Source: Prunella strophiata (taxonomy: Eukaryota; Chordata; Aves; Passeriformes; Prunellidae). From it: DNA of 64,000 nucleotides. The stretch lies in assembly GCA_036583965.1 (NCBI GenBank), contig JAZBQD010000013.1, forward strand, positions 13,664,618 to 13,728,617. Reading direction: 5' to 3'. The notes under the pieces were generated by a model. That model was given only the letters and a program-made list of their open reading frames with translations. It had not been told where the DNA came from and did no database searches. The translations under genes and the position numbers were made by a program. Positions 1 through 64,000 of this stretch are shown in pieces. Position 1 is the stretch's first letter. Every line of letters starts with the position of its first letter.

Positions 1-365
1 CACTCTGGGGACACTTGGGGACACTCTGGGGACACTGGGGACTCTGGGGACACTCCGGGGACTCTGGGGACACTGGGGACTCTGGGGACACTCTGGGGAC
101 ACTCTGGGGACACTCTGGGGACACTCCGGGGACACTCTGGGGACACTCTGGGGACACTCCGGGGACACTCTGGGGACACTCTGGGGACACTCCGGGGACA
201 CTCTGGGGACACTCTGGGGACACCTGGGGACACTCTGGGGACACTCTGGGGACCACTCTGGGGACACCCGGGACACCTGGGGACATCGGGGACACTCTGG
301 GGACACACTTGGGGCACTGGGAACATCTGGGTACACTCGGGGACACACTGGGGACACTCCGGGAT
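1..365. repeat. 11-bp GC-rich minisatellite (GGGGACACTCT)n
   Basis: Tandem copies of GGGGACACTCT with variants (ACTTGGGG, GGGGACACTCC) run from the left edge to about 365 and probably continue beyond it. Open frames through it are a by-product of the repeat. Confidence 0.93.
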
Positions 366-419
366 GTGTTTGCCACTGGATGGCAACCGAGCGCTGCCGC
401 TCCTGCTCCTCCCGCGGCC

Positions 420-480
420 CGTCCGGAACCGAGCCGTGCCGAACCGAGCCGTGCCGATCCGAGCCATGCCGAACCGAGCC
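420..480. repeat. Short 15-bp tandem repeat
   Basis: About four copies of a 15-bp unit resembling GAGCCGTGCCGAACC. They lie between the left minisatellite and ordinary AT-balanced sequence. No gene is recognisable from 480 to 1260. Confidence 0.7.
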
Positions 481-1260
481 TGCTGGCCAGGGGCTCAGAT
501 GTGCTGCTGGCAGGCCACAAAATCAGTGCAAGACAATGCCAGGAGGGAGTCTGAGGTGGGGTTGGGAAACCAGAGCACCCCAGGTCCAGAGCACATCCTC
601 AGTGAGTCTAAACCAGAAGTGTTGTGGGTTCAGACCCAAACTTCTCGTCCAACACAGGATAGTCGCACACATATTGTATATAAATTCATATCTGTTACAT
701 GGGGAAATGGACAGAGAAATATTTGGGTTAACTCATCTATCAATAAACTATTTTCACTGTACCTGTTTACCAGCAGAGTTTGATACCAAGAATAGAAGTG
801 GATTTTTACCTACCATCAGGCCTCCCAGCTGATTTTGGAGCTCTTCACACTCCCCTTGCAGGCAGTTGGATCTCCAGGTCTTTTATGCTTTCGGATTGTT
901 TGTTGATATTTTGCAGATGTTGAGACTTAACATTGACAAGTGCATTTTCTGCTTGGGAGGCAGTGTTCTGGTGCTTGTTTTTGTGATGACAGCAGAGTTA
1001 TTGGATGACAGTGTCAATGAAGATGAAGGGTTGACAGCCTGGGAAGGAGAAAATACATTTTTCATGTCATTCCTGCTAAAGCTTTGTCTGAGGGGAAGAA
1101 TTTAATTCAGATTCTTTCAAAAACCATAGTGTAAGTGCTTTATTTGAAAGTTTTCTTCCTCAGACATTTCATTAAAGCTGTAAGTGAATAAGAGACAATC
1201 CTGCCTGATCAGTCAGAGGTGAAGAGATGGGGACAACACAAAGCAGTGGAAAGCAGAGAA

Positions 1261-1704
1261 TTCTCCTTTCCTTTCCTTTCCTTTCCTTTCCTTTCCTTTC
1301 CTTTCCTTTCCTTTCCTTTCCTTTCCTTTCCTTTCCTTTCCTTTCCTTTTCCTTTTCCTTTCCTTTCCTTTCCTTTCCTTTTCCTTTCCTTTCCTTTCCT
1401 TTCCTTTTCCTTTCCTTTCCTTTCCTTTCCTTTCCTTTCCTTTCCTTTCCTTTCCTTTCCTTTCCTTTCCTTTTCCTTTTCCTTTCCTTTCCTTTTCCTT
1501 TCCTTTCCTTTCCTTTCCTTTCCTTTCCTTTCCTTTCCTTTTCCTTTTCCTTTCCTTTCCTTTCCTTTCCTTTCCTTTCCTTTCCTTTTCCTTTCCTTTC
1601 CTTTCCTTTTCCTTTTCCTTTCCTTTCCTTTCCTTTCCTTTCCTTTCCTTTTCCTTTTCCTTTCCTTTCCTTTCCTTTCCTTTCCTTTCCTTTCCTTTCC
1701 TTTT
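1261..1704. repeat. CCTTT/CCTTTT pyrimidine microsatellite
   Basis: An uninterrupted plus-strand pyrimidine tract of roughly 440 bp made of CCTTT units, with occasional CCTTTT units that shift the phase. A pure polypyrimidine/polypurine mirror-type tract of this length can form triplex (H-DNA) in principle. It joins directly to the next array. Confidence 0.97.
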
Positions 1705-4490
1705 CTGTGTGCCCCATCCAGCCCGTTCTGGGGTGTTCTGTGTGCCCCATCCAGCCCGTGCTGGGATGTTCTGTGTGCCCCATCCAGCCCGTTCTGGGGT
1801 GTTCTGTGTGCCCCATCCAGCCCGTTCTGGGGTGTTCTGTGTGCCCCATCCAGCCCGTGCTGGGATGTTCTGTGTGCCCCATCCAGCCCGTTCTGGGGTG
1901 TTCTGTGTGCTGGGATGTTCTGTGTGCTGGGGTGTTCTGTGTGCTGGGATGTTCTGTGTGCCCCATCCAGCCCGTTCTGGGGTGTTCTGTGTGCTGGGGT
2001 GTTCTGTGTGCCCCATCCAGCCCGTTCTGGGGTGTTCTGTGTGCCCCATCCAGCCCGTTCTGGGGTGTTCTGTGTGCCCCATCCAGCCCGTTCTGGGGTG
2101 TTCTGTGTGCCCCATCCAGCCCGTTCTGGGGTGTTCTGTGTGCCCCATCCAGCCCGTTCTGGGGTGTTCTGTGTGCTGGGGTGTTCTGTGTGCCCCATCC
2201 AGCCCGTTCTGGGGTGTTCTGTGTGCCCCATCCAGCCCGTTCTGGGGTGTTCTGTGTGCCCCATCCAGCCCGTTCTGGGGTGTTCTGTGTGCCCCATCCA
2301 GCCCGTTCTGGGGTGTTCTGTGTGCCCCATCCAGCCCGTTCTGGGGTGTTCTGTGTGCTGGGATGTTCTGTGTGCCCCATCCAGCCCGTTCTGGGGTGTT
2401 CTGTGTGCTGGGATGTTCTGTGTGCCCCATCCAGCCCGTTCTGGGGTGTTCTGTGTGCCCCATCCAGCCCGTTCTGGGGTGTTCTGTGTGCCCCATCCAG
2501 CCCGTTCTGGGGTGTTCTGTGTGCCCCATCCAGCCCGTTCTGGGGTGTTCTGTGTGCTGGGGTGTTCTGTGTGCCCCATCCAGCCCGTTCTGGGGTGTTC
2601 TGTGTGCCCCATCCAGCCCGTTCTGGGGTGTTCTGTGTGCCCCATCCAGCCCGTTCTGGGGTGTTCTGTGTGCCCCATCCAGCCCGTTCTGGGGTGTTCT
2701 GTGTGCCCCATCCAGCCCGTTCTGGGGTGTTCTGTGTGCCCCATCCAGCCCGTTCTGGGGTGTTCTGTGTGCCCCATCCAGCCCGTTCTGGGGTGTTCTG
2801 TGTGCCCCATCCAGCCCGTTCTGGGGTGTTCTGTGTGCCCCATCCAGCCCGTTCTGGGGTGTTCTGTGTGCCCCATCCAGCCCGTTCTGGGGTGTTCTGT
2901 GTGCTGGGGTGTTCTGTGTGCTGGGGTGTTCTGTGTGCTCCATCCCCATCCAGCCCGTTCTGGGGTGTTCTGTGTGCCCCATCCAGCCCGTGCTGGGGTG
3001 TTCTGTGTGCTGGGGTGTTCTGTGTGCCCCATCCAGCCCGTTCTGGGGTGTTCTGTGTGCCCCATCCAGCCCGTTCTGGGGTGTTCTGTGTGCTGGGGTG
3101 TTCTGTGTGCCCCATCCAGCCCGTTCTGGGGTGTTCTGTGTGCCCCATCCAGCCCGTTCTGGGGTGTTCTGTGTGCCCCATCCAGCCCGTTCTGGGGTGT
3201 TCTGTGTGCTGGGGTGTTCTGTGTGCTGGGGTGTTCTGTGTGCTGGGGTGTTCTGTGTGCCCCATCCAGCCCGTTCTGGGGTGTTCTGTGTGCTGGGGTG
3301 TTCTGTGTGCTGGGATGTTCTGTGTGCCCCATCCAGCCCGTTCTGGGGTGTTCTGTGTGCTGGGGTGTTCTGTGTGCTGGGGTGTTCTGTGTGCCCCATC
3401 CAGCCCGTTCTGGGGTGTTCTGTGTGCTGGGGTGTTCTGTGTGCCCCATCCAGCCCGTTCTGGGGTGTTCTGTGTGCCCCATCCAGCCCGTTCTGGGGTG
3501 TTCTGTGTGCTGGGGTGTTCTGTGTGCTGGGGTGTTCTGTGTGCCCCATCCAGCCCGTTCTGGGGTGTTCTGTGTGCTGGGGTGTTCTGTGTGCCCCATC
3601 CAGCCCGTTCTGGGGTGTTCTGTGTGCCCCATCCAGCCCGTTCTGGGGTGTTCTGTGTGCCCCATCCAGCCCGTTCTGGGGTGTTCTGTGTGCCCCATCC
3701 AGCCCGTTCTGGGGTGTTCTGTGTGCTGGGGTGTTCTGTGTGCCCCATCCAGCCCGTTCTGGGGTGTTCTGTGTGCCCCATCCAGCCCGTTCTGGGGTGT
3801 TCTGTGTGCCCCATCCAGCCCGTTCTGGGGTGTTCTGTGTGCCCCATCCAGCCCGTTCTGGGGTGTTCTGTGTGCCCCATCCAGCCCGTTCTGGGGTGTT
3901 CTGTGTGCCCCATCCAGCCCGTTCTGGGGTGTTCTGTGTGCCCCATCCAGCCCGTTCTGGGGTGTTCTGTGTGCTGGGGTGTTCTGTGTGCCCCATCCAG
4001 CCCGTTCTGGGGTGTTCTGTGTGCCCCATCCAGCCCGTTCTGGGGTGTTCTGTGTGCCCCATCCAGCCCGTTCTGGGGTGTTCTGTGTGCTGGGGTGTTC
4101 TGTGTGCCCCATCCAGCCCGTTCTGGGGTGTTCTGTGTGCCCCATCCAGCCCGTTCTGGGGTGTTCTGTGTGCCCCATCCAGCCCGTTCTGGGGTGTTCT
4201 GTGTGCTGGGGTGTTCTGTGTGCTGGGGTGTTCTGTGTGCTGGGGTGTTCTGTGTGCTGGGGTGTTCTGTGTGCTGGGGTGTTCTGTGTGCTGGGATGTT
4301 CTGTGTGCCCCATCCAGCCCGTTCTGGGGTGTTCTGTGTGCCCCATCCAGCCCGTGCTGGGATGTTCTGTGTGCTGGGATTGTTCTGTGTGCCCCATCCA
4401 GCCCGTTCTGGGGTGTTCTGTGTGCTGGGGTGTTCTGTGTGCCCCATCCAGCCCGTGCTGGGGTGTTCTGTGTGCTGGGATGTTCTGTGT
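1705..4490. repeat. 33/17-bp minisatellite
   Basis: The long unit is 33 bp. It starts TGTTCTGTGTG, continues CCCCATCCAGCCC and ends GTTCTGGGG. The short unit TGTTCTGTGTGCTGGGG (17 bp) equals the long one with 16 internal bases removed. Long and short units alternate irregularly, with minor variants (CTGGGAT, CCCGTGCTGG). The units have no stop codons on either strand, so all frames stay open for over 1000 codons. That is not evidence of a gene. Confidence 0.97.
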
Positions 4491-4985
4491 GCTCCAGCCC
4501 AGCCCAGCCCCACCCTGGGCAGGGAGGGTCCCTAATGTGACCACAGTCCAGCTGTGCTGACTGCCCCACCCCACACTGCCTCGGCATCTTTAAAGCAAAA
4601 AACCTCCAGATTTTCAGTGACAGAAACTCCTGCCCCGACCTGGGAATTTGGGCAGAATTCCCCGATGGGAATTTGGGCAGATTCCCACAAGCTGCTCCTG
4701 GCACTGCCCATCAGCACTGGTCTGTGCAATGGAACAACTGATTTTGTTGTGAATGAACGGTCAGAAGAGCAGGAGCAGCCTGAGCTGTGTTATATCTGCT
4801 AAATCTGCAGATGAATATTGAACTGGTGAGTTTCTTCTATTAGGCATTAAACTGTTGAGTAAACGATCCAGTAAAACCCTGAGAGTTGCCAAACACTTAA
4901 GTGTTTATTGATTTTTTTAAAGCGTTTTTTATCGTGTTTGTATCTACCAAAGGAGGGAGCATTGAAAGCTCTGGAGAGTGGATCC
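4491..4985. other. Intergenic, no gene seen
   Basis: Unique-looking sequence between two tandem arrays. A short local duplication of the phrase GGGAATTTGGGCAGA occurs near 4645-4685. No exon, RNA gene or transposon is recognisable. Confidence 0.5.
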
Positions 4986-4989
4986 ATGA

Positions 4990-5475
4990 GTGAGCAGAAA
5001 GCTCCTGGCCAGGGACACTGAGCAGGGCTGGTGCCTCTCTCCTGTCCCAGGGCTGGTTTCTCTCCTATCCCAGGGCTGGTTCCCCTCTCCTGGGCTCAGG
5101 GACACTGAGCAGGGCTGGTTCCCCTCTCCTCTCCCAGGGACACTGAGCAGGGCTGGTCCCTCTCCTCTCCCAGGGCTGGTTCCCCTCTCCTCTCCCAGGG
5201 ACACTGAGCAGGGCTGGTTCCCCTCTCCTCTCCCAGGGCTGGTTCCCCTCTCCTCTCCCAGGGACACTGAGCAGGGCTGGTCCCTCTCCTCTCCCAGGGC
5301 TGGTTCCCCTCTCCTCTCCCAGGGACACTGAGCAGGGCTGGTTCCCCTCTCCTCTCCCAGGGACACTGAGCAGGGCTGGTTCCTCTCTCCTCTCCCAGGG
5401 CTGGTTTCTCTCTCCTATCCCAGGGCTGGTTCCCCTCTCCTCTCCCAGGGACACTGAGCAGGGAGCTGCCCTGTG
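4990..5475. repeat. 38/23-bp minisatellite
   Basis: Blocks of CAGGGCTGGTTCCCCTCTCC alternate with CCAGGGACACTGAGCAGGGC, giving units of about 38 bp plus shorter ones lacking the second block. There are about a dozen repeats with minor variation. Confidence 0.92.
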
Positions 5476-7009
5476 AGATGCCCCTGCCCCTCTCTCTGTG
5501 CTGGCTGCAGGCACTGGCAAAGCAGCTGCTCCTTCACTTTACATAACATTTAATCTTGTGTAACCAAGGCTGCTCCCACAGGGTAAACAGAGAGGGAGAT
5601 CTCTTTTTTCCAAACACCACCACCCTTATTTTCATCTTCCCTCTCTGCTGGTGAGTCAGGCTGGCTCTGTTTGGGTTCAGCCCCATCTCATGTCTGAGGG
5701 AAGCTGGACCTTGCAGCACCAAGCAAGAAGGTCTCTGGGAAGTCTGGAGTTTGTTCTTTTCTCTAGTCAGATTTCAGAATTATCCAACTGCTGATCATTT
5801 ACAGCAATTCAGTTCAGCTTTCCTTTTTCTCCTGAGCATGACTGCACTGTGCTGAGCCACTGTGGGTGCCAGGGCGTGGAGCAGAACTTCTGAGGTTGTA
5901 ACAGATGTTAATGAAGCAGCCTCCCCTTCAAGCACAGAAAAGATCTTTTAGTGCAATTAAAATAGTGCCACATTCACTTTTCTGGTATAAATGGTGGGGA
6001 AGCCATCAAGGGCACTTATTTATGTCTGTGTGGGATGAAAAGAATGCTCAGTGGAGACCCAAGAAAAGCATCCTGGCCCACAGGTCTGAGTCACTGCTCA
6101 GCACGTGCTCAGCAATGAACCAGCTCTGAGGAGGCAAAACATAGAAAGCAGATATGGAATCTGAACCCAGCTCTAGTAGGGATTTGTGAACCCAGCTGGA
6201 CTGCAGGGCAGCTGAGATTTTGCCTTTATTTTCTTCAATCTCAGCCTGAGGTTTATAATAATTTCTGTTATTTTAGGGATTAAAAACATAAATATATTAG
6301 TTGTGATTAAAAATCCATGTCAACACTTGCTGCATTTTATGTCCTGTGAGTTTATGTTTTGTTTCTGAGACTGGTTTGTTCCATGGTTTTATTTGCCTCA
6401 TATTGGAAGGAAAACCATGCCCAAAAATCCATTAGGGGGAACTGTACAAATGGGAACTCTGACAAAATCTGTCTATAAATAGTTTCAAAGTCAAGGGAGC
6501 ACAAGTGTGCCCAGCTGTCAGCCTGGGCCGGGGCAGAGCTGTGCCCAGGCAGTGCTGGCAGAAGGGAGCAGGGAGCAGGGCAGGGCTCCTGTACCCCAAA
6601 ATTCCCCCAGCTCCCCATGGCACACGTGCCCTTCTCCCCATGTGCTGCTGGGCAAACTTGCTGTGGCTCCTGCAGTGGATCTGAACCTAATTGTAGGTGA
6701 ACTTTTTTTAAATCCTGCCATCAGTGACTATTGAGGAGCTGTGTAAATGCGTGGTGAGAAAGAGCTCTGCACTGTAGGAGTAGTCTAAATGTGCCCTTCC
6801 ACACATGCAAATGGATTTATTTTAAATCAGTGTAGCACTGGGTGGGCAGCTCAGGAGGCAGGGACTGGTTTTTCATGCTGGGGACATGAAAAGGAGCTGC
6901 AATTATTTTAGCAATGGACTGTTTAGAATGTTTGCAGTGGGACAGTAACATCAGTTCTCCCCAAATGGTGATGTCAGATGTGGGGATATAAAAACAGGCC
7001 ACTGAACCC
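5476..7009. other. Intergenic, no gene seen
   Basis: Unique sequence of mixed composition. Open frames here are short and have no recognisable protein similarity. Confidence 0.5.
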
Positions 7010-7490
7010 TCAGTGAAGGTCATTGATTGACCTTCAATAAAGGTCATTTACTGACCCTCAATAAAGGTCAATTTATGGATCCTCAGTGAAGGTCATTTAT
7101 TGACCCTCAATAAGGTCATTTATTGACCTCAGTAAAGGTCATTTATTGACCCTCAGTGAAGGTCATTTATTGACCCTCAATAAAGGTCATTTATTGACCC
7201 TCAGTGAAGGTCATTTATTGACCCTCAATAAAGTTCATTTGCTGACCCTCAATAAAGGTCATTTATTGACCCTCAGTGAAGGTCATTTGCTGACCCTCAG
7301 TGAAGGTCATTGATTGACCCTCAATAAAGGTCATTTATTGACCCTCAGTGAAGGTCATTTGCTGACCCTCAATAAAGGTCATTTATTGACCCTCAATAAA
7401 GTTCATTTGCTAACCCTCAATGAAGGTCATTTGCTGACCCTCAGTGAAGGTCATTTGCTGACCCTCAGTGAAGGTCATTCTGCCTCTCTG
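7010..7490. repeat. 24-bp minisatellite with AGGTCA half-sites
   Basis: About 20 copies of a 24-bp unit that reads CTCAATAAAGGTCATTTATT then GACC, or the CAGTGAAGGTCA version. Nearly every unit contains AAGGTCA preceded by TA or TG, plus a TGACC on the opposite arm. AATAAA also recurs. The array lies about 3.4 kb downstream of the STX2 3' end. It is described further under findings. Confidence 0.95.
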
Positions 7491-9890
7491 GGGCAGCCCT
7501 CAGCCCCTGGGGTGTCCCCACTGCCCTCTGGCCCTCTCACCTCCCTGCTGCAGGAAGGAGCTGACAGGACCTGCCTCTCTCCCCAGGGAGCCCCCACTCC
7601 TTGGGCACTGCTGACCTTGTGCTTAAGGAGAAAGCAGTTTATTTTATTGTTGATTTTAGCAGCCCGTTCACAGATCAGGTGGAATTTTTATTGGCTACTG
7701 AAATGTTAATGATGCTCTGAATTTCCCCTACACAAAGGAGCTCTTTTAAAAACCCTCACATTTGAAACATCCCCATCATGGCTCCCAAAACCAAAATAAA
7801 CTGCAAGTCAAGCTTCAGCTCCACTGAGAGAAATGCTGACAGGACCATCAGTGGAGTAATGAGTGTATGGAAATATTCCAGTGGTGCCTTTGCAGGAATA
7901 AAGCCAGAGCAGCCTTTACCAGGTGCAGCTTCATTTCACCCTTCATTCCTTCTGCCCTCATCCCACTGCAGAATTCTGAGCCCAAAAGCTCCAGCCGAGG
8001 GGAGCAGGTGATTTTCATGTGACAGCCAATGCCCAGAAGAGGGCCCAGTCTGTGCTTCACACACAGCACAGAAATGTGACGTTTCCCTAAACAAAAAATG
8101 TGCAAAGTAAACATCGAGAAAATTGTATGGCAACACCCTGAATTATTGAACGGCCAGCTATGCAGAACAAACATAATTAAAGGGTCTCATTATCTTCTAA
8201 ATAATCACTGTAAATAATGCTTTAGATAATTACTTCATTAGTTCTCAAAACACTGGCTTTTATTCTCCTCTGAGATTCTACCCACTAACTCTACTCTGAA
8301 TAAACTGCCAAAAGGGAAAATCAAAAGCAGAGCAAGCATGTGAGCTGGAAATGCAATGTGTGCCTGTATGAACTGATTCAAACCCAGGATGTTTTAAAAT
8401 GGGTTTCTTTGCAGCTTTTCAGAGGGTTAAAAGTGGTTTGTTGGGATTTTTAATGTGAGTATTTCTTCCTTGAGGCTGCTGCAGCCAGGCTCCCCTGCTT
8501 GCAGCCCTGGCAGCAGGTGGAGAGCCAGGATCAGCCCTTACCAGGGTCTGTCCCTCCCCAGCAACCCACACCTGCCCCTTCCTCACTAAATACCATGAAA
8601 CAGATCCAATATTGAAATAAATCACACCTCTGAAAGCCCCAGCCCTGAGCCCAGCCCTGAGCCCTGGCATGTCCTCCCCAGCTCTCAGCTGATGCTGCAG
8701 AGGGGACTGCAGCTTAATTGCTCTCACTAATACACTTCAGGTCTCAGAGCTTTTCCCTAGCCTCGGGTCCAGATTGGCAGCTGTGCTTAACTCAGAAATC
8801 CCAGGGAAGGCCTGGAAGACCACAATTAGAATTAATTGTGTTTTCTGAGAGCCTTCCCATCCCACTGAAATTTGCAGCATGAAGTGCACACAGCTGAAAC
8901 TCAATGAAATGGCTTTGTCTGCCCCACAGCCAGCAGTCAAAGCTTTGCTTTCCACCTTCTCAATATAAAACCCAAAAATAAATGAAGACCAGAGTCTAGC
9001 CATGCTTTTAAGGGCCAGCTCCCCTCCTGCCCAGCAGGCTGGCTTGGATCAGGGACCCAGAGTCAACCTGCCAAGCCATGTTCTGGCCAGTGCCCATCAT
9101 CTGCATTGTGGCCAAACTCCTGGAGCTGTGTGGGAAATGCTGCTGGAGAACCTCTGAAACCTTTGCAGGGGGAAATGCTGACTGAGATCATGAAAACAAT
9201 TGCATAAAACTTCAACACAGTCTCCTGATGGCAGAAACGTTGCTGAGGGTTATGCAAGACTCAAAAGCCTAAAACCCTTCAAGTACAGAAGCAGAACAGT
9301 TTTGTGCAATACTAACAAATCACCTTGTCAAATACATGTTGAAGGTGCCCCTGCAAACACCCCATGAAAGGAGTGTCAGGGAGCAGCACCTCTGCCTGGG
9401 CACACTCTCCCAGCTGAGTCACTTAAACTCAATTTAATGGTGCCCAGCTCAATTTCAACTGACAGCACCTGGCACAGCCTGACCCAAGCCAGTGTCACTT
9501 CTCTCAGGAGGGGTACAGTAAATAGCATTTTGTATGCAGAATACTCCAGGTCTTCTTCCTGCTTAGTGCTGCATCTTGGTAGCTCTTTGCATCATAACTT
9601 ACCCATTTTCTAGGAACTATTTACCCCTGAACACTGAAATCCTTCTCTCCCCTATCTGCAGCAAAATGGATTGAAATGCAAACGCAGCCATGTTCCTCAG
9701 TCCCTGATTTTGTCAGCACTTACCATTTCTGTGTATTTCCCTTTGTAGAAACCTTCATCCCACAAGTACTTCTGCTCCTCAGAACCCAGCTGCAAGTGCC
9801 TCTCAAGAGCTCTTGTCAGTGCCAGTGGCTCAGAGGAGCTCTGGGGCTGCAGGTGGCCCTGGGTGACAGCAGAGCCCAGCCCTGACCCTG
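7491..9890. other. Intergenic, no gene seen
   Basis: Unique sequence between arrays, downstream of STX2. No exon, RNA gene or transposon is recognised. Confidence 0.45.
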
Positions 9891-9892
9891 CA

Positions 9893-10045
9893 CGGTGCCA
9901 GGGCCACTGCCAGGGCTATTTCCAGAGGTGCCAGGGCCACTGCCAGGGCTATTTCCAGAGGTGCCAGGGCTATTTCCAGAGGTGCCAGGGCCACTGCCAG
10001 GGCTATTTCCAGAGGTGCCAGGGCTATTTCCAGAGGTGCCATCCC
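9893..10045. repeat. 33/21-bp minisatellite
   Basis: Blocks GGTGCCAGGGCTATTTCCAG (21-bp class) alternate with versions that carry an added CCACTGCCAGGG, giving 33 bp. There are about six units. Confidence 0.9.
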
Positions 10046-10890
10046 AGCCCCATGAACACATCAAATCAGATGTAACACAGTGTAACCCAAGTCTCTAAAT
10101 TCCCACCCCAACCCCCAGGAGCACCCCCAGCACAACCCAAAACAAAACCCACATCCAAGCTGTGCTCTCAAAGCAACACTGAGCACAACTTTGATTTTAA
10201 AGGATGGGATTTTTTAAAGAAATGCATCCTTCCTCACAGGCAGCAGTCCCCTCCTTTCCCTTTGTCCCCCCAGTTTTATCAGGCTTGTATTGAGCAAAAC
10301 TCTCGTGGTGCTCTGATAAACAAACCCTCCTCTGCCTAAAACTGTGCTGTGTTTCCCACGACACAGCAGAGGCAGAACTGAGGCAGAACAGCAGCTTCAG
10401 CTGATCCTGCTGAGTTCATTCCTGCCCAGGTTTGCAGCAGACACCTGCACATTTAATCCATCTGAGCACTTTGGTCACCCTGAACTCTCTAAGAGCAGCT
10501 ATGGAACACATTCCTGTGGTTTTAGTGACATGTAGTCATTGATTGGCCATTTTCTAAGTGCTTTGGTATTAAATCTCAAACCCTCACTGCTGCCAGGCTG
10601 TTCCAGGAGCTGTCACAAATTACTTCTGTATGAAGAGAGCACTCAATGCAACCTTGGGGCTTCTTACCTCGACATTTCTCTAAAAATCTCCCCCATGGGC
10701 ACAGCTTGAATTAATATATCCCATTGTTTTCTTCACAATTGTCTCTACACCTTTTTTGGTAAGAAGTTGCAGAGCAGATGCCACCTTACCCTGTGTTTGA
10801 TGTAAGCCAGTGCCAAAACCCATCAGCCCTGTTCAGACACTTCCTGGCCATTGCCACAGGACCAGCAGGGACACAAAGCAGACACAGCAG
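10046..10890. other. Intergenic, no gene seen
   Basis: Unique sequence between a minisatellite and the presumed STX2 polyadenylation site. Nothing is recognised in it. Confidence 0.45.
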
Positions 10891-10904
10891 ACTCACTGGA
10901 TGAG

Positions 10905-10910
10905 TTTATT
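10905..10910 (-). terminator. STX2: Polyadenylation signal AATAAA, STX2 distal
   Basis: Minus-strand AATAAA (plus TTTATT) at the end of the AT-rich 3' UTR-like tract. It would set the 3' end of the mRNA about 15-25 nt further on. Cleavage here is inferred. Confidence 0.5.
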
Positions 10911-12214
10911 AGTGCATAGGTTAGAGATTTACTCCCCTCCAACCTCCAAACAAAGAGGTTCATGTGAAAAGGTCTGTTTTGCTTTAAAACAAACTCATTG
11001 AGGCAGCTGTTCAACAAGTAAAAATGTGGAGTAGCCTATCCAAATTTCTGGTCTTGATGGGCAGATTACTGCAGTACAGAGAAACAAATTCAACATGCCA
11101 GGGTCAGTTTACATAACCAGCTGGTAAACAGCAGGAGTGATTTTTTTCCCCATGTAATTTGCATATCTGTATAAATAATATTTACTGATAAAAATCTAGA
11201 AAACTACAGAATAAAATATATTTACCTAGAATGAGCATTAAGGCAACCAATCCTTACTTTGCATGTAAACTTCCTCACAGACATCAGTGAGCATTCTGGA
11301 CTCAGAGGTAAAAGAAATTTGTTCATTATTGAAGCCGAATTTTTCAAGCGACTTCTTTATGGCTGACTTGTAAAGAGACCAATAATAATAATAATAATAA
11401 CAACATTTGTTTTCTTTTTGAAACATGTTTGACATCTGAATAGCTCCAGCGCATTCACAGTACACCTGGACAGCAAAGCAGGAATATTCATACATACAAT
11501 AGAAATTGTAAACTTTGCTGAATTTTATGAAGTCTGAATTCTCACTTACTGAGTAACTTTGATCTCAGACACTTTCAACAAAACCTAAGTTTAAGGATTC
11601 TAAACTTGTAGGACTGAGTTACTGCAGCCAACATGAGAGCTGACTATCTGAAAACATTGATGAGTATAGTTTTAGACTATGTTTAAAAAGGCACAAATTA
11701 TCCTCTCCTCTACTTCTCTTAGAGTGTAAATATATCTACATATCTACATGGATATGCTTAAACAATGAGGAGTCACAAACCCAAGTTACAAATATTTTAC
11801 ACACAAAAATACAAAAATAACCTGTAACATTAAATGCAGTTATTTGGGTACATTTGAATTCTTTGAAGCTTTCAAGCTGGCATTACAACAGGCATGTGTA
11901 CACCAAAACACTTCATCCATGTTATAGCCACACAGATTTCATAACAAATCAGTGTCTCAGTTTGTATTAAGTTTCACTCTTCTGGGGGAGTTCATCCCCA
12001 TGTGCTATATTCATACATCAACATTAGCAAACTCCAGAACAAGAAAACTTGATTTGGCTTTATAAAGTTATTTTTGTCATATACATATGAGTAATAAGGC
12101 TAAACTGATCCATCAGTGTCCTTTGCACAAGAACTACCTGTAAAATTACCTGCTCAAGTGCAAATTCAGCGTTTCAGAGCTGTATGCTTTTACCAGAAAT
12201 GTTGCAACTAACTT

Positions 12215-12220
12215 TTTATT
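12215..12220 (-). terminator. STX2: Polyadenylation signal AATAAA, STX2 proximal
   Basis: A second minus-strand AATAAA, about 640 nt after the exon 11 stop. It could give a shorter 3' UTR. Confidence 0.4.
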
Positions 12221-12862
12221 AACCATGAAGGAAGTATTTAAAGCAGTTAACCTTGACAGAAAAAATAAAAAACTGGCAAGTGTAAAAAAGCTTTTTATCA
12301 TTCTTCTTCTCAAGTAATGCACTAGGCAGTTAAAGGAGTAGTCTTTTCAGGGTAAGATATTTTAGCACTTGTTGGAGAAAAAGCATAAGGTTTAAATAGG
12401 TTAAGGTGACTAAATAATTAATACACTTAAACACAAGGCTACATCTCATAAAAATATTCACAAGAGTGCTAACAAAGGCAGCACTGGCAAGGTACTTAAA
12501 GTCATGATTAGAGTTAGGTTAGCAGTAGGAAAAAAAAAAGCCAAACACTCAAAACTCAATAGTCTCTCAATTCCCTACTTCAACTGTAACACTGAGATGT
12601 GAAAAAACCCAAAGTTACTTCAGTTCAAAACCAAGTTTCAGTCTTACAAGTGTCTAGTTTGTGATGTAAAATCCATACACCCCCTAATACATTCTGATCT
12701 CCATTTATGAGTAAACATTAAGAGTGATTTTGCTTTCATTTTTAACCATTAGTGACAGGTCATCATGGTGGGACAGCGTAAGGCATCATCTGTGGAAAAG
12801 GTTTGGTTTTACTGAAGATGTTTTGGAGTTCCTGAAGGTTGGTAACTCTTGGAATGTGCTTG

Positions 12863-12940
12863 CTAGGACAGAGTTGTTGCTAGGATAATTCCAAGTATCA
12901 GAAGCAATACAGTTACACATATTATAATGAACATCAATTT
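12863..12940 (-). CDS. STX2: STX2 exon 11 coding part: alternative tail anchor B
   Basis: The acceptor (pyrimidine tract, CTGCAG) is followed by an in-frame 25-codon hydrophobic segment beginning [14 protein letters not shown] and ending ILATTLS, then TAG. It matches the second known STX2 membrane anchor. It is used in frame only if exon 10 is skipped, because exon 9 ends in phase 0. When exon 10 is included, this exon becomes 3' UTR. Confidence 0.95.
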   Translation of the reverse strand, partial: KLMFIIICVTVLLLILGIILATTLS

Positions 12941-15900
12941 CTGCAGGGAAAAGAGAGAAAAGTTAAGATTGAAATACTTTGTCAGAGACAGAATTAAATA
13001 TATTCAGAACCACAGTAAGACTGACACCCAGGCTGAGTGCTGGGATTTTCTTTCTAAGGAGTAATCACTGCTATGATTTCCTGTTTCTAACACACATGTA
13101 ACCATAGTCACAAGACAGAGCCATCTGTGCAACATTTCTCTATTTTCCTTTACAGAATTGGTTATTACTCATGCCCAACTTCTGTAAACATCATGAAACA
13201 GATGTAGGTCAGTTCTAAGTAACTGCTCACTGCCACCCTCCCTGGATAAATATTTGCAGCCTGCTCAAACCTTTCCAGCTGCACCCTGAGTGGAATTCAC
13301 CAGAAGGTCAGTAAAAACACTGTGCAGGCAATGGCTCAGAGGAGCTGCAAGGGTTAAAAAAGGAGAGATGCTTCTGTGCAAATGCATCAAGGTGTGACTC
13401 TGGGTCAGGTACTTCTGACAGGTAATGACACAGTGAATTCTGCCCCCTGCCCACAAACCAGAGCTGAGGAGAATCTCCAACCCCAAACCACAAACCTGGG
13501 TGTTAAAGGGTGTTAGTACAGAAATGTGCATTTCTGATGAGCTGTCTGAACTGGCACCTGCTCGTGCTGCTCTGTGTGCAGCTTAGAGACTCTGCATGCT
13601 GAGAGCTGCATTTCTGCTGCACCCAGAGCAGTGAGCAGCCACTGCCTGCTTAGCCTGGCTAAGCCCTGTCTGGACAAGAAATGGTGCTTTACTACAGCAA
13701 AACCACGAAATCCCACATCCTACACACACTTGTTATCTCCCACTGTTTCATTCAGTCTAGCGTTAATAAACAGTTTCAAAGTAAGAAATTTGAAGATGTT
13801 CTCCAAGCCATAATAGCCAATTTCATGGCTGCAGACATCTACATTTTAAAAACTCTACTTAAAACCACAGAAACCCCCACTGGATAAAGTCCCAAGTGTA
13901 CTCAGTATTCCAGATTGTTTGCTGATGTGAACTTTCAGCATAAAAGCAGTAATTGCAAGAGCTGGGAGCCAGCCCTGGCTGCTGGCTGCCACCTCCTGCT
14001 CTGGGTGCCCTGGGCAGGGCCCCAGCAGGGTCACTGTGCTCATCACCACACTCAGGACCTGCCACAGGTCCTGCAGGGGTGGGACAGCAGGGCCACCAGG
14101 GCACTGCACAGACATGAAGAGTGAGCAGAAGAAGACAGAGACAAGAAGAGCCAAATTAGTTGATTAGTTACTTACTGCCACAGTGGCAGGAAGCCATGCA
14201 TGCTGAGGTTATCCAAGCATCACCGAATACCCACAGACAAACCAATTATTAGAGCTACTATGGCAATCAACACCACTGACACAATGATAATTATCACCAT
14301 TTTCTGTCAAAAAAACAAGGTATTGTAAATATTAAGCACATTAACACTTGCATTTATGTTCAATTTTTCAAGTAGTTTTTAGATCCACAAGCACTTTTAT
14401 TAAAGCCTCCTGTATTCTTAAATTAAGATAAATTTATCTATATCATCTTGCAAATGTAAGAATTAACGTTTTTAAACAGGTAAACTCATGTGATTAATGC
14501 CTGTACAGTTATCAGAGATGATAGAAGCACCATTTGCATACACATTAAGTGGGCTCTTTGAACACTTCTGGAAAGATCTTTTGTAAAGGATCAGGGGTGT
14601 TATCTCTGTGTAGATCTCTATCTATAGAAAATTAATTATTCCCTCAAATCCAGATCACCATAACCCAATTGCACAGCACATCAAAAGGGGAACTTGGAAT
14701 GTAAAAATAAACTACTTAGTAGTCTGATATCAGAATATATTATTTGGTGTCTGCTGGGAAGAAAGAGACTGAAACAAGGCAAGTGCCCTGGAAAGTGCTG
14801 GAACGTTCCTTTGAACTGAAGTCCCCACAAACTCAGTGTCATGGCACAATGCCACACCCCTTCCAGAAGGAAGATCTCCCTGATTTATCTGTAAAACTAA
14901 AAATCACAAGCAGAATTAAAAAAAAAAAAAAAGCCTATTCTGCAAAAGCACTTTTATTTTTTCTGCTAGCAAACTAGATTTTATAGCTTCAAATTCAGGT
15001 AAGTTCACTTGTGATAAACAGCCAAAAACTTTTAAGGTTATTTAGAATCTGGATGAATTAAGGTATTGTGAAAGCTGATAAGAAAAAGATGGGAATTTAT
15101 CCACTGAAATAATACATTAATTCTTCTTTTGGGGTTTTTACACTCTGTAATGGCAGCTCTGAGTGGAAAACTGTGAACACACCCTTAGCTGTGCATGAGC
15201 TGCTGACCTGTTCTCACAGTCCAAGAAGTGTCTGTCCTCTACTGGTATTACAAATTTTAGTATTGACTACAGCAAAGTAATTCACACTGGAAACGCTGCT
15301 GTGCTAAATGAAAATACTGCCTAGCACAATTACAGAAAGACAACATACCCTGCGTGCTTTGCTTTGATATTTTACTGCCTTTTTTGTCTCTTCTTTCGCA
15401 TGTTCCACATAATCTGTTGCATTCATCACGTTCTTTTCTATGTTGTTGATCATTTCACCCTTGAAACGAAATTTTGAAGGAAAACCACGTTATTGGAATG
15501 TTTAATGAATCCAAAAGAAAGGCTCTAGAACATCAAGAACTACTTTCACAAGTCAATGATGCACATACTGGGGATGACATTTTTTCTGCTTTGGCACGTG
15601 AAGGAGAAAGGGAATGAGAAGCAAGGGCTCCCAGTTCTGAACAAACATGGAATGTTCATGAGCAGAGCAGGCTGAGCTTCCCCTGCACAGGAACAAGAAC
15701 TGAGCACCTGCAAACATTCCCTTGTGTGGAGGGATGTTTTAGCAGCACAGCTGAGTGACACACTGAGATCAGAACCCCTGGTGTGTCTGCAGGGGGACAG
15801 GACCTTCCCTACCTCCACACAAGGCTCTACAGCTGCCCAGGGAGTACACACATGTGAGCTCCTCAGAGCTCAGGGATCAGGATTTGGTGCATGACAAATT

Positions 15901-18900
15901 CAAATTCATTATGAGGAATGGCATTTGGCAATGAAATGGAGGACTGGTGGAAGATGACAGTAAGTCTGTTACCTGTGTCTCTGTCCATCAGAAGAAATAA
16001 TCAGCAGCAGGAAACAGCAAAGCATTACAGAATGATGCACAAGTAACTTCTGTTCATGTGTAATTCAAAATTAACCTGCTACCAATTTCTCTTGGCTGTT
16101 TATTTAATATCAAAGCAACAAAGGACTTCTAGAACAAAACCCAATTACAAAAAACAGGCAAGTTTCTCTAACTTGCTTTTCAGGCAAGTTTCTCTTCTAA
16201 CACTATTCTTTTCACTTTCCTGCAGAAGTCAAACCATTTTAAGATCAAGGTTAAGAATATTTTTGTTGGAAAATTGGTATTTAAAGACTAAAAATAGAAC
16301 AGATTTATGTACATGTCAGGACAAAGCTTATGAACACAAGAGAGGACTTGAAGGACTTGTCAAGCCCTTTACATTCATGTTGGTGAACACAGAATTGCAC
16401 TTCTGCATGAAGTGGAAGGTGCACACAGCCTTGCTGACACACCTGTTACTCCACTAGGGCTGAGAATCCAAAATCCCCAAGGAATTAACAATGTTCCACC
16501 AGACCAGAGATGTTCCAGCATATTGCAATTAATCATACTGAAGAAAATATTAAATATACTGACTGGAAGGCAAGTCTGTGGTCAGCTATTGAAAGCATAA
16601 GACATTGAGATGGTCAATCTGTCCACAACAAAACAAGAACCTCCAGTGATTAACTTCCCTATATTCCAACCACAGTCCAGAATCCCCCTAAATCTGCACT
16701 ACCTGAATATAATCACCTGCTCCTGCACACTGCAAAGGGGAAGAGTGAGGAAAGGCCATGGCATGCATGTGTTTGAGCAGGCCCCTGTACCTGAGTCTCC
16801 ACAAACATTGCCATGTCCATGAACATCTCGTGCAGCTCCCGGATGCTGGACTCCAGCTTCATGATGTCCTTGTGGCGGGACTCGATCTCGTTCAGGGCTT
16901 GCCTGGTGATCTGGGAGTCTGAAATGATCTTGGGGACAAGGGACAGGGACACGCCTGAGTGCCAGCAGCCTCGAAAGAGCAGGGCAGCAGAACAGAGGAG
17001 ACCTAACTGGCCCAGAAATACATACATCAGAAGTGAAAATGGAAGGATTACCACTCTCTAACATTTCCTCCAGCTCCTCATCAGTGGTGGTCTTTCCAGC
17101 TAGGATAAAAACAACAATTAGCATGAAAGGCTAATGACAAATTTGAGAAGCACACAAGAAGCAAAATTTTCTCGTAGTTTGCCTAGTTCCCCTGTTTGCA
17201 TTCCCTGTTTCAGCAATGTATATATTCACTTCTCCAGAGCACATTAAAAAACAGACTAATTTTAGACACCTTCCAAGGCAGATACTGTACTTCAAAGTAA
17301 AGTCAGGAACCTTTCTAAATACTCCTAATAATGAATTGGAAGTAAATCATATGTGAGTCAGTCAACAAATGATTAAAGCACATGTAAGAGCAGCACTGAT
17401 TTTGTGCCAGATGAAGTGTCCTTGCAGACAAAAATGGGACCACATAAAAAGAGCTTTTATGCTGTTAGGCAGGTTAATTTTGGAATGGCTTTTAATAACA
17501 CTCGCTGTTTCAGAATGCAGCTTTTCTTGATGCTTCATTTAAAGTTGCAACATTGGAAGCAAAGGAAAAAGATAATTTCTTTAATAATTTTCAATCTAAA
17601 GGAAATAATTGGGTTTTTCTCTCTTTTCTTTACAGCTGTTCTAAAAAGAGCAATATCAGGGAGTTTGTGCCATGCAGTAAAATTGTTTGTTTTCTGTCAC
17701 ACCCTCCGAGATGCTGTCCAAGACCTCTGAAGCTTTGCACGTTACTGAATAAGGAACAAGGGAGGCACTAGCAAACACGTGATTTGTTTCAGGAGCACAG
17801 GGGTCACTCACTGATCTCCAGCTGCCTCTGGATGCGGCCCTTGCTGCGCTCCCGGAACAGCGTCTGCGTCTCGTTGTACTCCGTCATCACCTCCACAAAC
17901 TTGTGTGCCAGCACCGAGTGCTGCCAGGGACACACAGACAGGCCAGGGGGACACACAGACAGGGCAGGGGGACACACAGACAGGGCAGGGGGACAGACAC
18001 ACAGACAGGACAGGGCAGGGGGACACACAGACAGGGCACAGGGGGACAGACACACAGACAGGCAGGGGGACACACAGACAGGCCAGGGGGACACACAGAC
18101 AGGGCAGGGGGACACACAGACAGGGCAGGGGGACAGACAGACAGGGCAGGGGGACACACACAGACAGGGCAGGGGGACACACAGACAGGGCAGGGGGACA
18201 CACAGACGGGCAGGGGGACAGACACAGACAGGGCAGGGGGACACACAGGACAGGGCAGGGGGACAGACACACAGACAGGGCAGGGGGACACACAGACAGG
18301 GCAGGGGGACACACAGACAGGCAGGGGGACACACACAGACAGGGCAGGGGGACAGACAACAGACAGGGCAGGGGGACAGACACACAGACAGGGCAGGGGG
18401 ACAGACACACAGACAGGGCAGGGGGACACACACAGACAGGGCAGGGGGACAGACAGACAGGGCAGGGGGACAGACAGACAGGGCAGGGGGACACACACAG
18501 ACAGGGCAGGGGGACAGACACACAGACAGGGCAGGGGGACACCAGACAGGGCAGGGGGACACACAGACAGGGCAGGGGGACACACAGACAGGGCAGGGGG
18601 ACACCACAGACAGGGCAGGGGGACAGACACACAGACAGGGCAGGGGGGACAGACACAGACAGGGCACAGGGGGACAGACACAGACAGGGCAGGGGGACCA
18701 CAGACAGGGCAGGGGGACCACAGACAGGGCAGGGGGACACACAGACAGGGCAGGGGGACAGACACACAGACAGGCAGGGGGACAGACACACAGGACAGGG
18801 CAGGGGGGACAGACACAGACAGGGCAGGGGGACACACAGACAGGCAGGGGGACCGACACAGAGACAGGGCAGGGGGACAGACACAGAGACAGGGCACGGG

Positions 18901-21797
18901 GGGCAGACACAGGACAGGGCACGGGGGGGACAGACACAGAGACAGGGCACGGGGCAGCAGTGGGGACAGACAGGGACAGACACGGGGACAGACACGGGGA
19001 CAAGGCATCAGGACAGCAGGGACAGACATGGGGACAGGGCATCAGAGAGGGACAGACATGGGGACAGGGCATCAGAGAGGGACAGCAGGGACAGACAGGG
19101 ACAGAGAAGGGTGTCAGAAAGGGCCGTTTCTGTCACACAGCAACAGCCCTGCAGCACACCTCACAGTGGCACTTACAGCCCAACAAAGCAGCACAGCAGC
19201 TCTGCAATGAGCTCAGAACAGCTGAACTCTCTCTCCACTGCAGAAGCCACTGATGCTCTCCAGGCTGAAGGGATCCTACCTGTGTTTTTCTGATCCTGAG
19301 GTCCACTGATGTCCGATTGGCATGTTCACCCTGATCAAAGCTCTGCTCAATAGCTGACAACAACACAAGAGTTCAGAGTCAATGTAGTTATTCAACTACT
19401 TTGTAAATATTATTATTACTTTTTAAAGGTACAAGTTCCCCAGAGACATGTGTAACAATTTCAGGGGAGAGGGGTGGCAGTGATATACAAGTAAAATTTT
19501 AAAATAATTTTGATAATTGGTAGAGATCTTTAAACACAGTAACTGCTTCAATCATACTCTTAACAGAGACACACTCCTGTCTATTACACTGGAAAAATTT
19601 CAAAAGGTGTCATTTTGCATTTAATTTTCTTCCAAAATATCATCTCCCCAAAAAGCACTTCAGTTGCAGAAGACATTTCTATGTGGAGGAATTACTTTGC
19701 ATTGTCATTTTCTAGGTTATTTCTGAAAGCAAGGAGTTTTATTTCTCCTCACAACTTACCCTTTAGCCTGGCCCGGATTTTATTAGCAATCTTCTTGATT
19801 TCCTCATTTAGTTCTTCAAGTTCTTCTTTAGTTCCTTTAAAAAAAAAAATTTAACCCGTTAATGATTGATTATAGTAAGTCAGCAAGAGTCTACAAACCT
19901 GGCTTGTAATCTCAGAACTTCATTCAGTACAACTATGCAGAGCTGAAGTTTATTATCCCCCTAAATACTTTAACTTTACTTTTTACTAAAGTACTTTTAC
20001 TTTAAAACCATCAGATTCTTGCTTCTTATGACAAGCTTACACCTGGGAAATGTTATTATTACCAAATCTTCAATGAAACCAGGTGACAAACAGTTTTGTT
20101 AACACTTTCAGGGTAATGTTAATTTGCTAGTCAGAAGTTAAATGCTCCTGAGCTGTAAGTACAGGTGAAACCACAGATTTATCTCCCCTTTTCTGCACGT
20201 GTACCACGTGTGCACTGCTTTAACCCTCAGTGACATGGCTGTGCCAGGCACCCCCTGTGACACTCTGAGGGGAATGAGGACATTCTCCCACCAGAGCATG
20301 CATGGAGAGCTGTGCACAGCCCCAAGCTCACAGGTGCTGACCCTGACACAGCCACATGAACCCTGGTTACACCTGAGATCCGCTCAGAAACCAGCCTGCA
20401 AAATCAGCTCTAGGAACACAAGCACACACCAAGGAAAACGGGACAGGATAAAGTAACACCCCAAGTTCAGTTTGCACCAAGGAGATGGAGTCACAAGATA
20501 AATGTTGAGCCAGCATTGCAACATTCAAACAAAAAACACCTCAGCATCTTTGCTTCCCTTTTCTGTGAGCCTGGCCACGAGCAGGGACACGCCTGGAGCC
20601 AGCAGGGCTGGGAGCAGGGACGGGCCAGGGCTCTGTGCTGGGAACTGCACCTCCAGCTTTGGGGAAAGCCCCCAAAACCAGGGCTCCACGTGGAGCTGGA
20701 AGTACTGCAGCAGCAGCAGCTGGCTCTGGTGCCACACAGGACCCTGGCCCCAAGGAGGAATAAAGGGAACACCTGACAGCACAAGCTTCAGCTGACAACT
20801 TCAGCATTCTCACAGATTAGACGAAATGTAAGTAACCTCTCTGTTTCTGAAGGAAAAAAACCCATATTAAACTGAGTTTTGGTCTAGGAAAGGTTTGGAT
20901 GATGCAAGAAATATTCTGAACACACAGTTTTTCAATTGAGACCTAAAAAAGGTCAAAATAAACAAATGAAACTATTAATTCAATATAAAAAATGAAAATG
21001 TTAACTCAGTGTAACATTTTGCATTCTGAACACCTGAAGTTCTATTCCTATGGACAGCTAAAATAAACAAACAGTATTTCAGAATATCTATCCCCACTTA
21101 TGTGACATCTTAAAAATTATTACTCACTTCCTTCAGGATTTGGTGCTGACAGGATAATGCTGTGCTGCTTCTTCACTTCTTCCACATTTTGTGCTATTTT
21201 TGCTATGTTATTTCTAATTTCCTCAACCTAGAGGAAGAGAAATATGGCAAAGAAGACATTAGAATAATTTGGGGCCGATATTTTTTTAAAAACAAAAAAA
21301 CCCTGCTAAAAAAAACCTAAACTATTTCATTTCTTTCATTTCTGTAAGTAGCACAGAATGAAATCCCAGCAGAAATGTCAACATTTAAACAGTCTGTAAT
21401 TATTTTTTTAAACTAAAACCTGGTATTGTTTATAGCAAATATATTCTGAATGGCCACAAACATAAGTGCTAATATTCCTAATAAACAACTACTTTAAAAT
21501 TTCATTAGCAAATTTCTCGTTGATAGGGAATTAAAAACATTTCTCTGCAATAAACACAGAAAATACCCTGAAATAAACTAAAATAAAGCATTACCAACAT
21601 TTGTTTTGGCATACAATTACTAACTCTACTGGGGAGGATGTGTAGATGAATTGTTAGTTACTGAAATTAAAAGGCACAGAGAGGCAACAGTCAGTCTTTA
21701 GCCATGGTGAAAACTGTAACTTTACCTGCTGGAAAAAGTCATCCATAAAATGGTCTTTTTCGATGATAACTGTCTCTCCATCTTCATTTCCTTTATA
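12863..21797 (-). CDS. STX2: Syntaxin-2 (STX2), exons 2-11, spliced gene
   Basis: STX2 (epimorphin) is a plasma-membrane Qa-SNARE that pairs with SNAP-23/25-type proteins and VAMPs in exocytosis, acrosome reaction and cytokinesis. Nine constitutive or alternative coding exons plus a second terminal exon are seen. Joined exons 2-9 give 753 nt (251 codons) with all phases matching. Order: Habc helices (exons 2-6), linker (exon 7), SNARE motif (exons 8-9) with the zero-layer glutamine as the last codon of exon 8 (FVETQ), then a tail anchor from exon 10 or exon 11. With about 10-12 residues from exon 1 the protein would be about 288-290 aa, the family length. Exon 1, which encodes the N-terminal peptide, was not found. 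Sequence matches STX2 rather than STX1/3/4 (for example [10 protein letters not shown], and both STX2 tail anchors). Confidence 0.96.
12941..14175 (-). other. STX2: STX2 intron 10
   Basis: Intron between the cassette exon and the terminal exon. It starts GTAAGTAA on the sense strand (donor at 14175) and ends CTGCAG. No other exon is seen in it. Confidence 0.8.
14176..14303 (-). CDS. STX2: STX2 exon 10: cassette exon with tail anchor A
   Basis: The acceptor TTTTTTTGACAG is followed by an open frame starting [12 protein letters not shown] and ending [11 protein letters not shown], with TGA at 14222-14220. This matches the other STX2 transmembrane anchor. A near-perfect donor GTAAGTAA follows 44 nt after the stop, so the whole exon is 128 nt, not divisible by 3. 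Inclusion ends the protein here. Skipping joins exon 9 to exon 11 in phase 0. The donor call is from consensus only. Confidence 0.93.
15349..15459 (-). CDS. STX2: STX2 exon 9: C-terminal half of SNARE motif
   Basis: 111 nt, 37 codons, phase 0 at both ends. It begins [18 protein letters not shown] and ends with the basic juxtamembrane linker KYQSKARR. This is the layer +1 to +8 part of the Qa-SNARE helix, followed by the lysine/arginine-rich stretch that contacts acidic lipids. Splice sites are CAAG acceptor and GTATGT donor. Confidence 0.98.
16791..16928 (-). CDS. STX2: STX2 exon 8: N-terminal half of SNARE motif
   Basis: 138 nt, 46 codons, phase 0. It begins [20 protein letters not shown] and ends MFVETQ. 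The final glutamine is the ionic zero-layer residue of Qa-SNAREs. Heptad hydrophobics are visible through [18 protein letters not shown]. Confidence 0.98.
17026..17099 (-). CDS. STX2: STX2 exon 7: Habc-SNARE linker
   Basis: 74 nt. It completes a threonine codon with exon 6 and encodes [20 protein letters not shown] then FTSD, the acidic linker that holds syntaxin in the closed form. The donor is GTATGT and the acceptor is CCTAG. Confidence 0.97.
17812..17920 (-). CDS. STX2: STX2 exon 6: end of Habc domain
   Basis: 109 nt encoding [20 protein letters not shown] then [16 protein letters not shown] (Hc helix). The donor is GTGAGT. The acceptor CTGGCAG is directly preceded, on the sense strand, by more than 1 kb of minisatellite with no adenine. 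See findings. The exon is GC-rich at third positions compared with exons 7-9. Confidence 0.98.
17923..19110. repeat. 21/25-bp T-free minisatellite in STX2 intron 5
   Basis: On the plus strand it is built of ACACACAGACAGGGCAGGGG-type units of 21 bp, with 23-25 bp versions containing an additional GACA/CACA. About 45-50 copies give way past 18,950 to diverged copies (ACATGGGGACAGGGCATCAG types). There is not one T on the plus strand from 17923 to 18960. The array starts one base from the exon 6 acceptor AG. Confidence 0.97.
19114..19114 (-). promoter_or_regulatory. STX2: Candidate distant branch point for STX2 exon 6
   Basis: Sense-strand TTTCTGACACC contains CTGAC, a strong match to the branch-point consensus. 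It lies 16 nt after the last AG before the exon 6 acceptor. Weaker CTGAT candidates have their A at 19072, 19042 and 19008. All are more than 1,080 nt from the acceptor. Function is inferred. Confidence 0.5.
19280..19353 (-). CDS. STX2: STX2 exon 5: Habc domain
   Basis: 74 nt. It completes an alanine codon with exon 4 and then reads [20 protein letters not shown] then RKTQ, the Hb-Hc region. It ends in phase 0. Acceptor TTGTCAG, donor GTAGGA (weaker than the others). Confidence 0.98.
19760..19834 (-). CDS. STX2: STX2 exon 4: Habc domain
   Basis: 75 nt encoding [20 protein letters not shown] then ARLK (Hb helix). Acceptor is a T-rich tract ending AAAG, donor GTAAGT. Both ends are in phase 1. 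Confidence 0.96.
19855..21127 (-). other. STX2: STX2 intron 3
   Basis: Apart from the T-tract acceptor of exon 4, it is mixed unique sequence. A GC-richer stretch around 20550-20780 holds open frames on both strands but no recognisable protein. Confidence 0.7.
21128..21227 (-). CDS. STX2: STX2 exon 3: Habc domain
   Basis: 100 nt encoding [20 protein letters not shown] then [13 protein letters not shown] (Ha helix and loop). Acceptor CCTAG, donor GTGAGT, ends in phase 1. Confidence 0.98.
21726..21797 (-). CDS. STX2: STX2 exon 2: N-terminal region
   Basis: 72 nt, 24 codons in phase 0: [20 protein letters not shown] then FFQQ. Same length as the human exon. It carries the DHFMDDFF signature that precedes the Ha helix. 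Acceptor TTTGCAG, donor GTAAAG. Confidence 0.97.
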
Positions 21798-22065
21798 CTG
21801 CAAAGACAACAAACACAAATCTGTGACACTGACCCCAGGACACGGCTCTGAGGAAACACCTCCTGCTGCAGCACACACACTTCCATCAGCAGCCTGCAGA
21901 GCCAGGCCAGTTTTCCTTTGCTGAGGGCTGTAATCTGAAAGCAAACACAGAGAGGCCACAGCAGCCAAGTGGCTCCTGGGGAGCAGAGAGAGAACCCGGG
22001 GCTGTGGGTACCAGGGCCAGCAGCAGCACAGAGCCCGTGCCCAGCTGCTGCTCCGGGCACCCACT

Positions 22066-22330
22066 AACTCATCCTCAGGTGGCTGATAAACCAGAGCTCT
22101 GCCATAGCCCTGGGCAGTCACAAACTCATCCTCAGGTGGCTGATGAACCAGGGCTCTGCCATAGCCCTGGGCACACTGCCACAGCCCAGGTCAGCCCGGC
22201 TGGGCTGCACTGAGCCACAAACTCATCCTCAGGTGGCTGATGAACCAGGGCTGTGCCACAGCCCCGGGGCAGCCACAAACTCATCCTCAAGTGGCTGATG
22301 AACCAGGGCTCTGCCACAGCCCCGGGCCAG
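22066..22330. repeat. Four-copy 57/97-bp repeat
   Basis: Copies beginning AACTCATCCTCAGGTGGCTG start near 22066, 22123, 22219 and 22278. Each is followed by GATGAACCAGGGCTCTGCCA-like sequence. The third spacing is longer because of an inserted GC-rich segment. Confidence 0.9.
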
Positions 22331-23956
22331 CTGGGCTGGGTCCATGGATCTCAGTTTTTATCACACAATTAAGTGATCAATTGGGAAAAGACACAATTAA
22401 CGTGCAGCAGAGAAGGGAAAGAGCCCAAGCTTGACTTCTTTCATCCTCTCCATGGAGCACACACTGTTTGAAGTGCACTGAATCCAAATTAGAACAAAAT
22501 ACTATCCTTAACATACAGTCAACTGGTTATCTATTAGGAAAAAACAAACTACAAGATAATTGGTATTAAGGGATTTTCATTCCAAGACACCTTTTTGTCT
22601 TACAAGGCCATCTGATCTTGTAACACCCACTTTCTGCTCCTAACCTCTGATCCTATTACCCAAGAAGTTTAGTTCTGGTTGTCTTAAGTTACATGAGATA
22701 TGCATTGTTTGCATGACAATTCTGCAATTTAATCCAGTGTCAAACACTGCTATTATCTTATAGCAGTGTCAATTAAGAAAATCTAGGAGTGCCCCAAAGC
22801 CTGAGGGAGAAGTTACAGACTTGGTGCCAGCTCCTCTCCTGCAAACTCAGGGAATGCAGAAAGCCCTGGGGCAGGACCCATCTGGGGTTTGTGCTCAGGG
22901 GAAACAAAGATGCCCCAGGAGAAACACAGGAGATGTCACTGCCCTCCTGGGCACTCCACTCAGGGCTGGCTGGCACTGAGCACTTGGTAAGTCACTCATT
23001 TTAGGGAGATAACGTTAGAACTCAATTATCTGTCCTCACAGATTGCCATCAATTAACAGTCTTGCTTAACACAAATAAGGGAGGAAGTCTGTGCCCCAAG
23101 GAAGCCACCCACAACTTCACCATTCCCAAGACTGCACTGCTACTAAGCCACAAGCTCTAAGTTAATGTTTAAGAAGGAGCTACATTTTAAAGACATTTAA
23201 TTTCATTATCTATGCAAAAGAATGCTTTCTGTTTATATTTACTGAATAAAGAATAATTTTTCTGCTTGTTCATAACTGCATCCTATATTTAGCTATTAGA
23301 ACTAAAAATAATGAAAATACCATCTACTAAGGCATTCAGAGTGTCAGCTTTTAGTTTGATTAGATCTCAGTAAAACATGTAACACCTGAGTGAATCCTAA
23401 ATGACTGAAAGACAGAAATGTGACTCAGGAATCTGTCTGCAGATGCTCAGCTGGGAGGCAGCTGACCATGACTCCCCAGCCCACAGCCCGTGCCATGTGC
23501 ATGTCACTGTCCTACTTGGGTGCAATGACACCACTGACGGATCAATTTGTTCAAGGATTTATGGACAGCCTACCTCAGTCATCAGCACTTGAGACACCTG
23601 AGAAATTTGTCAACCTCTGTTCGCTGTTTTCTTAAATCATCTCTTACCTAAAATACAGCTCAGTTGCTGACTCTCTTCAACTGATGTGCTTTTGTGCCTC
23701 TTTTGACAAGCACACAAGTGACCAAGAACTCACTTTTATCAGAGTTTAGCAGAAACACACTGCTCTCCCTGGACTTCACCTCCTCAGTACAAGCAGTATC
23801 ACAAGAAGCTGATAAAAAGTTTCACGTCAATGCCAAGAGCAATCTAATAAAGTCTGTTTGCAGCTCATACCTTGACCTTGGGACTCAAAGTCTGGGACAC
23901 ACAGCTCCATAAACATTCAGAGACTGTAAAATGCATCCAGCCCTGTCAGGGGTTTG
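22331..23956. other. Probable STX2 intron 1, no gene seen
   Basis: Unique AT-rich sequence upstream of STX2 exon 2. Nothing is recognised in it. Confidence 0.5.
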
Positions 23957-24489
23957 TGCTGCTGTGGCTGGGACAGGGTTAACTCTCTTCCCAGAGGCTG
24001 GCACGGGCTGTGTTTGGGAGCCGTGTTTGGGGTTTGTGCCGGACCAGGGCTGATGACACAGGGGTTTCAGTCACAGACCTACAGAGGCAGGGCCCTTTCT
24101 GCTCCCCTCCAAGGGGCTGGGGGGCACAGATGGCAGCAGCAGTCCCCAGGTGACCCAAGGGACACTGCAGACCACATGGCATGATGCTCAGTGCACGAAG
24201 CTGAAGCAGGAAGGAAGGGGGGCACCTTTAGTGTTCGGGCATTTTGTCTTCCCAAGCCACTGCTATGTGTGACAGCTCTGCTTTTCTGGGAATGGCTTGA
24301 CCCCTGCCTGCCCATTGGAAGCAGGAAGGAATTCCTTTTCCTGCTTTGCTTGCGTGCAGCTTTTGTTTTACCAATTAAACTGCCTTTATTCTCAATCCAT
24401 GAGTTTTCTGACTTCTGGAATTCTGCCCCATCCCACTGGGGCGAGCGAGGGAGCAGCCATGTGCTGCTCTCGCTGCCAGCAGGGTTAAA
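23957..24489 (+). mobile_element. Solo LTR of an avian-type endogenous retrovirus
   Basis: About 530 bp resembling a common avian ERV LTR in overall order. It has a GGGACAGGGTTAACTCT block near the start, a run of GGGGCTGGGGGGCACA, a CTTCCCAAG block, an ATTAAA polyadenylation signal at 24374-24379, a CCATCCCACTGGGG block near the end, and a terminal GGGTTAA. No gag, pol or env frames lie beside it, so it looks like a recombined solo LTR with many substitutions. The match is from memory. Exact ends and target duplications were not determined. It lies in the inverted orientation relative to STX2 transcription. Confidence 0.7.
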
Positions 24490-27400
24490 GTACAGAAATT
24501 CCCACATTGTCATTTCTCAGCTCCAAGCAGATGCTATCCTGATGGTTTATGAAGCTTCTGTCACTTCCACTACCTTACAGAACTGCAGAAATAACTCAGG
24601 CTGGAGATCTCTTTGTAATTACTGACCTCTGGAACTGGAAACAGCTTTTGACTGAAAAACGTGACTATGGCTTGCCCTTGAAATTCGCTCAAGGTTGGCC
24701 GTTTCTCAGAGCAGATCACGTGCACTCCTGTGGCAGGCTGCAAGGACCAGAGCTGACCATTCCCTGGGGAATCAGCCCCCAGGAGAACCTTGCAGAGTGT
24801 ACAGCCTCTCCTGACAGCACCCGTGTGTGCAGAAACCCTCCAGCAGCCCAGCAGGGCTTGCAGGGGGCCGGGAGCCGAGGCAGGGCAATCATTAACAGCC
24901 CAGGCAAGCAGCTCACCCTGGCACAGAGGGCACAGGGCTCATCCTCCCAGCCTGACTCAGGCAGAACAGCAGCCCTGTTCTCCTGCTGCTGCAAAGCTTC
25001 ACCTGGGCTGGCTTCTGAGCCACCCTGTTCTGACAATTCCAACCTCTGTGACTGGGGCGTTCCACCTGCCCCTCAGCACCTCTGAGTGACTGGCCAAGAA
25101 AGCACTTAGAAAAAAATCAATGCACTTCTGCTCTTACAGGTCCTTCTTAGAAAAAGCTGCAGTCAAATGTGGACTTGCAGATTGCTATGTATTACTCATT
25201 TTTCAAAGATTACATGTAACAGATCTTTGCTAACACGAGTAAACAAATATAAAAATCAATATTTTAAATTATTCACCTATCAAGCATGAAAAATGGACTC
25301 TAGCAGACAGGTCTGCATCCACTTCATGTCACAAGGGGGAAATTTTGGAGCCATGTGGACAACACAGCCCAAACCTGAGATCTAAACCAGCACTCTGCTT
25401 GAGCAGAGGTTTATGTCTAACCTTCTGAAATGACAGAACAACAAAAAGAAAGTATGAGGAAGTTTTATTACCAGACTTTAAAAGGCCATCTGTTTGTAAT
25501 ACCTGAAGTTAGCTAAACGTGCTCAGCTGAACATGTGAACATGGACTGTACAGCTCTTTTAGAGCCATTTCAGACAGACCTGTATCTGAGAACAGCAAAC
25601 CACTGAAGGCTGGGAGCACATCTTGCAATCATAGCTATGTACTACTCATTTTCTTCCTCCCTAAACAGCTGCTGAAAACAGTGAATTGGATCAGAGAACC
25701 TTCTTATCTTACACTTATTTGTGCTCAAAACAACTAAAACCAGTCTGGGATTTGCTCACTCAATTGTCCCATTAATTGTATTAAAAGACAATTCAAACAC
25801 CTTAAAGAAGTTAATTTGGGCCTGCTTAGAGTAATTTAGAAATGACATTAAAATAACCCCCTAAAGTTGAACAAATACAATTATGGTTGCTGTCTTCTGA
25901 AAAAGCACATACTTTACAAAACTCCTTTGAGCTAAGAAAACAAGAGGAAGCAGCATTATCTGAAGGCTATATAATCTGAATGTCATCAACCACTTCTTTC
26001 TCCAGCAACTAAACATAGCCTAAACATACTGCATTAACAAAAGTATCTGCCAGTTATGTTAATGTTGTGTTAATGAGCCACAAACACTGACGGGCAGCAT
26101 TTCTCCCTCCTCTTCATGGCGATCTAGGAAAAACTAACAACAAAATATTCTGCTTGCTGCTCGGTAAAAGGCAGGAACACACAAATGAGGTCACAGGAAA
26201 TGATAATTTCTGCTGAAGGCAGTGAATGGCGTGCTCAGTGAAATCAGGCCAGTGCAGGCTGGGATCTTTGGGACTCCTTTGCACCACAGAGGCTCGGTGG
26301 GGCTGGAGAGGGGTGAGGTAGGACCAAAGGAAACAATGAAACCCTCGTGCTCAGGAAAAGAGGCAAGCCGCAGTTATTTCTGAAGAGTCTGCAGGCCGAG
26401 GCCTGTTTGAAAACCACAGTGTCTATGTTCTACCCTTCATGATTTAGCCAAATGCAATACAATGAAACTACATGAATACAGCTAAACACTTTGGAAAATG
26501 GGCAAGCAAGTGCAAACACATTATTTCTTCAGATTCACTATTCCTTTTCAGAGCACCTCATCCATGTGTCAAGCATCTCTGTTCAAAGCATTCATTCTAT
26601 GAAAGGAAAACCACTTCACAAAATCACTGTATTTCAGTATTACAGATAAAGATGTAAGATGGAAGCTGCTACTTCAATCATCTGCCTGTGGAAATGGGAA
26701 TATTCATCTCCCTTGGATATGCAGCTTCACAAAACTTCAGGTCAACCACACACTTGTAATTGTGATGAAACATAGACTAGTAACTTTCACCTTCATTTCA
26801 TGTTTAAATATTTTCTTCATTAGAAGAAAATTTTTAAGTCTCTAAGCTATTTATTAATTCTACAGGCAGTAAAAATGGTATTGATGCACACATGAAGCAC
26901 TTCAGCAATACTGGCCGATACGTATTTAAAAACCAGCCCACTGCAGTGATGTTTTCAGACGTCAAATACTAAAGCTGGCTTAAAAATTCCTCTGTTCAGC
27001 TGCATGAAACACTTTTAACCCTGTCAATGGGGGGTGTGGCAGGGTGTGGAGTCGGTTTCTTCCATTTACAGAAACACAGAACAGGATTAAGTCTGCGGGT
27101 ATAGAATTATAAATATAAAGCAAATTTGGATCACTACTGTTGCTTCCTCAAACTGGGAAGCATGCACCAGCACCGAAATTTGGCACGAGTTCCCACAACC
27201 TGGACATGTTTAGAAACAGGGAAAGGGAATAACTATGTCTGAAAGAAATGACACTGTTTTTTGGCATGACTCCAAAACATCATTCCTGGTAGAGAAACTG
27301 TAATTTAATAATCCCAAAACTCTTCCAATGCCAACTCATCCTTTCAGAGAGGAAGACAAAGAGACTGGTAATTCCATCACTAGAGATGGAGCTTCCAAAA

Positions 27401-27740
27401 TGTATTTTATGATCCAGAAGATGAAAGAGCCTCTGACCTGAACGCAGCTCAACACAGCCCAACTTCTACACATACGTGGAGTACTGGAACTATCACAGGA
27501 ACTCCTGTGTGTTCTCCATTTCCACTTCTTTTCAGGAAAAAACCAAAACAAACCCAAAACAAAAAACCTCAAGTATCCTTTTATTTTACCCAGCCATATC
27601 CTGTTGCAGACAGACTGATGGTGCCTGTGCCCAGACTCTCCCTTCTTTTTTGGGATACTGTTTCCAAAGCACAAGCAAGGGAAAGGAAAGGCGCGCATAA
27701 ACAGAGGCAGCTACCATTTTGTAAACACGCGGAAAATGAG
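24490..27740. other. Probable STX2 intron 1, no gene seen
   Basis: AT-rich unique sequence with a GC-richer patch near 24700-25080. Searched by eye for the short first coding exon of STX2 on the minus strand; none was found. Confidence 0.5.
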
Positions 27741-27744
27741 GCTT

Positions 27745-27950
27745 GCAGAGCGCTTTCCTGCCGCACCTCGGCCCGAGAGCTGCGGGCGGCGGAGCCCGGC
27801 CCGCTGCAGGCCCGGGGCAATCCGCCGGGACTCCGCGGCGCTCGGCGCGGCCCGGGAGGAGCGGAGCGCACAGCCCGCAGGGCGGCCCCGCGCCGCGCAG
27901 GGAGCCGGCACCCCGCGGGAGCGCGGCCCTCCCGGCGGGCGGGGAGAGCC
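27745..27950. promoter_or_regulatory. CpG-rich segment, candidate STX2 promoter
   Basis: Very high GC and CpG density starts abruptly here, on the side from which STX2 (minus strand) should be transcribed, and merges into the 13-bp G-rich array. STX2-type housekeeping promoters are CpG islands. No ATG resembling the STX2 start is visible, so the assignment is positional only. Confidence 0.4.
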
Positions 27951-29935
27951 GGGAGCGGGCACGGGGAGCGGGCACGGGGAGCGGGCACCGGCGGGCGGGG
28001 AGAGCCGGGAGCGGGCACGGGGAGCGGGCACGGGGAGCGGGCACGGGGAGCGGGCACCGGCGGGCGGGGAGAGCCGGGAGCGGGCACGGGGAGCGGGCAC
28101 GGGGAGCGGGCACGGGGAGCGGGCACGGGGAGCGGGCACGGGGAGCGGGCACGGGGAGCGGGGAGAGCCGGGAGCGGGCACGGGGAGCGGGCACGGGGAG
28201 CGGGCACGGGGAGCGGGCACGGGGAGCGGGCACGGGGAGCGGGCACGGGGAGCGGGGAGAGCCGGGAGCGGGCACGGGGAGCGGGCACCGGCGGGCGGGG
28301 AGAGCCGGGAGCGGGCACGGGGAGCGGGCACGGGGAGCGGGCACGGGGAGCGGGCACGGGGAGCGGGCACGGGGAGCGGGCACGGGGAGCGGGCACGGGG
28401 AGCGGGGAGAGCCGGGAGCGGGCACGGGGAGCGGGCACGGGGAGCGGGCACGGGGAGCGGGCACGGGGAGCGGGCACGGGGAGCGGGCACGGGGAGCGGG
28501 CACGGGGAGCGGGCACGGGGAGCGGGCACGGGGAGCGGGCACCGGCGGGCGGGGAGAGCCGGGAGCGGGCACGGGGAGCGGGGAGAGCCGGGAGCGGGCA
28601 CGGGGAGCGGGCACCGGCGGGCGGGGAGAGCCGGGAGCGGGCACGGGGAGCGGGCACCGGCGGGCGGGGAGAGCCGGGAGCGGGCACGGGGAGCGGGCAC
28701 CGGCGGGCGGGGAGAGCCGGGAGCGGGCACGGGGAGCGGGCACGGGGAGCGGGCACGGGGAGCGGGCACGGGGAGCGGGCACGGGGAGCGGGCACGGGGA
28801 GCGGGCACGGGGAGCGGGCACGGGGAGCGGGCACGGGGAGCGGGCACCGGCGGGCGGGGAGAGCCGGGAGCGGGCACGGGGAGCGGGCACCGGCGGGCGG
28901 GGAGAGCCGGGAGCGGGCACGGGGAGCGGGCACCGGCGGGCGGGGAGAGCCGGGAGCGGGCACGGGGAGCGGGCACCGGCGGGCGGGGAGAGCCGGGAGC
29001 GGGCACGGGGAGCGGGCACGGGGAGCGGGCACCGGCGGGCGGGGAGAGCCGGGAGCGGGCACGGGGAGCGGGCACGGGGAGCGGGCACGGGGAGCGGGCA
29101 CCGGCGGGCGGGGAGAGCCGGGAGCGGGCACGGGGAGCGGGCACCGGCGGGCGGGGAGAGCCGGGAGCGGGCACGGGGAGCGGGCACCGGCGGGCGGGGA
29201 GAGCCGGGAGCGGGCACGGGGAGCGGGCACCGGCGGGCGGGGAGAGCCGGGAGCGGGCACGGGGAGCGGGCACCGGCGGGCGGGGAGAGCCGGGAGCGGG
29301 GAGAGCCGGGAGCGGGCACGGGGAGCGGGCACGGGGAGCGGGCACGGGGAGCGGGCACGGGGAGCGGGCACCGGCGGGCGGGGAGAGCCGGGAGCGGGCA
29401 CGGGGAGCGGGCACCGGCGGGCGGGGAGAGCCGGGAGCGGGCACGGGGAGCGGGCACCGGCGGGCGGGGAGAGCCGGGAGCGGGCACGGGGAGCGGGCAC
29501 GGGGAGCGGGCACCGGCGGGCGGGGAGAGCCGGGAGCGGGCACGGGGAGCGGGCACGGGGAGCGGGCACCGGCGGGCGGGGAGAGCCGGGAGCGGGCACG
29601 GGGAGCGGGCACGGGGAGCGGGCACGGGGAGCGGGCACCGGCGGGCGGGGAGAGCCGGGAGCGGGGAGAGCCGGGAGCGGGCACGGGGAGCGGGGAGAGC
29701 CGGGAGCGGGCACGGGGAGCGGGCACCGAGAGCGGGCACCGGCGGGCGGGGAGAGCGGGGAGCGGGCACGGGGAGCGGGCACGGGGAGCGGGCACGGGGA
29801 GCGGGCACGGGGAGCGGGCACGGGGAGCGGGGAGAGCCGGGAGCGGGCACGGGGAGCGGGCACGGGGAGCGGGCACGGGGAGAGGGCACCGGCGGGCGGG
29901 GAGAGCCGGGAGCGGGCACGGGGAGCGGGCACGGG
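27945..29935. repeat. 13-bp G-rich minisatellite, G-quadruplex type
   Basis: Unit GGGGAGCGGGCAC (13 bp) in long runs, interrupted by GGGGAGAGCCGGGAGC and by CGGCGGGC blocks that together recur as a larger unit. On the plus strand G-runs of 3-4 are separated by loops of 3 nt, fitting the G-quadruplex pattern throughout. Open frames on both strands exceed 800 codons. They are repeat by-products, since three 13-mers make 39 nt. Confidence 0.97.
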
Positions 29936-30140
29936 ACAGGAACGGAGACAGGAAAGAAAGCGGGGAGCGGGCACGGCAGAACGGGCACAGAGAGCGGGGA
30001 ATGGGCACTGCGGAACGGGCACGGAAAGCCAGTAATGGGCACAGAGAGCGGGGAATAGGCACGGCGGAACGGGCACGGAAAGCCAGGAACGGGCACAGAG
30101 AGCGGGGAATGGGCACGGTGGAACGGGCACCGCCGTTCTG
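29936..30140. repeat. Diverged edge of the 13-bp array
   Basis: Longer degenerate units such as GAACGGGCACGGAAAGCCAG and AATGGGCACAGAGAGCGGGG. They look like older, less homogenised copies at the array boundary. Confidence 0.8.
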
Positions 30141-31884
30141 GAACGGGCTGGACACATCCGGACCCGGCCCTGTGTCACCTGCGGCAGGTGGCCCTGCCAT
30201 CTCCCTTTTCCATCCCAGGTGCGCTGGGGTTCTGTGAATGCACCAGGGGCGCTCGCAGAGAAATCCTCGGTGCGCACCAGGGAATTCCCATGCCGCGAGG
30301 GATCCCCGCGAGGAATCGTACCTCGGTCGTGGGAGATTGTCACGAGAGAAGCAGCTGTAAAAAGGAGTGCTCTGGTTATTTTTCAGTGGTACAGGCTCGT
30401 GTGTTTGTAGGGCAGAGCACGGACTGTGGAGGGCAGCTCCTTCACACCGCTCCTCACCTGCATCTCCAGACGCTTTGTACCTGCTGCCTTCTGTGTGTTT
30501 ACCTGTGCCAGACTTGCTAAGTTTGGTCACACTTGATCCTAAGATACAGGAAATGTAAAGAAAGGCCTTTTAAAAGTAATTGTTCTGCTGATTACCTACA
30601 GATCTCACGGACTCTAATCTTTCAGGCAGTGATCTAACACTGCTGAATGTTTTGCTGCCTTTGCTGAATGGGGTTATCTGGAGCAGATGTTTTGTGCATC
30701 CTCTGAACTGAACACTTAATTATACATGCTGATAAAACAGATGCTAAAAACTAGATTCCACATGGTAATTTATCTTTTTAACAATTAAATAAGTGTTTGC
30801 CAAGGAGCTCAAATGCTATGATAATGGAATTTTTAATTATTCCAAATTAAAGTGCTAGATAGCTTGCAGGGAAAAAGTAGTTCACTAATAAATTCGTTAC
30901 AATATTAAGAAATAACAAAAGCACAGTGAGTGTTATATACACAATTACAGATTGCTTCCTCCCCGTGTTTATATTCTTTAAAACTGCCAAACTCCACTAA
31001 TATGGCTTTATGGCCTCCTATTTATAAACACATTTCTGTTTGTCAGGAGGAGAGGTGGAGTTCACAAGGGTTTTACCAGGATAGCACTGTGCTGAGAAAA
31101 TAAAAGATGAGTTGCATATTCTGAGAAAATAATCCTGACACCTAGAGGCGCTCAGCAAAAATGCTAAAAGCCACACAAACCCAACTCATCGCAAAAAGGG
31201 AAGGCAAATTCAATGTGCCAGTGATTTTTCCAAGGAAATCTCATGCAACATTTGGATTGGCATTACACTATCAAATAAACAAAAATTACAGCACACTCTA
31301 GCCACTCTTGTAAAGCTTTGTGTATTTTTTGTGTCTATGTCAGAGGAAATTGACAAGAAATAAACTACATTTGTATATATCACCTGCCATGAAATACCTT
31401 CCTTGTCAATTCCATTCATTGAGATATATGTAAAAACGTATCATTTATTTATTCTAGATTATGGGGACAGCAACAAAGATAATAAAAGTAATTTAAGTGT
31501 ACTGGATTTAAAAAAAAAAAAATACCAGAGGCCTTAAAAATCAGAGCGAACCCATGAACTTGGTATTTATAGACATATGCAAAACTCGTAGTTCTTCGAA
31601 TGTCAGTTTTCAAACTTTTTTTCACTGATGTTTGGACAGTTTTGAGATCTCCCTTGGAGAACTATTCTAAATGCAAGGCTTACAAAACAACTTTTGCTTT
31701 TTTTACTGTACTCTAGTGAATGGAGGTCAGCGTGTTTGAAGAATGTAAAATCACATTGTGGCACATTGAAGGAAAGCCCCTTTGCCCACAGCCCATTGTA
31801 CCTGAGAGCTGTTCAGTTAAACCCTCCTGCTGTAAAAGCTCTTTATTAATCCACACTGGATGCAGTTGAACAGCTTTCCTAACT
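30141..31884. other. Intergenic between arrays, no gene seen
   Basis: A GC-rich start (to about 30330) and then AT-rich unique sequence. No exon is recognised. Confidence 0.5.
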
Positions 31885-34540
31885 AACTACGTGCCACAGC
31901 AGCTGTGTGACCCTCACCAGGACAGCTCGGGAGTGACCACAGCTGCCACAGGCTGTGTGACCCTCACCAGGACAGCTCGGGAGTGACCAGAGCAGCTGTG
32001 TGACCCTCACCAGGACAGCTCGGGAGTGACCACAGCAGCTGTGTGACCCTCACCAGGACAGCTCGGGAGTGACCACAGCTGCCACAGGCTGTGTGACCCT
32101 CACCAGGACAGCTCGGGAGTGACCACAGCTGCCACAGGCTGTGTCACCCACACCAGGACAGCTCGGGAGTGACCACAGCTGCCACAGGCTGTGTGACCCT
32201 CACCAGGACAGCTCGGGAGTGACCACAGCAGCTGTGTGACCCTCACCAGGACAGCTCGGGAGTGACCACAGCAGCTGTGTGACCCTCACCAGGACAGCTC
32301 GGGAGTGACCACAGCAGCTGTGTGACCCTCACCAGGACAGCTCGGGAGTGACCACAGCAGCTGTGTGACCCTCACCAGGACAGCTCGGGAGTGACCACAG
32401 CAGCTGTGTGACCCTCACCAGGACAGCTCGGGAGTGACCACAGCAGCTGTGTGACCCTCACCAGGACAGCTCGGGAGTGACCACAGCAGCTGTGTGACCC
32501 TCACCAGGACAGCTCGGGAGTGACCACAGCAGCTGTGTGACCCTCACCAGGACAGCTCGGGAGTGACCACAGCAGCTGTGTGACCCTCACCAGGACAGCT
32601 CGGGAGTGACCACAGCAGCTGTGTGACCCTCACCAGGACAGCTCGGGAGTGACCACAGCAGCTGTGTGACCCTCACCAGGACAGCTCGGGAGTGACCACA
32701 GCTGCCACAGGCTGTGTGACCCTCACCAGGACAGCTCGGGAGTGACCACAGCAGCTGTGTGACCCTCACCAGGACAGCTCGGGAGTGACCACAGCAGCTG
32801 TGTGACCCTCACCAGGACAGCTCGGGAGTGACCACAGCAGCTGTGTGACCCTCACCAGGACAGCTCGGGAGTGACCACAGCAGCTGTGTGACCCTCACCA
32901 GGACAGCTCGGGAGTGACCACAGCTGCCACAGGCTGTGTGACCCTCACCAGGACAGCTCGGGAGTGACCACAGCAGCTGTGTGACCCTCACCAGGACAGC
33001 TCGGGAGTGACCACAGCAGCTGTGTGACCCTCACCAGGACAGCTCGGGAGTGACCACAGCAGCTGTGTGACCCTCACCAGGACAGCTCGGGAGTGACCAC
33101 AGCAGCTGTGTGACCCTCACCAGGACAGCTCGGGAGTGACCACAGCAGCTGTGTGACCCTCACCAGGACAGCTCGGGAGTGACCACAGCAGCTGTGTGAC
33201 CCTCACCAGGACAGCTCGGGAGTGACCACAGCAGCTGTGTGACCCTCACCAGGACAGCTCGGGAGTGACCACAGCAGCTGTGTGACCCTCACCAGGACAG
33301 CTCGGGAGTGACCACAGCAGCTGTGTGACCCTCACCAGGACAGCTCGGGAGTGACCACAGCAGCTGTGTGACCCTCACCAGGACAGCTCGGGAGTGACCA
33401 CAGCAGCTGTGTGACCCTCACCAGGACAGCTCGGGAGTGACCACAGCAGCTGTGTGACCCTCACCAGGACAGCTCGGGAGTGACCACAGCAGCTGTGTGA
33501 CCCTCACCAGGACAGCTCGGGAGTGACCACAGCAGCTGTGTGACCCTCACCAGGACAGCTCGGGAGTGACCACAGCTGCCACAGGCTGTGTGACCCTCAC
33601 CAGGACAGCTCGGGAGTGACCACAGCAGCTGTGTGACCCTCACCAGGACAGCTCGGGAGTGACCACAGCAGCTGTGTGACCCTCACCAGGACAGCTCGGG
33701 AGTGACCACAGCTGCCACAGGCTGTGTGACCCTCACCAGGACAGCTCGGGAGTGACCACAGCAGCTGTGTGACCCTCACCAGGACAGCTCGGGAGTGACC
33801 ACAGCAGCTGTGTGACCCTCACCAGGACAGCTCGGGAGTGACCACAGCAGCTGTGTGACCCTCACCAGGACAGCTCGGGAGTGACCACAGCAGCTGTGTG
33901 ACCCTCACCAGGACAGCTCGGGAGTGACCACAGCTGCCACAGGCTGTGTGACCCTCACCAGGACAGCTCGGGAGTGACCACAGCAGCTGTGTGACCCTCA
34001 CCAGGACAGCTCGGGAGTGACCACAGCAGCTGTGTGACCCTCACCAGGACAGCTCGGGGGTGACCACAGCTGCCACAGGCTGTGTGACCCTCACCAGGAC
34101 AGCTCGGGAGTGACCACAGCTGCCACAGGCTGTGTCACCCACACCAGGACAGCTCGGGAGTGACCACAGCAGCTGTGTGACCCTCACCAGGACAGCTCGG
34201 GAGTGACCACAGCGGCTGTGTCACCCTCACCAGGACAGCTCGGGAGTGACCACAGCTGCCACAGGCTGTGTCACCCACACCAGGACAGCTCGGGAGTGAC
34301 CACAGCTGCCACAGGCTGTGTCACCCACACCAGGACAGCTCGGGAGTGACCACAGCAGCTGTGTGACCCTCACCAGGACAGCTCGGGAGTGACCACAGCT
34401 GCCACAGGCTGTGTCACCCACACCAGGACAGCTCGGGAGTGACCACAGCAGCTGTGTGACCCTCACCAGGACAGCTCGGGAGTGACCACAGCTGCCACAG
34501 GCTGTGTCACCCACACCAGGACAGCTCGGGAGTGACCACA
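31885..34540. repeat. 43/50-bp minisatellite
   Basis: About 60 copies of a 43-bp unit that runs CAGCTGTGTGACCCTCACCA then GGACAGCTCGGGAGTGACCA then CAG. A 50-bp version has CTGCCACAGG in place of CAG. Homogeneity is high in the centre and lower at the right edge (CACCCACACC variants), where it runs into CpG-rich DNA. Confidence 0.97.
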
Positions 34541-35040
34541 GCTGCCGCAGCGCCCCGGAGCTGCGCGTGCCCGCAGGGCTGGACCGGGGCCGGGCTGCCC
34601 GGCCTGTGCAGTGACCGCTGTGCACCCGGAGAGGCGCCGAGTGCTGCGGTCAGCGCTGCCCCTCGCTCCACGAGGGCCGTGGAGGCGCTGGGTGTGCCCA
34701 GCAAGGGCCGGCAGGGCCACCAGAGGCGTGGGAAGCGTCCCTGGAGGAGCCGAGGGGGCTCAGGGCACCTCCTGCTCCCCTCAGCCCCGGCACCGTCAGC
34801 TGCGGGCAGTGCTCCCGCGGGCCTGCAGCGAGGCCTCCAGAGGAAAGGGCCTCGAGGCCACGTTCAGTTCAGACATTTGGAACGCTTTTGCGCGGTTCGG
34901 GTGGTCAGGCACTGCAAGAGGATGCGCAGCAGGGCGATGGAGTCACCATCCCTGAGGTGCTGAGGGTGTGGCGCTGCGGTGCGGACCGGCGGTCTGGGAG
35001 GCCGTGCTGGGCGGATGTTCTGGCCGGCTGGCCGCACAGG
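34541..35040. other. CpG-rich non-repetitive DNA
   Basis: GC-rich unique sequence between two arrays and upstream of RAN. It could be a shore of the RAN CpG island or a separate promoter. No exon is recognised. Confidence 0.4.
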
Positions 35041-35044
35041 GCCC

Positions 35045-35668
35045 TGCCCGGTGCCCGGGGCCGTGCTCCATGCCCGGTGCCCGATGCCGTGCCCGCTGTG
35101 GGGCCATGCCCGGGGCCGTGCTCCATGCCCGGTGCCCGATGCCGTGCCCGCTGTGGGGCCATGCCCGGGGCCGTGCTCCATGCCCGGTGCCCGATGCCGT
35201 GCCCGCTGTGGGGCCGTGCTCCATGCCCGGTGCCCGATGCCGTGCCCGCTGTGGGGCCATGCCCGGGGCCGTGCTCCATGCCCGGTGCCCGATGCCGTGC
35301 CCGCTGTGGGGCCATGCCCGGGGCCGTGCTCCATGCCCGGTGCCCGGGGCCGTGCTCCATGCCCGGTGCCCGATGCCGTGCCCGCTGTGGGGCCATGCCC
35401 GGGGCCGTGCTCCATGCCCGGTGCCCGATGCCGTGCCCGCTGTGGGGCCATGCCCGGGGCCGTGCTCCATGCCCGGTGCCCGATGCCGTGCCCGCTGTGG
35501 GGCCATGCCCGGGGCCGTGCTCCATGCCCGGTGCCCGATGCCGTGCCCGCTGTGGGGCCATGCCCGGGGCCGTGCTCCATGCCCGGTGCCCGATGCCGTG
35601 CCCGCTGTGGGGCCATGCCCGGGGCCGTGCTCCATGCCCGGTGCCCGATGCCGTGCCCGCTGTGGGGC
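35045..35668. repeat. 56-bp minisatellite upstream of RAN
   Basis: About 11 copies of a 56-bp unit containing CCGTGCTCCATGCCCGGTGC, CCGATGCCGTGCCCGCTGTG and GGGCCATGCCCGGG. It ends about 160 bp before the likely RAN start site. Confidence 0.96.
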
Positions 35669-36600
35669 GTGCCCGGTTCCCGGGCTCCGCGCCCGCCGCG
35701 CTCCGCCTCATGTTCCGCGGCCCCTGCCCCGGCCTCCCTACGCCTCCCAGCGCGCCCGCGCACCACGTACGGCGCGAAGTGGGCCCTCCCCCGCCCGCGG
35801 GCCGCGCGGCGTCGCCGTCCGGGTATTTGAACGGCGCTTCCGCCATTTCCCTGCGCCCGGCACGGAGCGAGGAGCGGGAGAGCCTCGGCAGAGGTACGGG
35901 CCCGGCCCGGGCCCCGCCGCCATCGGGGCACGCGTGGCCGCTCTGAAAGCGCCACGGGCGGGGGCGGGCGGTCACCGTTAGCTCGCGGCCGGGCTGGGCC
36001 GGGCCGGGCCGGGCCTGGGTGGCGGGAGGCTGCGCCTGAGGGAGCGTTGCGGCTGCGGGAGCCGAGCGCGTGGCGGTTTCTCGGCCCCGGGAGCGGGGCG
36101 GGGGAAGGGCCTGGGCCGTGCGCGGCTCGGTCCGCGATGAAAGGGCGGGCCGCGGTGCGAGGGGCGGCGAGCGGGGCTCCCGCGGCCCGGGCCGGGGGCA
36201 GGCGGCGCTGCTCAGTCATGGTGGTGGCTCATGGCGCGGAGCGCGCCCGGCCCGCGGCGTGCGGAGGCCCGGCGGGGCGGACCCCGCTCGGGAGCCCCGC
36301 AGGACCCGCCGCGGCCTCTCCCGAGCGGGCAGCGGCTCCATTGAGCGGCGGGATGCCGGTTCTGGGCGGGCCGGGAGGGCTCTCCGCCGATCGGGAGCGG
36401 AGGCGCGGCGGGGCCCGGCGGGCGCGGGGCCGGGGCGGGCGGGGGCGGCGCCGCCATTGCCGCGCGCGGTGCCGCCACACGCGGGCGGGAGGCGCCGCCC
36501 GGGCCGCCGCGCCGGGCCGGCCGCAGCTGCGAACGGCCCCTTCCGGCCGGGCCCTCCCGCGCTCGGCGCGCTCTCACGCTGCCATTTCCCCCGCAGACGC
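35669..36600 (+). promoter_or_regulatory. RAN: RAN CpG island and promoter
   Basis: Extremely CpG-dense sequence covers the presumed start site, exon 1 and intron 1. Just upstream of exon 1, TATTTGAACGGCGCTTCCGC (35824-35843) holds a TTTGAA motif that matches the cell-cycle CHR element. Next, CCGCCATTTCC at 35841-35851 resembles a YY1 site near the start of transcription. Element function is inferred from motif match. Confidence 0.8.
35840..35893 (+). other. RAN: RAN exon 1, non-coding (5' end approximate)
   Basis: The donor CAGAG|GTACGG closes a short GC-rich leader. Start is estimated from the promoter motif position, not measured. The coding start lies in exon 2. Confidence 0.65.
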
Positions 36601-36603
36601 AGC

Positions 36604-39802
<3,199 letters not shown>

Positions 39803-40166
39803 GGGATGAAGCTGGAGCCCAGCGTCAGAAGTCTAGTTTTATAGGCAACTGTCCTGTGATGTCGGTGATGCAGCGTGTTTGCCACTTTATTATCTAGCTG
39901 AACAGAACATGTGCTTAATCTTTGGGATGCTGAAAGAGATGAATGGGCTTCGGAGAGTGAATGTGGCAGTTTAAAAAAAACAAACAAAACAAAATGAAAA
40001 AAAAAAACCAAAACAAACAACCTTCATATTTTGGACCTGCATATTTAGCTGTTTTTTGGACTGCAATTACTTCCCCTTTTGAGTTTCAAATATAAGACTG
40101 CTGCAGTCACATCAGAGTGTTAAGTGGAAAATCTTGTTTCTGTCATTCCCATTCTTTTGTTTAGGT

Positions 40167-40172
40167 AATAAA
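40167..40172 (+). terminator. RAN: RAN proximal polyadenylation signal
   Basis: AATAAA about 365 nt after the stop codon, in the context GGTAATAAAGTTGTA, followed by T-rich sequence. The most likely main 3' end. Confidence 0.75.
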
Positions 40173-40922
40173 GTTGTATTTCAAGTATCTCCAAGCAAGT
40201 GAACTTTCATGCATTGTTAGGAAAACTGTTCAAAGTGTCTTCTGTTCTTCATTTGAGGGTAATACTTGATTGTCTACTACTGCATTTCTCACTCTGTTTT
40301 CCTTCCTGCTTCTCATATTAAGCTCCTCTTGCTAATTCAGAGCTAACAGTTACCCTGTCCTTTTTGTTGGCTGGCAGAGCTGCCAGGCACAGCCCCAGCA
40401 GTGAGCACCGTGTGGTGTGGCAGAGGCAGGGCTGGGGCTGCAGAGCACAGCCTGTGCAGCCTCAGCTCCTCCCTGGTACCACAGCTGCCTGCAGCTCTGT
40501 GTTTTCAGCAGCCAGAAGCAAATGGCATCCAGCCTGTGAACTGACTTCAGCTGTGTCTTTGCATGGAACAGCAGTAGAGCTATAGCTGGTTAAACCAATC
40601 CTAAGCATCTTCAGATTCACTAACCAGAAAACAGCCATGGTTTGAGCTCAAACGCTCTTGCCTTCCCAGTGCTATATTAGCTGGAGCCACAGTGATTCAA
40701 ACATCTAGACTTTACTGTAACTGCACCAAGTTCTTAATTTGAAACTGGCTTATTACAGCACAAATGGTGGAAAATGTCAACTTTTAACACTACCTTGTAG
40801 AGATGAATCTTGGTCAATATTAGTACTGCTAGTAAGCGAAACTTAAGTTTAGGAATTTTTTTTTCAGTAGTGTTTGAGTACATGAAGTCTTGAACTCTTC
40901 AGTTTTGTATTTTTGGTTTCTT

Positions 40923-40928
40923 AATAAA
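40923..40928 (+). terminator. RAN: RAN distal polyadenylation signal
   Basis: AATAAA in TTCTTAATAAAGTGGAGC with T-rich flanks. A plausible alternative distal 3' end, about 1.1 kb from the stop. Confidence 0.45.
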
Positions 40929-40950
40929 GTGGAGCATTTCATTTATTCCT

Positions 40951-43900
40951 TTTAACTTGCATGTTTGTGTACATGAATTCATTATTTTGCTGCCTGGTAG
41001 CAAAGATTGGACTAGTGAATATTGTTCAACATTGCTGTAAAGGATTTTTTTTAAGTTAGTTCAGTTTGGGAATTCTTGGGGGGCTGGGGTTTTTGGTTTG
41101 TTTTTTTTTGGCTACTCAGCATTTGAGTGTTTGAACCTTGAAGCCCCTGGATGAAAATGAGGGATGTTATACACTTGGTGTTTGTAAAGGGACAAACTCC
41201 TACTTAATGTTTCATTGACTCTTTTTGCTGCATAATCCTGCTCTAACTTGTGGGCTTTTGCCTGTAGTGTTACTAATTCCTCTGCAGGTCGTGGCTAACC
41301 CTGCTGGCTTTGCTGCTGCTTTGCTAGGTGTGGGATGGGAGCTTTTGTGCCTTCAAGCTCTCACTTCCTGAAACAACTGCTCCAAACCAGCATGGAACAG
41401 TTCTGCAGTGTTGGCACACTTTGAGAAGAAAGGCAGCAGCATGGAGTTGAGTTTGGTTTCACAGCATGTCTGGTGTCATCTCCACAGCTCAGCTGCCTGC
41501 CAGCTCCTGTCCTTGGTGTGGTCCTGCAGAGCAGCTGCACAGGGAAGGAGCTGCCTGAAGCCTGCTGTACCTGGGGAGCTCTGCTCTGATCTGCAGTGCA
41601 GACAGGCATGCTCATCCTGCTGTAAAGGGATCTTCAGTTTGCAGTGTTCTGTGAGTGGAGTAAAGCCCACCTGCAGCATTTGTTATGTTCAGTTCTTGAT
41701 ACTTAATTTTGAATAATGCAGGTAGCCTTAAATGTATGTTTAGAGTGCTGAGTTCAAGTTCCTTACCTATAACCCTTCTAGGAAGTTCTCACTAGCTGGG
41801 TTTAGAGAAAACAAAGTCTTAACCTGTTCAGTCAAGTAAAGAGAATTAAGGTTGTGTCCAGTCCACCGCAGAGCTGACTGGAGTGCTCCTGTGGCACTGG
41901 TGCCCAGTGCTGCTGCTGGCTCTGGGAGCTGTGGGCTGTGCTCTGCCCGGTGCTGGGTGAGAGCTCCCCCTGCCCTGCCCTGCTCTGCCCTGCCCTGCCC
42001 AGCCCTGCCCTGCCCTGCCCTGCTCTGCTCTGCCCCCCAGCAGCACCACCAGGGGCTGTTCCCTGTTCCATTCCCTGTTCCTCGTGCCAGGACAAGGCTG
42101 GGAGGGTTCCAGTGTCCTGAGCTGTGTCACAGCAGCTGGAGAAAGCGTGTGCAAAGCAGCTACAGGCAGGAAACTGGCAGAGGAAATGTGCTGCTTACTG
42201 GGCCTTGGAACCAGGGAGAGCCAAAGGCCTCAGGAGTGCTAGGGCTGCCCTGGGCTCTAAGGATTTCAACAAAAAGCCTTTTTTTTCTCTTTAGAAACAC
42301 TGGCTAGCACTTGTCAGCAGCACTGGAAATCTGTGTGCCAAGAAGGGTGAAGACTGCATCTCTTGTACCTACAAGCTAAAACACAACAGAATTTGTCATT
42401 TCCCTACAGGAAATCTGTCTGTTGTGCTGCTGTTACAGTCTGAGACTGCTGGGATAAACATCTGCCCTCACCTTCCTGAAACAAGTGCATGGTTTGACTG
42501 AAGCCAGTTCTTGCCTGCACTGGTAGTCCTGGGCCCTTCCTCACCTGAGCTCTGGCAGCACTTTTCTGTTCCTTCTGGGCCAGGAGTGGCAGCAGTGTCT
42601 CACGGGTGCCTGAGATGCTCACAGGGCTTTGGTCCCTCTCCCCCCAGGAGTGTTCATTTACAGCCTGGCTCTGTGTGTGTGTTGGGCTTTGCTCTGAGCT
42701 GGAAAGTTGGGCTTTTCCTAGCCCAGGCTGCCCTGTGAGCATCCGTGAGGGAATGTGGCTGTGCTGCAGCTCTGGTCCCTCTGCAAGTGGCCAGGGTGGG
42801 CACACAGCTGGGGCTGTGCTGCTGGAGGACAGGAATGTGCTGTCCCAGCCAGGAGCTCTGCCAGGGAACACACTGCAGGGTCCTGCTGCTGACAAACAAG
42901 AACATCCCTATTTGCCTGGTTATTGGCACACAGGGCTTGTCATTTCTACCAGGGCTCCAGCACAGCCTAAACTTCCTTGGGTTACAGATTGGAGTGTGCA
43001 GGGCAAATACTTCTAATGGGCTCGTGCGGGTGATTATCTTACAGTTCACCAAGAAGTGAAGTTAAAGCTCAGTGAGTGAATGACATTTCCCCCAAATTGC
43101 AGTGTTCTGGAATGGGATGGTGTTTGTATTAGGGCACTGGTTCAGTATAGGAATAGCTTGCTTGATTTTTATTTTGTTTTGGAGAGTAATAGTTGATGTT
43201 TGTCTTGTTGTGATCCTGGAATTCTGTCATGAAAAGAGTCAGGTTCCCATATTTGTTCTACTTACATGCGGGGAAAAAAGTTGAGACTATAATGACAAAT
43301 TTTCCAAATAACACTATAAACAAAAATTCATATTTATATTAACATTACCAGAAGTTTTAGTGGATCAAACTTCTCTCTAAACTCCTGGTTTTAATATATT
43401 CAATACAAACATTCAAAATGGAATGCTATTAATATAGTTCAGGTTTCTAGGAGGCAATTATGGGCTGCTCGGAGTTGCCTATTTCTGGGTTGACACTTTA
43501 TTAGCAAGGACTGAAAACCAACTGTAAAACAGTCATGAACAAGAAGCTCTTCAAGGCTGTGGTGATCTATAACATCGAAGAAGAAAACTTTACCCAGAGT
43601 CCTTCCTCCTGTGATTGCTGAAGTGACAAAGTCACTGATTTTGCCTTTCACCATGCAGCCTTTTAAGTCTCTGTAGAAGCCAAAGACAGCAAATTAAGTC
43701 AGTAACAAATGGTTCCTCGTGCTGAACTTTTTTCAGTGGAGAGTCTGCTCCAGTCTGATTTCCCTGCAGTGACAATAATTCCTATTGCTCCTGCTGTGTA
43801 AACTTGCCACTGCGCAAAACCAGAGGTGACTTGCTGATGGCTTTTTTCCATCCTGGTGGCTTTCAAAAATAGTACTGGAGGGGAGCACTGTGTGTTTTGT

Positions 43901-44395
43901 TTAGACTGAGAATACAAAGGTTAGTTTTGCTGTCAGACTTTTTCAACTGATTACAGCATTAAAAAAAAGAAGAAGAAGGAAAGCTTTCTGGGTCTAGGAG
44001 TGGGTTTCTCTGGGCAGGTTTTAGGGAAAGAGCTCAAGCCAGAGAGCTTTGTTGCATTTATAAATTAAAAAGTGCATCATAATTAACAAGGAATCTGCAA
44101 ATCTTGGAATTATTAATTGTCTTTTGATTCTGGATCTGGTATTTTTATTTCTTACTCGTACTGGGCGTTTTCTTTTATTTGAATACCTAAACTAAGGTCT
44201 AGGTATAAAACTTATTTCAGAGTAGAGCAGATGAGAACTCTGCCAAGTTTATGGAGGAGCTGTGTGGGACCTGTCACCTGCAGGCTCTGCCAGGCTCACA
44301 CCAGCTGTGAGCAGTTCTCTGAGTGAGCAGCTCTGATGGAGCTTTGAAATGATCGGGTGGGCTCTGCAGAATTAACTCCCTTTTCCCTTTGGGGC
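40951..44395. other. Intergenic RAN-ADGRD1, no gene seen
   Basis: Unique sequence with a CCCTG pentamer tract at about 41968-42036. The open frames seen carry no recognisable proteins. Confidence 0.5.
41968..42036. repeat. CCCTG pentanucleotide tract
   Basis: Repeats of CCCTG with CTCTG variants. It is short and imperfect. Confidence 0.85.
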
Positions 44396-44419
44396 AGCAG
44401 GAGGGACCCTGAGCAGACG

Positions 44420-44685
44420 GGGCCGTTCTGGGCCGGTTCTGGGCCGGTTCTGGGCCGGTTCTGGGCCGGTTCTGGGCTGGTTCTGGGCCGGTTCCGGGCC
44501 GGTTCCGGGCCGGTTCTGGGCCGGTTCTGGGCTGGTTCTGGGCTGGTTCTGGGCCGGTTCCGGGCCGGTTCTGGGCCGGTTCCGGGCCGGTTCTGGGCCG
44601 GTTCTGGGCCGGTTCTGGGTCGGTTCTGGGCTGGTTCTGGGCTGGTTCTGGGCTGGTTCCGGGCCGGTTCTGGGCTGGCCGGAGC
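44420..44685. repeat. 11-bp GGTTCTGGGCC minisatellite
   Basis: About 24 copies of an 11-bp unit GGTTCTGGGCC with CTGGGCT and CCGGGCC variants. It changes character to a related T-rich array on the right. Confidence 0.92.
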
Positions 44686-44734
44686 TCCCGCGGCAGCAGG
44701 CGGGACGATCCGAGCGGACGGGCCGGCTTGGGCT

Positions 44735-45220
44735 GGTTCCGAGCCGGTTTGGGGCTGATTTTGGGGTGGTTCCCGGCCAATTTCGGGCCGGTTTTGGACT
44801 GGTTTTGGGCTGGTTTGGGCCGTTCCGAGCCGGTTTTGGGCCGCTCCGGGGCGATTTTAGGCTGCTTTGGACCGGTTTTGGGCTGGTTTGGGCTGATTTT
44901 GGGCTGTTTTGGGCCGTTCCGAGCCTATTTTGGGCTGTTTCGGACCGTTCCGGGCTGATTTTGGGCTGTTTTGGGCCGTTCCGGGCTGATTTTGGGCTGT
45001 TTTGGGCCGTTCCGGGCCGGTTTTGGGCTGTTTTGGGGCTGTTTTGGGCCGGTTTTGGGCTGATTTTGAGCTGTTTTGGGCCGGTTTTGGGCTGTTTTGG
45101 GCCGTTCCGGGCCGGTTTTGGGCTGTTTTGGGGCTGTTTTGGGCTGTTTTGGGCCGTTCCGGGCTGATTTTGGGCTGTTTTGGGCTGATTTGGGCTGTTT
45201 TGGGCCGTTCCGAGCCGCTG
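44735..45220. repeat. TTTTGGGCTG-type degenerate array
   Basis: Degenerate copies of TTTTGGGCTG, TTTTGGGCCG and GTTCCGGGC. It looks like a diverged relative of the adjacent 11-bp array. Confidence 0.85.
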
Positions 45221-45286
45221 CCCGGACCCCGCTGCAGTTCCCATTTTGGCCACGCGGTGGCGGCCGCCGCCCGCCCTTGGGAATGG

Positions 45287-45400
45287 ATGTTAACGTTGGT
45301 TTTTACATTTTTACATTTCTAGGTTGTTTTTTACATTTTAACGTTGGTTTTTACATTTTTACATTGATTTGGTACATTTTTTTACGTTGGTTTTTACAGG
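45287..45400. repeat. T-rich short tandem repeat
   Basis: Three or four copies of AACGTTGGTTTTTACATTTT-like sequence. No gene is seen from here to 45650. Confidence 0.75.
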
Positions 45401-45652
45401 TGAAATCCACCAGAAGCGTGAAACGCACCCAGACCGAGTACTGCAGGTGGATTCCTTCATCCTGATTCTGTTAGCACAGCACAGTGCAGGCACCACCATC
45501 ACCTTTCCCACAATTCATCACATTTATGTTGAAAAACTTAAAATCAGAGCTTAATACAGGAAGACAGCCAACACATTCATAAGTGACATTGAACTAAAGT
45601 ATAGCTTCACCTGGGTAGAAGTCACCCATTAAGTGCTGATCAGCCAATGTTA

Positions 45653-45653
<1 letters not shown>

Positions 45654-45693
<40 letters not shown>
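45654..45693. repeat. Pure A homopolymer (40 bases)
   Basis: Forty uninterrupted A. It could be a retroposed poly(A) tail or simply a homopolymer. No retroelement body is recognised upstream and no target duplication was seen. Confidence 0.95.
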
Positions 45694-45694
<1 letters not shown>

Positions 45695-48480
45695 CCAAAC
45701 CTGGCACAGCTCTGCCATGGCATTCATGGGTTGATCTTGTAGTAAAGTTATGCTGTGAGTAGCAGAATGAACAGAAAGCTTGGAGGATTGGTGTCCTGAG
45801 CATTCTGGCTCCTGTTTGCTCCAAGGAGGTGTAAAGAGGGGAGGAAGGTGCTCTCCTCACAGAGCCTCAGCTCTGGAGCTGGGTGCCTGGGGGAGCAGCT
45901 CTGTGATGGTTTTCTCTGCTAGCTTAAAAACAGCAGGGACCTTGAGTAGCAGGTGAGAGGTAAATAGGATTTGGGCACATAGGATAGTCTGTGTGCAGTT
46001 TGAAAGGCTTTCAGCCCAGGGCAAGCATTTTCCTGTTGCCAGGTTTGGGATTCCTTCAGCTGAGGTCAGTTTTGCCAGGGCCCTTTGAGCCTCTGGCCTG
46101 TGCACTCGTGCCTGGGACCTGTGCTGGCACACAGCAGATATTATTGATGGAGAAAACAATGCTATCTGCTTTGGTTCATCACACTTGCCAGGCTTATTTG
46201 TATTTTAATTGCCATCTGTAGTGTGGATGGTGGCTCCTAGTGGTTCACTGCTAGCAGAGGATCAATGGTTTTATTCTCTCTGAGCAAAAAATCCTGCTCC
46301 TAAACACATGGCACATATCCCTGGCTGTTGCAAATGTGACATGCTGAGGTTTGTAATGCCATTTCCACAGGTACTGGCCTGGCTACAGAACTGTTTCTCC
46401 CATATTTAACTCTATAGATTGATGTGCTGGGTATTCCTTGGTGTTTCCATCTCCTGCTCTTCATCCCAGCTGACTTTGCATATGTTAAAAAAGCCTTAGA
46501 GCCCAGGAGGGGAACATTACTCTCTTGAAAAATCAGAATTTCTAACTAATTAAAAGGGATATGAATCAGGTTGCATCAATCATCTCTAGCTGCAATGACA
46601 TCTGAAAATGACATTTCTCTAAGGAACCCACGAAAATCTCTGAGAGATTGACAAATCCTCTAGAAAAAGAAAAGGGGATTTCTTTGATCTCCATATCATA
46701 TCCATTTTCATAGTCAAAATCACATTTTGAATGGTTGATTGTACTCCAGTTTACTTTCCTGCAGTGTGCATTGAGAACAATGGCAGATACAAATGGGATT
46801 TCTTTTTTCCCTTTCATTTATTGTTTTGAGAATATGTTTTTGGGCAGTTGCATGATTCCAGGGTGTGTCCTGTGATTTCAGGATCTTTGGGATGACTGTT
46901 CCAGCCAACAGATGTGAGTGATTATTGAGATTAGGAGGCATTGCAGCAGAGTGAGGATCAGACCAGCAGGAACCCCGGAGGGGTCGGGGGGAGAATCTGT
47001 GCTGGCTTTGCTTTAAGTGTGGAGCCAGGACTCAGCACCTGAAATTGTGTGACTTGCTCTGGAATTGAGTTTCCATGCCTTTAATTTCGTTCATGAGCTG
47101 CATTTCAGATTTGATGACTTCAGCTGTCAGCAGGAGTGCGGGTTTGGGAGCCAGATCTCTGATTCCTGTCCCCACCTCTCACTGCTTTTGCCTCTCAGAT
47201 CTGAGGCAGGAAACTCCAAAGCAGAGCTGTCATTCCCCACAGGATGGAGGATTTTGGTGCAAATGTCTGTCAGGAGCTCAGGTGCTCCTGCTGGTGAGCT
47301 TTGCACCAGGCAGGCTCTGGGAACCTCCATGGAGCTGCTCTCACCCAAAGAGCAAGAGGCAAAGCTGAGAAACTGCAGGAGAAAAGCTGGCACAAATCCT
47401 AGAGGCAACATTTACCATGGTTTAGGGATTATTCATCATTATCACATATTATTATAAATATTATTTTAGTATCTGCAATTAAGAAGATCTGACTACCTGA
47501 ATGGTCCCAGAACACACCCAGTTATACACAGTGGCTTCTGGCAAAAAGGATTATTTGGCTTAATCACATAAAAAAGGGATTTGTAAAACATTTTATTTAT
47601 ACAATTATCCAATTTCACATTAGCTTGACATTAAGGCTCAGATAATCAAAGATTTGATTAAATTAAATCTTTGAGATTGGCACTAAATCCTAAAGTACTT
47701 AGCAAAAATCTCATGTTTTCTTCAGCACACGGAATCAGATATTCAAGGCACTATCAAGATGCAGAAAATGTCCAATGAAGAGAAAATAGACAATAAAAGG
47801 GCTAATCCAATAACTATCAGTTAGGAACTGGGACCTCATTAAGGGAAACTTTAAATGTATAATTTATTGTATGGTTTAATCTACCTGCTTAATTGGTCTT
47901 TGAATCATCAGTGTCTTAATGTTTTCATAAGGAATATCTCTCTATATATATATAGATGTATATAAAATCAGCTTAATATTACATGTGTTGCACAATAAAA
48001 GTATTTTCATCTGATTAGGCTGAAATTTTATTGCCAAAACGCTGCATTTTGTTTTCTGGCATCAACCAGCAACTTCTCATATTCTTAATTAGAAAAATAT
48101 TTTCCCATGACAGCGTTAGCCCTGCTGAGTTAGCCCCGGGTCTGTGTTTGTTCTCTTCCTCTCCAGCCTGAGCTGCTCCGTTTGTGCTCCCAGCACTGCC
48201 AGCCCAGAGAGGATTTCCTGTGATGCTCTCAGGAGTGGCTGAGGAGTTTGGCCAAAACATTGTTAATTACACTTTGACCACAACATGTTAATTACTTGAT
48301 CAGAGCATCGTTAATGACTTCATCTGTCCTGGGGAGTGGAGCTGTGCAGGGGCCGCCCTTTGATGTCCTCTGTTAGGGGATTTTGGAGGATATTTAGGGT
48401 GTTTTGGAGGCTGCTATGGGTATTCAGGGTATTTTGGAGGTAATTGTGGGCATTCAGAGGGCATTTAGGAGGGTGCTGTG
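45694..48480. other. Intergenic, no gene seen
   Basis: Unique sequence. An AT-rich stretch near 47430-48000 contains a TATATATATATA tract around 47943. Nothing further is recognised. Confidence 0.5.
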
Positions 48481-48484
48481 GGCA

Positions 48485-48590
48485 TTCAGAGGGTATTTAG
48501 CTGGTGTTTCAGAGGGTATTTAGCTGGTGTTTCAGAGGGCATTTAGCTGGTGTTTCAGAGGGTATTTAGCTGGTGTTTCAGAGCGTGTTG
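48485..48590. repeat. 23-bp minisatellite, four copies
   Basis: GGTATTTAGCTGGTGTTTCA then GAG, about four copies. Looser relatives (GGTATTTTGGAGG) lie immediately upstream from about 48370. Confidence 0.9.
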
Positions 48591-49590
48591 TGCAGGTGGG
48601 AACTGCAAAGCCTCAATTCCTGCTGCCTCTAAGGATTTTTCATCACTCTCACAGTTCTTTGCAGGTTTAGAAGCACTTCCCCCAGGAAAACAGAACTTGT
48701 GTGCTGGGAACGTTAAGGAAAAGCACAACTCAGCCTTTTCTGACTCATCCCCATCCACTACACCCATGCACATTGATATGGTGATACTCTCTTAAAGAAG
48801 CGATTTTTGTGCTTTTTAAAAGCAAAAATCTTCTGGCTTTAGGAGCCAGGGGGCTCCAGAGTTTCCGTGTCCCGAGTGAATCTCTCGTCTGTGGCCAATT
48901 AGTGTCACCCATTAGCACGGTTTGATTGCATACATCAAGGAGAAGGACAAAGAGACATTCTTCTGTCTCTGGGAAGGTGATGCAGCTGGCAAACGATTTT
49001 TTTAAAGTGCAAATGTAACCAAATTGCACCTATGCACATCTGAGCAGTTCCCTGGAGCAAAGGCCAGATGAATGAGTTTACACAGCTGTGGGGTGATTTG
49101 TGTAAGTGAATTAAATAAATCCCTTCCACAAGTACTTAGCTGGGGTGTCCATTAGCAGGAAAGTTGGCAGTGAAATGTAAGTGGATGTGTGCTGATAGAT
49201 CAGCTGTAATCACTGCTTCACAATGCCTGTTGCTGACAGAGAAACAGCTTGACCAGAGTCATTTTAATGCAGAATATTTATTGATCTGTTAGCAGAGACT
49301 GTGATGTGAAAGGTTTACTAAATCTATCGATTCTTCAAATACTCCTTTCTGAGATGTTTGCTGAAATATTTCAGTTGTGCACCAGCTCTCAAATGGTAAA
49401 TTTAAGTGGAAACAAGGGAAGAAAACTGCATTACAAATTGTTTGTCTTCGACAGGGTCCAGCATTCTCTCAGTGATTATTGCTCTGCTTGTATTCGGGCA
49501 GTCAGCTACAAAGGCTTTGCACTTGGGGTTGTTTGTCCTTTCCTGGTAAATGTCAGCTGCAGCATGGCTGGTTTCTGCCTCAGTCCTGGA
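48591..49590. other. Intergenic, no gene seen
   Basis: Unique sequence between arrays. Nothing is recognised. Confidence 0.5.
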
Positions 49591-49591
49591 C

Positions 49592-50098
49592 AGAGGGTGG
49601 GGATGGACAGGGGGAGAGGATGGACAGAGGGTGAGGATGGACAGGGGATGAAGAGGGACAGAGGTGGGGATGGACAGGGGGTGGACATGGGCAGGGGTGG
49701 GGATGGACAGGGGTTGGACATGGGCAGGGGGTGGACATGGGCAGGGGGTGGACATGGGCAGGGGGTGGACATGGGCAGGGGCTGGACATGGGCAGGGGCT
49801 GGACATGGGCAGGGGTGGACATGGGCAGGGGGTGGACATGGGCAGGGGGTGGACATGGGCAGGGGGTGGACATGGGCAGGGGGTGGACATGGGCAGGGTT
49901 GGACATGGGCAGGGGTTGGACATGGGCAGGGGGTGGACATGGGCAGTGGTGGGGATGGACAGGGGTTGGACATGGGCAGGGGGTGGACATGGGCAGGGGC
50001 TGGACATGGGCAGGGGGTGGACATGGGCAGGGGGTGGACATGGGCAGGGGCTGGACATGGGCAGGGGCTGGACATGGGCAGGGGGTGGACATGGGCAG
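49592..50098. repeat. 17-bp G-rich minisatellite
   Basis: About 28 copies of GGACATGGGCAGGGGGT (17 bp), with G-runs close enough together (loops of 2 and 7) to satisfy a loose G-quadruplex pattern on the plus strand. The left edge is diverged (GGATGGACAGGGGG). Confidence 0.95.
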
Positions 50099-50640
50099 TG
50101 CTGCTGGGGCAGCTGCTCCTGCGGGCTCAGCTCGGGCTGCAGCACCCAGCACTGCCCTGTGAGCCTGCAAGGACCTCCAGGGACCTGCAAGGGCCTGCAG
50201 GGAGCCCCCAAGGATTTAAAATGAGCTCTGTTCCCTTTGTGGGCTCCCCAGGAGCCTCCCTGGGATGGCCTGGCTGCCCAGTGCTGCCCAGTGCCTCCAG
50301 TTTGCACCCACGGTGCTGCCCCAGGCTGGGCTGGGAGCAGTGTGGCTTTGTCACATCATGTTTCCAGAGCATCACAGGAATAAATTCAGAATTTGTTTCT
50401 GCAAATAATCTCCAATGTCTGCTCGCAGTTTGCTGTTTCTGCAGAAATTTCTGGCAGGGAACTTGTTTGCTTGGATTCTCACAATTGTTTTGGTAAGCAT
50501 ATTCTTTCCCTTGACAGGCCCCTCTTGGCAAATTATTTAAATTCCTCTTTCTCTTTTCACGTTTTAGTTTTTTCTCAGGATTTTTAGCTGCAGCTCTCTG
50601 TTGTTTCTAAGAATGGCTCCACTTGTCACTATAGGGTAAG
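50099..50640. other. Spacer between arrays, no gene seen
   Basis: A GC-rich left part and T-rich right part between two minisatellites. It has no recognisable exon. Confidence 0.5.
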
Positions 50641-50644
50641 AATT

Positions 50645-51787
50645 CAGCTCAGGAACAGGAGGGACCAGGTGAGCTCAGGAGCAGCAGGGACCAGGTGAGC
50701 TCAGGAGCAGCAGGGACCAGGTGAGCTCAGGAACAGGAGGGACCAGGTGAGCTCAGGAACAGCAGGGACCAGGTGAGCTCAGGAACAGGAGGGACCAGGT
50801 GAGCTCAGGAACAGGAGGGACCAGGTGAGCTCAGGAACAGCAGGGACCAGGTGAGCTCAGGAACAGGAGGGACCAGGTGAGCTCAGGAACAGCAGGGCAG
50901 GGACCAGGTGAGCTCAGGAACAGCAGGGCAGGGACCAGGTGAGCTCAGGAACAGCAGGGCAGGGACCAGGTGAGCTCAGGAACAGCAGGGACCAGGTGAG
51001 CTCAGGAACAGCAGGGACCAGGTGAGCTCAGGAACAGCAGGGACCAGGTGAGCTCAGGAACAGCAGGGACCAGGTGAGCTCAGGAACAGCAGGGACCAGG
51101 TGAGCTCAGGAGCAGCAGGGACCAGGTGAGCTCAGGAACAGGAGGGACCAGGTGAGCTCAGGAGCAGCAGGGACCAGGTGAGCTCAGGAACAGCAGGGAC
51201 CAGGTGAGCTCAGGAGCAGCAGGGACCAGGTGAGCTCAGGAACAGCAGGGACCAGGTGAGCTCAGGTACAGCAGGGCAGGGACCAGGTGAGCTCAGGAAC
51301 AGGAGGGACCAGGTGAGCTCAGGAACAGCAGGGACCAGTGAGCTCAGGAACAGCAGGGACCAGGTGAGCTCAGGAACAGGAGGGACCAGGTGAGCTCAGG
51401 AGCAGCAGGGACCAGGTGAGCTCAGGAACAGGAAGGACCAGGTGAGCTCGGGAACAGGAGGGACCAGGTGAGCTCGGGTACAGCAGGGACCAGGTGAGCT
51501 CAGGAGCAGCAGGGACCAGGTGAGCTCAGGAACAGCAGGGCAGGGACCAGGTGAGCTCAGGAACAGAAGGGACCAGGTGAGCTCAGGAACAGCAGGGACC
51601 AGGTGAGCTCAGGAGCAGGAGGGACCAGGTGAGCTCAGGAACAGGAGGGACCAGGTGAGCTCAGGAACAGGAGGGACCAGGTGAGCTCAGGAGCAGCAGG
51701 GACCAGGTGAGCTCAGGAACAGGAGGGCAGGGACCAGGTGAGCTCAGGAACAGGAGGGACCAGGTGAGCTCAGGAACAGCAGGGACC
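50645..51787. repeat. 26-bp minisatellite with splice-donor/E-box core
   Basis: Roughly 42 copies of a 26-bp unit, which reads GAGCTCAGGAACAGCAGGGA then CCAGGT. Variants have GGAGGGACC or an inserted CAGGG. Each unit contains CCAGGTGAGCTC. It meets the next array without a gap. Confidence 0.96.
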
Positions 51788-54700
51788 AGGACAGCACAAC
51801 TGCCCAGGACAGCACAACTGCCCAGGACAGCACAGCTTCCCGGGACAGCACAACTGCCCAGGACAGCACAACTGCCCAGGACAGCACAACTGCCCAGGAC
51901 AGAACAACTGCCCAGGACAGAACAACTGCCCAGGACAGCACAGCTTCCCGGGACAGCACAACTGCCCGGGACAGCACAACTGCCCAGGACAGCACAACTG
52001 CCCAGGACAGCACAACTGCCCAGGACAGCACAACTGCCCGGGACAGCACAACTGCCCGGGACAGCACAACTGCCCAGGACAGCACAACTGCCCAGGACAG
52101 AACAACTGCCCAGGACAGCACAACTGCCCAGGACAGCACAACTGCCCGGGACAGCACAACTGCCCAGGACAGCACAACTTCCAAGGACAGCACAACTGCC
52201 CAGGACAGCACAACTGCCCGGGACAGCACAACTGCCCAGGACAGAACAACTGCCCAGGACAGAACAACTGCCCAGGACAGCACAACTGCCCGGGACAGCA
52301 CAACTGCCCAGGACAGAACAACTGCCCAGGACAGCACAACTGCCCAGGACAGAACAACTGCCCAGGACAGCACAGCTTCCCGGGACAGCACAACTGCCCA
52401 GGACAGAACAACTGCCCAGGACAGAACAACTGCCCAGGACAGCACAACTGCCCAGGACAGCACAACTGCCCAGGACAGAACAACTGCCCAGGACAGCACA
52501 GCTTCCCGGGACAGCACAACTGCCCAGGACAGAACAACTGCCCAGGACAGCACAGCTTCCCGGGACAGCACAACTGCCCAGGACAGAACAACTGCCCAGG
52601 ACAGAACAACTGCCCAGGACAGAACAACTGCCCAGGACAGCACAACTGCCCAGGACAGCACAGCTTCCCGGGACAGCACAACTGCCCAGGACAGCACAAC
52701 TGCCCGGGACAGCACAACTGCCCAGGACAGCACAACTGCCCGGGACAGCACAACTGCCCAGGACAGAACAACTGCCCAGGACAGCACAACTGCCCAGGAC
52801 AGCACAACTGCCCAGGACAGAACAACTGCCCAGGACAGCACAGCTTCCCGGGACAGCACAACTGCCCAGGACAGAACAACTGCCCAGGACAGCACAACTG
52901 CCCAGGACAGCACAGCTTCCCGGGACAGCACAACTGCCCGGGACAGCACAACTGCCCGGGACAGCACAACTTCCCGGGACAGCACAACTGCCCGGGACAG
53001 CACAACTGCCCAGGACAGCACAGCTTCCCAGGACAGCACAACTGCCCGGGACAGCACAACTGCCCAGGACAGAACAACTGCCCAGGACAGCACAACTGCC
53101 CAGGACAGCACAAATTCCCGGGACAGCACAACTTCCCAGGACAGCACAAATTCCCGGGACAGCACAACTTCCCAGGACAGCACAACTGCCCGGGACAGAA
53201 CAACTTCCCGGGACAGCACAACTGCCCAGGACAGCACAAATTCCCGGGACAGCACAACTTCCAAAGACAGCACAACTGCCCGGGACAGCACAAATTCCCG
53301 GGACAGCACAACTGCCCAGGACAGCACAGCTTCCCGGGACAGCACAACTTCCCAGGACAGCACAAATTCCCGGGACAGCACAACTTCCCAGGACAGCACA
53401 ACTGCCAGGACAGCACAACTGCCCGGGACAGCACAACTTCCCAGGACAGCACAGCTTCCCGGGACAGCACAACTTCCAAAGACAGCACAACTGCCCAGGA
53501 CAGCACAACTGCCCGGGACAGCACAAATTCCCGGGACAGCACAACTTCCAAAGACAGCACAACTGCCCGGACAGAACAACTGCCCAGGACAGCACAGCTT
53601 CCCAGGACAGCACAAATTCCCGGGACAGCACAAATTCCCGGGACAGCACAACTGCCCGGGACAGAACAACTTCCCGGGACAGCACAACTGCCAGGACAGC
53701 ACAACTGCCCGGGACAGAACAACTGCCCAGGACAGAACAACTGCCCAGGACAGCACAACTGCCCGGGACAGAACAACTGCCCAGGACAGCACAACTGCCC
53801 GGGACAGCACAAATTCCCGGGACAGCACAGCTTCCCAGGACAGCACAACTGCCGGGACAGCACAACTGCCCGGGACAGAACAACTGCCCAGGACAGCACA
53901 AATTCCCGGGACAGCACAAATTCCCGGGACAGCACAAATTCCCGGGACAGCACAAATTCCCGGGACAGCACAAATTCCCGGGACAGCACAAATTCCCGGG
54001 ACAGCACAAATTCCCGGGACAGCACAAATTCCCGGGACAGCACAAATTCCCGGGACAGCACAAATTCCCGGGACAGCACAAATTCCCGGGACAGCACAAC
54101 TGCCCAGGACAGCACAGCTTCCCGGGACAGCACAACTGCCCAGGACAGCACAACTGCCCGGGACAGCACAACTGCCCGGGACAGCACAACTGCCCGGGAC
54201 AGCACAACTGCCCGGGACAGCACAACTTCCCAGGACAGCACAAATTCCCGGGACAGCACAAATTCCCGGGACAGCACAACTGCCCAGGACAGCACAAATT
54301 CCCGGGACAGCACAACTTCCCAGGACAGCACAAATTCCCGGGACAGCACAACTTCCAAAGACAGCACAACTGCCCGGGACAGAACAACTGCCCGGGACAG
54401 CACAACTGCCCGGGACAGCACAACTTCCCGGGACAGCACAACTTCCCGGGACAGCACAACTGCCCGGGACAGCACAACTGCCCGGGACAGAACAACTGCC
54501 CAGGACAGAACAACTGCCCGGGACAGCACAACTTCCAAAGACAGCACAACTGCCCGGGACAGCACAACTTCCAAAGACAGCACAACTTCCCAGGACAGCA
54601 CAACTGCCCAGGACAGCACAGCTTCCCGGGACAGCACAACTGCCCAGGACAGCACAACTGCCCGGGACAGAACAACTGCCCAGGACAGCACAACTGCCCG

Positions 54701-55025
54701 GGACAGCACAACTGCCCGGGACAGAACCAACTGCCCAGGACAAGCACAACTGCCCGGGACAGCCACAGCTTCCGGGACAGCACAACTGCCCGGGGACAGA
54801 AACAACTTCCCGGACAGGAACAACTTCCCGGGGACCAGCTCAACTGGCCCGGGACAGCACAACTGCCCGGGACAGAACAACTGCCCAGGACAGCACAACT
54901 GCCCGGGACAGCACAACTTCCAAAGACAGCACAACTGCCCAGGACAGCACAACTGCCCGGGACAGCACAACTGCCCGGGACAGCACAAATTCCCGGGACA
55001 GCACAACTGCCCAGGACAGCACAGC
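51788..55025. repeat. 18-bp minisatellite, 3.2 kb
   Basis: About 180 copies of ACAGCACAACTGCCCAGG (18 bp), with subtypes CAAATTCCCGGG, CAGCTTCCCGGG, GAACAACTGCCC and CAACTTCCAAAG. The length is divisible by 3 and there are few stops, so open frames of more than 1,000 codons appear on both strands. No protein function is inferred. The array ends about 250 bp before the ADGRD1 start codon. Confidence 0.98.
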
Positions 55026-55275
55026 TCTTGGGGCACGCTTCCCCGAGCTCTCCTCCGGGCACGGGAATTTATTCAGAGTTAATGAAGATATCGAGCGGTG
55101 AAGCAGGAAAACACTGCTTGGAGGGTCTGGAAGATATTTTGCCGTCACTTGAGGAAAGGACCTTTTGAACCTGCGTGGAAAATGTCCTTTTTAGTACCAA
55201 AAGTCGCAAAGGAAAACTTATGATCGAAGTCTTCAGGAGTTTGATTTCCGTTGTACTTTTAACCTTAAACAGACC
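55026..55275 (+). promoter_or_regulatory. ADGRD1: ADGRD1 upstream region, 5' UTR or promoter
   Basis: About 250 bp of ordinary sequence between the 18-bp array and the start codon, which lies in the context AGACCATGG. No TATA box or CpG island is evident. The transcription start was not located. It could lie here, or further upstream across the arrays. Confidence 0.45.
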
Positions 55276-55344
55276 ATGGAGAGTTTGTTATCGCTGCTCT
55301 GTTGCCATTATTCTTTGCTGATTTTATTTCAGCAAAAATACCAG
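55276..55344 (+). CDS. ADGRD1: ADGRD1 exon 1: signal peptide
   Basis: ATG in the context GACCATGG. 23 codons with a hydrophobic core ([15 protein letters not shown]), ending in KYQ at donor CAG|GTAATG, phase 0. Positions of MES-LL, C-C and the final Q align with the human signal peptide. Confidence 0.92.
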
Positions 55345-58300
55345 GTAATGTTCTGAATCCGGTCGGTATTGAGGTGTGCTTGGGCTCCTCTCAGCAGGTT
55401 TTGCCTCACCGTGTCTCACTGTGTAATGTTTTATGTGCAGGTGTACGGAAACTATTCCCAGCTCCCCAAGCACCCAGGTAAGGAATGCTCTGTTTCCATT
55501 TTCTGGCAACGTGCTTGAGTGTTTATTTGCTTTTTTTGCAGTTTGTGTTTTTTTTATTTCCTTAGTAGCCCCAAAGAAACCGAGCCCGTGTTTGAATGCC
55601 AGCCCTGTATTAAAGATGTAACAGAGCAAAGTACCAGACTGTCCCAGTCACTGTGAATTCCGTACCCCACCCACTGAATGTTCTGGAGAGAAACACGTTT
55701 GGAGAAAAATGCCTTGTATCTGATACGTGGGGAAGTCCTATGTGCACTTGTTTGTCATCACTTTCCTTGAGTTTTCTAAATCAAATCTCTGCAGCAGACC
55801 GTTCTCCTTTTCCCCTCGATGTTCAGGCGTTTTTGGTTCAGTGATGAGCAGTTGGATGTGCCAGCTTGTTCACTTTGGCCAGGCTTCCAGTCCTCTCCCC
55901 TCCTCCCAGCCTTCACACTTGCTTTAAATCACTTTCAGAGCGGATTAAGGATTTCTCATCTGTTTCCAATGTAACAAACCTCGCTCAGAGCTCGGAAGGG
56001 TTTGTGTGTAACTGCAGAATTCTTCTGTTTATATAAATAGTTTAACCTCAAGCCTCATGGTGGTGTGCAAGTACAGTTTTACTGCTCTGCCAGCCCATGG
56101 ATTGCTTTTTTCAGCTGTAACCACGTGTAATTATTCTCAAGTAAAACACAGAGTGATGGGGAAAGGCCACGTCTGTTGAAGGAGTAGCTGCAGCCTGATT
56201 AATGGCTTTTGCTGCCACGTTTGCTCCAAACCAAGGAAAAAGAGTCCTGTTTCCTAAAAACGAGGGTCTGTGGCTTCTGGCTGGTGGGACCAAAGGGGGA
56301 CCCCTGCTGCCCACGGGCTGGTGTGGGGTGCAGGCTGTGTGGAGGCATCCCTGCAGGGATGCTGCTGGCTTTGGAACAAGCCCTGGGGTCTCTCCTGAGC
56401 GGGGTCCCTGCCTGTGGAAAGGATTTTGCATTCAGGGCAGCAGGTACTCGATGCAGAGGTCTCAGCTGAGTTTGGGTTGCCTGGAATTTTCAGATTATGT
56501 GTTCGTGTGCTCCGAGGCTGCCCTTGTGCTCTCAGAGGCAGCTGAGCCCTTCTGTGCCAGAGGGGATGGAGAGCCACAGAACCCCATCTCCACCCTCCTG
56601 TCTGCGTGTGCTCTGCTCCCTCCTTGAGGCAAAACCTCTATGACAACGGCAAACATTTAGTTAGGTGGGCTAAGAATAGATCCTGAATTAATGAATTCAA
56701 TTATGAATCATTTGTTAGATATCTCTGGTATAGTTGACTTTGGAAGCAAGTCTGAGCAGTTCTTGTACCCTCAGAGGATGCAGAACTTGGAGTTCTATTT
56801 CCTCAGGTCTGCAATTGCTTCTCGTGAAGTTTAGCAATTTTATCAACTTTGCACTCAAAAAATAAATGTTTGGGTCCCATCTGTGTCACACCTCAGAAAC
56901 TGCACCGTGGGGATGGGGGCCACCAAAGAGCTCTCCGGGGGGCATTAGGCACTTTATTAAAGGTTTTGCAGCTTTGTATCCACGGTACAAAACTCTGGTG
57001 TGTATCCAGGACATGGCAATGACAGAGCAAGCATCAATCGGGCAGGAGGGTTTGATCTCAGAAGTGAAGGAAGGTGTGGGATGAGCCACGGAAGCCAAAG
57101 GACTCTGCTCCTGACTCGGGTTAATTTGTACATTAGCTGTGGGGAGGTGTTGCAGTGTTTGACAGCTGAAGTGGGGCTTGACAAACTTCCCTGTCAGCTT
57201 CACATCTCAGTCTCCTGAAAGATTTATTGGGAATGAAAAATGATTGTAGGGCAGAGAACAAGAAATACGGTGTGGCAGAAACCCTTGCTCTCTTTGTCCC
57301 TGTTACTCTTTGTGTTGTCCCCACCTCTCCCCCAAAGAAAAGTGACCCAGACTAGTGGGATGATGTGCCATGATGGTGCATCCATGGAAAAACTTCTGTA
57401 CCTCTGGATCAACTTGCCCAAACTTTCTTAGCTGTAGGACATGCTACATTTATTTCATCGCATCTGATTAAATTATTGTTGTGAAAATAAAGGGTTTCTT
57501 GCAGCTAGCAAGATAATAAGAAATTACAAGTCATGTTTTTCTACACTAGTAATGCTCTACCCTTAAAATAGAATTGTTATCTTAACAGAAAATTTGGTTG
57601 TTTTGGGCAGCCTGCTCCTGATTAAGTGACTCCATGTCCCAGAATTTGTTCAAGCTCTGGTCAGCCAGACTGCACAGACAGAAATGCCAATGGAAACCTG
57701 CAGGTGCTGGCCTTGGTCAGTTTGCCCACCTGCTGCTGAGGAGAACTTGCAGGAACACAAAATGTTCCCCTCAGAGGGTTGTTGTGGTTCTGGGGTGGTG
57801 GGGAAGGCTCTGGAGGAAGGGCTGGTGCTGGGTGGGGAGGTGGCAGCTCTTCCCTCTGCTGCTTCATGCTCTGCGAGCTCTTCCCTCCGGAAAATCCAAC
57901 TCCTTTGGTGCCCCCAGGGAGCAGCAGCTTGCTGGGGAGGCTGAACCTTCCCTCCTGCATTCCCCTCCAGGGCTCTGGGCTGTCACCACGGCTCCAAATC
58001 TCAGTGAAATCTGGAAATTACTCTGGAGTGACTCCTCAGTGGATGCTGCCAGACACACGAGCAGAGATTTAGTCAGAGATTGTTACACATTGTAGGTGCA
58101 ATTAGAATGAAAATCAGCTGGGATTTAAGAGCAGGTTTTCTGCAGTGGTTAATCAGTGATACAGCTTTAATCTACTCTGCTGCTTTGATTTATGACCTCG
58201 CTTGTGTGCCACACTCGATTTACATACAATATTTTGGTTTACTTAACCTTTTGACCTCTTTCATGGTTATTTTCTGTGGAGACTTGTTACACACCTTGTT

Positions 58301-61300
58301 GGTCTTTTATGTAATAATCTTTTAACCTGTGTTTCTTGAAAGGATTCAAAGTGCTGGCATCAGCTTCCCATTACTGGCCCCTGGAAGATGTGGATGGGAT
58401 TCACGAGTTCCGGGACACAAACGGAGGTAGACAAAGCCTTCCCTGGCTATGGCAATAACACCTCCCTGGGCTGGCTGTGCTTAGCAGGGGCAGCAGGAGA
58501 TGAGAGAGGATTGGCTTTTGTAGCTCAGAGGTTGAGGGTTTTTTCCCCAGTGAAAGTTTTTGCAGGGCTCTGATACCCAAATGATGTTGTATTTGTGAGC
58601 TGATTTTTATGGAGTATTCTCCGAGGTTTTATGGGCTGTGTGTGCATTGCTGAGGTTATAAAGAGAGAAGGTTTATGATGCAAGGAGTCATTGAAATCAC
58701 ACTGTTATTAGCTGGTTTGGTGCATGCACAGCATGCTCCAGGGCACGCGGGGTCTGGGATCTCTGGCTCTGCCAGCAGGGAAGATGTCTCTCCTTTGATT
58801 TTGGGAGGAGTTAAATGCCCAAGCTCCTCAGGCACTTCTGAACGTGTCGTGTAGTGTCTACAGAAAGAAAAGTGTAAGCTCTCCTCTGGATCCCTCTCAC
58901 TCATTTTTATCTGCCTGTGGGAATTTCCCTAAGAGCAGCATTGCAGCCTGAGTTAAGTTAAATTCTTTCTGCGGCTGGGCGAAGTCGGGAGAGGTTTGCT
59001 GAGGCAGAGCTGTCCTCTGCTTGGCCAGGGTGAGCTGTCAGGGCTGTGGGGCCCCAAAAGGAATGACATTTCTGCCTGCAGGGCGGGTGTGCAGCCCCGG
59101 AGCTGCAGCAGCCCCTCGGTGCCCCTGGCAGGGCTGTGCCCCCAGCCAAGGCTGAGCTCTGCTCCCCTGAGCCTCGGGGACCCTCAGCATCCCCACAGCA
59201 GCTGCTTCTGCTCTGCTCAACCCTTGGCAGCCCCAGTTGTGCTGCTGGCTCTCCCAGTGCTCCCCAGCACCCCCAAACCCGTGTGCCAGCAATGGCAGAG
59301 CAGCATCAATCTCTGCTCCTGCCTGGGGAAAAAGGTCCATAAATATCTAAATCTCCTTGACTGTAGGTGTGTTCAAGTACTCCAAGCCTAAACTTTGATC
59401 TGTCTTTCCACAAAATTTCTGAAAGGAATGGAATTGCCTGGCCAGAAATATATCTGGGCAATATTCTGCTTCCATTAGGAGCTGATGGCAGCATTCCTAC
59501 TGACTGCAATAGAATAATAATTTGGCTTACAAAAGTTGCCACATAAGTTCTCTAAAAGTGTGTTAAAGTAATTTTCTGACCCTGAACTCCACGTGGTTTC
59601 CAAAAGAGTGAAGTGCTCCATATCTAGCACTGTTTTGGCACTCAATCACATTACAACCAAGCTGCTTTGAAAGTGCTTGAAAATGATATATATATATATA
59701 AAATACAGCTCTTGGAAAAGGACAATTGATGTTAGACTGTTTTTCAAATTTTGTTTACTTTTACTTCAGCAAAATTCAGAAATGTTTTCAGTGTCTTGGA
59801 AGAGAGAAAGCAGAACAGATGAAGTTCCTGATCCTACCAACCTTCACTTACAGGAAAGGAGTGATGGCTCACAGGAGCAATCTCCTTTGATTCCTATTAT
59901 GACATGATGATAAAGAAATTTATAAATGAGCCAGCTGCAGCACTTTGCTGAAAAACTTGGTGGATTTTGTCTTACAAAAATTACTTGCAGGGGATATCAG
60001 TAGCCAGAGGTCTTTGTCTCTGCAGTGTTGCCCTGGATGGCTCAAACTCCTCTCAGTTGTTTATATTGAGCCTTATCAGACACAGATATCATTTCAGCTG
60101 CCTCCAGCAGAGCTTTTATGTATCTGATATTTCACTTTGATATACAAGAAAAGTGTTCTTTATTGTTGTAATCTACTCCAGGTGACAATTTGCTTGGTTT
60201 TGGCTCCATTCTGATTACACAACTCTTCTGTTTATTGCAGAGCCTTTCTTGTTTTTCCACTCATCATGTCATGCAATTATTTTCATTCCATGTTTCTCCT
60301 CTTAAATCCTTGAAGCACCATAATCTGTCCATCACATTAATCCATTTTATTTGTTGAAGTCATTGTGTGTGAAGCCAGATTTATATCTCTCAAAGCATTC
60401 GTGTGGTGAGAGTGTGTCAGCAAATTAATGTTTTGGAAATCTCGGCACTAGGATGCAATTGAAAGGAAACAATCAGCTCAAAATATAGCAAATAAAAAGA
60501 AAGTGGCCATGCTCAGGTTTTTCATCTGACCCCTTGTTTTCAATGCATTTTCATCTGGAGGTTTTTGTGTCTGTTTTTCTTTTCCTAAGAGCATTTTTCT
60601 TTTTGTTCTGTGAGCTCAGTTGGTCTAAATGCCAAATCAATGTCTCTCCATCTACTTTCATGGGCTTTTCATCAGGCTTTATTTGCCTGCCCAGGGTAAA
60701 CAATTACAGTGTGCAAGATACTGTTAAATTTTCAAAATCAGAAAAAAAATTAGAGACTAAAACGTTATGGTCAGACATAAAAAAAGTTGGAGGTTTTCTT
60801 ATATTTGGATGGAGTTTCTTGTGTTTTGATTTGTGCCCCTTGCTCTGATCTGCTCTCTGGGCACAATGAGGAGAGCCTGGCCCATCTGTGCCTCCCCAGC
60901 TGGAAGGTTTTGCACTCTGATGAAGCCCCAGCTCCCTCCGGGGTGTCCAGTCCCTTCCTGGGGAAGCCAGAGCTGGGGCTGCCCCAGCTCTGACCTCTGC
61001 AGTGATTTTTATTGTGATTGTGCTCCACAGCCCTCCCTCTGCAGCTGCGTTTTTACAGCTTTTTCTGCTCAGTGTCTGGAGGAATCCTTCCTTTAGTGGC
61101 TCTGCCTTTCCCTGAGCAGGTGGAGCCCAGGACACTCCCAGCCCCTGGGAGAAGTGCTTGTGGTAAATTTAAATCAACAAATCTGTGCTTTGTGCTGTGC
61201 TGAGAGATATGAACTGGCCGATTCATTACTGGTTGTGTTTATTCATTGTTTTGCTTATTTGCTTATTTTCTTTTGTTGTTCCACCCAGCTCTAAGAATCC

Positions 61301-63984
61301 ACAACTTCACTGTGCTTCCCTCCCATAACTCTACCTTTGTAAATACCAATGACTCTGCCTACTCTAACTTCTCTGCAACTGTAGGTGAGGATTGTCTCAT
61401 TTTTTTGTTCTGCATTTGTCAGGCGTGGATGGTTCTTGTAACCTTGGATTCAGAGTTAACTCTGGGCTTTGGTTCAAGTGCTCGTGTGGTAAAAGTGTTT
61501 TTTATTATTATTGTTATTATTACACTGTCACACATTGCTGGAAAAGCACCCCTGCAGTGTTACCTGGATTCCTGGAATTCTGGGAGAGGCATCCCCACGT
61601 GAATCCCAGGGGAGGATGGGCCCAGGGTTCCTCCAAAACCTCAAAAATTTCTATTACGCTTAAAAGAAACAGAGATGACATTTCAGAGGAACATATGAGA
61701 ATAAACAGGTTAATTTCTTCCTTGTCTTTCAAGGCTAAAATGGAAAAGAAGCCCTCTGGTTTTCACTAGTTTATAATAGTCTTTAGAGGACAAGTTAAGA
61801 AAGACAAATGCAAGCAGATTTGCAAAGCCTGGAAGTGAGATGTTGTCAGTCATGACAACTTTGGTTAACATGATGGTTTGTTTTGGTTTCTTTGTTTGTT
61901 ATTTAATGAGAAGCAAATCTTTCTATACATGTCCTTATATTAATTTTTTTTAACATCCACACGCAAGGAGATCAAAGGAAGAGCAGAAAATCACAACTCA
62001 CAGGCAGAAACCTGGCAGGCTGGAAACCAGTTACAGCAGCTTAAAGTCACTTAATTTCAGTAATTGCATTTGTGCTGTGTGGCTGCAATTGAAATGTGAC
62101 CTCGTGCCCACTCTGCCTTAGGTATTAACTCACATCAAATGTCAGAAAACCTGACCTAGGGAGAAGGATGGAAATGGTAAAACTGTCACTAAAACTGTCT
62201 GGGCTGCTCAGATAGTAAGAATTTTATATTGGAATATAACCCCACTATTTTTTTACTCTCTAACAGTAAAAGTATGCTGGCAAATGGGAACTCTATTAAT
62301 GATGAACTTCAAATGACCCTAATTCCTTTCAGTCCTCTCTTATCTGCTTTATAGACCATTTGCATAGTTCTCACATAATAAAATATGTTCAATGTGAACA
62401 TTATAGAGAGTGACACCAATGGCAAAGGAAGTGCTGTGGGAACAGAAATGTTTAAGTTACCTTATGGGAACTTTCCTGCAGAGATGAATTTATAATTCAG
62501 GTGCCTTGAGAAGAACTTGGAAATGCTTGATTTACTCCATAGTACACACATTTTTAAATTAACTAAATTTTACCTGTCAGTTAGAGGCAGGATTTGATGG
62601 TTTCTTTGTCAAAGGGAGGAGAAGATACCTGAAAACTGATATTTAAATAAGGATTTGGGATGAACTAAGAGAACATTGAAACATGCATTCATTCAGAAAA
62701 GGAAAATGTCTTCTCACTGCTGGAGCTCCCTCAGAGCAGCTCTTAACAATTTTCCAGAAGAAATTATGAAATTATTATTAGGTATTATTATCAACATAAT
62801 AATAATAATAGTATTAATATAATAATAACAACATTTATTATTATTATTATTATTAGTAGTAGTAGTATTCTAAACCCAGGGTTCTGAATCCTCACAGTTC
62901 TTGCAGAAATGCCATCCCAAAGAATGGTGGGGACAGGAAATCCCACACCAAGAATTGACACTGTGTGCTCAGAAACAATCCAATATTCACTGTTCTCTGC
63001 AGTGCCAGCAGGAGGTTTGGTGGTGGTTTTTGGTTGTGATTTCCCATTGTCAGCATTGCTGAGAGCAGCTCCCCATCCTCTCCTGGCAGCTCACTCTCAG
63101 ACCTTCCTGTGGCAAACAAACACAGGTTTTTTGTGTTGAGAGGATTCGTCTGCTCCAGCTGTAGGAGATGAGCCAACAGTGCTTTGGGAGGGAACACAAG
63201 AAAATCACAAGCAAATTAGTCATTATCCATGTTAGATAAAGCAATTGCCTTTCCAAGTGCCAAGGACACCCCAGCAGAGCATGTCTGAAAGGAGTTTTAT
63301 TTCTGTCTTTCAGTGCACCTCATCAAGGATCTTTCATTGAGTTATTCTCAGGGAAAACTGATCACAGCTTTCCCTTTCAAAAAATGAAAAAATAAACCCT
63401 ATTTTGTTACATTTTAATTGGTGAAAAGATTTCTTTACTAGCTCAGCCTAACATAGTAGGACACCTCTAGGAAGTGTCTGGCATTCCAGACTCTGGAAAG
63501 GATAACGTTTACTCAGATTACTTAAAAATAATAATTTTGGGGTGTGTGGGTTCTGTCAGTCTTAGTTAACTGCAGGGCTGAGTGGACATGAGTGTAATAT
63601 TTACAAACTTGAAATAAAAGAAGTGACTGTGTGGTCTTCAAAATACAACAAACCACTGACAAATGGAAACAAACAAAGAAACTGAACACACCAAAAGCTG
63701 GCAAACTGAAACAAAAAACACCAAGAAGAGAAACACAGAAAGTAACCAAACCATACAGTTGGGCCAAGATAAACCTTTGAGCTATAGGAATCTGTTAAAA
63801 TCATGTTTCCAGGAGGTTTTCCTTTATGTGAATGTTAAACTGGATTTTGCTTTTGCTTTAGATATTGTAGAAGGGATGGTGAACAAAGGAATTTACGTCA
63901 CTGAAAAGAAAGGAGTCACCTTTCTCTTCTTTGGAAGCTACAGAAATTCTTGCATTAGTAATCCAGAGGCCTGTGGGCCTGAAG
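55276..63984 (+). CDS. ADGRD1: Adhesion G-protein coupled receptor D1 (ADGRD1/GPR133), N-terminal exons
   Basis: Adhesion GPCR with an extracellular pentraxin-like domain, GAIN autoproteolysis domain and seven membrane spans; it couples to Gs and raises cAMP. Only the N-terminal end is in the window. Exons 55276-55344, 55441-55477, 58343-58426, 61289-61384 (cassette) and 63862-63984 are in consistent phase. They encode a signal peptide ([10 protein letters not shown] then HYSLLILF), a linker, the segment [20 protein letters not shown] that matches [20 protein letters not shown] in human ADGRD1, and the start of the pentraxin-like region. The last donor GTGAGA at 63985 shows the gene continues. 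Membrane and GAIN parts lie to the right. Confidence 0.96.
55441..55477 (+). CDS. ADGRD1: ADGRD1 exon 2: short linker
   Basis: A 37-nt micro-exon encoding [12 protein letters not shown] plus one base. Acceptor ATGTGCAG, donor GTAAGG. It aligns with the human linker VRGVYSRSQDHP. Intron 1 is only 96 nt. Confidence 0.9.
55478..58342 (+). other. ADGRD1: ADGRD1 intron 2
   Basis: Intron of mixed composition. No repeats of note and no further exons are recognised. Confidence 0.8.
58343..58426 (+). CDS. ADGRD1: ADGRD1 exon 3
   Basis: 84 nt completing a glycine and then [20 protein letters not shown] and EFRDTNG. This is the most conserved match to ADGRD1 in the window. Acceptor TTGAAAG, donor GTAGAC; phase 1 at both ends. 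Confidence 0.97.
58427..61288 (+). other. ADGRD1: ADGRD1 intron 3
   Basis: Intron with a short TATATATATA tract near 59690. No other exon is recognised. Confidence 0.75.
61289..61384 (+). CDS. ADGRD1: ADGRD1 alternative cassette exon, N-glycan rich
   Basis: 96 nt, phase 1 at both ends, so skipping keeps the frame. It begins by completing an alanine, [20 protein letters not shown], then [11 protein letters not shown]. Four N-glycosylation sequons are visible (NFT, NST, NDS, NFS) within about 25 residues. It matches a segment present in some human ADGRD1 isoforms. Acceptor CCACCCAG, donor GTGAGG. Confidence 0.93.
61385..63861 (+). other. ADGRD1: ADGRD1 intron 4
   Basis: AT-rich intron with an ATT/AAT trinucleotide block (62780-62870). 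Nothing else is recognised. Confidence 0.75.
62780..62870. repeat. AAT/ATT trinucleotide block
   Basis: AATAATAATAATA on the left and ATTATTATTATTATT on the right with a short spacer, so the block can fold back on itself. It then passes into AGTAGTAGT. Confidence 0.9.
63862..63984 (+). CDS. ADGRD1: ADGRD1 exon: start of pentraxin-like domain
   Basis: 123 nt, in phase 1. [20 protein letters not shown] then [20 protein letters not shown]. It matches DIVEGKVNKGIY and the CISKPEQCGPEG stretch of human ADGRD1, including both cysteines. Acceptor GCTTTAG, donor GTGAGA. Confidence 0.97.
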
Positions 63985-64000
63985 GTGAGAAATTCATTAA

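Follow-up and report, generated by a model that had tools for sequence, protein, structure and literature searches.

An adenosine-free minisatellite in STX2 intron 5 of Prunella strophiata suggests a branch point more than 1 kb from the 3' splice site

The stretch of DNA analysed here (the window, 64,000 nucleotides) is part of a 14.16-Mb contig (C38) of the Prunella strophiata genome assembly, which comprises 1.05 Gb in 838 contigs. It carries STX2 on the minus strand and RAN on the plus strand, the latter from position 36604. Nine coding exons of STX2 (E2-E10) were placed using a human STX2 sequence as the query. Joined with exact junctions, they give a single open frame of 278 codons and a stop, and all eight introns between them are of the GT-AG type. 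The joined protein is up to 97-99% identical to bird STX2 records among the database matches (in the closest aligned birds, up to 0.993 for passerines and 0.968 for turkey), and residues 4-254 of the 278-residue product match solved syntaxin-1A structures. No counterpart of exon 1, which reads MKDRLADLAE in Parus, could be located in the window, including the minus strand of 21800-37500, from exon 2 to RAN; it may be absent from the assembled repeat-rich region, or it may have diverged. A search for known RNA families in the window gave none at gathering thresholds.

The interval between exons 5 and 6 contains the following features:
19280-19353, minus strand: STX2 exon 5, 74 nt, ending at a codon boundary, with the donor CAG/GTAGGATC
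17921-19279, minus strand: STX2 intron 5, 1,359 nt, GT-AG, placed by exon matches and splice junctions
17921-17922, minus strand: acceptor AG of exon 6
17812-17920, minus strand: STX2 exon 6, 109 nt, the skipping of which would cause a frameshift
17923-18960, minus strand: stretch without A on the sense strand, 1,038 nt (C 438, T 351, G 249; 76% pyrimidine)
17923-19129, minus strand: AG exclusion zone, 1,207 nt free of AG

Intron 5 begins at the donor CAG/GTAGGA and ends at the acceptor GGCAG/CACTCGG. The original prediction was that this intron of 1,359 nt has no A on its sense strand over 1,038 nt, that the nearest A is 18961 and that no AG occurs from 19129 down to the acceptor. All of this was confirmed: the length follows from the exon matches and the GT-AG junctions, the plus strand contains zero T at 17923-18960, the nearest A is found at -1041 (-1 being the last intron base and the A of the acceptor being set aside), and the next upstream AG is 19131-19130. 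The A count of the whole intron is 36 per 1,359 nt, including one within the acceptor AG. From E2 to E10, the numbers of A-free nucleotides directly upstream of the STX2 acceptor AGs are 20, 13, 0, 16, 1038, 4, 0, 0 and 1, and the nearest A is at most 23 nt from the exon at all eight of the other STX2 acceptors found. In two paralogous syntaxin exons located elsewhere in the assembly, the nearest A, the acceptor apart, is at -26 and -29.

The AG exclusion zone upstream of exon 6, with its 1,207 nt, is well above the threshold of at least 100 nt used for exons with distant branch points. Beyond the zone AGs become dense again (at about -1211, -1230 and -1241), and the second AG-free interval is much shorter than the first, which is another mark of such exons.

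Most of the zone is occupied by repeats of two kinds:
17930-18954, minus strand: minisatellite with a period of 21 and 44.9 copies
18963-19105, minus strand: A-containing repeat units with CTGAT sites, the A's being at 19072, 19042 and 19008, each with a U2-pairing score of -1.0 kcal/mol

The A-free stretch is thus a tandem array and not a chance run of single bases. When cut at its GGGGA anchor, the array falls into 44 pieces, which differ mainly by small indels; lacking A, it is free of stop codons in every sense frame. The array might have been mis-assembled or mis-sized, or the true allele might have an A-containing unit near the acceptor, since many units vary by single-base indels, as from uncorrected long reads. 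However, some variants are common to neighbouring units (two adjacent CCACAG units), and the gene models of eight passerines, described below, break at the exon 5/6 junction, suggesting that the sequence is hard to assemble in other species too. An assembly artefact is regarded as very unlikely.

The repeat is centred on the STX2 locus. In a search of the assembly, the counts of which are lower bounds, all 25 exact matches of a 20-nt core word were in this array, as were 31 of the 39 matches with at most one mismatch; the other eight near-matches were distributed between a single array on contig C82 (six) and contigs C60 and C149 (one each). By this core-word search, the repeat is of local origin in the sense used for avian intronic sequence stuttering. 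In the related array on C82 (C82:71241817-71242758) the core word occurs in a form with T, ACAGACAGGGCATGGGGACA, and the seed motif may thus not belong to STX2 exclusively.

On the donor side of the array, three adjoining units of about 30 nt keep their A's. These units align with four A-free units at 18846-18957 with a mean column identity of 59%, and three core units added to the alignment match only partly. The A-free units most likely descend from the A-containing ones via the loss of A in CTGATGCC and CCATGTC, a direction that we infer from the comparison of units. According to the original prediction, the minisatellite expanded between the branch point and the acceptor. The neighbouring A-containing and A-free units align as expected if the proposed order of events is right.

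Long runs of this type are not restricted to intron 5. A second T-free array of the plus strand (27931-30001), with 2,071 nt longer than the intron 5 stretch, precedes STX2 exon 2 and is some 6 kb away from any STX2 acceptor that was placed; provided that exon 1 is situated on its far side, it would belong to intron 1. Among its 131 differences from a 42-nt unit, many of which are unit-type or alignment effects, none is a change to T. From the same contig, 22 stretches of 10 kb were sampled, and two of them had T-free runs of at least 1 kb (1,005 nt, and 1,916 nt clipped by the end of the stretch); around the paralogs, which lie on other contigs, neither of two 10-kb stretches contained a run of 80 nt free of A or of T. 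Because long T-free runs are common here, the lack of A can be taken as a property of these arrays. Splicing selection for an A-free unit is not needed as an explanation, the array at 27931-30001 being A-free as well, with no STX2 acceptor near. The unusual feature is that an A-free array abuts a 3' splice site, not its A-freeness itself. Other large arrays of the window are located at 31952-34542 (58 copies of a 43-bp unit) and 51786-55023 (180 copies of an 18-bp unit). On the same contig, about 14.6-16.5 kb before the start of the window, an array with an 11-bp unit, AGAAGGGGGGC, runs for at least 1.9 kb up to the end of the sampled stretch L025 (8085-10000).

Candidate branch sites were compared by their predicted pairing with U2, and two groups require attention:
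19113-19120, minus strand: best predicted branch site, TTTCTGAC, of the yUnAy type, with the branch A at 19114 (-1194) and the lowest U2-pairing energy
17938-17964, minus strand: rival non-A candidates near the acceptor, U 17938 (-18), G 17943 (-23), U 17959 (-39) and C 17964 (-44)

By this score, a crude one that allows any register of pairing, A 19114 has -6.5 kcal/mol, the lowest value among the 34 A's scored, and the next A within the AG-free zone has -1.1 kcal/mol. A 19114 is situated about 165-166 nt from the donor, and the AG-free zone begins 15 nt before it. The 40-nt window starting 3 nt past it is 82% pyrimidine, and the first AG after it is the acceptor of exon 6, 1,192 nt downstream. 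A 19150, which lies outside the zone, has a score of -5.9, but it forms part of an AG, and the next AG comes 19 nt later. U 18956 in ACUGCUGCC, where the A-free stretch has its upper end, reaches -8.6, the strongest value for a non-A base there; the unfixed register of the score is probably the cause.

Between the acceptor AG and -1041 there is no A at all, and the candidates at -18 to -44 are moderate non-A sites. It is possible that U2 uses C 17964 (CTGCC), U 17959 (CTGTC) or U 17938, with the array acting as the pyrimidine tract. These non-A sites keep the spacing of the branch motif (yUn-y), and their U2 scores of -3.3 to -3.7 are better than those of all A's in the zone except 19114. The density of U is about equal before the acceptor (0.35-0.36) and after 19114 (0.38), the 22 nt before the exon 6 acceptor have the same pyrimidine share (64%) as those of the E2 and E4 acceptors, C and G branches are described for some mammalian introns in PMC10638238, and C and T account for 1.28% and 0.08% of the predicted bovine branch points in PMC8531310. 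On the other hand, non-A branches are rare. The 40-nt tract is also poorer before the acceptor (70% pyrimidine) than after A 19114 (82%), and the upstream A site scores better than the non-A sites, so that a non-A branch near the acceptor appears unlikely.

The preferred reading, about which we are a little more confident than doubtful, is that intron 5 is an AG-independent intron with a distant branch point at A 19114, the spacer of which arose by local repeat expansion. U2AF and U2 would recognise CTGAC, with A 19114, and the pyrimidine tract that follows it. The first step of splicing would produce a small lariat loop of about 166 nt with a tail of about 1.19 kb, and in the second step the first downstream AG, which is the exon 6 acceptor, would be used. 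The minisatellite would have expanded locally between the old pyrimidine tract and the AG. As its unit lacks A, the array adds neither a competing AG nor a stop codon, and, being A-free and almost unstructured according to prediction, it may serve as an inert spacer. An ancestral intron of about 200 nt is plausible, because the donor-to-branch distance of about 165 nt is like that of an ordinary short intron.

The folding of the spacer was predicted as well. The segment from 19114 to the exon (1,193 nt) folds at -31 kcal/mol, compared with -60 (SD 3.5) for 12 dinucleotide shuffles, and its energy per nucleotide is -0.026 as against -0.23 to -0.40 in 14 further segments taken from the minus strand of the window, some overlapping arrays. 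The RNA from the branch to the acceptor is accordingly predicted to be almost unstructured, and for this reason the distance between them is not expected to shrink by folding. A structure that would draw the branch point near the AG was considered and is not predicted.

In favour of the preferred reading, in which exon 6 would be included in the mRNA, the exon is open in the window, and 42 of the 48 bird records among the matches listed preserve its 5' junction. Two elements of the intron bear on the possible bypass of this exon:
19171-19176, minus strand: strong-looking cryptic donor GCT/GTAAGT (donor 19175-19176), 103 nt inside the intron
19130-19131, minus strand: nearest upstream AG, at about -1210

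The array might weaken the acceptor so that exon 6 is often bypassed, either by splicing from the cryptic GTAAGT donor to exon 7 or by use of the AG at about -1210 with an in-frame insert. Exon 5 extended to GTAAGT and followed by exon 7, without exon 6, is in frame and open in the window, and only one of the 18 upstream AGs, the one at about -1210, gives an open in-frame path through exon 6 (403 codons). The gene models of Parus major and Chloebia gouldiae lack exon 6 and have intron-like residues following exon 5, but they may only mean that exon 6 is missing from the assemblies or predictions. Both bypass products would presumably interrupt the Habc region of syntaxin, which counts against them, as does the predominance of intact exon 5/6 junctions among the listed bird records; frequent bypass of exon 6 is considered quite unlikely.

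The 48 bird records were recognised by their displayed names among the 120 STX2 matches listed (the best 120 of 3,836), a list that favours complete records; they were sorted into passerines and non-passerines by name, the broken ones by look-up. The exon 5/6 junction has less than 70% identity over 20 residues in six of them (Poecile, Parus, Tichodroma, Chloropsis, Calcarius and Hylia), that is, in 6 of the 26 passerine and none of the 22 other listed records. It is intact in the remaining 20 listed passerine records, that of Cardinalis having altered letters just before the junction. At the other junctions, taken in order, 0, 2, 2, 3, 0, 0 and 6 of the 48 listed records are broken, so breakage is not unique to exon 5/6. 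The three records broken at exon 6/7 are three of those broken at exon 5/6, and the six broken at exon 9/10 are other birds, in which alternative last exons may be involved. The exon 5/6 breakage stands out in being confined to passerines among the listed records and in touching exon 6.

A search with exon 6 replaced added two passerines without this exon, Chloebia and Melospiza; the resulting total of eight passerines is not a rate, the second search having been built to find such records. In five of the eight broken records, the residues past exon 5 look like a translation of the first part of intron 5 (VG...). Read most simply, these sequences mean that assembly or annotation of the junction is difficult in several lineages of songbirds, as it should be if they too carry the array; the splicing of exon 6 is a separate matter, on which they are silent. 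The occurrence of breaks in passerines and in none of the 22 listed non-passerines hints that the array is old.

The arrangement may be compared with that of known exons with distant branch points. Like PTB exon 11, alpha-tropomyosin exon 3 and GABBR1 exon 23, as described in PMC1431707, STX2 exon 6 has a long AG exclusion zone with dense AGs beyond it, and, by prediction, a strong branch site and a pyrimidine tract at the 5' end of the zone. Unlike those exons, the branch points of which are mapped at 100-400 nt (PMC1431707), it has no A for 1,038 nt, and its zone is mostly minisatellite. The experimental examples given there are alternatively spliced exons. The range of branch points stated in PMC10638238 is A-10 to A-400, so the distance proposed for STX2 is about three times the 400 nt of the mapped cases in both papers, which counts against the preferred reading. 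A predicted branch point at -566 is given for Fugu PTB (PMC1431707).

It had been stated at the outset that exons with distant branch points have reported distances of a few hundred nucleotides. This agrees with the mapped distances, but an AG-free zone of more than 1 kb has a precedent: human PTPRS, listed in 2006 for experimental verification, has a zone of 1,126 nt with candidates from -1079 to -171 (PMC1431707). Like STX2, PTPRS has an AG-free zone of similar length that fills most of a short intron. Unlike STX2, its zone holds candidate branch sites down to -171; the STX2 case is the stricter one, because no A occurs between the acceptor AG and -1041. The same source describes an AG-free repeat beside a human acceptor which implies no distant branch point, a good site being present there at -17. 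The interpretation proposed originally is supported in part, namely as regards the geometry, the gene model and the presence of a candidate branch site with its pyrimidine tract where the zone begins on the donor side. It has to be modified in three respects: a zone above 1 kb has a precedent, the lack of A need not be due to splicing selection, and a non-A branch near the acceptor is a rival.

According to PMC2991248, a larger predicted branch distance in human introns is accompanied by more exon skipping, and 0.44% of 183,187 introns have no TNA motif in the last 500 nt; introns without a canonical nearby site are therefore not unheard of. STX2 intron 5 is also similar to the 'megaPPT' intron 4a of OGDH (PMC7969005) in having a branch point near the donor, predicted in our case, and a very long pyrimidine tract. 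The OGDH intron is held at 118-131 nt in the birds and mammals covered there, platypus excepted, whereas the STX2 spacer exceeds 1 kb.

The closest likeness for the repeat itself is with the 'sequence stuttering' of chicken (PMC12954441), an imperfect local tandem expansion inside a bird intron that leaves the exons intact. The 21-nt unit of STX2 comes close to the lower limit of the unit lengths reported, tens to hundreds of bases, and stuttering occurs mainly, if not absolutely, on dot chromosomes (190 of 236 exon-stuttering introns), whereas STX2 is located on a contig of 14.16 Mb. The main text of that paper contains no word beginning with 'branch', whereas the STX2 array separates the likely branch point from the acceptor (PMC12954441). 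In the open-licence literature, no earlier report of a minisatellite in a bird STX2 intron was found, which is not proof of absence, and no earlier paper was found there that combines an AG exclusion zone, a tandem repeat, a branch point and an intron; the papers cited here were the nearest that the searches gave. Taken as a whole, STX2 intron 5 is likely to be a distant-branch-point arrangement made by local repeat expansion.

STX2 intron 5 can be seen as a natural experiment, in which the sequence by itself leaves no adenosine to serve as a branch within 1 kb of the acceptor. Either the distance from branch to acceptor is about three times the mapped values in the cited papers, or a vertebrate coding exon depends on a non-A branch. 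The predicted lariat loops differ accordingly, being about 166 nt for the distant A and about 1.3 kb for a non-A base near the acceptor. We give an even chance to the statement that this passerine intron is spliced normally from a branch A more than 1,040 nt away, most likely 1,194, via an unstructured A-free minisatellite; the array may be widespread in songbirds. If so, the spacing between branch point and acceptor would not be tightly bounded above provided that the spacer is AG-free, and a repeat could lengthen it freely. The case also suggests how a splice signal that is essential can tolerate the expansion of repeats in avian genomes, and why automatic gene models may fail at the junction of exons 5 and 6.
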